NCBI GenBank assembly: GCA_009801085.1
Contig: VNWV01000031.1
Location: 1-64,000, forward strand
Source: Lasiodiplodia sp. COLG20
Taxonomy: Eukaryota > Ascomycota > Dothideomycetes > Botryosphaeriales > Botryosphaeriaceae
Length of the DNA: 64,000 nt
Direction of reading: 5' to 3'
Position numbers and translations under genes: made by a program
The notes under the pieces: generated by a model
Told to the model about the DNA's origin: nothing
The model's input: only the letters and a program-made list of their open reading frames with translations
Database searches by the model: none
Shown: one piece after another, positions 1-64,000 of the stretch
Layout of the letters: the number at the start of each line of letters is the position of its first letter
Position numbering within the stretch: position 1 is the first letter of the stretch

Positions 1-1
1 G

Positions 2-310
2 CGGGGGGACGGGGAGGAGAGGGAGGGGGAGGCGGGGGAGGTGTATGGGGGGGTGGAGGAGGTGCGGAGGTGGCGGAATGGGTTTGTGCATAGGTGGGGG
101 GTTGGGGTTGAGGTGGGGCGAGAGGGAAGGAAGACGGTGAGGTGGGAGGTTGGGGGGTGGGAGGTTGGGGGGTGGAGGGCGGGGGAGGATGTGGGGAGGG
201 TGTTGCGGGAGGGTCTAGGGAAGGGGGTGGAGGTGGAGGAGGTGTGGGTGCCGTTTGTTTTGAGGGATAGGAGGAGGGAGGAGGAGGAGGAGGGGAGTGG
301 TTGGGATTAG
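2..310 (+). CDS. C-terminal end of an unidentified gene (partial at window start)
   Basis: The frame is open from base 2 to a TAG at 308-310 and would encode about 102 residues rich in Gly, Glu, Val and Arg, including several Trp-Glu-Val-Gly repeats and a Glu-rich tail. The plus strand here is extremely G/A-rich. The 3' ends of other plus-strand genes in this window (about 55.9-56.15 kb and 61.6-61.7 kb) have the same composition, so I read this as the last exon of a plus-strand gene that starts outside the window. No domain is recognisable. It could also be non-coding purine-rich DNA that happens to be open. Confidence 0.3.
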   Translation, partial: RGDGEEREGEAGEVYGGVEEVRRWRNGFVHRWGVGVEVGREGRKTVRWEVGGWEVGGWRAGEDVGRVLREGLGKGVEVEEVWVPFVLRDRRREEEEEGSGWD

Positions 311-544
311 TGTGTGCATTTCATGCATCTTGTCTTTGATATTCATATGATAGGAGAGTAGAAGAGGTATAGAAGAACAGAAATAGACATTTAACGGATG
401 TGGATTCCATGCTATTCGACTCCGTTATTTGCTACTTTGTTTGCTATTCTTAGTCATCTTGCGCATATATATATACTACGCTGCCCCACAGATAGCTTAT
501 GGATCATTCTACGCAACTGTCAACATTCTATACAGAATCCAGTT

Positions 545-2697
545 TCAGATGATCGTGACATCCCGAAACTCTACGCTCTCGAAAACAGATTGATCGAATT
601 CCTCAAAAAGCCCCACTCGCCGATATATCCCAGCTTTTTCAGTCGGAAGCAGTAATAGACCGAGTCCCATATTCCAGTACGGATTATTTTGATCTAGTGG
701 GGGAACCAGTAAGAGCATGAGGATCCCTTCGATCGCTTCTTTCGGAAATTCTCTCATCCAAAGTCCGTCTTCAACTGGTACTATCCAGTCTGGCCAGCAT
801 TGTGCGACAACCTTTCCATCAAGCGTCGCATTGTAGGGTTCATTAAATATCCCACGCTCAGCTTTAGGTGTCATCTCGCTCAACCTTCGCACCTTCCCGG
901 ATACCCGAATATACCCGCTGCGTACTCGACCGAACTCATTCAGCCCATCGACTTCAACCCCCGCATCAAGAATCACAGCCTCGAGCGGTTCTCTGGGTTC
1001 CGTAGGGATTCTTTCCCAAGAAGGAGAATAATAAAACCGGTAATACACGGGGCCCGACCCCCTCGCCCAAGACCAAGATGGCGCCGTAAATCGCGCACAT
1101 CCTGTCCCGGTCAATGCGCCATTGGTCGTGCTTAGAACCTTAAGGAGCATGGATTCTGGCATTGGTGTAGCTAGCCAGAAAAGACCTCGGTGCAAGTCTT
1201 CACGCCATAAACCAGCCAGGTAATGGCGTCCAGTCATATCCGCGAGAGCTTTGGCGTAAGACGAAAACGCAGGCAAACGGTCATACCTAAAGCTGAGTTT
1301 TCGTTTCGTGTAGTTTCCGATGAGATAATACCAGCGGTCAGCAAAACGGTTGTTTGGTCCCTTGAGGTCTTCGGCCCGAACATGGCTGAAACTAAATGAC
1401 CATTCCTGCCGTTCCGTTGTCACTCTCTGGGGGTCGTCTTCGGCCCACAGCATTCGGTGTGAATGAAATATCATCTTTTGTTGCCCAAAGTAAAATTTCT
1501 TCGCCGCAAACATTCCCTCTTGAAAGGTCCAGCCCCTGGTAGCCCATGTTGAAGACTCTTGCATGTTCCAAAAGTCTGTAGTTGGACGAGGGTCGGGTGT
1601 CCGCAGAAAGTATTTCCCCTCTAGCCCGGGCTTCAAAGATGAAGAGTAACGAACCTCGGCAGTCGGCGCGGGTGATCGTTTTAAAAATCCATCATGGCAA
1701 GATTTGGATGCGAGCGGGACGATGGTAACGGCGGCGCCTTGGTAAATCTCCGACATCATTACGGCTTCGCGCTCCCAATCCTGGATATCGTCTTGGACGA
1801 TGCACAGAGAATCAATCCAGAGGTACTTGATGTCAAGCTTCCGCACCGTTTTCACAGCATCTTGATATGTTGCTGGCATGTCTTTGTCCGAAAATCCTTC
1901 CCGTTGCCAGAGCTGTATTTTGGCTTTCGTTGTCTTCAGAGGTGGATTCGTCGGATCTCCCCAGCAATGGCTAAGAGCGGCGTATTTGATCGGCTCCGAA
2001 TGTTGGGGACCTTCGGAAGTATGAACCAACCGACATCCAATGGTGTCATCCGCGGGGCTAACGTCAATGAGTCTTGTGGGAATTGTTGAACTTTCCTCCA
2101 TTGCATGTAGACTTAACCACTTCTTCATCGTTGAAACTGTTCTTTCGGATGACAGAAAATCTTCGGGGATCGTCCTCTTTTTTATGCCCAGCCATCTGGC
2201 ACAATCACCTTACGTCTTTCTGTTAGCTGATTTCCAAGATCAAAATACGTTGGCATACCTGGTTCTGCGAAAATATTGAGCTCGAAGTGCTTATGGTCGT
2301 CCTTGTCCTTCCCGGAACAAGACCCCTCTTGATCAACAAAAGACTCATCTGCAGACTCGGATTCTCCCGGAAACCAAAATCCGAGTATCAAGCGTTCCAG
2401 ACATCCACCTTCCCACTCATACCAGAGCTCTCTCAGTTTAAACTTCTTGTGGGTGGGGAACCTTTTACGGAGGTTTTGCTGGATTAGACTGCAAAACTCA
2501 CAAACACCAACCATAGATTCCAGATCCGCAATCGTTACGTCCCTCCGATATTTCATATGTATTTTCTTCGTCTCCCGATATGCTTGTCGCTCAACATCAA
2601 ACCAAAGGACCTCCTCTCCCTTCTCATTCACTTTTGGATAACCGCCATGGCCTGTCTCGTCGAATTCGAGGACTTTACAGTCATCGCATAGCCCCAT
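545..2697 (-). CDS. HET-domain protein (HET gene 1)
   Basis: Heterokaryon-incompatibility (HET) domain protein; the family acts in allorecognition and programmed cell death in filamentous fungi. Start is the ATG at 2697, whose first residues (MGLCDDCKVLEF) carry the Cys-x-x-Cys common at HET N-termini. One intron is needed: donor GTAAGG at 2213 with acceptor at 2161 (53 nt) joins the frames into about 699 residues. An acceptor at 2137 (77 nt) also keeps frame. HET blocks seen in exon 2: YAALSHCWG, then LDIKYLWIDSLCIVQDD, then TRGWTFQEGMF. The words TRLIDV and PLKTTK are shared with the HET gene at 62.4 kb, so the two belong to the same subfamily. No NACHT or other effector domain is attached. 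The frame is intact. Confidence 0.85.
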
Positions 2698-3388
2698 TTT
2701 CGTGACGCGCCATGAAGACTATGGAGTGATGGGCGAGGAAAACGTATTCAGAGTTGAAGGAGATGGAATTTTCACTCGGTGTAAATTCAGCCGGCTTCGC
2801 CGACGCTTTTTAGAGCCTGAAAAGACCCCCTTGATCTAGCGCGAGACACGTGGCAACTGCGGTTTTTCCTGCGAGCGGGTCCCAGCGGGGGCCAAAATGG
2901 CGATCCCATTGGTGGCGCTGCCGATCGACGATAGCATCATGGTACGAAGCCGGTCCCGAGGTCGCCTTTTTGTGTCTCCATTGGGCTCTAATGCGTGACA
3001 TTGCAGTCAAGAGTGTGTATGACAGTCTCTTGCACTGAATAAAAACACTCAAAAGGACCAGCATTCGCAGCGTAATACCGCATGGTCTTAGCCCTGAGCA
3101 TCCTTCACACCTTCAACATCTCCATAAACTTCGCTGTCCTGCCACCTAGAACAGTAAGATGTACTAAATTTGCGAGATTTCTATAAAGGTTTCTGAAGCT
3201 GCCTTCGTCGGAAGGATGGTTTCTTAAAAAAGCACGCCCTCCACATCATTGGGCAGAATACCACAATGATAGGCGAATAGTTCTGTTACTGCCTTGAAAA
3301 GCGGAGCCACAGGTATGGACATCTGCAAATTGGCGCAGAATGCACAGGAACCAGCTGCATACAGAACTGTTTGTGGTAAAGCTAAGGA
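2698..3388. other. intergenic region
   Basis: Upstream region of HET gene 1 and downstream region of HET gene 2, both on the minus strand. Short open frames here have no recognisable content. Nothing else seen. Confidence 0.5.
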
Positions 3389-5245
3389 TCAACGCTTCGA
3401 AACATGTCTGATGTTTGCCCAGATTCGAGAGATGCCTTTTGATTTTGGCTGGTCTTGACATTCGTCCTTGACACTCGTTACTCCATGAGTTATCGAGGCT
3501 CCTTGGACCAGGTCTGTGATAGAGTGAGAGGGGGACGTCTGCGCAGGCTCCGCAGGGTCGAACGAGGCAGAAACGTCAGCCACATAGCAGGTTCCGCAGT
3601 CATCCACCACACGGTGTACATCGACTTGGATGTAGTCGTTGCCTAACGACATCCGCACTCCGGGGGATTGCGGATTGAAAGAGGCAGCAAGCTTTGACAA
3701 GACCGCTTTATCTAAGTCGTCGTGCAGTGATTGCTGCCTCCGATTCCTAGCAAGTTTCAATAAGCGCGGCCTAATCAAGCCTTCGGTCCACTCAAGAACA
3801 TCGACAGCGATAGGTAGTTGGTCTGACGAACCGAACAAGACGGCGAACTTTGTACCTCCCCCAGGATGGTTACGTAAAGGCGACTTGTGATCGTCCACTG
3901 GGGTCTTCCGCTCAAATACAAGGACTGCAGCTAGCTTTTGACCCCAGGGGCAGTGAACGAAGATTTCATTGCCAAGATCCGGTCTGAGTGCGCCGAAGGT
4001 CATCTCTTTCTCATATCCTTGCTGCAAGGGGGGTGTCTGGCGTAGTTGCAGTATGTCACTAGCGTGCGAATTTACGGGACTCCACAGCTCGATATTCTGC
4101 CGCACGTATATCGAGCAATCCACCGTACTATAACTCTGTTCTCCGACAAATTCGTGCGCTCTGATGCGCACGTACTGCTCTGTACCCATAGACATCGGTA
4201 CATCACGCCCTCTGACGGGAATGTTCTGCTTTGAACTCTGAGACTTCAGTACATCATGCGTCGCGCTCGTCCTTCTCAGGTAGATGCCAATGTACTCTGC
4301 GCGACCTGGGTATGTGGAACAGTTGATTAATCCAATATGAACATTCGCATGATAATGTTCCAGGCGTACAGTGATTTGCAATCCTTTGTTGGTCATGGAG
4401 AACGCTGGACGAAATCTTTTACGGAGTGGAACGAAGTTTCCAGAGTCTTCGAAGCATGCAGGCGACTTTGCAAGCAGACCGTACGGATATCGCGGATTGG
4501 TTGCGGCGTCCTTTTCCCTCCACGCAAACAGAGTCTCGTCGTCGGTGTTTCGCATGATCTCTTCTTGCAACCTGATGAAAGCCTTGCTCCCTTCTCCGTA
4601 GATCATCGGCATGTTGACGTCGAATAGGCCCATAAGGCAATAAGCCTGGTCTTCCAGCCTCGTTGTCTGTCGCTTCGCCGCCCACGACATCCTCTTAGCC
4701 ACGCTCACAGAACTCAAGTGCGTTGTGCCGGTAAGCACATCCACATCGATCCCTGTCGCCCGAGAAAGAACCCCAGTCAAGGTTGATTTCGCGCCGAGGA
4801 ACATCCAGCCTTGCGAGAAGAATTCCATGTGTGCGGGGGCAACCAGCTCTTGCAGCGTCCATCCTCTGCAAAACCACTCGCTCTGGGCGAACAAAGCATC
4901 TTGCTCTGGATCGATCCCGTCAGGCACGTCGAACAGGTAGGCGTAGCAGACGGCGGCCTGGGTATACCATCTGTACATGGAGTTGATGGCCTCGGAAAGC
5001 TCAGAGCTGCTGCTTTTGTCGATGCAACAGGTATCCACCCAGACGTAGCCAAAGCCCTCGCGAGACGCTTGCAGACAAGTCTCTTCAAGCTTCTTGTAGC
5101 CGAATTTCTCTGACGCCTGACCGCTCGTGATGTCTTCGAAGAGGACTTCGCCATCCTGCCACCTGTGGGAGAGGATGGCGTAGGGTGGGATAGCTGAGTC
5201 CACAAATGTTTCAAGTTGAAAAGTAGAGCAATTGAGAAGGCGCAT
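3389..5245 (-). CDS. HET-domain protein with DUF8212-type extension (HET gene 2)
   Basis: Single-exon gene of 618 residues. The N-terminus MRLLNCSTFQLE...IPPYAILSHRW is the canonical start of the HET-E/HET-D/HET-R type of HET protein, so the start is secure. Blocks in order: HET motif 1 (residues about 20-40), GFGYVWVDTCCIDKSSS near 65-80, a linker ending EWFCRGWTLQELVAP, and RMSWAAKRQTTRLEDQAYC...YGEGSKAFIRLQEEI, which is the conserved region after the HET domain (DUF8212-type). The C-terminal half is unrecognised. Unlike HET-E itself it has no NACHT or WD repeats; such truncated relatives are common in Pezizomycotina. Predicted role is signalling or cell death in non-self recognition (family inference). 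Intact. Confidence 0.9.
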   Translation of the reverse strand: MRLLNCSTFQLETFVDSAIPPYAILSHRWQDGEVLFEDITSGQASEKFGYKKLEETCLQASREGFGYVWVDTCCIDKSSSSELSEAINSMYRWYTQAAVCYAYLFDVPDGIDPEQDALFAQSEWFCRGWTLQELVAPAHMEFFSQGWMFLGAKSTLTGVLSRATGIDVDVLTGTTHLSSVSVAKRMSWAAKRQTTRLEDQAYCLMGLFDVNMPMIYGEGSKAFIRLQEEIMRNTDDETLFAWREKDAATNPRYPYGLLAKSPACFEDSGNFVPLRKRFRPAFSMTNKGLQITVRLEHYHANVHIGLINCSTYPGRAEYIGIYLRRTSATHDVLKSQSSKQNIPVRGRDVPMSMGTEQYVRIRAHEFVGEQSYSTVDCSIYVRQNIELWSPVNSHASDILQLRQTPPLQQGYEKEMTFGALRPDLGNEIFVHCPWGQKLAAVLVFERKTPVDDHKSPLRNHPGGGTKFAVLFGSSDQLPIAVDVLEWTEGLIRPRLLKLARNRRQQSLHDDLDKAVLSKLAASFNPQSPGVRMSLGNDYIQVDVHRVVDDCGTCYVADVSASFDPAEPAQTSPSHSITDLVQGASITHGVTSVKDECQDQPKSKGISRIWANIRHVSKR

Positions 5246-5705
5246 GGCTTTTGGTAGCCGATGTCAGCTTAGGAGCGTCGGTACCGTAGTTTTGAAGTGG
5301 TGCTACGGGTTTGATGACCCGTGTTCTTTGCCGTGGCTGCACCCTGGTCAGGTTACATTGGCCAAATTATTAATCATGCATAAGCGCGATTATCAACCCC
5401 ACGTGATACAGCAATTTCTGGAGGCAGCTATCAAACAACATATCGGGTTTACTGGTGTATGGGTGGTAGACGCTTACAATATTGGCGTCATGCGGAGGCA
5501 AGCAAATGCTTCAGGAGCGGTGACTGGCCCTTTGAAAATTGAGTGCATCTTCTTGACCGCTCAATCAGTTTGATAACTGCATCCAGACTCCTCTGTAGTA
5601 TACTGTTATTATTATGTTAAATGAAAAGAGCACTAACAATGACTGTATTTTTCTATGTTGATAAACAAAAAAATAATTAAGCACGGAACCATTACCCGAA
5701 AAAGA
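5246..5705. other. intergenic region
   Basis: Lies between HET gene 2 (promoter side) and the 3' end of HET gene 3. The stretch around 5575-5700 is AT-rich, consistent with a 3' untranslated region or terminator of the minus-strand gene. No gene recognised. Confidence 0.5.
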
Positions 5706-8333
5706 TTATACAAGGACTCCAACATTCTTTCGAGGAAAATAAAGGTCCGACCGTCTTGTGTGAGCCCCAAATTCGTCGTCAGCAATTGATTCTGTTGGAA
5801 CCCAAACTGCAAATACTTGATAAGCAGGTTTGCCGAGCTTCTTGCTCTCGGAATCGATGCGAACTGCTTCATACAACAGATTTGATGGGCTACCTTTGAG
5901 TCCTCCAATAGATACCGTGATCGTTTCCCTTTTCCCAGACGATATCTCCTCTATATCCACATCCCCACGACAGAAGCCTACCCTAGGCGGTCGTCGCTCA
6001 TCGTTGGCGATTGAGGAAAATATCAATTGCACATTCTTCTTCTCACAGTACTCCAATTCCAACTCCAGGGCAGCAGTTACCACGTTGTAGACGGCATCAT
6101 AAATGTGTTCCGGCTCATGTGAGTTGATCAAAGAGTTCAGTTCCTGGGAATATGCCTCGTCAAAAGCTTTCCTCTTTCGATGGTCGCAGAGAAACTTCAT
6201 GTAGTCTTGGATCGGAAGGATTCTGCGAAGCCATAACACTACGGCACTATTTCTCTGCAGGTTCTGCATGTCCATCGGCCTCATGGACCATTGATGCACA
6301 ACTCCTTCGAAACCATACTGAACTGCTTTGGTCCTTTTATCGGTCCAGTGAGACATAATTCGGTGAAGGAGCTTAATTACCATGCGTGCGATAGTGTCGT
6401 TGGTTAGATTGCCAGAAGGCTCTTTCTCGTACGAAAATGCCGAATGAAGGCCATTCACCAGCATTTTATAGTCCATGGCACCTCTTGAAAGAGAGGGATA
6501 GGTTGTATCATGGATAATTATAGGGACAGAACTTCGAAACCCAGGGGAGACTGGGACTTCGATGCCCTCGTCGGCCACGGCCCGATACAGGTCCATATGA
6601 CAGCTTGGATAAATTGCCGAGAGGTATTCCAACGGTTTCCAAAGGGCAGATCCGAGTGACTCGGCATCAAACAGGCCTTGTGGAGCGGTGACAGCTAATG
6701 TCATCCCATGATTGCGTTGAAGCTGGCGGAGGGCATCTTGCATCAGTCCTGGAACGCTCATAGACTTGTATTCATCAGGTACAACGTAATCGGGACACGA
6801 AGTCCAGACAGCTATGATGTAATCCTGTGGTTTTGTTGCCTCGCGACCAACTCGATTGCTGAGGCCCGTCCCATTGAACAATTTCGATAGCCGGGTAAGG
6901 AAATCCACGGTGGATTCCCTTTTGGAAATAACCAAACGACTTTCCTGTTGCTTGAACATTTGCCTCCCTAGCAGGAATTGGTATAATTTCTCGAATGTTT
7001 GAGGTGCGTTTCCGGTGTGATTGTATGAGAATAAATCTATAATCATTGTGTGATGTGCTGTTATCAAGTAATGGCGGACCGCCGCTAGGGAACCAGCCTG
7101 CGAGAACCCCCTCTTCATGAGCATTTCAAACATTCGTCTCTGGAATGGAGGAAGATTTTTCCAATTTATATCGGGATTATGCAATCTGACACAGGGGTTC
7201 TTGAGCTTTGAAGTCCAGACGCACCGAACCCGCTGCGAATGCATAAGTTCATGATACGTCCACATCCGTCTGTTCCATGAGAATGCTCCTGAGCTCAAAC
7301 ATTCATGCGGCCGTCTTAGGTATTCTAAAGCTTGCTCCCCGTATTTTCTGCCATGATCGAGTCTCGAGAGCCGATTGATCTCCTCAACCGCCTTCGTGAT
7401 ACAGCCACAGAGGCTTCCTGGAAGGAGAGCTACAACATCCAGCTTGGAAAATATCGAGGGCATATCGGCGAGTGTTTTCCGGATTGTGTCTTCTTCTTGT
7501 GGGATGCAAAGTTGGTCCATCCAGACGGGCTTCTCTGCCGACAGCTCCGCAAGACGGTCCACGACATCGGAGACGACCCACTCCGTACCCAACTCGAGCT
7601 GGACGTGCTCTGCAGCCTGAAGAGTATGTCCGACGGGCCTCTTTTGCCGGTCAAATTCTCCCCAGGCGTAAGAAATAGCCGTGGCGTTGTAGCGATGCAG
7701 CGGGACGTCGACCAGGTCGACAACCAGGTGGGGGTTCGTCGGAAACGAGCATGCGCTGTCACAGCAGATCTTGAGCTTGGCGGCTCGAACGTGCTTCCGC
7801 ATGTAAGGTGCAAGGAATGATTCTCCCCAGCTTTGAAGCATGGACAAGTAGGCTCGCACCAAGGATCCCTCCCAGCTTTGAAACATTGACAAGTGGATTT
7901 TTACCAAGTAGATTCTCACCAAGGATTCTCTAAGCATGCACGCAATGGTCTCCACCAAGGATTCTCCAAGCATGTTCGCAATGGTCTCCACCAAGTATTC
8001 TGCAAGCATGTTCGCAATGGTCTCCACCAAGGATTCTCCAAGCATGTAGGTAATGGTCTCCACCAAGGATTCCACCCAGCTTTGAAGCATGGGCAAGTAG
8101 GTTCGTACCAAGTAGGTTCCCACTAGGGATGTTTCCAAGCTTTCAAGCACAGACGAGCAGGTTCGTACGAAGTAGGTGTCCACCAAGGATTCCTCCCAGC
8201 TTCGAAGCATGGACAAGTGGGTTTGTAGCAAGTAGGTTTCCACCAAGGATCTTTCCCAGCGAAGAAGCATGCACCAGCAAATTCTCACTGATAATGGTCC
8301 CAAGCTAAGAAGCATGAACAAATAAGTACCCAT
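5706..8333 (-). CDS. HET-domain protein with tandem-repeat N-terminus (HET gene 3)
   Basis: 875-codon uninterrupted frame. Residues from about 178 look like an ordinary HET protein: MRKHVRAAK..., DLVDVPLHRYNATAISYAWGE, then SAEKPVWMDQLCIPQEED, then WNRRMWTYHELM. Residues 7-177 are about ten imperfect repeats, nearly all starting Met-Leu and containing Glu-Ser-Leu-Val-Glu-Thr. Unit lengths are 20, 20, 20, 15, 12, 12, 12, 17 and 15 residues, flanked by shorter ones. The units are amphipathic and could form helices. The start is uncertain: ATG at 8333 includes the repeats, while ATG at 7802 (residue 178) would give a standard-length HET protein of 698 residues and leave the repeats in the 5' leader. 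The repeats keep frame across units of different length, which favours translation. The C-terminal half is large and unrecognised. Confidence 0.8.
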   Translation of the reverse strand: MGTYLFMLLSLGPLSVRICWCMLLRWERSLVETYLLQTHLSMLRSWEESLVDTYFVRTCSSVLESLETSLVGTYLVRTYLPMLQSWVESLVETITYMLGESLVETIANMLAEYLVETIANMLGESLVETIACMLRESLVRIYLVKIHLSMFQSWEGSLVRAYLSMLQSWGESFLAPYMRKHVRAAKLKICCDSACSFPTNPHLVVDLVDVPLHRYNATAISYAWGEFDRQKRPVGHTLQAAEHVQLELGTEWVVSDVVDRLAELSAEKPVWMDQLCIPQEEDTIRKTLADMPSIFSKLDVVALLPGSLCGCITKAVEEINRLSRLDHGRKYGEQALEYLRRPHECLSSGAFSWNRRMWTYHELMHSQRVRCVWTSKLKNPCVRLHNPDINWKNLPPFQRRMFEMLMKRGFSQAGSLAAVRHYLITAHHTMIIDLFSYNHTGNAPQTFEKLYQFLLGRQMFKQQESRLVISKRESTVDFLTRLSKLFNGTGLSNRVGREATKPQDYIIAVWTSCPDYVVPDEYKSMSVPGLMQDALRQLQRNHGMTLAVTAPQGLFDAESLGSALWKPLEYLSAIYPSCHMDLYRAVADEGIEVPVSPGFRSSVPIIIHDTTYPSLSRGAMDYKMLVNGLHSAFSYEKEPSGNLTNDTIARMVIKLLHRIMSHWTDKRTKAVQYGFEGVVHQWSMRPMDMQNLQRNSAVVLWLRRILPIQDYMKFLCDHRKRKAFDEAYSQELNSLINSHEPEHIYDAVYNVVTAALELELEYCEKKNVQLIFSSIANDERRPPRVGFCRGDVDIEEISSGKRETITVSIGGLKGSPSNLLYEAVRIDSESKKLGKPAYQVFAVWVPTESIADDEFGAHTRRSDLYFPRKNVGVLV
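7821..8327 (-). repeat. tandem repeat array in the 5' part of HET gene 3
   Basis: Two interleaved period classes. A 36-nt unit occurs about four times near 7917-8060 (plus-strand core CCACCAAGGATTCTCCAAGC). A unit of about 60 nt lies on both sides (8061-8320 and about 7821-7916) and shares the CACCAAGGAT and AAGCATG cores. All units are multiples of 3 nt or differ by multiples of 3, so the minus-strand frame stays open throughout. Confidence 0.85.
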
Positions 8334-8910
8334 CTTATGCGGTTGGTCCTAATGGCGAAGGCCGTGTGAACTGTGGACAGAAAGGTGGTTGAGAGCGTTG
8401 AGAGTCGCAAATCAGGTCTGATGGGGAAGTAAAAGGAACGAAAAGGCAAATGAAGTCTACTCAATACATTTGTAGGCAGGGAGAAACCCGAAGTACGCTG
8501 GCGGGGTTTTCGAAAAAGCAAATTGCACCTTTCAGCCTAGACGCTCGTCCAATGCTTTCCAACCACATGTTATGCTAAGCAAGAGTACAAAAAACAAGGC
8601 AGCCAATCGATGCTCACCGTCGCAGAAATGCCGGTATCGGCGCTTTCGAGGGTACACAGGTACTACATAAATACACGGAAAGATCACCGATTCAAGAAGA
8701 CAGCCTTCAGCGAAATAAGCTTTGCGCAAATAATAAATAACACATTATCTAAGCAGACCAGCGATCGATCCGCCCGGATGCTAAAATGAGATAAAGTTGC
8801 AGCTATAAGACATCCTCCAGAATAAATCATTAACCTTGTTCTTTCTTCCTCTGCTTATTCTCCTTCCTTCTCCCTTCCTCCTTCCCATCACCTTTCCCCC
8901 ACCCGCTCGC
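8334..8910. other. intergenic region
   Basis: Upstream of HET gene 3 and downstream of the secreted repeat protein. The last 80 bases before 8911 are pyrimidine-rich on the plus strand, which is the 3' untranslated side of the minus-strand gene. No gene recognised. Confidence 0.5.
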
Positions 8911-9750
8911 TTATGCGTACGTCGGCGCACCAGCGCTCTCACCATCCGCACCGCTCTCCGTCTTCTGCGCACCAGTAGCACCATACGACGGCTCCGAAGA
9001 CTCGCCCTCCGTGCTCTGAGCAGTAGTAGTGCTCTTCTGCGAACCAGTAGCGCCGCTGCCGTACGACGGCTCCGACGTCTCGCCCTCAGTGCTGCTCTCA
9101 GTCGTCTTCTCCTCCTCGGCCGGCTTGTCCTCAGTGGTGGTGGTGCTCTTCTCCTCATCACCGCCCGTCACGACATCCGCCGTGGCGTCCAGATCGACCG
9201 GCGGCAGGGCGAAAGGGGGGTTGATCGGGCCGGCCGAGGTGTCGACGGGCGACGCGCCGTAGCTGGGCTCCGCGCCAGCCGCGGGGGTGGTGGTGGTGGT
9301 GGTGTCGGTGTTCTTCTGCGTGCTGTCCGCGCCATCGGTCTCGGCCTCCGTCTCGTCGTCATCGCCGGCCTCGGAGTCGGAGTCAGAGTCCGAGTCAGAC
9401 TCAGACTCCGCGCCGTAGTCGGGCTCGTCGCTGTCGGAGTCGGAGGGAGAGGACGACGCGCTGTCGACGTCGGACGAGGACGATGCGCTGTCAACGTCGG
9501 ACGAAGAGGCGCCGTAGGAAGGCTCGTCCGCGCCGGTGGAAGCGGGCTTGGTGGCAGGGGCGGTGCCGTAGTTCTGGCGGCGGGTGAGACCGGGGTCGGT
9601 GACGGGCAGGCCGGAGACGGGGCTCAGGTCGATCTTGAGGTCCAGGAGGTCCTTGGTGCCGCGGGCAGCGAGGTTGCCGGCGTTGAGGGGAGCCGCCTGG
9701 GAGGTGGCGGTGAGGAAGAGGAAGAGCTTGATGAGGGCCTGTTTCTGCAT
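8911..9750 (-). CDS. secreted Ser/Asp/Thr-rich protein with EP[SD]YG repeats
   Basis: 279 residues. Start at 9750 gives a signal peptide (MQKQALIKLFLFLTATSQAA). A pro-segment follows, ending in a dibasic Arg-Arg (57-58), a likely Kex2 site; the mature chain would begin Gln-Asn-Tyr-Gly. The motif EP[SD]YG occurs five times, near residues 76, 109, 161, 227 and 253, with degenerate copies QNYG (59-62) and APTYA (275-279). Between them lie Ser-Asp, Glu and poly-Thr runs, so the protein is acidic and probably heavily O-glycosylated. All seven tyrosines of the mature part sit in these motifs. No catalytic domain, no clear GPI signal, almost no Cys. Function unknown; cell-wall or secreted repetitive protein by inference. 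Low-complexity coding makes the exact frame important, but the signal peptide plus repeats support this one. Confidence 0.75.
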   Translation of the reverse strand: MQKQALIKLFLFLTATSQAAPLNAGNLAARGTKDLLDLKIDLSPVSGLPVTDPGLTRRQNYGTAPATKPASTGADEPSYGASSSDVDSASSSSDVDSASSSPSDSDSDEPDYGAESESDSDSDSDSEAGDDDETEAETDGADSTQKNTDTTTTTTPAAGAEPSYGASPVDTSAGPINPPFALPPVDLDATADVVTGGDEEKSTTTTEDKPAEEEKTTESSTEGETSEPSYGSGATGSQKSTTTAQSTEGESSEPSYGATGAQKTESGADGESAGAPTYA

Positions 9751-11647
9751 TTTGGTGGTGGTATAAGGTTGCCGAAAAAGGAAACGAAAGTGGGTTTTTG
9801 TTTAACGAAAGTGGGTTGTTGGGTGTTGGAAACGAATGGAGGCTCTTCCTGGATGCAAAGGGAGCTGCTTCTGCTCGGGGGAGGAGGTGTGCGTTCTTTA
9901 TTAAATCAATACTTGCTCTCTTGGGGAGTCCGTGATGCTGGCGATCCCCTTGTCGGGACGACGCCCCCGTGGGTAGGGCATCCGTGCTTTCCGCCTCCAA
10001 TCAGCAGCTTAGTGGCGCCATGAGCCTCATGTTGGCCACGGTAAGACGGCGGTTTCGCCAAATCACGTCGCTCAAAGTTGGCAGCCACACCAGACGAAGG
10101 CCGTAACGGGCTAGCAGACGCATCCTATCGCATGCGCTATCCGTTCCCCCCGCAATTTCCAGAATCCTGCCTTAAATGAAGTTGACCCCTAATAGCAGCC
10201 AGCGCCGGGCAGCACTGTTGATCAGCCGCCACTCTAGCTATTGATGCGCAGTAGCGGTGACCAGAGTCTGTCTTGGGGTTGGGCATGTTCGCAATTCGCC
10301 CTGACCAATAAAATAGGAGAAAATCTTGGTCGGAACAACGGCCACCACTTGCGTGCAAATCGCATCTTTAGCGCGGCGTGAGAGGCAAATGAGGGAAGCG
10401 GAAATTGGTCTGTACGTCATTCTCTAAATTAAGATCGTCGGCCAAGGGGGGAAACGTGGACGTTGCGACCCGTGCTTTAGGGCCTGGGACGTGTTCCTGC
10501 TGCTGGCCACCGAACGTTTTCCAACCCAACCGACCGAAGTTTATACCTACACAGGCCGTCTGATGTAACAGTGGTAGGTGTGGGAGTGAAAATCCATCAG
10601 CTCACCCAATACAAAGACCCGGTGATCGGGAGCTGAATAGCCGAGCCCTTGGACAACGTCTGCTTTCAACAACAATATTTGCATTGCCTAATTGGTAGTG
10701 CATGAGAAGATATATTACTTTGGTAGCTTATCCAACTAGACTCTTATCGTTTGGCGGGGTGGATCAGCTCGGGCCGCAGAATCCAGCTGCTGCACGTCGC
10801 CACGTTCTGGCCAGAATGGCGCTGCCGCTCACTGTCAGCTTAAGGAATATGAACTGCACTGACTCACATGTGTTCTATCACCACGACGAAGGAAAGTTGG
10901 ATTGCAAATACTGAAAATTGAGAATCTCCAAAAGATTGGACGCGCTATTGATTATTGAGAGCCACTATCTCTGCTTGAATACTTTGCACTGTTCTACATG
11001 GAAAACCATGAGCAGCGGCTGAGGGGGAACTTCGGAAGGGGGCTGTGATGCACCCCTTGTGCACTGACCACCATCCTGAGTAGCTGATAGACTGATAAAG
11101 TTATTCATAAGGTAGCCAAGCATTTACTACCCCCGTTCTTAGAACTAACTTTTATATTTAGTACTGAGGACTCTTCGCTTCACCAGGCTCGAACGACCTC
11201 ATACAAGTGATGACCACAAGGACGGATAAGCATAAGAGCCAATCGAGGCTATTAGAGTTCAGTGGTAGATAGTCGCAAGTAACGCAGGCCCTTTAAAATG
11301 TTAAAACACAGCCGAGATTACAAAAGCCTTACATAACAAACCTTATACTTGTGGGCCTACGCCCCGCACATCTCGCTTCTCAGCCCCATTCCCCAGACGG
11401 CTGGAAGCTACACTCCGGCGATGTTGACCACATACAGATCAATACAGGATCTAGTAACGAAGCGGAACAAAAGCTGTATTTCAGCGTAGCTGTAATGGCA
11501 GCGAGGCGTGGGTATAGTGTCCTCGTACTGCCCCATCAACTAAATACATGAAAGCAACGACAAAATCTCCCCGCAAACACCTTCCAACACCTCCCCAATT
11601 CTCAACGCCCACAAACCACCCAACTACCTCTCTTTCTCACCCATCCC
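9751..11647. other. intergenic region (1.9 kb)
   Basis: Separates the two secreted-repeat genes. It includes the promoter of the EP[SD]YG gene (about 9751-10100) and an AT-richer stretch from 10.5 to 11.5 kb with only short, uninformative open frames. I see no gene, tRNA or repeat with confidence. Confidence 0.5.
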
Positions 11648-12364
11648 TCACGACGAACCCCCCGTCGTCTCCGGCAGCGGCGCAGGCGCGCGCTTACTCA
11701 CATCCGGCTTGCCCTCCTTCCCCTCCGTCGGCTCGGGCGCGGGCGCCGGGGCACGCTTGCTCACGTTGCCCCCCTCCGTTGGCTGCGGCTCTGGGGCAGC
11801 CTCACGCTTGGTCACTCTCGGCGGGGCGTTTGACGGCGCCGAGGGCTGCGGCGCAGCATCACGCTTGCTCACCTTCGGCGGGGCGTCCGACGGCTTTGGA
11901 TTGCTCGGGTCCGAGGGCTGCGGCGCCGGGGTGCGCTTGCTCACGTTGCCGCCGCCCTCTGTCGGCATAGGATCAGCCTCGCGCTTGCTGTTGCCCGGCT
12001 GGTTCTGGTCCGTCGGCTGCGGCGCGGCTTCGCGCTTGGTCACGTCGCCGCCTGCTCCATCCGTCGGCATCGGGTCAGCCGCGCGTTTGCTGTTTTCCGG
12101 GTTGGTGGGTTTGGTGTTGGCTTCAAGGGCGGCGGCGGCGGCGCGGGCGGTGATCTGGGGCATGGGCGCCGCCTCGCGTTTGCTGTGGCCCGGCTCTTTG
12201 GGTTCGGTGGCGACTTCGGCGGCGGCAGCGCGGGGGTCGAGGGCAGCAGGGGCGGCGACGGCGAGAGCGGTGGGCTCGGGGGAGGGGATGGGGGCGGGTG
12301 CGGGGGCGGCGAGGGTGGTCAGGCCGAGGCAGCAGAGGAGGAGGAGGGAGGATAGGCAGCGCAT
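11648..12364 (-). CDS. Kex2-processed repeat peptide precursor (KEP-like)
   Basis: 238 residues, no intron. The ATG at 12364 is chosen because it starts a clear signal peptide (MRCLSSLLLLCCLGLTTLA); the frame stays open upstream without one. After a pro-region come nine Lys-Arg sites (62-63, 93-94, 110-111, 127-128, 143-144, 167-168, 186-187, 203-204, 224-225), each preceded by Ser or Thr. They would release nine peptides of 29, 15, 15, 14, 22, 17, 15, 19 and 13 residues. Each starts x-[AP]-[AD]-P-x-P (EAAPMP, EADPMP, DAAPQP), and several end in Gly/Asn-rich cores such as TDGAGGDVT, TEGGGNVS and TEGGNVS. The architecture matches fungal Kex2-processed repeat proteins, the class that includes alpha-pheromone and dikaritin precursors. 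There is no Trp/Cys pheromone core and no Tyr, so neither known type fits. Product and receptor unknown. Confidence 0.85.
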   Translation of the reverse strand: MRCLSSLLLLCCLGLTTLAAPAPAPIPSPEPTALAVAAPAALDPRAAAAEVATEPKEPGHSKREAAPMPQITARAAAAALEANTKPTNPENSKRAADPMPTDGAGGDVTKREAAPQPTDQNQPGNSKREADPMPTEGGGNVSKRTPAPQPSDPSNPKPSDAPPKVSKRDAAPQPSAPSNAPPRVTKREAAPEPQPTEGGNVSKRAPAPAPEPTEGKEGKPDVSKRAPAPLPETTGGSS

Positions 12365-13503
12365 GGTTGATTGGTTGCCTTTGTTGTTGGTGATGTTGGA
12401 GGAGGTGTGGGTGTAAGTGATTGTTTGGTTTGTATGCAGATATATATCCCTGTCTTTGGTGGTGACGGGGCGAAGAAGGTGGGAGAAAAGCGAGCTGAAC
12501 TCCACAGAAGTGGTTAAAGAGAGACTGCAATGAGATGGATGCCTTGAGCTGAACGGCAACCCACCGTTTTCTTTTATATACACCATCTTCTGATCAGGCC
12601 CACAGTGCCTCACGGCATCAGCCGCAATCGTGCCGGGGTTATCGCGAGAATGAAAAGCTTAAGGTTCGAGCCTCTGCCCGTTGCGATTTTAAGCTCAAAC
12701 GGCAGATTGATTTTTGCCCCAATCGCCTCCCACACCCCTGCCACTCGAGTCAAGACTTCAACGCCTCACGTTCCTTGAAAAGACGTTGTTACAGAGCTGA
12801 ACGTCCGTGTTACCTCGTGCCCAGTGCAACAAAGTCAGTTCTGCCTCACGATCTTCGGTAACAAGTCCGCAAGCAGTTCAGCCCAGGCGGCCACCTGACA
12901 GAATGAAATTACACTCTTCGGTGTCTCACAAGGCGCAGCAGCTCGTTCAGCTACGTGGGCGGTCAAAAATAGCAACCGTATGTAGGTGCAGACTCCCATG
13001 CTGAATCAGAAGGTCAGGCGTAGCACTTGATTTGCTACAGAGGTCTTTTAAAATATCTAGCGCCGCGAATTTTAAGGCGAATACAATCAAGCTATTTTAC
13101 AACTCCCAATGACGACCAACGTGTGGCTGGTTCTGATGGACGTCTGCAAGCAAACCGGCCATGCACAAAATAGAAAGTCATGTTTCCAAGGCGACGAAGA
13201 ATAGTAAACAGTAGTCTATCTGGTCCAGTACGTGATATCATAAACGCTCAAACATAGCACACTAATGCCAGATGCCGGCATCTGCCAAACCCCCGCCGCA
13301 TCGGCTGTCGCTCTGGCGACTTGAGAACAAAAAAGAAAAAAAGGACCGCAAAGCCCACGCGTCGTGGGTGTAAGCAAAGAAGTTCGGTCAGCCTAGTGGA
13401 TCCCATCAGCCGAACACATGGCTGAAGGCTCCAACGCCAGAATCCTCAACCAAAAACAAAAGACATTCCGCCAACCAATCAACCTTCCCCCACCTGCTCA
13501 TTT
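12365..13503. other. intergenic region
   Basis: Promoter of the peptide-precursor gene (about 12365-12650, with the TATA element above), then the downstream region of the methyltransferase-GFA gene. Around 13.05 kb it is AT-rich. No gene recognised. Confidence 0.5.
12571..12582 (-). promoter_or_regulatory. TATA box of the peptide-precursor gene
   Basis: On the minus strand the sequence reads TATATAAAAG, a near-consensus TATA element about 207 nt upstream of the ATG at 12364. Transcription would start near 12.54 kb and give a leader of roughly 180 nt. Clear TATA boxes in fungi tend to mark regulated, high-amplitude genes (inference). Confidence 0.5.
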
Positions 13504-15003
13504 TCATTCCTCCCACCTCTCCCCACCCGCCTGAAACCTCCACCTCTCCGCACCGTCGTCCGGCACCCGCTCCCACGGCGGTTTCTCATCCAGGAAAATC
13601 CGCATCGCAATCCCAAAGTCGTCCGGCAGTCCCTCATCCACGGTACTCAGCGCGAGCCAGACGACGCCCTCCAATGGGCCATCTGGCTGCGTCCTGTACC
13701 GCATCCACACGGGCGCGCCGCATCTTTCGCAAAACGCCCGTACCGCCTTCCGCGAGAAAGTCGGGGCCAGCCTCAAAACACGCTCCGAGTCCTCCAGCCA
13801 CGTGACGTCCTTCACGTTGAACGCAACGAACCCATTGCCCCCCATGCCCCCCATCTTCTGACAAGTGCGGCAGTGGCAGAAGCTCGAGTCGTTGGGTTTC
13901 GCGGTGCAGACGGTGTAGCGGACGTCGCCGCAGCGGCAGGAGCCGGCGACGGGCGGCTTGCGGGCGGTCGTCAGCCAGACGCCGTCGACTTCCTTGACGC
14001 CGTGCGGCACGTCCGACCTTTCCGCCTCGAGCATCCACTCCTCATAAAACAACCGCCGCGCCTCCTCCCACTTGGGCCCGCGGTTGCGGCCGAAGCCCCT
14101 GCCGGACTCGCTGCCGATCATCTTCGCGAACTGCGCTTCCATCTCGCGGGCGTCGGTCGGGAGGTAGCGCTCGCCGTAGCCCTCCTGGGTGATGAGCTCG
14201 TTGCCGACAACCTGCAGCCCTGCGGCGCCGGAGAGGAGGTCGGGGAGGGCGAGTTCGTCGAGGACCCAGGTGCGGTGGTAGGGCACGGCGACGCCCATGC
14301 GGCGGCCGACGCGCTCGAGGACGATGCCGGCGAGCTGGTTCTGCGGGTGCGGCACGTCGAGGGCGAGCAGGCCGCCGGGCTTGAGGAAGGGCAGCCAGCT
14401 GCGGATGGCGGCTTCGGGGTCCGGCAGCAGCACGAGGGCCGAGGCCATGGTGATGAGGTCGAAGCTGCCCTTCTCGGCGGCTAGGGCGTCGAGCGAGTCC
14501 AGGTCGGTGACGCTGTGCTCGAACAGGCGCACGTGCTTCCAGCGGTCGGGCTGCAGTGGTTCCTTCACGTCGTCGTCATGATCGGCGTTGTTGTTGTCAT
14601 CGTCGACGTTGACGAGCAAATCTTCATCTGCCACCTTCTTGTTCTTCTTTTGCTGATGATGACGCCGGACGGGCGCCGCGCCGCTCTCTAGCTTCCGGCG
14701 CGCTTGCGCTAGCATACCACCACTAACATCGACGCCGGTGACGGAGCCCGTCGGCCCCACGCGCTCGGCCGCGAGGAATGTCAGCAGCCCGGTGCCACAG
14801 GCCAGATCGAGCACCTTGGCGCCGGGCTCCAGCGGCAGCCGGTCGACAAAGGCCTGCGCAAACTGCGGGTGCCAGGAGTCGTCGTAGCTGGCCGCGCGCG
14901 CGTCGTACAGCCGCTTGGCCGCCGCCGTCTGCGTCTCCACGGCCAGCGTGCCCTCCATGATGGCCGCGACGCGCAGGCGCGCGACTTCGGTTGCGCACGT
15001 CAT
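13504..15003 (-). CDS. fusion of class I methyltransferase and GFA/CENP-V domain
   Basis: 499 residues in one exon. Residues about 30-270 form a UbiE/Methyltransf-type SAM-dependent methyltransferase: motif I LDLACGTG (65-72), acidic loop end GVDVSGGML (90-98), motif FDLITMASALVLLPDP (181-196), then FLKPGGLLALDVP. Residues about 352-480 form a GFA-type (glutathione-dependent formaldehyde-activating / CENP-V fold) zinc domain with the full Cys set: C356, C358, C376, C378, C381, C425, C428. Residues about 112-150 are a charged low-complexity insert (Lys, then Asp/Asn) inside the methyltransferase fold. The two domains are usually separate proteins; I see no stop or splice signal between them. 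Substrates cannot be inferred. ATG at 14958 (MEGTLAVET) is an alternative start. Confidence 0.85.
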   Translation of the reverse strand: MTCATEVARLRVAAIMEGTLAVETQTAAAKRLYDARAASYDDSWHPQFAQAFVDRLPLEPGAKVLDLACGTGLLTFLAAERVGPTGSVTGVDVSGGMLAQARRKLESGAAPVRRHHQQKKNKKVADEDLLVNVDDDNNNADHDDDVKEPLQPDRWKHVRLFEHSVTDLDSLDALAAEKGSFDLITMASALVLLPDPEAAIRSWLPFLKPGGLLALDVPHPQNQLAGIVLERVGRRMGVAVPYHRTWVLDELALPDLLSGAAGLQVVGNELITQEGYGERYLPTDAREMEAQFAKMIGSESGRGFGRNRGPKWEEARRLFYEEWMLEAERSDVPHGVKEVDGVWLTTARKPPVAGSCRCGDVRYTVCTAKPNDSSFCHCRTCQKMGGMGGNGFVAFNVKDVTWLEDSERVLRLAPTFSRKAVRAFCERCGAPVWMRYRTQPDGPLEGVVWLALSTVDEGLPDDFGIAMRIFLDEKPPWERVPDDGAERWRFQAGGERWEE

Positions 15004-16336
15004 GTTGTCGTTGCTCGTTCCTCTGCTCTTTTGCTGCTCTTCCTTCCCGCGCGCTGCCGCCGCGGTAGGCCCGGGGCGGTCGAAAGATGAGGCTGTCGTT
15101 GGTTAGTTCCAGGCGGCAGCGGGAGACGGCAATGCAGCGGCTTCCGGCGGCAAGGAGACAGCGACTGGATGATTGATTGGTTTTGCGGGAGAAGTGGACG
15201 ATGAGAGGCGAAGATGAAGGGGAACACGAAATCAAAGAGAATTGGGCTTGCGATGGTGCGTCATAGGGCGATTATGGGCAGCGTATTGATAACGCCACGC
15301 GTGAGCGGTTTTGTCAGCATTTCAGCGCGCTGATTGGACGGTTCCGGAGCATATTTGAGACGAGACGACTAGGGTGTAAGATGAGCAGTGGTGGGAGACG
15401 GAAATGGGGTTGGAAACATTTCTGATGAGGGTTTAGCCAGCGAAATGCGAAACGCGCAGCCGCGGCAGTTGATCTGCGCTACGGAACCTCGTCCTCACTC
15501 GGTCAACGCGAGGGATGCCGCGACAGGACCTTTGTTTGGATCAGCATCGACTACTGCAGGCGCGTTGGTAGACGAGGGAGAGCTTCTGCAGCTCGGCTCC
15601 ATCGTCCGCCGTCGTCGTGGACGACGCTGGTTGCGTGGCGACCTAGCCTCGACGGGGCCCAGAGACTGGACGACGCAGCTGCACGTCAAGCCACGCGGGG
15701 AAATAGTGGAGTGACGCTCTTTTGACGGGTGGCGGGAGACTTTGGCTGCAAAAAGCTTCACCTGGGATGAAGCTGGAGGTCGTGGTATCAGTGAGGTCGC
15801 AGCAGCGCTGGAGCGACAGAGGGAGGGTCCAGGGCAGCCATTAGCAGCGCGTACCTGCGTGAATGTGGACCTTTTCGGCAGGGATGTTGCTGGCGTGGTG
15901 AGTGGCGTTGATGACGTCCCGGGAGTGCCTGTTTCACGCAGGGTTGAGATGTGGCAGCGCAGGCAGGCTGCACGTCAGCTCCCAGCCACCACGCTGGCCA
16001 CCGTTGACGACGACAGAAAACCACAGCCAGCCCCTCGCCCAAAGCGTCGTCAATTTCGCACTCGTCTCTCTCTCACCGCCGCCGCCGTGACCCACCAGAT
16101 CTCGAGCATCACGCACATCGTCGCGTGGGCGCATTAACCCCTCCGGCCCTACCACTATCGCTATCGCGGGGCCCTGGCTATCCACACCTAAGGCTGAACC
16201 CCAGCTCAAACACCAAGGCCCACCACCGTCGGAGGCTCAGGGTCCGCCCGCCAATCCGGCGCCACTGCATTCCTCGAACCCCCGCATTCCTCTCAGCATC
16301 GCGGGCGAGCGGTCGCCGGACGAGGCTATCGAAATA
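15004..16336. other. divergent promoter region
   Basis: Lies between the minus-strand methyltransferase-GFA gene and the plus-strand coiled-coil gene, so it should hold both promoters. GC-rich, with open frames (for example 15388-15714 and 15742-16137) that have no domain, signal peptide or conserved-looking composition. I do not call a gene. Confidence 0.5.
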
Positions 16337-17887
16337 ATGCTGCAAGAACCGGCGACTGCCGCCAGCTCACAAGCCACCGTCTGCTCGCTGCGAGCCCCCG
16401 CGCACGTCCCACCGAGCCACTCTCCGCGCTCCCCTTCTCGCCCGCACCGGGCCAGCCAAACCGACCCCTTCTGCCATGTTAGCCTGCACACGCCCGAGCA
16501 AGCCCTCTTGACCCGCGAAGACACCAGCTACGACCCCGCCGCATACGCGCTCAAGCCCGATACAACACACCACCGCGCTCGCCAGAGCCCCAAGGCTCTC
16601 TCCACCGCGTTCATCGACGGTTGCAGACCGCTAGTTCACCGCGCTACCAACTCACTCTCCGCCTTCCAAAACCAGTCTCGAGCCTCGATCCCCTCGCCAA
16701 CAAAGTCGTTCGCTTCTTTCATCCCTTCTCGCCGCGACTCCAACACTACACAAAGACACTCCGCAATAGGAGACTGGTTCCACGGCCCCTCCGCCCACCC
16801 TCACCCCGACCGTGACGACGACTCCGAGTCAGACATCGGCTCCGACTCCGACCTCGACTCCGACGACGACGCCATGGACGCCACTTCCACCCAGCGGGCC
16901 AAGTCCGTGAAGTCTCTCAAGCGCGCCAGCACCCAGAGCTTCGCCAACACCCATCAGGCCCCCCAGAACACCTCCATATTCGCCTCATGGTTCTCCCGCA
17001 AGTCTGACGGCCGCAAGCGCGACTCCAGCATGCCTCAGGACCCGCTGTCCGTACTGGACATTGAGAGCGCCCTCTTCCCCAACGGGCCTGCCGACCCGCT
17101 GGACCCGGCCGCCTTCCATGACCTGCACAAGGCCAGCGTCGCCCTCCTTCAGCAGTTCCAGCACTCGTACAAGGCCATGCAGCTGTGCATGCAGGACACG
17201 CGCCTCGAGGAGGATGGCCTGATCGAGGAGAAGAAGCAGGCCGACCTGCACGCCCAGGAATTGCAGATGCAGCTGGACAACCTCAGGGTCGAGTCGGAGC
17301 GCCGCGAGAAGGAGAACAAGGCCCTGCGCGAGGCCCTCGAGCGCGAGCGCCAGCTGCGTGCCGACGAGGAGGAGGCCCGCATCGCCTCGCTCCGCGCCGT
17401 CAGGGGCCCGGCCTGCACCAAATGTAACCGTAAGAGCGCGTCCAGCACCATCTCCAGCGAACCGAGCGGCGTCCTGAGCGATCGCGACTCAGGCTTCGAG
17501 TCCGAGGGCGAGACCATCACCGACGAAATGCGCAGCCGGCCCACCAGCATGGTCTCCGAGTCCGACATGCACGACCTCGACAGCAGCGCCACTCCGAGCA
17601 CCGCCCCGACCTCCGCTCCCAGCCCGGTCGAGCCGACCAAGCCCGCCCTCTTCAAGCGCAAGAGCGCCTTCGACACGGCCCTGCAGAAGAAGCGCGGCTC
17701 CAAGGCCAGCGGCGGCAGCGTTATGCCTGTCATCCTGACCGGTGCCGGCAAGATGAACGACAACTCGGGCCAGATGGACGTCTGGCGTGAGAACCGCGAG
17801 CTCCGGGAACGCGTCGAGAACCTCGAGCGCACCGTCGACGAGGCTCTCGGAATTGTCGGTGGCCTCGAGGCTGGCATTGTCTACTAA
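16337..17887 (+). CDS. coiled-coil, Ser-rich hypothetical protein
   Basis: 516 residues, single exon. N-terminal 150 residues are Ser/Pro/His-rich and probably disordered. An acidic Asp/Ser run covers about 159-180. Residues 265-355 form a long charged coiled coil (EEKKQADLHAQELQMQLDNL and onward). A CTKCNRK pair of cysteines sits at 360-366, then a Ser-rich stretch, and a second short coil near the end (WRENRELRERVENLERTVDE). No enzyme domain. Such proteins are often scaffold or cytoskeleton-linked, but nothing here shows this. The ATG at 16337 is the first in frame; it lies only about 25 nt after a stretch open in other frames, so a downstream start is possible. Confidence 0.7.
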   Translation: MLQEPATAASSQATVCSLRAPAHVPPSHSPRSPSRPHRASQTDPFCHVSLHTPEQALLTREDTSYDPAAYALKPDTTHHRARQSPKALSTAFIDGCRPLVHRATNSLSAFQNQSRASIPSPTKSFASFIPSRRDSNTTQRHSAIGDWFHGPSAHPHPDRDDDSESDIGSDSDLDSDDDAMDATSTQRAKSVKSLKRASTQSFANTHQAPQNTSIFASWFSRKSDGRKRDSSMPQDPLSVLDIESALFPNGPADPLDPAAFHDLHKASVALLQQFQHSYKAMQLCMQDTRLEEDGLIEEKKQADLHAQELQMQLDNLRVESERREKENKALREALERERQLRADEEEARIASLRAVRGPACTKCNRKSASSTISSEPSGVLSDRDSGFESEGETITDEMRSRPTSMVSESDMHDLDSSATPSTAPTSAPSPVEPTKPALFKRKSAFDTALQKKRGSKASGGSVMPVILTGAGKMNDNSGQMDVWRENRELRERVENLERTVDEALGIVGGLEAGIVY

Positions 17888-19731
17888 AACCCATGACGAC
17901 GCTTGTATGGGCGCATGATTGTGGCGTTGCTGGTGTTGCGTACGAATTGGAAAAGAGAAATTTTTTGGATGATACCCTTGTCTAAAAAGACAAGCACGTT
18001 GGATTTTGGAGGAACCCAAGCAGCACGCAAAGACAGAGGCATGCAAAGCTCGTTGTTGGATGAGGATGCATTTTTCGTTTTACGACCCTGACCACTTTAT
18101 ATTATGGGAGTTGGCGTTTTTTGGAACCTCCGCATATAGACCAATGGGTTGGCTGGGAGTCGATTGGTTGTCTCTTTTTTCCCCCACACCCCCCGCACCA
18201 CCACATCACAATTCATCTTTCTTCATCAGAAACAGATTGTATACCTCTTTATATACCACCCAAGCCTTTAGTTACCCAAAACCAACCAAGACCTTACCAC
18301 CCACCAAACCTCTCTTCCGAAAAAAAGACCACCAGGCAACCATCACCACATATTACCCACTTCTTACCTCCCCCTTTTTTCGTCTTCTTTTCGATTCTCC
18401 CGGGACTGCAGGTCTCCATTTCAATCTTCGATTCCCCCCATGCCGATCACGCATGATTCTGCCGGGCCTTTGCTACGACAAACGCGACGGATTTCATTAA
18501 CATTCTCTGTAGATTAGCTTGTGTTTTTACGTTCTGCGGGCGGGGATTACACCAAGATTCCTGCGTGAATTTTTGCCAAAATGAAAAGAAAAAAAAAGAA
18601 GTTTTGCCTTTTTTTTTGTTTGTCTTTTTTCCTAAAGGCTCTTCCCCACATACGCATTCCAATTGGCAATTCTTCACGCTGTAATCTTTAATCTCTAATT
18701 CACATCTCTTTTTCAGAGATAATTGGACGGGACACATCCGAACAGTAGGGCACCTGGAAATGGAAAGAGATGGAAAGGAACAACAATACTCATTCACGAT
18801 AGATGGACACGGTAAATTATTTCAACACGACAACACACGATAAGATATCCCAACACGGTACCAGCGGGGTGGTGGTTTTGGTTTTTTTTTTTTTTTCCCT
18901 GTAGATAGAACACAACACAATAATGAATTTCGATTCTCCTTTTTCCTCTTCCAAACACCAATTTCCTCAACACCGATGAGAATCTCGCAAGCGTTTGGAG
19001 AGAGAAGAACGTAATTCCAAATCTCGTAACTGGCAAGCGTATATTAAGGGGAGAGAGCGAGCGAGCGCGCGGCCGGCCGGCCAGACAGATCGGTTCTCTT
19101 CTTCGCTCTCGTTTCGAGGTGTGCACACCCCACCTCCCTCTCTGTCCCTCCTAAGGCATCCCGCCAAACACTACACCTGTTCCATACCACGTCGCAGACG
19201 ATCCCACACCCCGGTCGTACGTAGAGGGGAGGGGTGTGAGCGATTGCGGGTGAAAGTACAGAGGCTGGGGTTTGACGGCTTGAGGTCTGAGACAGGTTAT
19301 GTGTGTGTGTTCCCCCCGTCCGCATTCCTCCCCGCCCTGCCATCTTGTTCGTCGTACCGGTTTACGCCACACACACGTTCCGGCCAGGCAGCAGCTCGCC
19401 TGCAAGGAACGGAGATTTGCACGTGCGCGGGGGAGCAGGAGGGGCGTGCGACCAGCCACGTGGATAGAACGGGCGAGGGGTGCAATTACGCATAAATTGC
19501 CTGCTGTCGTCATATACATGCGCCTGCTATAGTACTACTTCCTCCCCTTGCGATACCGGAACGGGTAGCTGCCGTGACAGCTCCGGCTTTGATACCCGGG
19601 GAGAAAGGGAGGGAAGACGTCGATGGGCAGCAGAGCAGTAGCATAGTCGTAATGATCGATGATCATTCACGCATCGAGACCGACAGCACGTAATCAGAAA
19701 TCTATCTGATATTTTTTTTTTCTAATTCTAG

Positions 19732-19968
19732 ATGATCGCGACCTTGTCCTTGCTTTTTTCTCTCTCGTGCGTTCAGGCCCAAAACGGTATCAAGACGGCC
19801 ATGAACGCCACTGAGGCCAACGCCGCGTGGAGTGGTTGTGTGTTGTTAGATGCGCGCGAAGTCACTCTTTACATGACAATGCAACTAGGAGTGGCATCTC
19901 TAACAGTGCGACGGAGAGGCATGTTTGGAGTTTGGAGGTTTGGAAGTTTGTGTGGTAAACGAGTGTAG
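19732..19968 (+). CDS. possible small secreted protein (weak)
   Basis: 78 codons. The first 16 residues (MIATLSLLFSLSCVQA) look like a signal peptide with a V-Q-A cleavage site. The next part (QNGIKTAMNATEANAAWSGC) has one N-glycosylation sequon. The C-terminal half is basic and unremarkable. A T-rich tract ending CTAG precedes the ATG directly and resembles a splice acceptor, so this could be an internal exon, or chance. No homologous family recognised. Confidence 0.2.
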   Translation: MIATLSLLFSLSCVQAQNGIKTAMNATEANAAWSGCVLLDAREVTLYMTMQLGVASLTVRRRGMFGVWRFGSLCGKRV

Positions 19969-21265
19969 TCAGTCTGGTAACCGAAGTTTGGTGCTTTTCG
20001 TAAATCCAGGCCGGGGTCTCGCAGGTTAAATAGTTGGAAGGCAAGGTTGAAGAAACTACTGTTATAAGCTGTTTGTATTTTACTCTGTGGTTGCTTTGGT
20101 GATTAGTATTGTGCTGATTCTTTGATAGCGTTGATATTGTGTTCATATAATTGGTGGCATTGTATTCTATCCTTTCTTTCGCCGTTAGTATTGTACCTGT
20201 TCCCTGGTTTTGTGCACAACAACCATGGACCTCATTCGACTTCGACTTCGACAATGAAGGCATGGCGAAATTCTCAGTGTCGGAGAATTGATTAATGGCA
20301 ATCCCACGTTGAGGCGTATCTCATTTCTTTAGTTCCCCAATTCTGTGCTTTGGCAAAAAACAGTAAACAAGGAAACAAGACAAGCACATTTCCTCTCTTC
20401 CACCATTTTTCTCCTGGCCAGCAAACGTCTTCTCATTAACCATTCCCACCTCGCCACTCATTGTTCGTTGATGACGCCAGCCACCATGCATGCCCGGCCC
20501 CCTTGCAGCGCCCCTCCCCCGACGGCCGCCTGCATGACGAACCGTCACACACAGCGGCTTCTCGCATTTGCCCCGACGTCCGAACTTCCAGTCTTTCATC
20601 TTCCCGTTCCGAGCGGTGCGCCTGTCAAGTTCCACCGCCGAGTGCGGGAGTGGCTTGGGCCCACAGCCACGGTCACGGGATAGTATGCGTTGCTGTTCGC
20701 CACGCGGGCATCCACGCATCCCATCCGCCACGCCACTCACGCCACTTACCAGAAATTTATGGGCAAGGATGAAAAGCAGTAGAACTTCTTCTGGTTTGCA
20801 CAGCAGAGAAAACCTGAAAGCCCGTTTGAGACGTGCTGGTCCTTGAGCTCATCTGTTGCCCTCTGTTGGCCGTGAGCATCCGGCCTTTTCCCGTCTTTTT
20901 TTTAATAGTGCACGAACCGGAAATGACGCTTGACTGAACCTATCCTCCGCCGTCCAATTGACAAAATACTTCCTCGCTCTTTCCAGTCAAGCACGGCGCT
21001 GGCATCTCGGACATAGGAGTCACCAGAAGCCGCCTCTCCCCAATCAACCCCCCTCTCATCTCAGCATAGCAGCTCGCCTGCCTACCGTGTACCATAAAGC
21101 ATTCAGTGACGAGACCGCCACAGTTCGCGTAACCGCACCCTGTCGTTCCCTCCCCCCAACAACAGCCGCGGCAAAGAAAAGCACCGCAACGATCAAAAAC
21201 GGCATAGTCAGCCAAGCTGGCCGTCATACCACTGACCCCACAACGATGATTGGCCGCCCTCCGCG

Positions 21266-21850
21266 CATCTTCAAACGTCGCATTAAGGGCATGTACTACC
21301 ACACCTTTCCCGCGCCGTGAAGAAAATCGGATCCCCTTTCGAGAAGGGTGTGTGTCACGGGGATGGCTAGTCCGCGTCCAGCTTAGCCTGACAGGGTGTT
21401 CTGACGACTGAGAGGAGGGCTGGATATGCAGGGCGCCGGCCAACGCAAAGGGGAAGCCAACTTCGAACGTCGCATTCAGAGCTGCACCCTAGCATTGCAG
21501 ATTGTGTACTCCCACACCTTTCTGCAGCCAAGAGAATCGGATGCATTCGAGAAGGACAGCACTAGTCCGCGTCCGGCTTAGCCCGCCGGGGGGAACGGTT
21601 GTTCTGAGAGGCGACTGGATGATCAAGTCGCGCTGCAGGCGTTGGCCGCCGCAAAGGGACATCTTCGAACGCCGTCGAGTGTGAATATGTACTCCCGCAC
21701 CCTTCGGCAGCCAAGAGAATTGGATGCCTTCCAGAAAAACGACACGTGCCAGCTAGTCCGCGTCCAGCCTAGCCTGACGAGGGTGTGCGTTCTGGCGGGG
21801 CGACTGATGAGGAGGCTACAGCAGGCGCTCGCCAACGCAAAGAGAAACAT
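21266..21850. repeat. three degenerate tandem copies of a ~190 bp unit
   Basis: Copies begin near 21266, 21461 and 21663. Landmarks recur in the same order in each: CTTC[AG]AACG[TC]CG, a GTACTCCCACACCTTTC-like block, AAGAGAATCGGATGC-like, a CTAGTCCGCGTCC[AG]GC block, then GGCCAACGCAAAG-like. Similarity is partial with indels, so this is an old duplication. A short inverted match to the first landmark (AATGCGACGTTCGA) lies near 22003-22016. No open frame spans it. Confidence 0.7.
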
Positions 21851-22797
21851 TGCGTTTCATCTCTTCTCGCCCGCCCGCCAGCGCTTCGAAACACTTCACA
21901 CAGCGAGCAGGAGGCGATGATGTCGTGGCCGCGAGGCACACGCGCGCTAGGGACCGCACGGGCTGCTGTCGTTGACGATGCGGCTTTCCGATGGGCCCAG
22001 AAATGCGACGTTCGAGGATGGACCAGTCACCATCCTGTCATTGTACTACAGTGTACCCACCAAGCCCTGACGACGCCGTGATTGGGCCGCGGCTGCGAAG
22101 CTGGTCAGCGCGGTGGGACTCCGCGTTCAAATTGGGGTTCGCTACGTTTGAAGTTTCTATCTCTCTCCCCCTATTATTTAGTAGAACGTGGGCGCACACT
22201 ACACCGCTAAGCGTAAGTAGGGAGTGAGTGGATTGTGTTTAGGCGCGCTTGCCTGGCGGACGGTGTGTGGGAAGGAGACTCGAGGGACTGTGGCGTGTGG
22301 CAGCCTCAATGGTTGGAAAGTAGCAGCCGAGTGCAAACGAGTCTTCATTCTGTAGCGAATCGTAAGGAATGAGCCCGCGGAGATATACAGCATTACCTGA
22401 GTAGTTGCAGACTACATCTGGATATTTGCTTCTATTGCAGGGAGGGCAGTGTATTCACAGCACTAAATCTCTTGCAACTTAATGTGATTCAGAAAGTCTG
22501 GCCGTCCTCTGGACGCGCCATTTCAGATTTGCTCATAACTGAGTAAACATCAGCATCACAGTCCTAACACCATGATCCGCCATCTATGTGCCCATGGCTG
22601 AATGTAGAAAAAAGGGGGTCCCGGGTCAAGATTCCCCTCTTCCAAAAAGACAAAAACCCAAACGCCATCCCACTATGCCGCGAAAAGGAAAAAAAGAGAC
22701 AACACCATGCCATGCAGGGACCGTTATTTCCCGGTCCCCTAATAATTATACACAGATAGGCAAGGGAAAGGGAAGGAGGGCAGGTCAGAAGCCCAAC

Positions 22798-24147
22798 CTA
22801 CACCTTCAACTCCTCCGCCCACTTCACCCACCTCTTCACCACCTCATCAATCGCCTCCACACCCTCCCTGCTCGCCTCAACCTCAAACCACTCCTTATGC
22901 TCGCGCCCACAAACATCGCACGTCCGTAGCACACGCTTCTCCATAATCTCGAGGTGAATCAGACGCTCAACGCGATGCACGTGCGGCACCTTCCGCACGC
23001 CCTTCGCATCCGTCCCGTCGCCCTTCGGCGCCACGACATCATCGTCTGGCGACGAGCCGCGCGGCGAGGGGACATATGGGTAAAAGCGGACGAGCGACGG
23101 CGTCTTCCCGCACTGCGTTTCCCACTCCTTCATGCGGCGGTGGACGTTGTTGGCGCGGCCGATCTTGAGGAGGAGGTGGGACTTGCCGTTGCCCTTCTTC
23201 CCGTACTTCCGCAGCGTGTCGCTGGGGTTGCGGCCGCCGGCGCCGGGCCGGCCGGGAGACAGGAGGGAGGATGCGTCTCTGTCCGAGGGCCCGCCGCCAT
23301 CGGGCCCGTCGCGCGTGTGCTCCGTCAGCCAGAAGATGTAGATGAAGCCGGGCTCGTCCTTGGCCGAGATGGGCTTCGAGGCTTCGGCCATGAGTTGCGA
23401 GGCGACCTGGGGCGAGACGGTGGAGGGGATGAAGGAGAGCAGGCGCTCCGTCGGGTTGGACGTGTTCGAGGGGGCCGTGGGCTTGGGAGATGACGCCACG
23501 CCCTGCGGAGGCCGCGACGTCTGCTGCTGCTGGCTCATCTCTGGCGGCTTCTGGCCCTCGTTCTGGCGCCGGCGCCGCACGATTTCGTATTCTTCGTCGT
23601 CGCCGCCCATGCAGAGGCAGCACAGCGTCGCCCAGAAGCCCGGCTCGCTCTTCTGCACCGGCAGCCGGTAGGTGCCCGCAGGCTTGGGCCCGTTCATCGT
23701 CGACGACGGCACCGACAGCAGCGGGCCGTTGATCTTGTTCCAGGTGGGCGGGCGCTGGATGCCCTGGCCGGGCTTCTTGCCCGGCTTGTTGTCATTGACG
23801 TCGAGGATGCCCAGGCGGCCGACGAGCGAGTCGACGCTGTTGCGGTGCTGCAGCGGCACAATGTGCGTCTCCTCGATGTGCGTCTCGAGGTTCTGGCCGC
23901 CGGGGCCAGGCGCCGTGCCGACCAGCTTCTCGGCCTGGTCCTTGTGCTGCCAGCAGAAGTACGCGGCCGCGCCCTCGTTCTCGTTGATGGACGTCACGGC
24001 CAGCACGCCGCTCTTGGACGGCTTAGCGGCGGCTATGTCGCGGCGGCACGGCCGCCCGGCGGAGGTGACGCCTTTGCATGTTGTGGCCGGGTTCTTGGAG
24101 TCGGCGCGGCCGAGGAAGCCATTGCCTTTGGGGAATGATGGCGGCAT
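22798..24147 (-). CDS. T5orf172 (GIY-YIG-like, DUF1766) domain protein
   Basis: 449 residues, one exon. N-terminus has a small Cys motif (C24, C34, C65 with a following His: CKGVTSAGRPC...YFCWQHK). Middle is Pro/Gln/Ser-rich linker. The C-terminal domain shows GFIYIFWLTE (267-276), LLKIGRANNVHRRMKEW (326-342), HVHRVERLIHLEI (389-401) and a final CDVCGREHKEWFEV (410-423). That order is the T5orf172 family, a GIY-YIG-nuclease relative found in fungal proteins such as Mug113. Nuclease activity is not proven for the fungal members. It shares an upstream region of 0.56 kb with the divergent sec72 gene. Confidence 0.85.
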   Translation of the reverse strand: MPPSFPKGNGFLGRADSKNPATTCKGVTSAGRPCRRDIAAAKPSKSGVLAVTSINENEGAAAYFCWQHKDQAEKLVGTAPGPGGQNLETHIEETHIVPLQHRNSVDSLVGRLGILDVNDNKPGKKPGQGIQRPPTWNKINGPLLSVPSSTMNGPKPAGTYRLPVQKSEPGFWATLCCLCMGGDDEEYEIVRRRRQNEGQKPPEMSQQQQTSRPPQGVASSPKPTAPSNTSNPTERLLSFIPSTVSPQVASQLMAEASKPISAKDEPGFIYIFWLTEHTRDGPDGGGPSDRDASSLLSPGRPGAGGRNPSDTLRKYGKKGNGKSHLLLKIGRANNVHRRMKEWETQCGKTPSLVRFYPYVPSPRGSSPDDDVVAPKGDGTDAKGVRKVPHVHRVERLIHLEIMEKRVLRTCDVCGREHKEWFEVEASREGVEAIDEVVKRWVKWAEELKV

Positions 24148-24710
24148 GAGCGATCGTATGGTAGGGGGTTCCGAATCGTGGTAATAGCGAGTGTCGAGGT
24201 AGTATGATGTCGGGAAGCGGAGTTAGCAGGAGCTGAATGACAGTGGTAGCGAATGTAGCTAGTAAGACGGGTGCTGAGAGCGCTGGCAGGTCATGAGCGG
24301 TTCCGGCGCTTGCAAGCGAACCGTATTTCGTCACCAGCCAGGCAGCGGTGAACAAGTTGGCAGAGCCCTGGGCGGCTATCCGGCTGGCGCAGATGCGCAC
24401 GGCGGGATCTGTGCGGTGTGGCTGGGTGTTGGAGGTCGGTGGAGACTGACAGGCACGAATCATTGGCCGCGGAAAGCGCTCTCTCGAAGCCACTGTGGCT
24501 GAGCGCCAAGTTGGAACCCTTGCATGCAGCTGTGCGTGTCGTGCTGTCCTCTTTCAACACCATCCACGCCGAACATCACCACACCCACGCGCACGTCCCT
24601 GCAGCCGGCTCTGCCCAATCGAAGGACACAGTCACACTCGGCCGAGCTCGATCACCCGCCACGCGATTGTGTAATCCGCACCGCCGCCAAACGCAGATCA
24701 ACCGCCCGCC
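24148..24710. other. divergent promoter of T5orf172 gene and sec72
   Basis: Short region between head-to-head genes; must contain both promoters. No clear TATA box found. Confidence 0.5.
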
Positions 24711-25319
24711 ATGGAGGAGGAAACGTACACGCAGCTGCCGCTGCACATGGACCCGCAAACCAAGGCCATCTCGGCGCACAACGTCCCCGGGGTAGTCCAG
24801 CGCGAGCTCGACGAGCTCAACCAGCTGCACCGGCAATTCCTCACGCTCGAGACACCCGGGCAGACGCCGCCGCCGCCGGTGCCGGTCAACCCCAAGCGCA
24901 GCGCGGGCATCACCAAGCTCCGCGAGGCAGGCAACGCGGCATTCAAGAAGGGCCAGTACGCTGAGGCGGCCAAGTGCTACACCATGGCCATCGAGCTGGC
25001 GGCGGGGCGGCCGCCGTGGGAGCCGTCGGGCCTGGTCCGCGAGGAGCTGTCCGGCCTGTACGCCAACCGCGCCCAGGCCTACATGTCGCTGCAGGACTGG
25101 GCCTCGGGCGCCGTCGACGCCGAGACGTCGGTCGACCTCAAGCGCGTGCAGAACGCAAAGGCCTGGTGGAGGAGGGGTCGCTGCTTGCTCGAGATGGGCC
25201 GCGCCAAGGAGGCCCGCGACTGGGTCGCTCAGGCCCGCGAGTTCGAGCCGAACGAGGCCGACCTGCAGACACTGGCCAAGGAAATCGATGTGGCCATTGA
25301 GAAGGGCAAGAGCGACTGA
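24711..25319 (+). CDS. SEC72: Sec72-like ER translocation TPR protein
   Basis: 202 residues, single exon, ATG in strong context (CGCCCGCCATGG). Homologue of the Sec72 subunit of the Sec62/63 complex, which helps post-translational protein translocation into the ER and sits on its cytosolic face. Three TPR units: 66-99 (ITKLREAGNAAFKKGQYAEA...), 113-146 (LSGLYANRAQAYMSLQDWAS...) and 149-182 (AKAWWRRGRCLLEMGRAKEA...). The N-terminal part (MEEETYTQLPLHMDPQTKAI) has the family's conserved start and a Leu-rich segment before the TPRs. The insertion AAGRPPWEPSGLVREE between TPR1 and TPR2 is typical of fungal Sec72. Core gene in the middle of an otherwise accessory-rich window. Confidence 0.9.
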   Translation: MEEETYTQLPLHMDPQTKAISAHNVPGVVQRELDELNQLHRQFLTLETPGQTPPPPVPVNPKRSAGITKLREAGNAAFKKGQYAEAAKCYTMAIELAAGRPPWEPSGLVREELSGLYANRAQAYMSLQDWASGAVDAETSVDLKRVQNAKAWWRRGRCLLEMGRAKEARDWVAQAREFEPNEADLQTLAKEIDVAIEKGKSD

Positions 25320-26262
25320 GTGGAGACCCGGGACGGCTCGGTGCACAGCACAACGGGAGATCGAAGGCCTGAGTGGAGTTCACATGCAAGGCAGAGGCAC
25401 AGAATGCGGGGTGAGGGGGGGCTGTGTGGAGGCTTGATGATGCTGAGTCTATGGATGAAACATGGTCGAGGCTGGAGAAGGACGCGGTCGGCGGAAACTA
25501 TGCGATAGCCGGAGATCATACAGGCGCACTGGCGTAGCGGGCGCGCATGGGACTTCTTGTGGGACTACTGGGTCGTAAAAATGACTGTAGATAGATAATA
25601 GCAGCACAAAGTGCTCCCGTCCACGTGCGGGAATTGACAGGGCCACAACGCGCAACAGGATGGGGCTGAGTTGAGCGGGCGGGAAGCGACGGCTGCTGCA
25701 GGTCCCAAGGCCGCCGAGCCGCAGCCTTGGAAACCACTGTGCCGCTCAACGGCGGCCGCCCAACGGCTTGCTCGCGTGGTGACGTCGCACACTGCTCGAC
25801 GGACGTTTTTCCAAGCGAACTCCACCTGTGCCCTGACGATGCGCTCGCTGCGTGACCGCACCCGGCACGGCGATGCCGACCACGGTCGGGCCGGAACGGT
25901 GGCGGTCAAGGATCAGCCTCACTGCGCCACTGCTTCGAAAATAGCAGGGTGCGACACGAGTCCCGTCCGCGCAATGAGCGGGCCTTGGCCTCAGGTAAAC
26001 AACCCTCTTGCTGCGCCTACGCAGACCGATCGAGGCTGAGACCCAGGCCCGACAAGTACTTCTTCTCCTCCACCCTCGCTGCACCTCTCACTCGCTGCTT
26101 GCTCTCGGGCTTCTACAATCCATCACCCAACCACCACAATAACAACACTCCCAGCCGCTTCACCGCCTAGCTCAGGGAGACCGCGGCCTTCCACACCTCG
26201 TATCCCAGCCTAAATAGGCTCTCCCTGCCCGCTTCTCCGCAGTTCTCCTCCACACCAGAACA
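25320..26262. other. intergenic region
   Basis: 3' side of sec72 and promoter/leader of the MARVEL gene. A C/T-rich stretch around 26.06-26.26 kb before the ATG at 26263 looks like a fungal leader. No gene recognised. Confidence 0.5.
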
Positions 26263-27428
26263 ATGCGCGTCCAGCAGAGCAAAATCCAGAAGGCCAAGAC
26301 GGCCTGCCACGCCACCCAGGGCCTCCTCATCTTCGTCGCTGGCTGCATCCTCATCGCGATCTTCACCAAAGATGGCACAACCGACGGCAGAGTGAGGTAT
26401 TTCTTCGCTCTGGTAAGCACCCCTCGAATTGACTCCGTCCCATGGAGCCTCCGCTAACTTTCGCGCGCAGTGCTTCCTCACCATGCCCGCCCTGATATAC
26501 CTCGTCGCCGTGCCCATGTGGAGTCGAACTGTGCGCTTCGCCCACGCCTACGCCTTTGCTACTGTCGACTTCATCTACACCGTAAGCGCCCCGTGTCCCG
26601 TTCGCATAAAGTCTAGGCATTCGAGCTGACATGGGCTATTACAGGTTCTCTGGTTCGCAGCCTTCATCTGCATCGCAACCTGGAACTCAGACGGTATCGC
26701 CGCCGGCGCTAAGGAATTAGACACCGATAAGGGCAACTGCAGCACCTTCGCCTACGGCCCCGAACTCAAGTGCAACCTCGGCAAGGCTGAAATCGGCTTC
26801 GGCGTCGTCATCACGTTCGTACAACCCTTTCTCCCAAAAGTCCTACGTCACACCGTGCTAACCGTTCTCCAGCGCCCTCTTCATCGCTACCTGCATCATC
26901 TCCTTCTACTACTGCACCGTCTACCGCCGCACCGGCGTCCTCGTCGGCGCCGAGGAAAACACTCCCCCAGGCGCCGACGGCACGTCGTACTTCGGCGGTG
27001 CCACTGCCTACCAGGCGGCAGCCAAGTCGGACGACGACAACGGCGTGTGGAGCAGCAACACGCACGACATCGAGACCGCGTCATCGCACTACGACCACCA
27101 CGACCCCAGCGACTTCGGCGACGCGCCCCCCGTCCCGCCGCTGCCGACGGCTGGTAACGGTGGTGCGAACGCTGCTGCGGCTATCTACACGCCTCTCGTC
27201 GACGGCAGGGATGACGACGGCATGCACCACCCCGGCCAGCCGCTCACCTGGGGCGCCGCTGACGAGCGCTACGGCAACGACCACTTCGGCAGCGACCACC
27301 CCGCTTACCGCCCCAGCCCCAGCCCGTCTAATGCCGAGAGCCAGGCGTTCCACATCGCGCCGTCGGCGCTCAGCCCGCCTAACTCGTATGATGAGTACCG
27401 GACGAAGAACTACAACTTCAGTTCGTAG
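26263..27428 (+). CDS. MARVEL-type four-span membrane protein
   Basis: Four exons (26263-26412, 26471-26581, 26645-26814, 26873-27428), 328 residues; each junction is GT...AG and keeps frame. Four hydrophobic segments in the first half: QGLLIFVAGCILIAIF; YFFALCFLTMPALIYLVAV (spanning intron 1); FIYTVLWFAAFICIATW (spanning intron 2); GVVITALFIATCIISFYY (spanning intron 3). A Cys pair lies in the loop before the last span (GNCSTFAYGPELKCNL). This is the topology and spacing of fungal MARVEL proteins, which associate with membranes and cortex. The C-terminal 190 residues are Gly/Pro/Asp/His-rich, probably cytosolic and disordered. Confidence 0.85.
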
Positions 27429-28746
27429 AGTCTCGAGCGTAGTGGAGAGCTGAAGCATGGGGATGCTGTAATGAACTATCTGTAATGACGTCTGCGGGAG
27501 TAATTGCTTTATTGTTTGTATAGAGAAGGAAAAAAGGGAGCATCTGTGAATGGACGGACGGACGGAGGGGGCGGCTTTTCATTTTCATCGTCATCGTCAT
27601 CATGGGTTGATGTCGGTTCGCATCCGATGGTGGTCAAAGCAGCCTCTAAGCGAGCGCTTGTCATCATTCCCCCTCATCGTCATCGTCATCGTCATTGTCA
27701 TCATCAAAGGGGGACACGAGCGAGAGAGTGAGAGGGGATGGGGATTTCCGACTTTTCTTCTGGCTGTTTGAGTCCCTAGCCGAGCGTGGCTACTGCTGCA
27801 ACGGAGAGAGGAGGAGAGAGCGCGTGAGGAGAAGATGAGCGATATACCCAGGTCTGTCGAAAGTTTTTCTTATATTTTTTTAGTGTCTGGGGTGGTTTCG
27901 GATCATTGGTGGTCTGCATAGCTCTGTATTGCTCAGAGGAAAGAAAGTAAAATATGAATACATTAGCATCACTTCAGTCTGCCTTGTCTGTGTCTTGATT
28001 CTTGAGCATCGTCACGATTACTACGGCCAAGCCAACAACGCCTATAAGTATTTGTTGGTTCTGGTTCTATTAGTGCCGCACGATTTGCTCAAATGAATAA
28101 ACGGTCAAGGTTAGTGCAGCAGTCCAGAACAAGAAGATTATCAATCTTAATTCGATCCTAAAGCTCAATTTTGAGAAGTCTCACAAGCGCTGCGTAGAGG
28201 TGATATCTCTTGACTGGCTTGCCTCTACCCTTCCTCTCGAAGCTAAATCGAATATCTTGAACACGTGATGAGCTTACAAATTGATTTGAGGATAAGACCC
28301 CAATCGCTGTCTTTCGACGGTGCATAATAAGAAAGAATGACGGACTCTCCTGCCGCGCATCCTCATCGCCTTGTTCTTGAATTTCCCACTCGGGCCGTTA
28401 GCACATCGTTGGAAAGTACCGATTACATTGCCCGAACTCAACGCATGGCTGGCGTCATATATACTGCTAAGTTGATATAGTTGAAACCTTTTTCTCTAGC
28501 TCAGATTTGATTCGCCCGTCTTGCTAGCCAGTACACCAATGAAAATCAATTACAAGGCATCCCGAAAAGTCTTGGTACGCCACTGGGGCGCAGTAGTCGG
28601 GATTGGTGGGAGACGCAAGGCTGCGCGTGCAGGCTGAAGCGGGGCAATTCATGTGAAATACGACCATGCACGCCCGTCCTCAGCCTTCTCGTTCAGAAGG
28701 CAACATCACGATCGCAATTTTGGCACTGTCCTTCCCGTATCCCGCC
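27429..28746. other. intergenic region
   Basis: 3' side of the MARVEL gene and promoter of HET gene 4. Contains a short ATCGTC microsatellite (separate entry). From about 27.8 kb it is more AT-rich than the block to its left, marking the change from core to accessory sequence. Confidence 0.5.
27674..27704. repeat. ATCGTC microsatellite
   Basis: About five hexamer units CATCGT/CATTGT in a row, with a shorter similar run at about 27587-27602. Lies in the 3' flank of the MARVEL gene. Confidence 0.7.
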
Positions 28747-30854
28747 ATGGAGACTTCCGAACTCAAACTTCAGTCTCAGTTCCGTCTAAAGCACAAGATT
28801 TCCTCAAAAGTACCACGTGTTGTCGGAGGTCATAGTGATAGTCAGCTTCCGAAGGTTTGTGAGTTTCTCCAGTTTGGGCTGCACGATACTAAAGCGCGGT
28901 TTGAATGCAGGGACTCTATTGTTCTCGACATGACCCAGAAGAAATTATGAGCGCTCTCGAGAACGATTGGGAACGAGCATATTCGCTGTTGACCTCTACT
29001 CAAGACGACAACTCAGGTCATACAGGATGTGAGAGTTGTTCCGTCTGTTGGGTGGTAAATATGCTTATCCACACCGAACCAAAGACACCAACCCTTTTCA
29101 CCGAACCTTTGCATTATCACGACCCTTTGAAACTACAAGGTGTCGAACAGATAATTAAAAAGGATCAACCATTTTACCGCCCGGGATTCCCTGATACAAG
29201 TGTCGTGGTGGAGCTCTGCCCTCCATTCAACCTTGAGTTGGACTTTAGGAGCTGGGCACGGTCAGGCTTTCTCAAATCCCGTCCAGACCCGGCTATATTC
29301 CGACGCTGGATCAAGGATTGCTGCGAGAACCACGAGAATCCCGTCACAGCAGGAAGTGATAAAGCCAAGGCTGTTCCTAAGATGCAATTCATCGACGTGC
29401 ATACCAGAGAGATTATATCCACAACATCAGGTGTGCGCTATGCAGCATTATCATATGTTTGGGGTAATGAGGAATATCCTAAAAGAACAGAAACCCAACA
29501 GCTCGACTATCCAGCACCTAAATCAATTGAGGATACCGTAGAACTCGTCAAGAACCTCGATATACCCTACCTATGGGTCGATTACTACTGCATATCACAG
29601 AGCAACATCCACGAGAAACATTTTCAGATCAGCCAAATGCATCGGATCTACCAGCAAGCGCAGGTAACGATTATTGTCGCAGCTGGAGGTGGCATTTATG
29701 ACGGAGTACCTGGTGTTCGTTGTACATTCCGGAAGGCACAGCCACATTTCGAGATCGGGAACCGTATTTTTGCAGCCATGCTCCCTCATCCCATGATCTC
29801 TATCGAAAACAGTACATGGTATTCAAGGGGTTGGACATACCAGGAAGCAGTGCTATCAACAAGAAGGCTAGTCTTCACCGATTCGCAAGTATACTTCGAA
29901 TGCAACCATGAAGGGGACGCCGAATGTATCGAGGAGCCGATCAGAAGCCTTGCAGCGTCGGACGCGTGCGCAGATTTTTGGCAACTCACGCCGCGAGTCT
30001 TTAGTCGCGGGCTCTCTACGCCTTGGAAGCAAAGAGGTGTGTTTCACATCTGGGGCCACATTCGTAATGTGCTCCAGCGCCGCTTTACCTTCGAGGCAGA
30101 CAGGTTGAACGCCTTGAAAGGGATTTTTGGTGCTGTGGTCGAAGCCGGCGCTCTCCAAGGAGAGATCCGCGGCATTCCTGTGTACACCACGATCCCGTTT
30201 GGTCCAGACTATCCACTGCCAGAGCTCACCTGGACGGAAGGGTTTCTGACCGGTCTCCTCTGGCATTTCGAATCACCAGCATCTAGGCAGAGGCTGTTTC
30301 CCAGCTGGTCGTGGGCAGGATGGAGCGGTGCTTTGCGCACGTTTCCTTATGACCGTCTCACGGGCCGAACAGACCCTTCCGTATACGTCTACTTTCAGAC
30401 CGAGGATGGCACTCAGCTTTGCGCAGATGAAACCCAAAGACTCTACACCGGAGGCACCGACAGTGACATTCTGTCCAGTATATCGTTCCTGATACTGGAC
30501 ATCTTCGTCATCAAATGCAGATTTTCCGCGGGATGGTTCGGCACCGCCTTGGTCCCGTATGTTCTTGTTGATGGACGTCAAGAGTTCGTTGGGGCGACCG
30601 AGATGGTGTTGACCCTCGACATTTCTCAGGACCCGTATATGTTCTTGCGGCTGAGAAATTGCTCATGGGACGGTCTTGTCATCGAACAGGAAAAAGGAGA
30701 TACATACGTCATGGTCGTGCAAGACTGCGGGGACCGTTGCGAAAGAATCGGCATGTTCTTGATGAAGAAGCACTTCGCTGACCCCGGTATTTGCGTCTAC
30801 CCGGATGGGGTCAGGATTTCTCTGACGGAACGGCGTACTATAAAGCTTGGATAG
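28747..30854 (+). CDS. HET-domain protein (HET gene 4)
   Basis: Two exons proposed: 28747-28854 and 28911-30854 (56-nt intron, branch-like TACTAA, acceptor TGCAG), 683 residues. The large exon is certain; the first exon is inferred from in-frame splicing. HET blocks: YAALSYVWGNEEY, LDIPYLWVDYYCISQ, YSRGWTYQEAVLSTRRLVF, then WSWAGWSG typical of the post-HET region. The last residues (LTERRTIKLG) look like a normal HET C-terminus. If the first exon is wrong, translation may start at Met near 28950. Intact frame; role in non-self recognition inferred from family. Confidence 0.85.
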
Positions 30855-31090
30855 GAAGACATCCAGAAGAATCAAGGTTGATCGAGCTGTTGTGCGCGAC
30901 ACGGTGGTGCAAGAGTTGGTCAGCGGTCCGAAATTGTCGGCTAGGCCTCTCAGAGGGCTGATGCATGAGGTTGCGGCAGCGGAGAAAGATAGGAGGCCTG
31001 TGGTTTTTGCCTCTCGGATAACGTGCTGAAAAACTCTCACCTCAAATACTTTGCAAAGTTTTTCAGTCCATCCAGTCTCCGGAGCGGCGG

Positions 31091-31693
31091 ATGCGGAAGT
31101 TCTGGGAATTGCAAGGAGAGGTTCCGCGGGGGCTACTGATCTGGTCCGGTACTCGCCTGGCCGAATTTCCGTTCCGTTGGGCGCCGTCCAGCCTGATAGA
31201 TTTCAAGTATAACTACCAGGAGCCAAGTCCAATTATCTCTGCATGGAATACACCACGAGGCCTTCATGTCAAGAATCTCCCGGGCTGGGTCTTCCGGGTC
31301 AGATTGCCTCTGGAGCAGAACTTCTACCTTGGCGATGAGATAAGGAATGGCTGGTTCGAGGTGTATAAGGAATCGAAGACGCGCCTGTGGGTAGAGCAAG
31401 GCAAGAAGTACGCAATCATTGTGCTCAGTCCAGTTCCAGAGATACGTCAAATTCGAGGTGTGCTGGCGGAGGTCCTGGACAAGGGGCACGAAGGCAGGAC
31501 TTTTTACACGGCATTTGTCTGTAATGTTAGGGTAGGCAGACTCAGGGATGAAGATGAGATGTTTCTTTTACGGAGGATGAGATCAGGTCTTGAACACGGT
31601 AGTGGGCTAACTGATTGGCATGAAGGTACCATGCACAGTTTGGGAGTCGTCTCGGAATCGGAAACCCTGGAGCTGGATTGGTTCATTGGCTAA
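31091..31693 (+). CDS. hypothetical protein, possible C-terminal remnant
   Basis: 200 codons. The segment LIWSGTRLAEFPFRWAPSSLI followed by GLHVKNLPGWVFRV resembles what I recall as the C-terminal part of long fungal proteins that carry a HET-like domain further upstream, but no HET block or other domain precedes it here. The upstream 236 bases hold a T-rich tract and TTTTTCAG that could be a splice acceptor, so an exon may be missing from my model. I read it as a decayed or partial gene next to HET gene 4; a short complete gene cannot be excluded. It converges on the NLR at 31803 with only about 110 bp between. Confidence 0.45.
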   Translation: MRKFWELQGEVPRGLLIWSGTRLAEFPFRWAPSSLIDFKYNYQEPSPIISAWNTPRGLHVKNLPGWVFRVRLPLEQNFYLGDEIRNGWFEVYKESKTRLWVEQGKKYAIIVLSPVPEIRQIRGVLAEVLDKGHEGRTFYTAFVCNVRVGRLRDEDEMFLLRRMRSGLEHGSGLTDWHEGTMHSLGVVSESETLELDWFIG

Positions 31694-31802
31694 ACCCAAA
31701 GATACACTTGTGTTATGTGTGGTAGGGATGAGAACTCGCAGACTTTGCGTTTAGAGACATTGTTTTCCGCACATTTCCGCCTAATCCTTTTCCTCCGCTA
31801 CG

Positions 31803-34800
31803 TCAGGCTTTAGGCTTTGAGACCATAATCCTACTTGAGCCCGTTACCGTCCTGGTCTGTCTACGGATATTCCACCCAGTTATGCGAGTTGCCTCCACAG
31901 CCCGATCTCGCCAGCTCAATTCTGATGACGGTACTCCATAGCGGCGTTTCAGACCGGCTACCCAGTCATCGATCTTCATCTCCGCTTGCCCAACAAGTAC
32001 CTTTTGGTGCTTTATCCGATCTACTTCCGACTCTTTCCGCTTGGGGATTGATAGGAAATCGTGATTGAATCCGCACACATGCCGTCCGAGATTGTTTTTC
32101 AGGAGCAGCTGGTAACAGTCTTTCTCAAAATGCATGTGCGGACAGTTTCTGCAGATGAATATTTGTTTCTTTAGGCTGATTGAGCCATTCCATGTCCATC
32201 CGCAGCCGCCAGCGCAGGTGATCGAAAGATTGCGCGCACGATCTGCGTCTGGAACGTTGACAATCAAGGACCACGCAGCCCGTGCGTTACAGTCATCCTC
32301 CAGCAGAACAAGGGCCTCTGCAAGCGTAAAGTATCCGTTCCAGTCGTTATCATCCGTGTCGTCATTCAGGAGGCGGAAAGCTGTTGAAAGATGGTTTTTT
32401 ACGGCGGAAACAGCTTTCTGGTGCTGGCCCATGACGTAGTAGGCGCGGGATAGTAGTAGCGACAGGTAGTTGACTTCATAGAGGTGCTTTTCGTCGATTT
32501 GTGTTTTGTATTGCCTTAGCTTGTCGACATATGGCGCCAATGATTGAGTGTTTTTGCTGTTGAGAATGATCTCAAGATATGCCAATCCAAGTCGCTCGGC
32601 AACAAGACTAAGGGAGTGGAAGATCGTTGAAGGGCTGTCGTTCCATGCCCTGGCTTCTTGGAGTTGGTCTATGCTCTTCTCCCAAGCCTTCAAAGCGTCT
32701 TCCAGTTCGCCGCATTGGTAAAGTGCTTTTCCATAGTGGTAACGGAGAAGGACGCAATCCATGGGAGACTTGCATGCCTTGATGCCGTCTTCATACGTCT
32801 CCAAGACGAGTCTCTGGCGATTCCGAGCGGCAAGGATGAATTTTTCATGGAACTCGTGGGACTGAGCCTTCGAGTTCATGAGATATGATAGGATACTGTC
32901 GCCATCAAATTTCCGCTTCATGGCCAAAACCTCGAAGGCTGCATCGAGTTGGTCCTGTTTCATGATCCACTCCCATGCCTTGTCAAGGGGAAAATCCTGA
33001 TCCGGAAACTCATCCCAAAGATAGTTGCATGCCGTGAACACTTCCTTTGTACTATTAGTACCATCACATAACAGCCAGAATCGGTCCAGCTCTTGTTCCC
33101 AAGTATCGAGGTCGGACTTCCTGAAAGTCGAACTTTGTACGTTATGTCGTATCTTAAGAAGCTCATCAAGAGCCTGCCTTGTACGACCCTTCTTCTCGAG
33201 CGCATGAGAGAGACATAGTGACGCTTTGATGTGTAGAGGATCTCGCATCTTAACAAGCTCACACCGTTGTGCTGCCTCTTCGAACGCTTTCTTGTGACCA
33301 CTGCCCATGAAAGTTTCAGCGAGTCGAATGTCATGTGTTGTGTTGCGTCGTGACTGCGCCTCTGGGATTGCGAGCAGAGATAAAGCCCATTTCTCAGCCT
33401 TTTCAATTAGTTCTGGAGAAAGAGACTTCGAACTCCAACCTCCTTGAATGCCCTCCATCAAGTCGTGTAGTTCTTTATCCAATGCAGAAGGACCGGGTCG
33501 TCCTGGTTTGCTCTTTGAGTTATATATCTCTCAGCTGTCAGTTATTGATTGACAAATGGTTTGATTTGCGAACTGACCTTGCGGAATATCTTGAGCAAGA
33601 ACATCAGAGCAGATATGGCTGGCCATCGGCTTTCCTGGAGCCATTGAGATGCTATAACTCTTGACGGAGCGTTAAGGATCTCATGCAACTCTATTACGGG
33701 CTGTTCGCTCGGTTCTGATTTCGCACCACCTTGAATGCGCTTTTGGTCAAGCTTTTCAGCATCAATATCATGCTCTTTGGCCGAAGTTCTTTGTACACTT
33801 TCCATGGTCTCCTTCTCCAAGGCTCCACTTCCGGGAACACCTTTTGGAATGCTCTGTTGCGCGATGGCTGAGTAGCTTTTGGATTCCTTTTCTTTCCTGC
33901 GAAATCCACGTCTCAAATCTTCATCATCCAGCACTTCTAGTGCCGTCTGCATCTTTGTCGGCCATTCCGTCCATAGAAAGTCGTTGACATCGCCTTCCAG
34001 CATCCATATCTCGACTACCTGCTCATCCATAAAGACAGGATACAATGCTTCCCCTAACCCCTCTTTCGTTTCCCTTGAGAGATTCTCAAGCTGGTCCTTT
34101 AAACCAGCCAAGTGCTTGGGTAACCATATGGAGGTATACTCGAACAGGTAATTTGATTCGGCGCGCTCGAAGAGCTCCTTCTGCCCCATAGTTCGGAGGA
34201 AGAAGTGAAGTGTGTGCAACTTTCCTTGTCCAGAATTTAAATGGATGATAGGTTTAGATGCTGTGCGTGTCTCGACCAGATACTTGAGAAATCCCGTGTT
34301 CATATCGTCGTTTCGTTCCTTGCTGCGAAGGTACTCCATGAATCGCGCGGGAATGGCCACACTGTCCTCATGGATATCATGACGGTCCTTGCGTCGACCC
34401 TTGTCCAAACTGGTGTACAGCGATCCAGTTTGATTCTTCTCAAGGAATTTCGGAAGCGTGGATGAAAAGATCCGTCCATTTTCAACTGATACAAGCCGTG
34501 CAAACTTTTCTTTTATCTTGGCATCGATAGAAGTCTTGAACCTGTTTCCGAGTCGGAGTGAAAGGTAGGCATTGAGTTGTTGAACTGTTGGCCAAGTATG
34601 CCAATGAGCCATACAGGCAATGAGTTCGTTGAGGATCTCGATATCGTCGCTTCCGAGATCTTCATTTAACATCTCCAGCTTTCGCCGCGTGATCATTTCC
34701 GGACCATTTCGTACTTCTCGCTGAAGAAGGTATAAATCCGACAGCCCATTGTCGCTTGACCGTCGAACCTCGTACAACCATGCCTCTAGATCATGATAGT

Positions 34801-36410
34801 TTCCGTTGAAATTGGATTCCAGGTCTCGTAGTATGACCCAAATTATCCTGTGACCTTCGCTTCTACTGTCCCAGAGCTCATGTGATTCATCAAGGCGACT
34901 CTTGATGAATATCTTTGCGTCCGAGCGCTGGTTTTCTTCGAAGAAGCTGGCGCTGGTCAGTTTGTGAATAATTGAATTTGGGTCCTCGAAGTCTGCATTC
35001 CCAGAGAGAAGCACTCGTATCTGTATCGATCGCTTGGAAGACGAATTCACGTTCCCTATGATCGCCTTGATAACATTTTGATCTTGTTGACTTTTGAGGT
35101 TTCCGTACCCGTCAAGAACCAAGAATACGACCGTTTGTGGCTTTTGCGTATCCTTCTGGGCGGATTTGAAGAAAGGCATAACAAGCTTGTTCCATATGTC
35201 CACGCCTTTGGATTGTGCTGCCGCAGGACTCTTTTGCAGGATCTTCATGACAAAATCTTGAAAAGCCGCATTGTTATCGGCCAATTGCCATATGAGACTT
35301 TTCAAAGCCTCGTCGAGAGCGATGCGCTCGGCCGCGTCCGATTTCGTCATTTTCTCTTTCAAGCCTAACTCTTTTTCGATCTGTTTTTCCGGAAGAAAAT
35401 ACCACACGAGTGAGGTCCGGGTTTTTTGTTGCCTGTTATCCTGCCGCTCTTGCAGCGATCGAATGATCTGAGAGCAGAGATGGCTCTTGCCATGACCGCT
35501 TGGAGCTTTGATAAGAAGAACTGGATTGCGGGAGTGGTTTTCGATGTCGATCCAAGATTGAACCTCCGGTAACTCAAAGAGCCAGTCACCCATTCCAGGA
35601 AGCGATTCGCTCTTGAGTGATTCCTGCATTTTGGTCCAGGACTCCTCCTTTCCGCTGATTTGGAAGTATCTCCTCAGTTTCTCCGAATTGACTTTGCGGA
35701 TCTTGCTATCGTTGGTGTAAATGTCCGAGACGCGAAGAGCAGCGACATTGTTATTCAGCTCTTGTTGGCTTATGTCATTGATTTCCTGAAGCCTGGATGC
35801 AATTCCGCCGTCCCATCCGATTGCTGCTTTATAAAGGTTTTTGACGACACCGGTAGGGGATTTGGAGTCTTGAGCCACCTTGGTGTAGATGGTACACAAG
35901 CGCAATGCTTCGACGAATATGCGTTTAGTCGTCGCCCGTAACCGCGGATCCAGCTCAACACCCTGCTCGTACAATTTAAAGTAGCCTTCCACCCGGCCAA
36001 GAGATGTTTCAACACTCTTCAGTTGCTCCAGCACGTTCTTTGGGATGAAGTTGGCCCGGTACTGATGCACGGTATCTCCCAAAGCGGAGAGGGCCGTGAT
36101 TACCATGGATGCTGTTGGAAAAACCTTGCAAGCGAGTCAGCGGCAACCCCAATGCTGCATGAAGCCACGCACTCACCGACGATGCCGCCTCAGCTACGAA
36201 CTTGGCGACCTGGAAGACGCTATCCGCTGATTTCTTCAGAAGCTCTTCTCGGTCCGACAGAGCGAACTCAGCACGCATCTCGTCTAGATTTTGGGAGGTA
36301 AGATGAGCTGCGTTGAGGCTTCTCTTCGTCAATCTTTCGTATTCGCCTTTGACCTCCTCCCAGAGCTCGTCGAGTTCCTTGTCTTCTGATTTGCCTGCAG
36401 CGCCCGACAT
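31803..36410 (-). CDS. STAND/NLR protein: Goodbye-like, P-loop NTPase, TPR, zinc-like C-terminus
   Basis: Three exons (36410-36177, 36124-33578, 33512-31803), 1496 residues, exactly in frame. Introns are 52 nt (36125-36176) and 65 nt (33513-33577), each with a CTGAC branch point. Residues 1-170 resemble the fungal Goodbye N-terminal domain (start MSGAAGKSEDKELDELW; VFPTASMVITALSALGDTV; SLGRVEGYFKLYEQGVELDP). P-loop APSGHGKS near 285-292; Walker-B-like VVFLVLDGYGN near 410-420; sensor-like IQIRVLLSGN after it. From about 928, RPGPSALDKELHDL leads into helical TPR-like repeats. A Cys/His set follows at C1360, C1364, C1381, C1384, C1393, C1407, H1411. STAND proteins are signal-transducing switches in fungal immunity and cell death. 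Adjacent to a second NLR on the same strand. Confidence 0.85.
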
Positions 36411-37427
36411 GCTGACTCTCAGGAAAGTAAGAATGGAGAGAAATTGACTTATCCGTACCTCGTCAGAAGGTGGCAGATAGTGAAGATATATCTCAACGAG
36501 ACACGACCACAGGCTATCTGCCAGACTGACGTGCAAGCGATCGTCAACGCCCGCTTAACTTCTTTTCGTTTGCGCTTCTTTTCTTTTTCGAACTCGCCCC
36601 TCTGACACGTATTGCCAATATGCACGATGGAAGTAGCACGCTAGGCCTTGCACTCCAGGGCCAGAAGAACGCACCAATCCTCACTGTGTATAGCGCCGAT
36701 CCATGCGATGTACAGCTCGACACATCTCTACCAAACTGCTTTTTCTCGCGTAATGAGACTGAAACCCACATTGGAGCTCAGTGCGCAGCTCTTCGTCCGG
36801 AGGTATCCGAGATCTCTGCCGATCTTTTGCGGCGGGTGGAGCCGATGCAGGGGAGAGCCGAAAACGCAACCCTCTCAAGCAGACAACGACACCTCACGCC
36901 AACGCAAAAGGGGGGTGTGCAACCGCACTACCTTCCTAGAAGAGGGAGCAGCCAACGTGTCCGCCAGATGAGCGTGCTATACACGCGGGTACATCCGTTG
37001 TGAACCCCAGGGTACAAGGATTTTAGGTAGGACCCTGAGCGGTGAGAACTCGGCACGGGACGAAGCGCTGCAAGGGCCAGGAGGGCCTTAAGTGGCAAGT
37101 ACCGCACGATTAGAAATCCCACACGGAAACCCAGAGAACACGGTACCACGGACCCTCCTAACAGGCAGTAGTTAGCCCGCATGGGAAAACGGGCCTATAA
37201 GGACGTGAGACTACAGACAAGTTTACGTATCACCAATTGTGCCTGACAAGGGCTTTGGGACAAATATAGATAGAATTGGTAAAGGTCATGTCGGGATAGC
37301 ATTTCCATCCACCCGAGGGAAAAAAGTAAAAGTGGTCTCAGGGAATAGATATCGAAGTACTGAAGATAAGAGAACATGGAAGTCGTCCTCCCCTGAAAGA
37401 TTGGTCCAGTCACCACCGGGAAATCCT
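36411..37427. other. intergenic region between the two NLR genes
   Basis: Promoter of the first NLR (36.4-36.6 kb) and 3' flank of the second. The part 37.0-37.24 kb has a different texture, with TGTGAACCCC... and CCTATAAGG motifs that recall an LTR end, but no partner copy or coding part is present. Short open frames are uninformative. Confidence 0.45.
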
Positions 37428-40400
37428 TCACCCCATCATTCTTAAATGCTCGGCAAGCTTAAAATTCCCACGCCGACTTGCTATCTGAATTGCAGTGTGT
37501 CCTCTTCGATCTGTCGCATAAGCATCAACGCCTATATCAACAAGGAAGCATGCCATATCCGAGTCATTTTTGGCCGCAGCGGCCCGAAGGGCATACTGCA
37601 AGGCGATATCGTTCGGTGGAAAATAGTGTCGTGCGAAGGAAAGCTTCATAAAGTCCACCCCACCATTGATCGTCATCAATTGATTGATCAGGACCATAGA
37701 TTCGCACACAGCGAACGGTGAGCTCATGCCTTTTTGGTTTAGCAGCGATTGAAATTTAACCAAAGCTTGCTCCTTCTCGTCCATCGCCGCAGCTACCAAA
37801 TCATCCGCTGTGACTGAGATGTCACGATGTAAGGACAAGAACAGGTCGAGAGTTTGTGGGTCTGCAAGTTTGGCCATAACGTCGAGTGGAGCATGCTTCA
37901 TGACGAGGTCGGTGTCATACTTGAGAAGGCCGCTCAGAATCCTTTTTCCACCAACATCAGCCTCTTTCGCATTTCTGAACCCTTGTTCAATGATCCAATC
38001 TTTCTCAAATCTGAACCCTGGCTCAATGGTCCAATCTTTCTCGAACTTGGTGCGATGTATCAAGCATTGGAATGGTCCCGGCTCTTCGTAAATTGTTGCC
38101 AAAGCCTCAAAGGCTTTCCTGAAGTTCTCCGCGTTGGCCTCTAAGGAGAGTAAAGTGCATATGCAAGTTGCGGTATCCTCTTTTCGCCAAAGTAGACCAA
38201 GCTTTTGGAACACTTTTGGAGTTATCGTTAATTCAGAGATCTTAGAAAGGAGGAAGCGGCAAATCTCAGTGTCTCGGCTCACCACTGCAACGTCTTCGAA
38301 TCTCTGCTGCGTGAACTTAAGCTCCGGCCTATGGAAGTATAGATGCCGTACAAGGATGAAAAGGGCGGACGAGTTTTGGCGTGCAGCATTAACCATACGG
38401 CGCCTCATTGAGGAGTTTGTCTTCTGGGCGAAGGCTATTATATCCTCTAACAGGTGGTCCAGATCCTTTGATTGTCCTTCGGGAACGTCGCGGGGAATAT
38501 ATTTGAGTATGCGAGGTATGACCTCTATGGGAAACGTGAAACCATTTGAAAGTAGAAGCCTGAGCCCAGTGATGTTGCTGCGCAGTGCTGCCGCTTCAAC
38601 ACACTCATCCTTTTGACTTTGGCTTAGCCGTAGTGTGCACGTTTGGAGAGTTCTCTTCAAAACAGATGAATTCTCCAGCGCTGCAAAGAGGCTCAAAGGG
38701 TGATTCAGAGTGATGCTATTCGCCCAGTTCCCGTAAAGTTCGACTTTCCCCTCCGAAAAGTCCAGATAAGAGCCACGGCCAAAGTAAAAAGTGTTGGAAA
38801 TGTTCTTAGCCCATTCAAGATAGGGGAGGCCAATATCGCCACTAACGTCAATGAACCGTTGCAAGCTATCGTCTAGGTTACCGGGTTTGAGAAGACTTGC
38901 AAATTCCAGTTTTTCAAGATGGAACAGAAGGTACTGGGTAGCGTAGTATAACCATACTTTCGAGAGATCTTTTCTGTCTACACTGGAGATGTTCCAGGTG
39001 TTGAGGCACGCATAACAAGCCTCGAAATGGATTTCCGCGGGTGAGTATTCGGGACGACTTTCAAGGTACTCCCGTCCTGACAAATGGGCAAACCGGAATA
39101 TTCTTGAAACGTTGTCGTATACCACGAAGTTAGAGCAGATGTCGAGAATTTGGTCTTTGGATATTGGCTCTTTTGGTCCATTGATCGTGATGGCGGTCCT
39201 GAGCAGCGATTCTCCCAGACGCCACTGAGCACACAAGAGCCATGAAATTACCCTTTTTGCCACAAGCTTGGCAGTATCCGATAGGGATTGGATCGAATCA
39301 TAGATAGTGTTATAGGAGTCCTCGAGTGTTTTTGGGAGTTTCCCGATCTCTCTTCTGATGTCTTCCGCGAGTTTGAATCGGCGACTGTCGCAGATATTCT
39401 GGATTTGCAAACTGACCCAACGGAACCTATACCAAAGTTGGTCAAATTGGTCTTCAACTGTAGCTCCATCAGGATACTCACATGCCATGGGCTCCGCGGG
39501 TAAGCTGTTCTTGTATGTGCTTTTGCAAGTCCGCCGAGACTTTTCCACCAAGCAATCTACCTCCTTTCATAGCATCGTCCAATTCATGCCGAATGAATGT
39601 TTCGATGTCGTCGGAGTTGTCTGATGCGTCAATGTAGATGTTGTGAGATTTCTTCAATCTTTGCTTGATATCTCCATCATCACGGCTGGAGACAAACACT
39701 TTTACCAGGCTCGAAGACTCTTGAATGATTCTGTCCAATGCCTCTAGTAATTGATGACGTCGAGCTGGGTCACACTCATCAAGTGCGTCAATCACAATAA
39801 TTGCTGGATCTTTCTCGAGAAGTTCGATGATCAAATCAGTGCAATCCTGGAGGCAAAGCTTCGAAGGATCTAGTCCATCGTCTTCAGCTTCTTGCATCCG
39901 TTCAAGAAAGGCCTTTGCAACCGGAGCTCGAATCGGCTGGTTAGCCGTTCTAGAGCAGAGCTGTTTGAGGATGCATCGCATAACTTCATCGGGATCAGAC
40001 CGTTCTGGTTCGGCCGGGTCTCTGTTGCAGTAGAAAAAGGCGCAAAGTTCCGTTTGTAGAGCTCCGGTGTTGCCACGGATTAAAGTGTCGATCATAAGGG
40101 ACCTACTGTACTTAGCATGCAGTTAAATTAAAAAAATAGGGAGACCTACACTAGATACGTTTTACCCGAACCAGCTACGGATATGTCAGCTACGAGGGGT
40201 GTCAATCGAATGAGTTGTATATACGTACGGATCCCATGGAGCCAGAGGATAGATGAACTGCTTGACTTTCTCCACTCGGTAAAGCGAGGTTTGCTGAGAA
40301 GCCATGCCCCGGATCCATCCATTCGCGTTTTCGTAATGAACCTGTGGTGATCTGCACAACGCACTTGCGAAAGCCACCGTAGTAGCTCCTGTCTCTTATC

Positions 40401-41650
40401 CTCTGCTCTTGTTAGTTGTATCACAATCTCATGATTATTTGCTACATACTCTTCATTTCATCCTCTAGCTGCGAGAGTTGACTCGCAAATCGACGAATTG
40501 GGCTCTCAAGGTCCTGTCTGAGCTTTTCCATCTGGCGATATGTTTCTACAAGTAAGAATTAGTATCGCGCTAGATATCTTAAGTAATCGCTATTAGAGAT
40601 CGTTATTTTGGTGAGATTTGAGATTTTTAGTGGAAAAGGGGAATTCTTAGCTGCACAATATAGGTTGGGAAAGATGTATCATCGTACCATTGCGTTGATC
40701 AAAGATTACACGTAACGCTGTTATGTCAGCCTCTCGTGATAAATATTTCAAATGTTTAACTTACAGTCTTGTTCTATGAGCTGGAGACTTCGCGTAACCT
40801 GTACTTCTCCTTCCACAATCGCATCTTGACAGTCTTTGAGGGCAATCTCTGAGGAAATGAAGACGCTCTCGAGCATTCGGCCTTGTAATGTAATTTAGTA
40901 ATTTCTCATCCATTGATTCATGGCCTGATTTCGTGGACTTACCTGAAGTTCCTTTGTTATAGTAATGGCCAGCTTTGGTTAAAAACCGTAATACAGCGGC
41001 ATATAAACTGACCAAGTGACTTCTAAGAAGCGCTGTGGAACGGCTGTCTAGAAGATTGGCAAGGCCCGAGGTAGTGTCAAAGTACAAGCCCTCCGTGATA
41101 GCACAACGAGCGACCACGTGAGCCACATGTTCTACTTCTTCAAGCATGGCGCAGAATGTCTCGTGGTCATTAATAGATGCCTATTATGCTCAGTCTTCGA
41201 GTTTTCTCGTTGGAAAGCACAACGCACCTGGAGGATGAAGCGGATTCCAGCCCATGGTAAGGATGCATGACCCGGATCGTACTGGACGGCAGCATCACCG
41301 ATCTGTTTGAATTTGTCTATCCACACAATGACTTTCTCGCAGAGGTCTCGGAGGATAACTCGTTCGCCATTTGGCTTTTTGAAAGTCCATCTTCGCTCCA
41401 GACATTTTCGCCTTTTTTCTTCAACGGCATGCAGAGCCTTGTCCAGAGCGCCCAGCTTGTCGGCTTTCAGCGGCTCTAGATGTTGTCGGTCTTCTTCGCT
41501 CAGGCTTTGAAATGCTTCGTCCCACAGACTTTCCGCTCGCGTTACAGCTCCCGCGATGCGGGCTGGGAGTATGCGCGTTGGGAGTGCCGTGGGTGTCCGG
41601 CTCCCGGTTGGGTCGTGATTCGTCTGTGCCATGACGGCTGATCTATTCAT
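37428..41650 (-). CDS. NLR protein: NACHT_N-like, NACHT NTPase, single ankyrin repeat
   Basis: Nine exons give 1241 residues in frame: 41650-41228, 41180-40943, 40881-40766, 40717-40688, 40546-40450, 40405-40229, 40174-40150, 40102-39482, 39426-37428. The 25-nt and 30-nt exons are small but every junction is GT...AG. Residues 1-200 match the N-terminal domain of NACHT-NTPases (AAVQYDPGHASLPWAGIRFILQ region, EGLYFDTTS). Splicing of 40175-40228 creates the canonical Walker A GIPGSGKTYL (about 359-368). Walker B is IIVIDALDECD (about 470-480), sensor VKVFVSSRDDGD. Splicing of 39427-39481 restores FRWVSLQIQ, the standard block after NACHT. A long helical region ends in one ankyrin unit (DRRGHTAIQIASRRGNFKLAEHL), after which the protein stops. 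ATG at 41632 is an alternative start. Confidence 0.88.
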
Positions 41651-42377
41651 TTCCCACCCTAGAACATCAGCTTTCTGTATCGAGAGCGGTTTGCAGAGCA
41701 TACCAGGGATTGTTTGAAGCTATCGCACAGGCATCATAGACCGTAGGTAGGAGAATAAAATCTTGTCAGCGGTCGCGCTTCGTGGGGGCGGCGGGGCTGA
41801 GGTGTGCAAGGATCATTAGGCTGCGAAGTACCACTACGCGAGGCGTCTTTTTATTGGATGAAGGCTTTACACAGCCATCGCCACTTCTCTTCAGTCTAAA
41901 ATGCAATGGGCCAATGAATCTACTCGGAACGATAAGACCGGATCCCTTGCATTGGTGAGATCTGCGACAAATCGACGCAAGTTCGGACTTGCCGCACCTC
42001 TAATGCTCGCAATACTTTGTGTCTTACGCTGCACAGCCTCGAGCATGGATTTAGTGCCAATTACTTCTGATGAATGTTAGAGCTGCATATACTGTTAACC
42101 GTTAATGCGATACGGTCGTCTGCGACAAAGCCGTATTTGGCACCAAGTGCCGACAGAGCTGAAAGAAGCCCATACTGGCAAGTAATGTTGTGAAACTTGG
42201 TCCGACTGCGATCTGTTGAAGTAATTGGCCTATGAATTTAATCTAGAGTCTTCCTTCAGTACAATTTCCATCTTCATTCTCAGCTCGCATGCCCAAATAC
42301 TCTCCAGGTGACCTGCAAGTTGTCTTGCGTGGCAGCGTTTGTGCAGTGCAACCCCCGACTCAGTTTCCTCTTTCAAT
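41651..42377. other. divergent promoter region
   Basis: Between the minus-strand NACHT gene and the plus-strand multi-span gene. AT-richer than the core block; no extra gene seen. Confidence 0.5.
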
Positions 42378-44718
42378 ATGCCGTCTTCTCGGGCTTTTCA
42401 ACTCCAGTGTTCAGCCGATCAACAGATATTCCATTTGGGTGATAGGCCGCTCCGGCCTACTGAATCGTCCGAGTCTTTCCAAACCTCCGACAGGAGTCCT
42501 CAGAGCCAGTCTGCACGGGCAACAAGATCGCTCTCGGGATCTTCTGGAACCCTGACATCGTTGGATACTGCCTCGTCAAATCCAACTACACAATCAAGTA
42601 ACAGCAAAAAGCCGCTTGTATACACAAGCATTACGAGCGAGAGCAAGACTCCCCATTGCAACAGACCGCAGCAATCTTGGCAATGCTACCTTGTGGCTCC
42701 AGTATTCATGGTCATACTACTGCTCATCGGCATCAGCGTGTCACTTAGTCATCACTTTTATTACGATTGGCTAGATGGACAAGAAGTCCAAAGTAGCGAT
42801 AAGCAACAATGGGCACTTCGGTAATCAAGTTTTTCACTTGTTCAAGGGCTCTGGCTAACGCGCTTCAGAATTGGCAACGCGTTCGCTTTTCTCGCCAAGT
42901 GCTGTTTTTGCAGTGCCGCAAACATTGCCTTTCTCCAGTGGTTATGGAGAACTTTGCGGGAAAAGTACATATCTGTCCAAGGAATCGACGCTGCGTTCTC
43001 GGCAACCCAAACGCTGTTCTCGTTTTCCAGCTGGGAGATGCTTTCAAAAGTGAAAGTCGGAAGTTTACTAGCACTTCTTACCTGGTAGGTCGATTTTCAT
43101 CCAAAAGCAGAAGAGGAGTACTGACGTCGATATGCACAGGTGCATACCACTTATAACCCTGGTGACCCCAGCCTCGCTCTCGGTAAAGGCAGCTTCTGCG
43201 CAAACTCTGGTCATTGCAGATATCCCAGTCCCCTTGGCACCGCAAGACATCATCCCCTTGAAAGAGCTTCTCTCAATATGGGTAAACACGCAAGGCGTTA
43301 TCGTGCACTCTGATATCACTATTGGAAACCATCGTGTTGCAGAAGAATTCAAGAAGTTGACGTTGTCAAGCGCTATCTTCGGAGAGGTCTTTTCAATCCC
43401 TCGACCTTTCACGGATGCGGATTCAAGTTACACGGTCAACTTTGTGGCCCCTGGCCTGAAATGCGGCAACTCCTCCTCTCAGGTGTCACGAAACACGGCC
43501 ATTGCTGCGCTCCGATCTCAAGGATACTCTACTGAGATTGACAGCCGCGACTCTAAATTTCTCAACATTTCAGCCATCAACTTTCAGCATCTCGAATATT
43601 CTCATGCAGACACACGTACGCAGGTCGGGTACTTTGCCCGGATGCCGACGACCAATGACACGGCGGCCGATTTTGGGCTTGCAAATGGGACCAAGAACGA
43701 GTTCCATGTCGTCATAGCCGACCGCGCACCAGAGACAAATACAATCATTCCAACCTTCCTTACTTGCCAACTCTGGAATATCTCAAGGACAGTCAACATC
43801 ACAACGGCGAGTGGCATCCAAGACGTCCACGTAACCGACACAAAGCTACTCAACAAATTCGATCAGTCCTTCAAACCACTATACCCCGAGGACGTAGCAC
43901 ACAGCCCCTTTGCCACCGAAGAAGTCTTCTACACAGCATTTTTCCTAAGCGTGGCAAAGAACTTGCTAGGATTCATCGGCACCACCAAGATTCAAAACAC
44001 CATCGTCTCAGATCCCTCAGCGAGCATACAAGAAACAGTACTGACGAAGTCCTCCGAGTATGTGGCGATGGCTCGGAACATTAGCACGTACTACTCTACT
44101 AGCTCTGACTTAGAAGTGGACAAGCCTCTAGGCCTCATGATGGAAGAACTGGCGCAGAACGTGTCGTTAAATCTGATGACTAGGGACTTCTTCAGGTATG
44201 TATCGGCTGTGAGTCTCGTCATTTGCGACCTCGACTGACGACGAATAGCAAACGCGCACCCTGGAACGTCACGCGGGTCGATCGGATAACGGTTTACACG
44301 TACGATCCACGAAATCTTCAGCTCGCCTACGGCATCGCCGCAGGCAGCACTTTCCTGATCATCTGCGCTGGCTTCTTTGCGTTTCGGTGCAACGGCGCGA
44401 GCTACAGCGCCGCTGTGTCTACTTTCATCTGCACTACGCAGAACCCGGATGTAAGGCCTTAAAAGCATTGCAAATGAAGTGACTTTGTTGACTGACTTGA
44501 ATTTTACTTCGCAGATCAAAAACATAGTCGGTGACCAGACTTCAGGGGCACAGCCTCTCCCTTCCGGTATCGCAAACATGAGATTGCGATTCGGGCTTGT
44601 CGAGCGTAGAGAGACAGAAAACGTAATTACGAGCGAGAGTTGTTCGGTAGAAACCATTGGATTTGGAGTCGAAGGGACTGTTGGTACTATCAGGAAAGGA
44701 TCATTGCCGCGGTGTTGA
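42378..44718 (+). CDS. multi-span membrane protein with large glycosylated loop (copy A)
   Basis: Five exons (42378-42820, 42869-43084, 43140-44195, 44249-44450, 44515-44718), 706 residues. N-terminal 110 residues are Ser/Thr-rich and cytosolic-like. Membrane spans: YLVAPVFMVILLLIGISVSL; FAFLAKCCFCSAANIAFLQW; LLALLTWCIPLITLV; a large loop of about 380 residues with several Asn-x-Ser/Thr sites and conserved Cys; then YGIAAGSTFLIICAGFFAF near the C-terminus. The words HHFYYDWLDG...QQWALR and W-CIPLI-TPA are shared with the gene at 59706, its paralogue. I know the family only as uncharacterised fungal membrane proteins. Next to the NACHT gene, head to head. Confidence 0.8.
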
Positions 44719-44745
44719 TACAAATCGCGTGAATTGATTTCCAGC

Positions 44746-45249
44746 TCATTTCACGTTGGCTTGAACCTGCACGATCTCTTCTTCTGGAACTTGCTTTTCC
44801 TCGTGTCCTTTGTACTTCTCGGGATCTTTCATCCTCCGTGCATCCTTTAACTCTTTCCAGCTGTAATGGCCGAATTGGTCACAAGCATCTCCAGTCTCGT
44901 TCATTTCATGCCAGAAGTGAACGCAGTCCCCAAACCGTTTCTTCGCCATCTTGTACACTTCTCGTATGTATAGCTCTGCCCGCGCAGAATCCCTTCCGCT
45001 GACCTTGGAACTGAACCGCAAGAAGTGCTCGCAGGAGTATGGGATTATGGGATGTTCGCCAACAAGAAACTCTATATACGATCCTTGTTGGTGTGGCACA
45101 ACTTGAACAACGCTTTCGCTGTCGAAGCCGTCCTCGTCTTCGTCTTCGTAGGTACTTAGGACTTCGCTGATGAAAAGCGCGTATTTTTCCTGGTTTGAAG
45201 GCGTTGGGGCAAGGCGTGGGTAGATATCGAAGCCGCAGTCGAAACCCAT
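44746..45249 (-). CDS. small conserved fungal protein of unknown function
   Basis: 167 residues from ATG at 45249 (MGFDCGFDIYPRLAPTPSNQ). I recognise this start and size (MG[FL]DCGFDI-P-L) as a recurring fungal protein without a known function. Acidic patch YEDEDEDGFDSES near 35-50; SYIEFLVGEHPIIPY and FGDCVHFWHEM further on; Lys/Glu-rich tail. No signal peptide or membrane span. The frame extends upstream of 45249, but that part looks like the leader. It converges tail to tail with the multi-span gene, with under 30 bp between stops. Confidence 0.7.
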   Translation of the reverse strand: MGFDCGFDIYPRLAPTPSNQEKYALFISEVLSTYEDEDEDGFDSESVVQVVPHQQGSYIEFLVGEHPIIPYSCEHFLRFSSKVSGRDSARAELYIREVYKMAKKRFGDCVHFWHEMNETGDACDQFGHYSWKELKDARRMKDPEKYKGHEEKQVPEEEIVQVQANVK

Positions 45250-46208
45250 CTTGTTCAAGATAAATACTGCTGATAGAAACGACTGAGTTAGTCGAGTGTA
45301 GATAGTCACCAAAACAAAAGTCATGTTTCATTACGTACCTAGCTCTGGTAATGTTTCAAGACTAAAACAGATTGGTCCTGTCGTCTAGAAGTTGATGAGA
45401 ACGCACAGGATGATAAACAGAACGACTGCAGGCAGGCATATATGTACGTACGGTAACTTTCTATGCTTGTGGCCAACAGCAAACAGCACACAGAAGGGAG
45501 CCAAATATCATAGATTCCTCCTCACATATTAGAATTGCTTGAAGCTAACTTTCAAGCCGAAAGAAATAATTTGCAAGAAAGAATTCGAGTCAGTATTGGG
45601 ATCTGCAGCAAAAATGCATAGTTCACTTGGCGCATAGTTTTTCAATTGCCTTTTCACACAAGCCACTGAGCCAAGGAAATTTCTCGCGCATTCTGAAATT
45701 GACTAGATATCCCATTCTAGAGGTAGGCATATCCCTTGCTTTACGTCAGAGCGAGCGGGTGAAGACGGATTGAGCCAGCTAGAATGTATATGCATAACTG
45801 CAGTAGATGGTGGCGATGGTCTCAGTCATAGGAACGGCAGTAACAATGAAAATAGCCGCCGTGCCTGCAGTCTTGAGTCAAGCAGGAATATCACGCCGGC
45901 CCCGCGCCCTGGAGGCAGTCTGCCTGTATACATCACGAATTCGATGGCACCGACCAAACATAGGTTTTCTTGGGGCCAGCCGACTATCAGGATGTCCTTG
46001 TTAGTCTACTTATGTAAGTGGCGTCTCACCTGCATATCTGCCTGTTGGCTGCTGCCGCTTAGCCTGAAGTGGCCATGATTGCTGCCTGCTGCGGGGTAGT
46101 TTGACGACAAGCCCTCTACCTTTCTACTTGCTTTTTTGTGCGCAAACTTTAGCAATTTCATACATTCCAGACTTCTCCTGTGCTTTTATCGACCTCGAAC
46201 CACTCAAG
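45250..46208. other. divergent promoter region
   Basis: Between the small conserved gene (minus) and HET gene 5 (plus). AT-rich in 45.4-45.7 kb. The open frame upstream of 46209 (from 46101) is hydrophobic by chance and out of character for a HET N-terminus. No other gene seen. Confidence 0.5.
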
Positions 46209-48305
46209 ATGCTCTGCGCAATGTGCTTATCGATATTTAGCCACCCACTTACCGAATCAAACGAAAGATCATGTAAACATGCTCGAGGCCAACATCACGA
46301 ATGTTTTGAACATGTAGAACAGGCAGCACGTTCTGGCTGCAAGATCTGTTTGGTCCTTCAGCGACAATATTCGAAACACGTCAGATCTGAAGACACTACA
46401 AGCCTCCATTTCCAATACGAGCTCTCACTGGAGGGAGAGACAGCTGAGTTGGTAGTATCCACATCGGCAGTAAGCCAGGACTGTAGGGCGATCTTTTGCA
46501 TAACACGTCTGTCGGGCGTTCAGCCACCTGCGAACCACGAAAATCTTGTTCAGCTTGCTACCGTGGACCTTCCGAAGGAACCCTGGCGTGTTAGGAATGA
46601 TGGATTTCTCCAGGCTTTTTCCAAAACCACAGGACATAGGAATGTTGCTAAACAAGTGTCTGCCTGGCTGAGGAATTGTCTTGCAAATCATCCTGGTTGC
46701 GAAACCGGTGACCCAGACCGAGGTCCTATGCGGTATCCAAAAAGACTGCTCGATCTTGGCCATCATAAACCACGCCTGATTCTGACCGCTCTTGAATCTC
46801 TAAAGGGTGAATATGCAACATTAAGTCACTGTTGGGGAAAGATCCCGTTCATGCGGCTCTCAGCAAGCAACGAAGATGATTTCAGACAACGGCTACCAGT
46901 CATGGAACTTCCACGGTCATTTCGCGACGCTATAATGTTTACGAGGCGCCTAGGTATTCGATACCTATGGATCGACAGTCTTTGCATACTCCAGGACGGG
47001 CGCGGACACGAGGAAGATTGGGCAGAACATGCGTCTGTCATGCGAAATATCTATCAGAATTGTATCCTCAACATCTCTATCCTTCACGCCTCAAATCCTT
47101 TCGTGGGCGCCTTTTCAGAGCGCCACACGGACAAATTACAGCCATGTATCGTTCCCTGGGCACCTGATGGACTGGAAAGAGAGCTTTGGGCTGTTCTCTA
47201 CCGTTACTTGGATGATTTACACAATGAAATTGCCTACTCGAAGCTTTCCAAGCGTGGTTGGGTCATCCAAGAACGAATGTTCTCGCCCCGAACAATTCAT
47301 TTCGGCCGCCAACAAGTTTTCTGGGAATGCCGAGAAAAGAGCCTGATCACCGAGACCCATCCTTCGGGATTGGACAGCAAAAACGTGCCTCGTACCTCTC
47401 ACATGCTGAACGAGCTCTTCCCGTTCAAGATTCGTCTACCATCAAAAGGATCCAAGGCGGAAATACTAAACCTATATAGCAAGCACCAAATTTCATCAGG
47501 GCTTGAGGCATGGCACCGACTCATCTACAATTACAGCGGAGCAGAGCTCAGCATGCCTCACAAGGACAAACTTGTGGCCATAGAGGGGATTGCTCAGCGA
47601 TTTGGAGTGCTCTACAACGAGCAGTATTGCGCGGGTCTATTTCGATGTCATTTACCGCAAGATCTTCTGTGGGACTCAAACCCTTGGTGCCGGCCGATCA
47701 AACACAGACCGGGCTCTGTAGATGAGAGCATGTATCGTGCGCCAACATGGAGTTGGGCAAGTGTGAACGGTAATGTGTGGTTTCCGAATCGAACAACCCC
47801 CCAAGACGCACTCGAACTCGTGGAACAAGTCACAGTCGAAGATATCCTAATACATCCCGCGGACGGGCATACCTTGTATGGCCGACTTGAATATGCGGAG
47901 ATAAGATTGCGTGGGATATTGCGGCATTGTTTACTTGAACGAGCTCATGGCAAATCCAGTGAATGGCGGTTCACTTGCGTTGGTGCTTTGGAGAGCCGGC
48001 AAAACTTCAACAGAAGTTATAATCTACGGCAAACACCAAAGCGTCGCAAACTGACGAGCCCAGTGGTTGTGGACGTCAAGCTGGACAATGAAAACTGGCC
48101 ACTGGATTCGCAAGACATGGTGGCCCTCCCAATAATCCATGGGGCTGGTAACAAGGAAATGCCTTGGGGACCTACTGGGGCGTCTGGACTCATCCTTCAA
48201 CCCGCCATGGAACTGGGGACTTACAGACGTGTTGGATGGTTCTGCAACGCTACTAGTAGGAATATTACAGAAGGATATTCCCCTGAGCTTGTAACCATAA
48301 TATGA
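46209..48305 (+). CDS. HET-domain protein (HET gene 5)
   Basis: 698 residues, single exon. Start at 46209 is chosen because MLCAMCLSIFSHP is the usual Cys-x-x-Cys HET N-terminus; the frame opens 108 nt earlier. More Cys/His follow (CKHARGQHHECFEHVEQAA, SGCKICLVL), a likely N-terminal metal-binding region. HET blocks: YATLSHCWGK, LGIRYLWIDSLCILQDG, SKRGWVIQERMFSPRTIHF, then APTWSWASVNG. The C-terminus (GYSPELVTII) is complete. Intact; family role in non-self recognition inferred. Confidence 0.9.
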   Translation: MLCAMCLSIFSHPLTESNERSCKHARGQHHECFEHVEQAARSGCKICLVLQRQYSKHVRSEDTTSLHFQYELSLEGETAELVVSTSAVSQDCRAIFCITRLSGVQPPANHENLVQLATVDLPKEPWRVRNDGFLQAFSKTTGHRNVAKQVSAWLRNCLANHPGCETGDPDRGPMRYPKRLLDLGHHKPRLILTALESLKGEYATLSHCWGKIPFMRLSASNEDDFRQRLPVMELPRSFRDAIMFTRRLGIRYLWIDSLCILQDGRGHEEDWAEHASVMRNIYQNCILNISILHASNPFVGAFSERHTDKLQPCIVPWAPDGLERELWAVLYRYLDDLHNEIAYSKLSKRGWVIQERMFSPRTIHFGRQQVFWECREKSLITETHPSGLDSKNVPRTSHMLNELFPFKIRLPSKGSKAEILNLYSKHQISSGLEAWHRLIYNYSGAELSMPHKDKLVAIEGIAQRFGVLYNEQYCAGLFRCHLPQDLLWDSNPWCRPIKHRPGSVDESMYRAPTWSWASVNGNVWFPNRTTPQDALELVEQVTVEDILIHPADGHTLYGRLEYAEIRLRGILRHCLLERAHGKSSEWRFTCVGALESRQNFNRSYNLRQTPKRRKLTSPVVVDVKLDNENWPLDSQDMVALPIIHGAGNKEMPWGPTGASGLILQPAMELGTYRRVGWFCNATSRNITEGYSPELVTII

Positions 48306-49423
48306 CCGCAGAATAAACCTGTAAGGCGGGCGTCATAATCCTAAGATATCTGGTTGAGTCAACTAAACCCTCTAATGGACTTAACATGGGTGCTTCTTTC
48401 GTATTAAAGCTCCTATTCTCTCCGCCTTTTCTCGCTTCACCACAATCTTGCCATTAATATCTTATCAAATCACTTATTACTATTTCTTTCGTGTTCATCC
48501 CATCAAGCTTTACTTGTTGCTCATTACTGTATGCCACTGGCGTTTTAATTATTTCTTCTCAACACCAGAGATCTGCCCTAGTATATTCGTTTTTCCCTAA
48601 CAAGGCCACACAATCTACTCCTTCTATTTATTTACCATTCATTTAGATCTTATCCACGTAAACAAGATAGAATGTGGCTTATTTAAGAGAAGGAAACGGT
48701 AGTGTGCAGTTCGACTACATTACATTATTTAGCATAAAGCACTATAACTCAGCATTTTTCCAATCATTACAACCAGTTTGAAACTTACGCTTTCTAATCT
48801 CGCAGCTGTCACGTCCACTTAACGTAAGCAGCATCACTGTGTTACTGTTTGGGTCAACTGTACAGATATACTCAGCATGATGTCGTCCCTATCTACCTTA
48901 TCTATCCTCTTAGCAGAGTCAAGCGGTGCATATCGAGCCCGAATTCTCCGCACCCCGGCGTGCTCTGACTCCATCATCCCCATGACCCTCCGGCGACGGT
49001 CCAGACGAAGCTCCAGAATCCGACGCACGGTCCCTCCCGCCAGGCACCACCTCTAAAAATGGCCTGTGGCGTCAGGCTACAACGGCGCTATTGACGGGGT
49101 GGCATCATCCTACACTCGCGTAAAGCGATAGCGAGGGGGCGACGCGAGAGAAGATAAATAGTCGTTGTTATTCCTGCCGCCGTTTCCATTTCCAATTGTT
49201 TTCAGGGTGGCGACTCGGCGACTGCACTACTCGTCACTGCGACACCACACCAAAAGTCTACATCCGCCCAATTGAGCCCCAGCGCTCTCACCCACGAATC
49301 GCTCGTGGAGCTCATATCTAAACGCCACCGACTACAGACGCATACACGTGCGCGCGCGCTCACGTGGTCCCGCATCCGCCGTCCTCACCACCACCTACAC
49401 CCCCAAACACCAAACAAAACAAA
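48306..49423. other. intergenic region
   Basis: AT-rich 3' flank of HET gene 5 (48.3-48.9 kb), then GC-richer promoter of the next gene. Composition changes sharply near 48.95 kb, marking the boundary back to core-like sequence. No gene recognised. Confidence 0.5.
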
Positions 49424-51746
49424 ATGAATCCCCCAAACCCCCCACGCCCCCTCCCCCCCTACCCCCCCTTCCGCACCCTCGCCGCATCGACAGCGCACCA
49501 CGCGCACCCAACCGTCTACGACTCAGCCATCGGCTACGGCGCGCCGCGTGTGTACTGGGGCTCCTCGCACGAGACTCTCGCGAAAGATCCTTTCTACCGA
49601 GCCAGCAACTACGTGCGGGATGCGGTGTGGGACTACCGGAGCCTATATGCCGGGTTCGTTGCGTATGCGTGTGGGGAGGGGAAGGGGTGGGGGTATGAGG
49701 AGGAGGAGGAGGATGAGGGAGAAGGAAAAGAGAAGAAGGAGAGGGCGTGGTTGCGGCGGCCGGAGGTGGAGCGGTGGGAGGCGAGTGAGGAGTTTGATAG
49801 GTTCTGGCAGACGGTGAATTGGATGATGGCGCCTAGGTCGCAGGAGGGGTTGGTGGGGGTGGGGGAAGGAGAAGAAGCGAGGCTCGTAGTGGATGACGAG
49901 ATGATGGAGAAGAGGGGGCAGGTTTGGCTGCATAGGGCGGTGAAGGGGGTGAAGGATAAGGTGGGTGTCTTTTTCTTTTCTTCGTTGATGAAATACCGGG
50001 CTAATCTGACCTTACCTCCGCCCGAACAGATACAAGTCGGCATGCCACCCATGTCCACCCAACGCTGGGAGCGCCGCAAGCTCTCCTCGCTCGAGCACGA
50101 ATACGAAGCCACCGAGCTCCTCAGCAAAACGCTCGCCGTCTTCACCTACCTCAACGACCCCACCGTCCAACACTCCCTGCGCCTCGCCCACAACCGCCTG
50201 ACCAAGCACCTCGCGCCCTTCGACCAGATCACCAACGAGCACCGCCGCCGCCACGAGCAGCCCGAGGTGCCCCTGATGGCGCTCTGGGACGCGTACACCA
50301 AGGCCCTCTTCTCCAACGTGGCGACCCGCGCGCACGGCTGGATCGTCGGCCGCATCGCCGCCATGCGCGCGGCCCAGGCCGCCGCCTTCGACCGCATGAA
50401 GGCCCAGGACCGGCTGCCGGACGCGCAGAACACAAAGATCCTGGCGCGGCTGTCCATGCTGGTCGACCTCGAGCGCGACGTCGATTACAACTTCCGCATT
50501 TCGCGGTACGGCTTCACCAGGGCGGCGGCGGCGGCGTCGTCGTCGTCGTCTCCTCCTCCTTCGCCGGAGAAGTTCGCGGAGGAGAGGGAGAAGATGCGCT
50601 CAGCTGCCGAGGCGGCGGTGGGCATATTTGCGGGCGGCATCACGCAGATGAGGCATGCCATGGGCGTCGGGCCGTTCCCGTTTCAGTTCGAGTACTTCAT
50701 GGTGCTGAACGACCAGGCCGATGCCAACAAGGCGGTGCGAGGCAAGGATCCGAAGAAGAGGAGCAAGCTGTTCGGGCCGCCACCGCAAAAGCAGAAGCCG
50801 GAGCCATGGGTGCAAGAATTGATAGAGCGGCTTGAAGATCCTGAAGACAAAACCGACAGCTTTGGCTTCGTCGTATACCGGGAGAAAGAGTACGAGGGCG
50901 TGGCGTGGGAAAAGCTGGAAGAAGTCATCACTGAGGACCTGATGAACTGGGGTGACAAGATGCCCGGTGCCGACAAGATCAAACCCAAAGCCAAACTGCA
51001 CTGGATCGAGATGGCGCACACAGGCATAGAGAACTACCGCAGGTAAGCCCTCTCACTCACCCACATCATCTTACCTCAGCCCCATCCCCATCCCCATCCC
51101 CTCCGACTTCGCTCTCCCCGCTAACACACACCCCGCCAACCCCAGCCACTTCGACACCCTCCGCACCAACAACCTCCTCGCGCCCGGCACCTGCCCCTCG
51201 ACCTTCCTCGTCATCGACCCGCGCGCCGCCAACGCGTGGTTCCCGCAGCACTCTGGCGCCGCATCCACCGCGGCAGCCTTCGCCGAGCGCCACCCCTTCC
51301 GCGGCCACACCGGCACGTCGACCATGTCCAGCACGACCAGCACCGCGCTCGACGCCATGCCGACCGACTTCGAGCCGTGGGTGCTGGCCGTCGACGCGCA
51401 CTTCCCCGTCTCCATCGGGCCGTACACGGACGCCGCGCTCAACGCGTCGCTGTACCGCGGGTGGGTGCGCGTGCAGTCGAGCTTGGTGTTTGAGGAGCTG
51501 TACGGATTGGCGGCCGCGGCGACGGGTGGTGGTTTGGAGAGACCCGGGAGTAGGCTAAGCGGCGCAGGCGCGCTGAGGTTGGGCCAGATGTGGCGCGTGG
51601 CGGCGTCGCATCCGTGCGCGGTGTACACGGGCGCCGCGGTGACGGAGGTCGAGATCAGGCGGTTTGCGGAGTGGAGCGGGCTGCGGAGCAGGGCGGTGCG
51701 GTGGGTGCTGGATCGGCCGGATGTGCTGTTCTACGGGAGGAGATAG
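49424..51746 (+). CDS. hypothetical protein, 716 residues
   Basis: Three exons (49424-49960, 50030-51042, 51146-51746). Start context CAAAACAAAATG is strong. I do not recognise the family. N-terminus is Pro-rich; an acidic Glu run lies at about 90-105; a helical, Arg/Ala-rich middle (HGWIVGRIAAMRAAQAAAF) follows; conserved-looking blocks KLHWIEMAHTGIENYR and TFLVIDPRAANAWFP flank intron 2. No signal peptide, membrane span or known catalytic motif. Intron 1 (69 nt) is a multiple of three without a stop, so its retention would add 23 residues. Codon use swings from C-rich to G-rich inside each exon. Confidence 0.75.
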
Positions 51747-52161
51747 CTGTCCGCGGGCGGCATATTGCGTCGTCTGACAGCATTGACTGACTGCGCTTTC
51801 GGCGGTGGAAAGACTGGCCGGGATGGGCGGTCGCGAGGGCGATTGGAGAATGTGGACGGGTGGTGATGTTGTTTAGGTCACCATGGTCTGGGTGGGAGCT
51901 CCGACATCGTCATCAGCGGGGCGGCGATTGGCAGGAAATGCGACGGGAATAAGCGCGAGTCATGGCCGACATCGGTGGCCCGCGGGGCAACTGGCGTCAC
52001 CTTCGACTCTCGAGAGCTCCATCGAAGGCCGCACGCTCCAGCGAAACGGAAAATGTGAAAAACCTACCTGATGTATATATAATCTCTCAGCAGAGCCACC
52101 GGCTCCGTCCGGTCCAGCTCCAGCCTCAATTGCTCGCGCAAAGAATACCTTAACCTTCACC
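51747..52161. other. intergenic region / promoter
   Basis: Promoter of the lyase gene, with a TATA element at 52074 (separate entry). No gene. Confidence 0.5.
52074..52082 (+). promoter_or_regulatory. TATA box of the PEP-mutase-family gene
   Basis: TATATATAA about 88 nt upstream of the ATG at 52162; spacing fits a short leader. Confidence 0.5.
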
Positions 52162-53133
52162 ATGTCGTTCAACACCGCCGCCAACAAGCTCCGCCAGGCC
52201 ATTGAGCACGGCACCGACATCATCGTCGCGCCGGGCGTCCACGATGGCTTCTCCGCCCGCATCGCGCAGTCCGTCGGCTTCGACTGCCTGTACATGGTGC
52301 GCCTTCCTCTTTCCATCTTTCTCCCCCTCCGTCCACACAACACTAACACACAACACCCCCAGACCGGCGCCGGCACCACCGCCTCCCGCCTCGGCCACGC
52401 CGACCTAGGCATCGCCACGCAATCCGACATGGTCGCGCACAGCTCGATGATCGCCCAGCTGTCCCCCACGACGCCGCTCATCGCCGACGCCGACACCGGC
52501 TACGGCGGGCCGATCATGGTGGCGCGGACGATCGAGCTGTACGCGCGGGGCGGCGTCGCCGGGCTGCACATCGAGGACCAAGTCCAAACCAAGCGCTGCG
52601 GGCACCTGGCCGGCAAGGAAGTCGTCGATGTCGATGTGTACGCCGCGCGGATCCGGGCCGCGAAAGCTGCGCGGGAGAGGGTCGGGAGTGATATTGTGAT
52701 TATCGCGCGGACGGACGCGCTGCAGGGGCAGGGCTACGACGCGGCGGTGGAGAGGCTGAAGGCGGCGCGGGAGGCGGGCGCGGACGTCGGGTTCCTCGAG
52801 GGCGTGACGGATAAGGAGATGGCGCGGCGCGTGGTGCGGGACCTGGCGCCTTGGCCGATGCTGCTGAATATGGTCGAGCACGGGGCGACGCCGACGATTT
52901 CGGTGGATGAGGCGAGGGAGATGGGGTACCGCGTTGTCATCTTCCCGTTCGCGAGCATCGCGCCGGCGTATGTGGCGATGAAGGAGGGGTTTGAGAAGTT
53001 GAAGGAGACGGGGGTGGAGGGGGCGCCGGAGTACTTTACGCCGAAGTTTTGCTTTCAGGTTTGTGGGTTGGATGAGAGTATGGCGCTGGATGAGGCGGCG
53101 GGTGGGAAGGCGTTTGGTGCCAAGGGCGCGTAA
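52162..53133 (+). CDS. PEP-mutase / isocitrate-lyase superfamily lyase
   Basis: Two exons (52162-52296, 52363-53133), 301 residues; intron 66 nt. The TIM-barrel lyases of this superfamily cleave C-C or C-P bonds of 2-oxo or malate-like acids with Mg2+. Seen here: GVHDGFSARIAQSVGFDCLYM-TGAG (start strand), Mg-binding ADADTGYGG (86-94), HIEDQ (114-118), and the active-site loop KRCGH (122-126) with the catalytic Cys124 kept, as in 2-methylisocitrate lyase, oxaloacetate hydrolase and 2,3-dimethylmalate lyase members. The exact substrate cannot be told from sequence alone. No peroxisomal or mitochondrial signal is obvious. The intron is a multiple of three and stop-free, so an unspliced reading adds 22 residues right after the first strand. 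Confidence 0.88.
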   Translation: MSFNTAANKLRQAIEHGTDIIVAPGVHDGFSARIAQSVGFDCLYMVRLPLSIFLPLRPHNTNTQHPQTGAGTTASRLGHADLGIATQSDMVAHSSMIAQLSPTTPLIADADTGYGGPIMVARTIELYARGGVAGLHIEDQVQTKRCGHLAGKEVVDVDVYAARIRAAKAARERVGSDIVIIARTDALQGQGYDAAVERLKAAREAGADVGFLEGVTDKEMARRVVRDLAPWPMLLNMVEHGATPTISVDEAREMGYRVVIFPFASIAPAYVAMKEGFEKLKETGVEGAPEYFTPKFCFQVCGLDESMALDEAAGGKAFGAKGA

Positions 53134-54936
53134 GAGTCGGGATGGCTGATTCAGAGGTGTGATGTGGAGGGACGGCAAATTGCACGCTATCTGGAGGGCC
53201 TTGCGAGGCTCGGCGGGAATACCATGAGCGACGGCTGCTGATGTGCTTTATCGACTTTAAAACAAACAGATTCCTTCACGATATACCAGTTCTTTCCTTT
53301 TAGCAATTGCAGACGTCACCTAAGCCATGGCCCTTCGAAGCCCTGACGAACTGAAGTGGAAATCGGTGCTGTCCGTCCCCTTTCCAAATCAGGTTAGACG
53401 ATCCAATCGTTTCAAATCTCTATTGCTGATTTGCTTTTTTGGTCGGCTTACTCGTGTTTGCAGCGACTCGAGTCGGGTGTGCCCCACGGTCCATGATTCA
53501 AGGGGATAACAAGAGCAGATCACAGCACAACAAACATTGGCTAAAAATTCTCGAAACCCGCGGCTCTGCCACAAGCTTCTGGCTGGAGATTGCACTTGGT
53601 GTTGTCTGTCGCTGGCGAGAGACGATAGCTCCGTCACGGTCCTCGGCCTGGCTCGGGCGTCGCCCTCCGGACGAAAGTGATGAAGTATACGAGGATACCC
53701 TCGTGGAAGTTGCCAGCCACGTGCTATAGCGTCACGGATCTTGTCTCCTGACTCCGCGGAACCCGATAAGGGTCCTGCGATGAGGCTCGAGTGACGCAGA
53801 TCCGAGGTCCCTGCGATTCACTAAGAACGCGATTTGGAATTACGACGCGCTTGTGGTTTTCTTTTCCTTTTCCTCGTTTTCTTCCTTGGATATTTCTGGA
53901 TGTGCTCGGCCGCTGCTAGTGTTGATTATTTCCGCTGCTGGGGCGCGGGGTCCTTCTTTTGCTGCGCCGCGTGTGTGGTGTGGAGTCGCTCATTTGACAA
54001 CCACTATACACACGGAACTTGGCGGCTGGCACTCCCACCGGAATGGATCGCAGTTGAACCACAAAGCTGGATGCACAGATAAGACCAAATGATCGACCGT
54101 TCTGTTCCTCTAATTCTCCAGTAAAACAACCTACCCCAAAAATATCTTTCGGATCACGGCTCATTCTAACCTTCACGCCGGGGAAGCGTCGCTGAGTGCT
54201 CGGTGCTTCTCCGGAGTGGTGATGGTGCGCAACAACGGTGTGGCTTGTAGGGAAAGACAAAAGACAAGCGGCTGCGGCGCGTTTCAAATCTACAAGGGCG
54301 TCGTCACCCATTGATGTGGCTTTGCCCTACGCACCGTGGCGTGAGCCTAAACTTGCTTAGCAGCCGTTGAAACCACTTAGCGCCTGTCAGCTACGAACTC
54401 ACCTTCTTCGGGCAGCTAGCTGGCAAGGCTGAATACGAGGAGCGGAACGGATTAGGACCCCTATTCATGAATAGTCAGTAGCTATTGTGGAATTGATTCC
54501 GTCTCAAGGTCACATCAGGCATCCCGCCCTTTGTGCGGATCGTGCCCGTTTAGCCGGAACTAAACACCCGGCGCGAACCCATCACATCTGGCCCCTGTCA
54601 CACATCAGGCGGCGCCTGAGCTTCTGGCAGCCGGTGGAGACTCCTCCGCGCCTCCACAATCCTTGTATATCATCTGAACATCATCCGCCCGCGTCCTCGT
54701 ATATGTAATTCCTCCTTTTTATTGTGACCCGACCTTTTCCCTAAGCCTAGCATCCGGCTTTTTCTTCAGTCGCTGGTCGAGTCGTGTAAGGCCTATGGCG
54801 AGCCGTTTGTTTTCTATTTTCCTCGAGCTTCCTCGTGTTTGAATTTCTGCGCCAGGTTACGCGTGGGTGCTGGTCTCTCGTCGTTGTATTTTTTGCTTTC
54901 CCTTTCCTTAATTTGCAGGTCAACACACGATTCGAG
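53134..54936. other. intergenic region (1.8 kb)
   Basis: Only short open frames (for example 53439-53729 and 53834-54082), none with supporting motifs; the second has a hydrophobic start but no clean ATG or cleavage site. I call no gene. Confidence 0.5.
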
Positions 54937-56155
54937 ATGTTCTCGCGGGTTTTCTCAGCTCTTTCTCTTTTTCTGTTACTGCTTTTGTCATTCGGCGCTG
55001 AGCGCGTCGCCTCTTCTCCAATCGTCACAACACGGCCAAGCCCTCAGAGGTCAGTCCTTCCTTCCTCCCTCCCATTGCATGAACTCGTACTCACCCCACA
55101 CTGCAGACAATACGATGGCCAAGCACCACTGCAGCCGACACGAACCGGCAGCCACCTCCACACCATGACTCCACCCCCCGCCGCCACCTCGCAAACCATA
55201 ATCGCCGCCCACCTCAAGCGCGACGACGCCACCGCCGTTGTCGACGAGTAAGTCTCGCATCCCTCCTCACCCTCATCCCTCCCCGATCCAGAGCGCAACC
55301 CAACTAACCCACCTTCCCCACCACAGATCCGCCGCCGCAGCCCTCCTCTCCTCCTCCATCCAATCCGTCCTGGCCACCGGCCTCCCCTTCTCCATCCTCT
55401 CCCTCGCGGCAACCAACCCCGCCGCCGCCTCCACCTGGCTGGCCGCTGAAGTCCTCGTCCTCAACCAACAGCAACAAACCGCCTACGCCGCCACCGCCAC
55501 CACCACCGTCCCCACCCCCTCCTGGTACCGCGCCCTCCCCACCGACGTCAAAGCGTACCTCCTCGCCGCCGCCGAATCCATGGCCACCGCCGCCGCTGCG
55601 ACCGCCACTGCTTCCACGACGGCGGGGAGCGAGGAGAGTGGGACTGGCAGCAGCGAACCAGCAGCAGCCCAGAAATCCTACGCCATCGCCGCCGCGTACA
55701 GCATGTCCGGCCCGGCCATCGCGGGCGTGCTGCTCGGCTCCGTCGGCTTCGTCGGGGCCTGCGGGGCGCTGTTCGCGTGGCGCGCGCGGCTGGGCTGGTT
55801 TAATCAGCTGGCCAGGCGGCCGAGCGGGGAGGTCGAGGGGTACGAGAGGGCGGCGAGCCGCGCGGCGTTGAGGAGGGAGTTTAAGGGGAGTAGGTTGGAT
55901 GTGGATGTTATTGTGGAGGAGCAGGGGGGCGCGGTGGTGGAGATGGGGGATTTGGGGGGGAAGAAGGATGGGAGGGGTGGGGGTGGGCAAAATGGGGGCG
56001 GGGCGGAGGGTGGAGTGGTGGGGGAGGGGGATGGGAGGAGGGCGGCGGATAGCGAGAGCGTTGTTACGGCACTGCCGAGGTATCGGCCGTCTATTTTGGG
56101 TAATGCGGCGGGGTGGAAGGCCGGGTGGCCGAGTGCGTGGATGTCCGGGAGGTAG
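54937..56155 (+). CDS. single-span membrane protein with signal peptide
   Basis: Exons 54937-55049, 55107-55247 and 55327-56155 give 360 residues. The 57-nt intron 55050-55106 (GTCAGT...CTGCAG) is in frame and stop-free, so its removal is probable, not certain; the second (79 nt) is required. N-terminus MFSRVFSALSLFLLLLLSFG is a signal peptide. An Ala/Thr/Ser-rich extracellular part follows, then one membrane span (SGPAIAGVLLGSVGFVGACG) and a cytosolic tail with basic residues, a Gly-rich run and an ALPRYRPSILGNAAGW end. The topology resembles fungal wall-stress-sensor-like proteins, but the Cys-rich WSC domain is absent, so no function is claimed. Confidence 0.65.
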
Positions 56156-56609
56156 GTGGGACGGGTTTTGGCGTTTGGTTGTGCGAACCATTTTTCGGCG
56201 TTTCAAGCGGTGTTGCAGAGATGGGGAAATGAAAAAACAAATGTCTAGTACGGAGCCTTCTAATCAATCAGACGTTGTGATAAAGCGGGCTCCCTTTTTT
56301 TCCTTTTCCAGTCTTAAGCAAACTCAACAGCGTTATTGAACGTGCAGAGTAACATTTTTGCTACCCATTCTTCTGGTAAGTGGTGCTCACGCAAGGCTTA
56401 CAGCTGAAGTAGGGCATAATATGCGCATTCTGTACATTTCAAGACTAGTTTGACGCAGTACCCCGCTCAGGGCTTGCGGCGATCTGGTTGTGCGACACCA
56501 CCAGGCTGGACTTCAAAAGAGTCATTCCCCCGATGTCGTCTTGGACTCGGCTGCCTTTTTCTCAGCGAACATGAGCATATGCTTCAAAGTCCTTCTTAAA
56601 CCTTCAGCC
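56156..56609. other. intergenic region
   Basis: 3' flank of the previous gene and promoter of the next. In-frame ATGs at 56490 and 56571 precede the chosen start of the protease-like gene. Nothing else seen. Confidence 0.5.
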
Positions 56610-58275
56610 ATGAGGTTCAACTTGCACTCTCTGCAGCTTTTCACTCTGTTGACCTCAATTTCGGGAAGCAAAGCACAAGAAATTGCTGGTGCAGTTGTTG
56701 TAAATCCAAGTGGCAATTGGTAAGGGTGACTCTGCTCTTACTAACTGTACTCACATCGCACAGGGAAGGAAATGATGGGCCATGGTCATCATTTCGAGTA
56801 GACCTGGGTACTCCCCCACAATCAGTGCATCTGTTTCCTGCGTTCGCCCCCGGATACATCCTCCCTATACATCCAGAGGGCTGCCCTGATTACTGGTATC
56901 CTTCTTCGAACATATCAGACTGTGTTGAGAGCAGGGGTGGAGTTTTCAATGGCAACAACAGCGCCACCTGGCTCCAACAGGGCGTCTACCGAACCCAAAT
57001 AGGCGCATCGCTTGGCTACGCCATGGTCAATGGTATGTATGGGTTCGATACTGTATCATTGGGGATTGTGTCACTCGATCAGTTAGTTAGCACTATAGCA
57101 AATGTCGGTTTCTGGGTTGGCTTGTTCGGATTATCATTCGATCCTCAAAAAAACTATTTGACCTCGGACCCTGGGGTTTCCTTTCTAGAAACACTGAGAC
57201 TCAACGGATTTCTCACTAGCCGCACGTGGAGCTACACAGCGGGGGCGTATCACAGTGAGTCCGTCAATCCCCTCAAAGATAGACCGTAAAAGCTTACACC
57301 GACTGCTTAGGGAAGTCTCATGGAAGTCTCATCCTTAGCGGATATGACCGTTCCCGGTTCGATAGCAGCTCTACTCTGAATGCTCCGCTAAAAAACGACT
57401 CCGAAAACCAGCTAGCATTGCAAGTAAAACTCATCACATCTTCCAAGTCTGGTCAGCTTTCATCAGCTGCTTTTAATGCGAGCATTCGGTCCGATTTCGC
57501 GTACATGTGGCTGCCTCGACACGTTTGTGACGCATTCTCTTCAGCCTTTGGACTTCACTGGAATAGTACAAACGAGATATATACTATTAGCGATGCATCT
57601 CATGATAAAAATCGCGCACCAGACGTTTCGATAATGTTTCAGCTCTGCAATCCAGACAATTCAGCCTTCTGCACCGAAATCAACTTTCCATACAGTGCAT
57701 TCGCACTCAATGCAAAGTTCCCGCTCATTGAAGGAAATGGATCACAACGGTACTTCCCAATCAAGCCTGGGAATGAAACTACGGGTTACGTTCTGGGTCG
57801 TGCTTTTCTTCAGGAGGCCCATATCTTTATGGATTACGACAAGGGCTGGTTCAATATTTCGCAAGCTCTGTTTGACGACGCTCAAACGTCACAAATCGTA
57901 GCCGTATCACACCCTTTAGGAAACTTGACGAATCACACATCGGAAAATTCGAAGTTGAGTGGAGGTTCAATCGCTGGCATTACGATAGGAAGCTTCGCAG
58001 CTTTGGTGCTGACCTTGGGTGTGTGGATATTCTTCTCTTGGCGGAGGAAACGGTGGCCATTCAAGCCTCCAGCTGTCAACCCTCCACCAGAACAATTCGC
58101 CAAAGCCGAGCTGGACGGCAGTGGCAGACCCTGGGTAGAGCTGAGCGAGGTCGAACGACTGGAGATGCAAGCACATGAGCCGCCGAAAGAGCTGCCGGAC
58201 GGAAGTCAAACCGCAGAACTACCAGGGATCACGCCTATCTACGAACTCCCTGCCAGCAATTCCGAGCCGCGCTAA
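56610..58275 (+). CDS. pepsin-like (A1) membrane protein lacking catalytic Asp
   Basis: Three exons (56610-56719, 56764-57254, 57311-58275), 521 residues; introns 44 and 56 nt. Signal peptide MRFNLHSLQLFTLLTSISGS. The fold of pepsin-type proteases is recognisable: FRVDLGTPPQSV (48-58), YGFDTVSLG, WSYTAGAYH, SLILSGYDRSRF, YMWLPRHVCDAF. At the first active site, where DTGS should follow LGTPPQ, the sequence is FPAFAP; at the second it is SIRSDFAYMWLP without an Asp-Thr/Ser-Gly. It is therefore a predicted non-peptidase homologue. Several N-glycosylation sites. A membrane span at about 420-443 with a FSWRRKRW stop-transfer and a Pro/Glu-rich cytosolic tail suggests a sensor or adhesion role (inference). 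ATG at 56571 is an alternative start. Confidence 0.82.
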
Positions 58276-59705
58276 ATTCGGACAACTCCAGGCATTGGTG
58301 GAGTATCTCAGCAGTACTGGCGCTGATCTACGTCTATCTGATGGATGACGCCACGGCGGAAACTGCATCATCTCCGCCCTCGTATCTTCAGAATGTCTCG
58401 GAAGTGTGCCGGAAAGGGAGCGGAATTCTGGGCGAAAAATAGCGGTCAGCGACAACCAGGTTAACCAGTTCGGAGGACGACCGGTCCCGAATGTGTAATT
58501 CCGACGCTGTGTGGAAAAGGGGTGGGATCCAAGGGCCGAGGATTCGAAGGGCCGATGTCTTAGATTTAATAGCCGGGGGAACGTAGGGAAAGGTGAAAAG
58601 GCAGTCGTTGTCGGGAGCGGAGCCCAGTTGTTTGATGTACGTTCGGGGTGTGCTGATCGGTGGATGGCGGCGTCTGATTGGACGGGTGTCAAGATGAGTC
58701 TAGAACATCAGATGGGTTTCAAGCTAGTTCGGGCTCCAGCTCCGGTTTCTTCCTCTCACGATTTCGTGGATCCCTGGACTTGTTTGTGCTCCGCCCGGCA
58801 GAACAATTGCGGGCCGTTCAGGATGCTGAGCAATTTCATTTCTTGTTTGGAAAGTTCCGTGGTTGCCGTCCGGGAATACCGATGCTGCGCCTCCCACCTC
58901 GTGGGTTGAGCTTTGACCTGGCGATCAAACGAACCCATGGGCTTGGAATGTGACACATGAGCATTAGCCCTATTGACCATCGCGTGGTCGTTGCTATGTA
59001 TAAAGCGTGGCTGGTTAAATGACGGGGCTGCACACGAATGCAATCGTGCGCCTTTCAATCGGGCTTTTCGCAAGTAGTGTGACATCTCCCAGTGCATGCG
59101 TTTCGCGGCTCTTCGCCCCAGTGAAACACCTTCAATTCGTAGATCGATGCATCGTAAGCCGGCGATGCAGTGTGCGTGCAGAGATTCTGCAGTTTCCTCT
59201 ATCTTCGAAAGCGTCGGTTGGCTTCTGTCATGAACACGTTGAGAGTGAGTTGTGGTGACCCGCTGGCGGCGCTAAAGCGGGCTAGCTGCAAAGGGCCGCG
59301 AAAATGGTCGGGCTGTTCCAAGAAAAGATCAGGCCTGCGAAACGATTGGAAAACAACACACCTGCTCGCAGCCCTCGAACCAATCACGGCGCGCACAGAC
59401 ATGACATAATCAACACTAGGCGCTTAGCTCGCAGAGGTCCAGTCGTCTTGCATTTGCGAAACGGCGAGGAAACAGTTTCGCCAGTTGATGGTCCTCAGGC
59501 TGCTAAGCGCCAATACATTACACTGCATGTACATCGTCGGTCGTGCCAAGCGGTACGTGGTGATAAAGATGCCACCGACCTTCCTGCTTCCGTTGAGTCT
59601 TCAGAATCTCAGGCTGGTCCTTTTCTTTCCACACACAACCAATTAATCCTTTTCCTTGGTTTTGATTGCGAGAATTACCCGCAAAGATACCCTAGAAGCG
59701 CAGCG
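58276..59705. other. intergenic region (1.4 kb)
   Basis: 3' flank of the protease-like gene and promoter of the paralogous multi-span gene. The frame is open upstream from about 59304 but contains no family sequence before 59706. No other gene recognised. Confidence 0.5.
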
Positions 59706-61688
59706 ATGCACAGCCCACTGGAACGCATCGATGAACACCAATCAGAATCCGCATGGGAGAATTACCCCTCTCACAGAAGATCATCTCCAGTCCTGGGAAG
59801 ATCATCCCCAGACTCCCTGAGCAGCGACTCCACAGGATGGACCAACGCGTCCACTCTCAGAACCCAGCCACCCTCGCTCTTTGATGAGCGAAAGATCCAG
59901 CCCCAGATCACCGGTTTCCAAAGCATCAGTGACGATGCCAGCACAATTGCAGCCCTTCCACAATCGCCATGGGGTGTCCATTGGAAGTCCCCAACATTGA
60001 TGGTGTCGCTGTTCACGCTTGGTGTAAGCTTCTGCGTCGCGCACCATCTCTTCTACGGGTATCTTGACGGTACTGCTGTCGGATCTTCTGAATCACAACA
60101 ATGGGCCATCCGTGCTGGAATGGCCCTCGCACTTCTTGCAAAGGCGTTTCTGGCAGCATCCGTTGGTGTGGCGCTCACCCAAAGGCTCTGGATGACGTTG
60201 AGAGCCAAGCCATTCTCTGTACAAGGCCTTGACAATGCCTTTTCCTTGCCGACGGATCCTACTTCGCTCTTCTCCGGAGAGATTATGGGACATGCCAAGC
60301 TCTTGTGGTTGATGGCTGCTGCTATATGGTAAGTGAAAGGATTCTCAGTCATTGACGGCCGCATCCGCTGACTTCAATGCAGGTGCATTCCGATCATTGC
60401 TACCGTCACCCCTGCGACATTGACAGTCAACCTCGGATTGTCAGTCAATATCACAAGCGCAAGGGTTCCATCTCTAAGCTATGAAAATGGCGCTAGCTGG
60501 GGACAGCACGATGACGAGCAACGCTTGATCGGCGCCGCCATTCCGCTGCATAGGATACTTGCCGCAACTGCTACCACCGGCGAAGTCCTCCGCATGCAAG
60601 CTCCTTTCTCAAATTCCTCTTACACAACGAGCTTCTTTGGCCCTTCCCTCCAGTGCTACAACCTGAGCGCTGTCTATGTGGACCCGAGCGACGTGGCAGT
60701 TGTAGCACAACACAAGGAAGCCTTCGAGTCCGTCATCAAGGCCAACATGCAACGGTCCAATGCAGCATGGGACGCCGACCACGTCTACCTTGGCGCTACC
60801 TCGAACGCATCCAATCTGTCCTCTACCATCTTCATCAACGTCCAAGGAGCTCAAGAGCACAACATCACCTGCAACCTCTGGCAGACAGCCTACACCGTCC
60901 ACCACTCCTTCCCCGCCGACGGCACGCACACTTCGACTATCACTTCCCTCAACCGCACTTCTGCAGTGCAGATCGCAGGCGGTAACAACGCTTCCGCCTA
61001 TACCCCCGAACAGATCGCCTTCTACAGCTGGACCACGGCGCTCACCTCCCTCCTCGCCACGCGCATCGGCAACCCCTCCTCCAACTCTTCCTCCTCCAAC
61101 AACCCCGTCTCCGCGCCCCTCCTCAACACCAACCTCGCTTCCTGCCCCGAGCTCCTCCCCACCCTCAACCAAACCTCGTCCTCCCCCAGCGCCGCCGACG
61201 CCGCCGTCTCCACCCGCCCCTGCCGCGCCGACACCCTCCTCCACGCCCTCGAAGACCTCTCCCACAACTACACCCTCTCCCTCCTCTCCTCCGCCCCCAC
61301 CTCCGGCTCCACCACCACCGAACTCACCACCATCCACCCCCTCAACATCTACACCTACACCCCCCTCCCCCTCCTCGCCGCGTACGGCACGGCCACCTGC
61401 ATCGCACTGCTCTGCCTCCTCGCCGGCGCGCGCGCGTACGCCGCGAACGGGTTCAGCGGCAGCCGGTCGTTTTCTGCCATCCTGCTGACGACCAGGAACA
61501 CGGATTTGGACCGCCTGGTCGAGGGGCACTGTTTGCCGGCAAGGCCGGTGGAGAAGGGGTTGAGGGGGACGCGGTTGAGGTTCGGGACGCTGGCGGCGAA
61601 GGAGAAGAGTGTGGCGGGGCAGGAGCATGCGGCGTTTGGGTTTGTGGGGACGGTGAGGACGGTTAGGAGGGGGGATGTTTGTGCGTGA
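59706..61688 (+). CDS. multi-span membrane protein with large glycosylated loop (copy B)
   Basis: Two exons (59706-60328, 60383-61688), 642 residues; intron 54 nt. Paralogue of the gene at 42378: both have HH[FL]-Y-YLDG (here HHLFYGYLDG), QQWAIR, a Leu/Ala-rich second span, RAKPFSVQGLDNAFS (copy A: ISVQGIDAAFS), and an intron at the same codon before CIP (AAIW-CIPII). Spans: SLFTLGVSFCVAHHLF; ALALLAKAFLAASVGVAL; LLWLMAAAIWCIPII; a long N-glycosylated loop; then LLAAYGTATCIALLCLLAGA. The C-terminal tail ends FGFVGTVRTVRRGDVCA, like FGVEGTVGTIRKGSLPRC in copy A. Function unknown. Start at 59706 is the first ATG before family sequence. Confidence 0.82.
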
Positions 61689-62384
61689 GTGGGGTAGGGT
61701 GGGGGAGGGGGGGAAGAGGGGGAGGGGGCCCATGGCTGCGGGACGGCTGTGGTGGGTGGTGGGTGGTACTTGCCCTGGTGGCGGTATCGGGGACTAAGAT
61801 CAAGGGAAAAATAATAATAAATATTTTTTATTGCAGAGGCTGGTTACTTAATAAGTGGCGCCTAGTACTTCATCCAGAGTTTCCCTTAGGCACTTCGCAC
61901 ACCGCCTCATGCGGCGCTCTTTGTCTTCCCTCCATCTCCAAGCTCGTACAGCGGTGCTGTTACATCCTTTTCTTGCAATTTGATTTCTCAGGAGTGGCTT
62001 AGAGTCTTGAAATAGCACAAGAAGATCACGGCATTGGATTTCACTGTGGTTGATGGGGATTAGGAGCTATTGAACCCTCTAGCAGATCAAGTATGGTAGC
62101 CCTTAATTGATGTACAGAGTATTAGCCACCGTGCGAGGAAATGATTCCAAAGACGAAAATGGTTGCCGGAAAGCTTACACCGGAGTGTAAAATATTCAAT
62201 AGATGGGTGTTACAAGATCAGCAGCTTCTGGAAGAAGCGATCCACTTCAGCCTCTTTTACGCCAATCGTCTTTGTTTGAGACTCGCCGCGCACTATCTAC
62301 AACCACATTCGGCTTTAAGTAATCAATAGTATTGGAAAAGCTCGATAGTGACACTGCTAAGGAAAGCGCCCATCCTAATATCGA
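61689..62384. other. intergenic region
   Basis: Convergent 3' flanks of the multi-span gene and HET gene 6. Starts very G-rich, then becomes AT-rich. A short open frame at 62141-62329 has no support. Confidence 0.5.
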
Positions 62385-64000
62385 CTAAATGATAATAATC
62401 TTAGTCTCTTTCCAATCACATCGTTCCCACGATTCCAAGATTCGGAAACTTCCAACTCTAAGAAACGAACTTGGATCACCATCAACAGGAGACAGAATTA
62501 ACCCGAGCGATTGTTCGGGCCCCCCCTCTGATAATGAAAAAAGCTTCAAACGAGCCTCTGCGTCGCATTCATTACGATCCTGAGTGCATGGGTCCCAGTC
62601 CAAGTAGTATTCAATTTCGCCATAACCACTGCAATGGGCTTTCCAACAATGGCTATCGCCGTCAAACCTCCTCCACAACGACGTCTTGGTGGCCATAGAT
62701 GGTCTTACAGGGATTTCCTGAAGTTTACCCAAGAGGGTAATTGATGAGCCGGATGCGACAGCAACCGTGGGATCCGATCGAGCGGGAATTATATTATGGG
62801 TGACCACCCGAAATACCGGGTTGCCAGCATCGACAAAGCATTTCACGGGTTGACTGAGAGCGGCCCAGCTCCAAGATGGTGCGATATATTGCTGAGGGTC
62901 CTTATGGTATCGCAACAGCTGCCCGAACGAAATAGTTGGATTTTCACGGACCCAAGATAGCTCGAGAACCACTTCGACGTCCTCAGCGAGCCAGATCCCG
63001 GCGATATACGTTGCTGACTTCCCTGCGTCTTCAAGCTCCCGAGCAACTGCTTTAACATATCCAGAGATGGCGGCCAGTCTATCGCTTTTCTTTGAAAGTT
63101 CTCTATGAGAGTATAGCTCCATTATCCATGGCCATCGATCCGGTCCAGCTAGAGAGACTTCGGATTCTTCGAAGATGCCGTAGCCGCCGTACTGCGTTCC
63201 GAATTCGTGTAACTTGCGTTTGTGGCATCTGAAATGAAGCATCTTCTCGCCGAATATCAGCAACCTCTGCGGCAGCTCTTGTTCCTGCCACACCCAACCT
63301 CGCGTATTCCATGTCGAGTTTCCCAAGTCCTCCTGCAATGGAGCCTCGTAGTAACAGCGCTCTAGCGGAAGTATCGAAATGGTTCCAGCGATATCACGTT
63401 GGATCGACGACCGAAACTCGATATCGACCGATATGTCCTGCTTTGGAGGAAAGAGTGTCTCATGACAGGAAGAGGTAGTTGCTGCTCCTATAGTCATCCA
63501 GGAATGTGAAAATGTATCTGCCATTGCTGCTGCCTCTTTATCCCAGTCTTCTCGGGAATCCTGGATAATGCAGAGTGCATCGATCCAAAGGTAACGGATT
63601 CCAAGCCTCCGAGTTACCAGAACGGCGTCGAGGAAGACTCTAGGCATCGAATCCATGGGAATTCGTGCTTTGTAGCCTTCGATTGTGTCCTTTGTGGTTT
63701 TCAAAGGTGGTTCAGCAGCTCCCCACATGTAGCTCAAGCATATATACTTAAGCGGACGGTCTGCATGATTTAGTTGGGCCACTGATCGGGTTTCGACCAA
63801 AGCAATTGACTGATCATTACTTTCTTGAGCTCCGACATCAATAAGGCGAGTGGGCAGATACTCCTCTTTCGTAGAATTGCAACAGCTGGGATCCATCTTG
63901 CATTCTTCAAGCCAGCTTCGAATCTGGTCAACGTTCTTCTCTGAAAATGAACTTTCCACATTCACAGGCCTCCCTGTGATGTGAAGCCATCTTTGACAAG
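62385..64000 (-). CDS. HET-domain protein (HET gene 6), 5' end outside window
   Basis: The frame runs from the stop at 62385 to about 63943, where a TTTTCAG acceptor-like site suggests the exon begins, so the first exon lies beyond the window edge. Visible part, about 519 residues: NVDQIRSWLEECKMDPSCC, LPTRLIDVG, YICLSYMWGA, PLKTTKDTIEGY, LGIRYLWIDALCIIQDS, TRGWVWQEQELPQRLLIF, APSWSWAALS; C-terminus WKETKIIII is complete. Same subfamily as HET gene 1 (shared TRLIDV and PLKTTK words). Intact where visible. Confidence 0.85.
   Translation of the reverse strand, partial: CQRWLHITGRPVNVESSFSEKNVDQIRSWLEECKMDPSCCNSTKEEYLPTRLIDVGAQESNDQSIALVETRSVAQLNHADRPLKYICLSYMWGAAEPPLKTTKDTIEGYKARIPMDSMPRVFLDAVLVTRRLGIRYLWIDALCIIQDSREDWDKEAAAMADTFSHSWMTIGAATTSSCHETLFPPKQDISVDIEFRSSIQRDIAGTISILPLERCYYEAPLQEDLGNSTWNTRGWVWQEQELPQRLLIFGEKMLHFRCHKRKLHEFGTQYGGYGIFEESEVSLAGPDRWPWIMELYSHRELSKKSDRLAAISGYVKAVARELEDAGKSATYIAGIWLAEDVEVVLELSWVRENPTISFGQLLRYHKDPQQYIAPSWSWAALSQPVKCFVDAGNPVFRVVTHNIIPARSDPTVAVASGSSITLLGKLQEIPVRPSMATKTSLWRRFDGDSHCWKAHCSGYGEIEYYLDWDPCTQDRNECDAEARLKLFSLSEGGPEQSLGLILSPVDGDPSSFLRVGSFRILESWERCDWKETKIIII

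Follow-up and report, generated by a model that had tools for sequence, protein, structure and literature searches.

A predicted Kex2-processed repeat protein with Ste13-like dipeptide heads in Lasiodiplodia, probable precursor of a family of small secreted peptides

The precursor gene and its surroundings

The window analysed here spans positions 1 to 64,000 of contig C25 in a Lasiodiplodia genome of 43.5 Mb and 88 contigs. It carries a gene whose product divides into a predicted signal peptide, a leader, eight units each closed by Lys-Arg, and a short C-terminal tail (Table 1). The N-terminus is hydrophobic when read by eye, and in the structure model of the protein residues 1-10 form the sole block of high confidence (pLDDT 82); beyond the signal helix the model contains only one short helix (mean pLDDT 51.6, pTM 0.16), although these low values say little about disorder, as just two sequences entered the model's alignment. 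Cleavage of the signal peptide after ...TTLA would leave a leader that starts with 11 x-Ala/x-Pro dipeptides, followed by Leu-Asp. Past residue 20, Ala and Pro together make up 39% of the protein and Cys, Trp, Tyr and Phe are entirely missing; a preliminary description of this DNA had already pointed out the lack of a Trp/Cys pheromone core and of Tyr, to which Phe can now be added. A Pfam search of the precursor matched no family, a reading by eye found no GPI-like hydrophobic C-terminus, and there is no close paralogue in the same genome, the next match having an E-value of 0.34.

Table 1. Parts of the precursor gene, with positions in the window; heads and cores are those of the proposed processing
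Feature	Positions	Strand	Remarks
Whole CDS	11648..12364	minus	238 aa + stop, single exon as read; homologue P0002 alignable along entire length
Predicted signal peptide, residues 1 to ~20, MRCLSSLLLLCCLGLTTLAA	12305..12364	minus	hydrophobic N-terminus; helix 3-16
Leader following the signal peptide	12182..12304	minus	basis: dipeptide listing and identity to P0002
Unit 1: head EAAPMP, core QITARAAAAALEANTKPTNPENS, 23 aa, atypical	12089..12175	minus	
Unit 2: head AADPMP, core TDGAGGDVT	12038..12082	minus	
Unit 3: head EAAPQP, core TDQNQPGNS	11987..12031	minus	without counterpart in P0002
Unit 4: head EADPMP, core TEGGGNVS	11939..11980	minus	
Unit 5: head TPAPQP, core SDPSNPKPSDAPPKVS	11867..11932	minus	P0002 head: 4 residues fewer
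Unit 6: head DAAPQP, core SAPSNAPPRVT	11810..11860	minus	a simpler parse also takes off SA
Unit 7: head EAAPEPQP, core TEGGNVS	11759..11803	minus	
Unit 8: head APAPAPEP, core TEGKEGKPDVS	11696..11752	minus	P0002 head: 2 residues fewer
C-terminal tail: head APAPLP, core ETTGGSS	11651..11689	minus	same sequence in P0002
TATA-like stretch ATATATAT, candidate promoter element	12440..12447	minus	~75 bases upstream of ATG; by eye

The window region is rich in genes of the self/non-self recognition type, a position that alone gives no functional link. Five of the nine ORFs scanned code for HET domains (545-2128, 3389-5245, 28905-30854, 46101-48305 and 62385-63965), with ORF 5706-8333 lying outside the scan. 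NLR-like pieces occupy 33542-39551 on the minus strand, where an ORF with an NPHP3_N nucleotide-binding domain has a same-strand neighbour with ankyrin and weak winged-helix matches. The neighbouring minus-strand ORF 8911-9750 encodes 279 aa with a signal-like N-terminus, an acidic Ser/Asp-rich composition and a repeated EPSYG motif, and has no Pfam match. Another minus-strand ORF, 13504-15003, encodes in one frame both a methyltransferase and a glutathione-dependent formaldehyde-activating (GFA) domain.

Lys-Arg sites, dipeptide heads and cores

The preliminary description had recognised nine Lys-Arg sites with Ser or Thr ahead of each, a common head, x-[AP]-[AD]-P-x-P, and five cores opening with Thr-[Asp/Glu]. 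These observations hold throughout: Ser or Thr precedes 9/9 sites in the minus-strand ORF 11648-12364, the head formula fits 9/9 heads, and the five cores read as they had been quoted. The count of nine related peptides stands only in part, since the nine sites yield a leader, eight Lys-Arg-bounded fragments and a C-terminal tail; the relatedness extends over units 2-8, whereas the first fragment differs and the core of the tail opens with Glu.

The 218 aa past residue 20 were shuffled 100,000 times at constant composition; the number of Lys-Arg pairs never reached nine, the maximum being six in a single shuffle. When the Lys-Arg pairs were held fixed, none of 30,000 shuffles placed Ser or Thr ahead of all nine, none gave Ala or Pro at all 27 of the head positions 2, 4 and 6, and none attained the observed contrast between even and odd positions; as the units are presumably old duplicates, these unit counts do not represent independent events. 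Among the 510 stop-to-stop segments of at least 60 aa in the window, the precursor is the only one to contain two or more KR-(x[AP])3 sites. Across the genome, the DNA pattern for Lys-Arg plus such a head occurs at 24 places, nine of them inside the precursor gene, against 17 for a reversed control. The anatomy of a multi-peptide precursor with a signal-like N-terminus is confirmed as real and well formed.

Protein searches drew on about 5.8 billion proteins, scoring in each case the roughly 8000 candidates that shared most words with the query. The sole relative returned was P0002, which is identical at 77% of the full length and at 89% of the aligned columns. It was also the only match, at E-values up to 10, for the repeat region, among 7999 scored candidates from which low-complexity words may have crowded out relatives. 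No Lasiodiplodia match to the precursor appeared among the approximately 8000 scored candidates, and the database does contain Lasiodiplodia Ste2 proteins. Counted from the shared Met, P0002 has eight Lys-Arg sites, 8/8 with Ser or Thr ahead; unit 3 is missing, and across nine indels in all the frame is kept to an identical APAPLPETTGGSS end. Identity differs by class of residue, amounting to 43/46 in the heads, 56/61 in residues 1-61 (signal peptide and leader) and 72/88 in the cores. The expectation that sites and frame should persist in relatives is therefore borne out in one homologue, with eight sites and one unit fewer, and conservation rests on this single comparison. Loss of the Lys-Arg sites or of the frame, and uniform drift without conserved cores, had been named in advance as evidence against the precursor; sites and frame are kept in P0002, but the cores do drift more than the heads. 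Taken together, the survival of sites and frame and the kinship of the cores of units 2-8 support the secreted Kex2-type multi-peptide precursor that had been proposed.

The units do not look like products of recent DNA duplication. Tandem repeats in the DNA of the gene amount to four short stretches with periods of 3 to 9 and no array over the units, and same-residue codons are shared in register at 0.51 compared to 0.44 for permuted codons, with 210/5000 permutations reaching the observed value. The lack of a tandem array and a codon sharing only slightly above the permuted level suggest that the repeat pattern is old and has been retained at the protein level.

The heads show a marked alternation: in the precursor, Ala or Pro occupies 27/27 of positions 2, 4 and 6 after Lys-Arg and 11/27 of positions 1, 3 and 5. 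In P0002 this register is weaker (even 22/24, odd 12/24, a contrast reached by 81/30,000 shuffles) and one head consists of a single dipeptide. Given the number of Ala and Pro residues in each six-residue head, the product chance that all nine precursor heads fall in register is 1.6e-6, and that for the six distinct in-register heads of P0002 is 0.001, both values assuming an independence of heads that units presumably derived by duplication do not have. The end of this ladder of dipeptides directly abuts Ser or Thr in 7/9 units of the precursor and 6/8 of P0002 (13/17 overall), the exceptions being unit 1 and the tail. Between the two proteins the heads differ by two indels, of 4 residues in unit 5 and 2 residues in unit 8, both of whole dipeptides, while the cores differ by six indels of 1 or 2 residues each; there are only two head indels, and six-base slippage in GC-rich repeats coding for Ala-Pro could produce such steps with no selection involved. 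Such alternation is more in keeping with a processing signal than with a motif of the peptides. In alpha-pheromone precursors, Lys-Arg is followed by XA or XP dipeptides that are taken off by STE13 (PMC6339444). Thus, the shared head, previously taken to be part of the released peptides, is most likely an x-Ala/x-Pro dipeptide ladder of the Ste13 type that is absent from the final product.

With the heads removed, units 2-8 leave seven hydrophilic cores of 7, 8, 9, 9, 11, 11 and 16 aa, which have Ser or Thr at both ends and net charges of -2 to +1. These cores are mutually alike, with 0/2000 internal shuffles matching them irrespective of whether the last residue is included. In unit 6, trimming is taken to halt ahead of SA: this pair is followed by Pro, and a bond of that kind would resist these dipeptidyl enzymes. 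The pair Gly-Gln is absent from the cores of the precursor and present in one core of P0002, TDQKEGQPGVS.

Proposed maturation and relation to known precursors

Kex2 is expected to have a C-terminal membrane span, and a hydropathy scan finds one in both of the Kex2-like proprotein convertase genes, recognised by a P_proprotein domain, in this genome (G000:C88:913101-913361 and G000:C23:1028326-1028586). There are likewise two genes with a DPPIV_N domain: the copy on C88 resembles Ste13/DapB in having a membrane span near its N-terminus, and no span was seen in the open piece of the second, which lacks the N-terminus. These genes provide candidates for two of the three enzymes in the route proposed below, and we infer that their products act on the precursor.

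In what we regard as the likely mechanism, the signal peptide would direct the precursor into the secretory pathway, where Kex2 would cleave after each of the nine Lys-Arg sites and Kex1 would then take the Lys-Arg off the C-terminus of each fragment. A membrane dipeptidyl aminopeptidase of the Ste13/DapB type would strip the x-Ala/x-Pro head pairwise until Ser/Thr-x is reached. From units 2-8, these presumed cleavages would release some seven hydrophilic peptides, related to one another, 7-16 residues long and of the form [ST][DEA]...[ST].

The earlier view that the protein matches no known peptide class is not supported, as its sequence fits a described class, the Kex2-processed repeat proteins (KEPs) that bear a STE13 signature (PMC6339444). 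KEPs are defined in that work by a secretion signal, the absence of a transmembrane domain, and cleavage at KR or RR into at least four fragments, at least three of them similar and covering at least 15% of the protein. In the precursor a secretion signal is predicted by eye and from the structure model, the nine Lys-Arg sites delimit ten fragments including leader and tail, and XA or XP directly follows Lys-Arg as in the STE13 signature. In our emulation of the repeat filter, which is not the authors' script, three similar fragments cover 18% of the length on either background, a narrow pass. P0002 passes on the general background (three fragments including the leader, 24%) and fails on its own composition (two fragments, 12%); this failure and the narrow pass indicate that the filter presupposes more uniform cores than those seen here. 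The precursor is therefore known by kind, and one close relative of it has been found.

STE13-type precursors with non-pheromone cores are known from Basidiomycota and Glomeromycotina, and share with the present one the repeated Lys-Arg, the x-A/x-P ladder and a signal peptide, which is predicted here (PMC6339444; PMC9769878); peptides of such KEPs have been detected (PMC9769878). The host here is instead an ascomycete, and the cores are hydrophilic and unequal (7-16 aa and one of 23) and devoid of Trp, which several basidiomycete KEP cores carry (PMC9769878). No sequence homologue among the STE13-type KEPs emerged from the approximately 8000 word-sharing candidates scored per protein search. 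A survey has catalogued 7878 KEPs, of which 2560 stand alone (PMC7329392), and in Ascomycota the STE13 signature is generally restricted to alpha pheromones (PMC6339444). A clear ascomycete case, in a genome that also has Ste2 and a second precursor of this kind, would offer a direct test of whether pheromone-like peptides serve filamentous ascomycetes in roles other than mating. The precursor further suggests that surveys built on near-identical repeats can miss those with unequal cores. The Rep1/Hum3-like repeat peptides of Ustilago are, like those predicted here, secreted repeats cut at Lys-Arg. Rep1 lacks the STE13 signature (PMC6339444), in contrast to the precursor, the cores of which are short and hydrophilic.

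Signal, pheromone and other readings of the precursor

We consider it likely that the protein is the prepropeptide of a family of small secreted peptides, matured through the alpha-pheromone route. As for its role, our best guess is a secreted non-mating signal, exchanged among hyphae or directed at other organisms, as opposed to a mating pheromone for Ste2. STE13-type KEPs have been proposed as hormones with non-sexual roles or as effectors (PMC6339444), and it is from this analogy alone that we derive the signalling role that we favour; knockouts of six KEPs in Coprinopsis had no apparent phenotype (PMC9769878). A bolder version, which strikes us as distinctly speculative, is that the pheromone maturation line has been reused in a Botryosphaeriaceae lineage for a second, non-mating signal, with at least seven Ser/Thr-capped peptides acting in hyphal communication through a receptor other than Ste2.

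Signalling through Ste2 itself, with the precursor being the species' own divergent alpha-type mating pheromone, appears improbable. It would agree with the design of the protein, which resembles ascomycete alpha-pheromone precursors of the MFalpha1/ppg type in the order of its parts and in its maturation signals, including KR-EA/DA, and with the restriction of the STE13 signature noted above. The genome also has a Ste2 gene (279/280 model positions matched, no stop), four core patterns, within the matches set out below, located no canonical alpha-pheromone gene, and the Gly-Gln found in a P0002 core is an alpha-pheromone feature. However, the described Dothideomycete alpha pheromones have either two Cys or PYG[LM]P[IV]G (PMC6339444), and 0/17 units of both species contain Cys, Trp or Tyr. 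Lacking Cys and Tyr, the units of the precursor and P0002 can have neither two Cys nor PYGxPxG. Moreover, the precursor (P0001) has no Gly-Gln, and the cores of units 2-8 are of several lengths and sequences, unlike the near-identical repeats of pheromone precursors. A better pheromone candidate is a STE13-type precursor on C36 with two Cys per core.

This second precursor (L053, G000:C36:1-6000) lies at about 1095-1450 on the minus strand and has cores of the form CVPDDPTxC in units reading TKR-EAVP-CVPDDPTSC..., KR-EPEPQP-CVPDDPTSC... and KR-EPEPEPVPVPVP-CVPDDPTPC..., with a likely intron (by eye) after MKFSTATALLF, ahead of the units. With two Cys in each core, it is a candidate for the mating pheromone of the species. 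The Cys residues of alpha pheromones are spaced as C-x3-G-x2-C, a pattern partly taken from cores quoted in PMC6339444. Of the core patterns sought in the genome, WC-x3-G-[QE]-x-C occurs at 13 places (10 in the reversed control), with no KR-repeat frame among the 10 of these 13 that were translated, and C-x2-PGQ-x-C at 3 (control 2), none of them in a KR-repeat frame. PGQ[GPAR]C occurs at 181 places (control 73), with no close clusters discernible by eye among the 100 matches listed, and PYGxPxG at 1 (control 2). These four patterns are blind to introns and to other cores, and a canonical mating pheromone gene may still exist in the genome. The available text of PMC8905617 mentions no pheromones, and that of PMC10569646 has nothing on pheromones of Botryosphaeriaceae. 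The Ste2 protein is 84-85% identical to those of L. hormozganensis and L. theobromae, 67-69% to those of two Diplodia species and 96% to one further record.

The peptides might alternatively be aimed at the host plant or at competing microbes and not at the fungus itself, which we regard as possible, though rather unlikely. Botryosphaeriaceae include phytopathogens and endophytes (PMC8905617), and KEP peptides have been suggested as effectors or as agents of biotic interaction (PMC6339444; PMC9769878). Against this, comparison of eight plant peptide hormones with both proteins gave no significant likeness. Typical membrane-active peptides also differ from the cores found here, which are short and hydrophilic and carry little net charge. 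Among the hormones, the best likeness was CEP1-like, KPTNPENS, reached by 45/3000 shuffles (64/3000 for P0002), which fails given eight tests per protein; that to PSY1 was reached by 2142/3000 shuffles of the precursor and 432/3000 of P0002.

An uncut Pro/Ala-rich secreted protein of the wall or matrix, with incidental Lys-Arg pairs, would account for the composition, the fold-less model and the Ser and Thr residues able to carry sugars. We find this reading hard to credit, as the number and register of the Lys-Arg sites are far above chance and the sites stay while lengths change, and the protein has neither a GPI-type hydrophobic C-terminus nor, past residue 20, any Cys, nor a Pfam domain. 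Least of all do we expect a RiPP precursor, the cores of which would be cyclised or otherwise modified by UstYa-type enzymes. A signal peptide followed by KR-separated repeats is indeed common to the KEP design and to precursors of the dikaritin/ustiloxin type, such as UstA and PhomA, and the genome has 22 UstYa matches. But in a best-candidate search that ignored introns 0/22 of these lay on C25, the contig of the window, and no aromatic residue (Phe, Trp or Tyr) follows residue 20. The precursor thus shows neither UstYa (DUF3328) genes nearby nor the core Tyr of dikaritin-type precursors. Furthermore, the cited precursors of toxic cyclic peptides and epichloecyclins are without the STE13 signature (PMC6339444).

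KR-DA heads do occur in a UstYa-linked precursor elsewhere in the genome, on C34. This counts in favour of the RiPP reading and means that the STE13 signature extends, in this genome, beyond peptides that resemble pheromones. This Kex2 repeat precursor (L054, G000:C34:8000-17900), at 1585-2307 on the minus strand, has ten APAYVWASSAKA-type repeats, one of which reads WAST, with KR-DA or KR-DV heads, and three UstYa matches follow on the contig at distances of about 3.3 to 7.4 kb. Its repeats fit the conserved motif YVW[G/A][G/S] (PMC6339444), and the locus is probably a dikaritin-type cluster.
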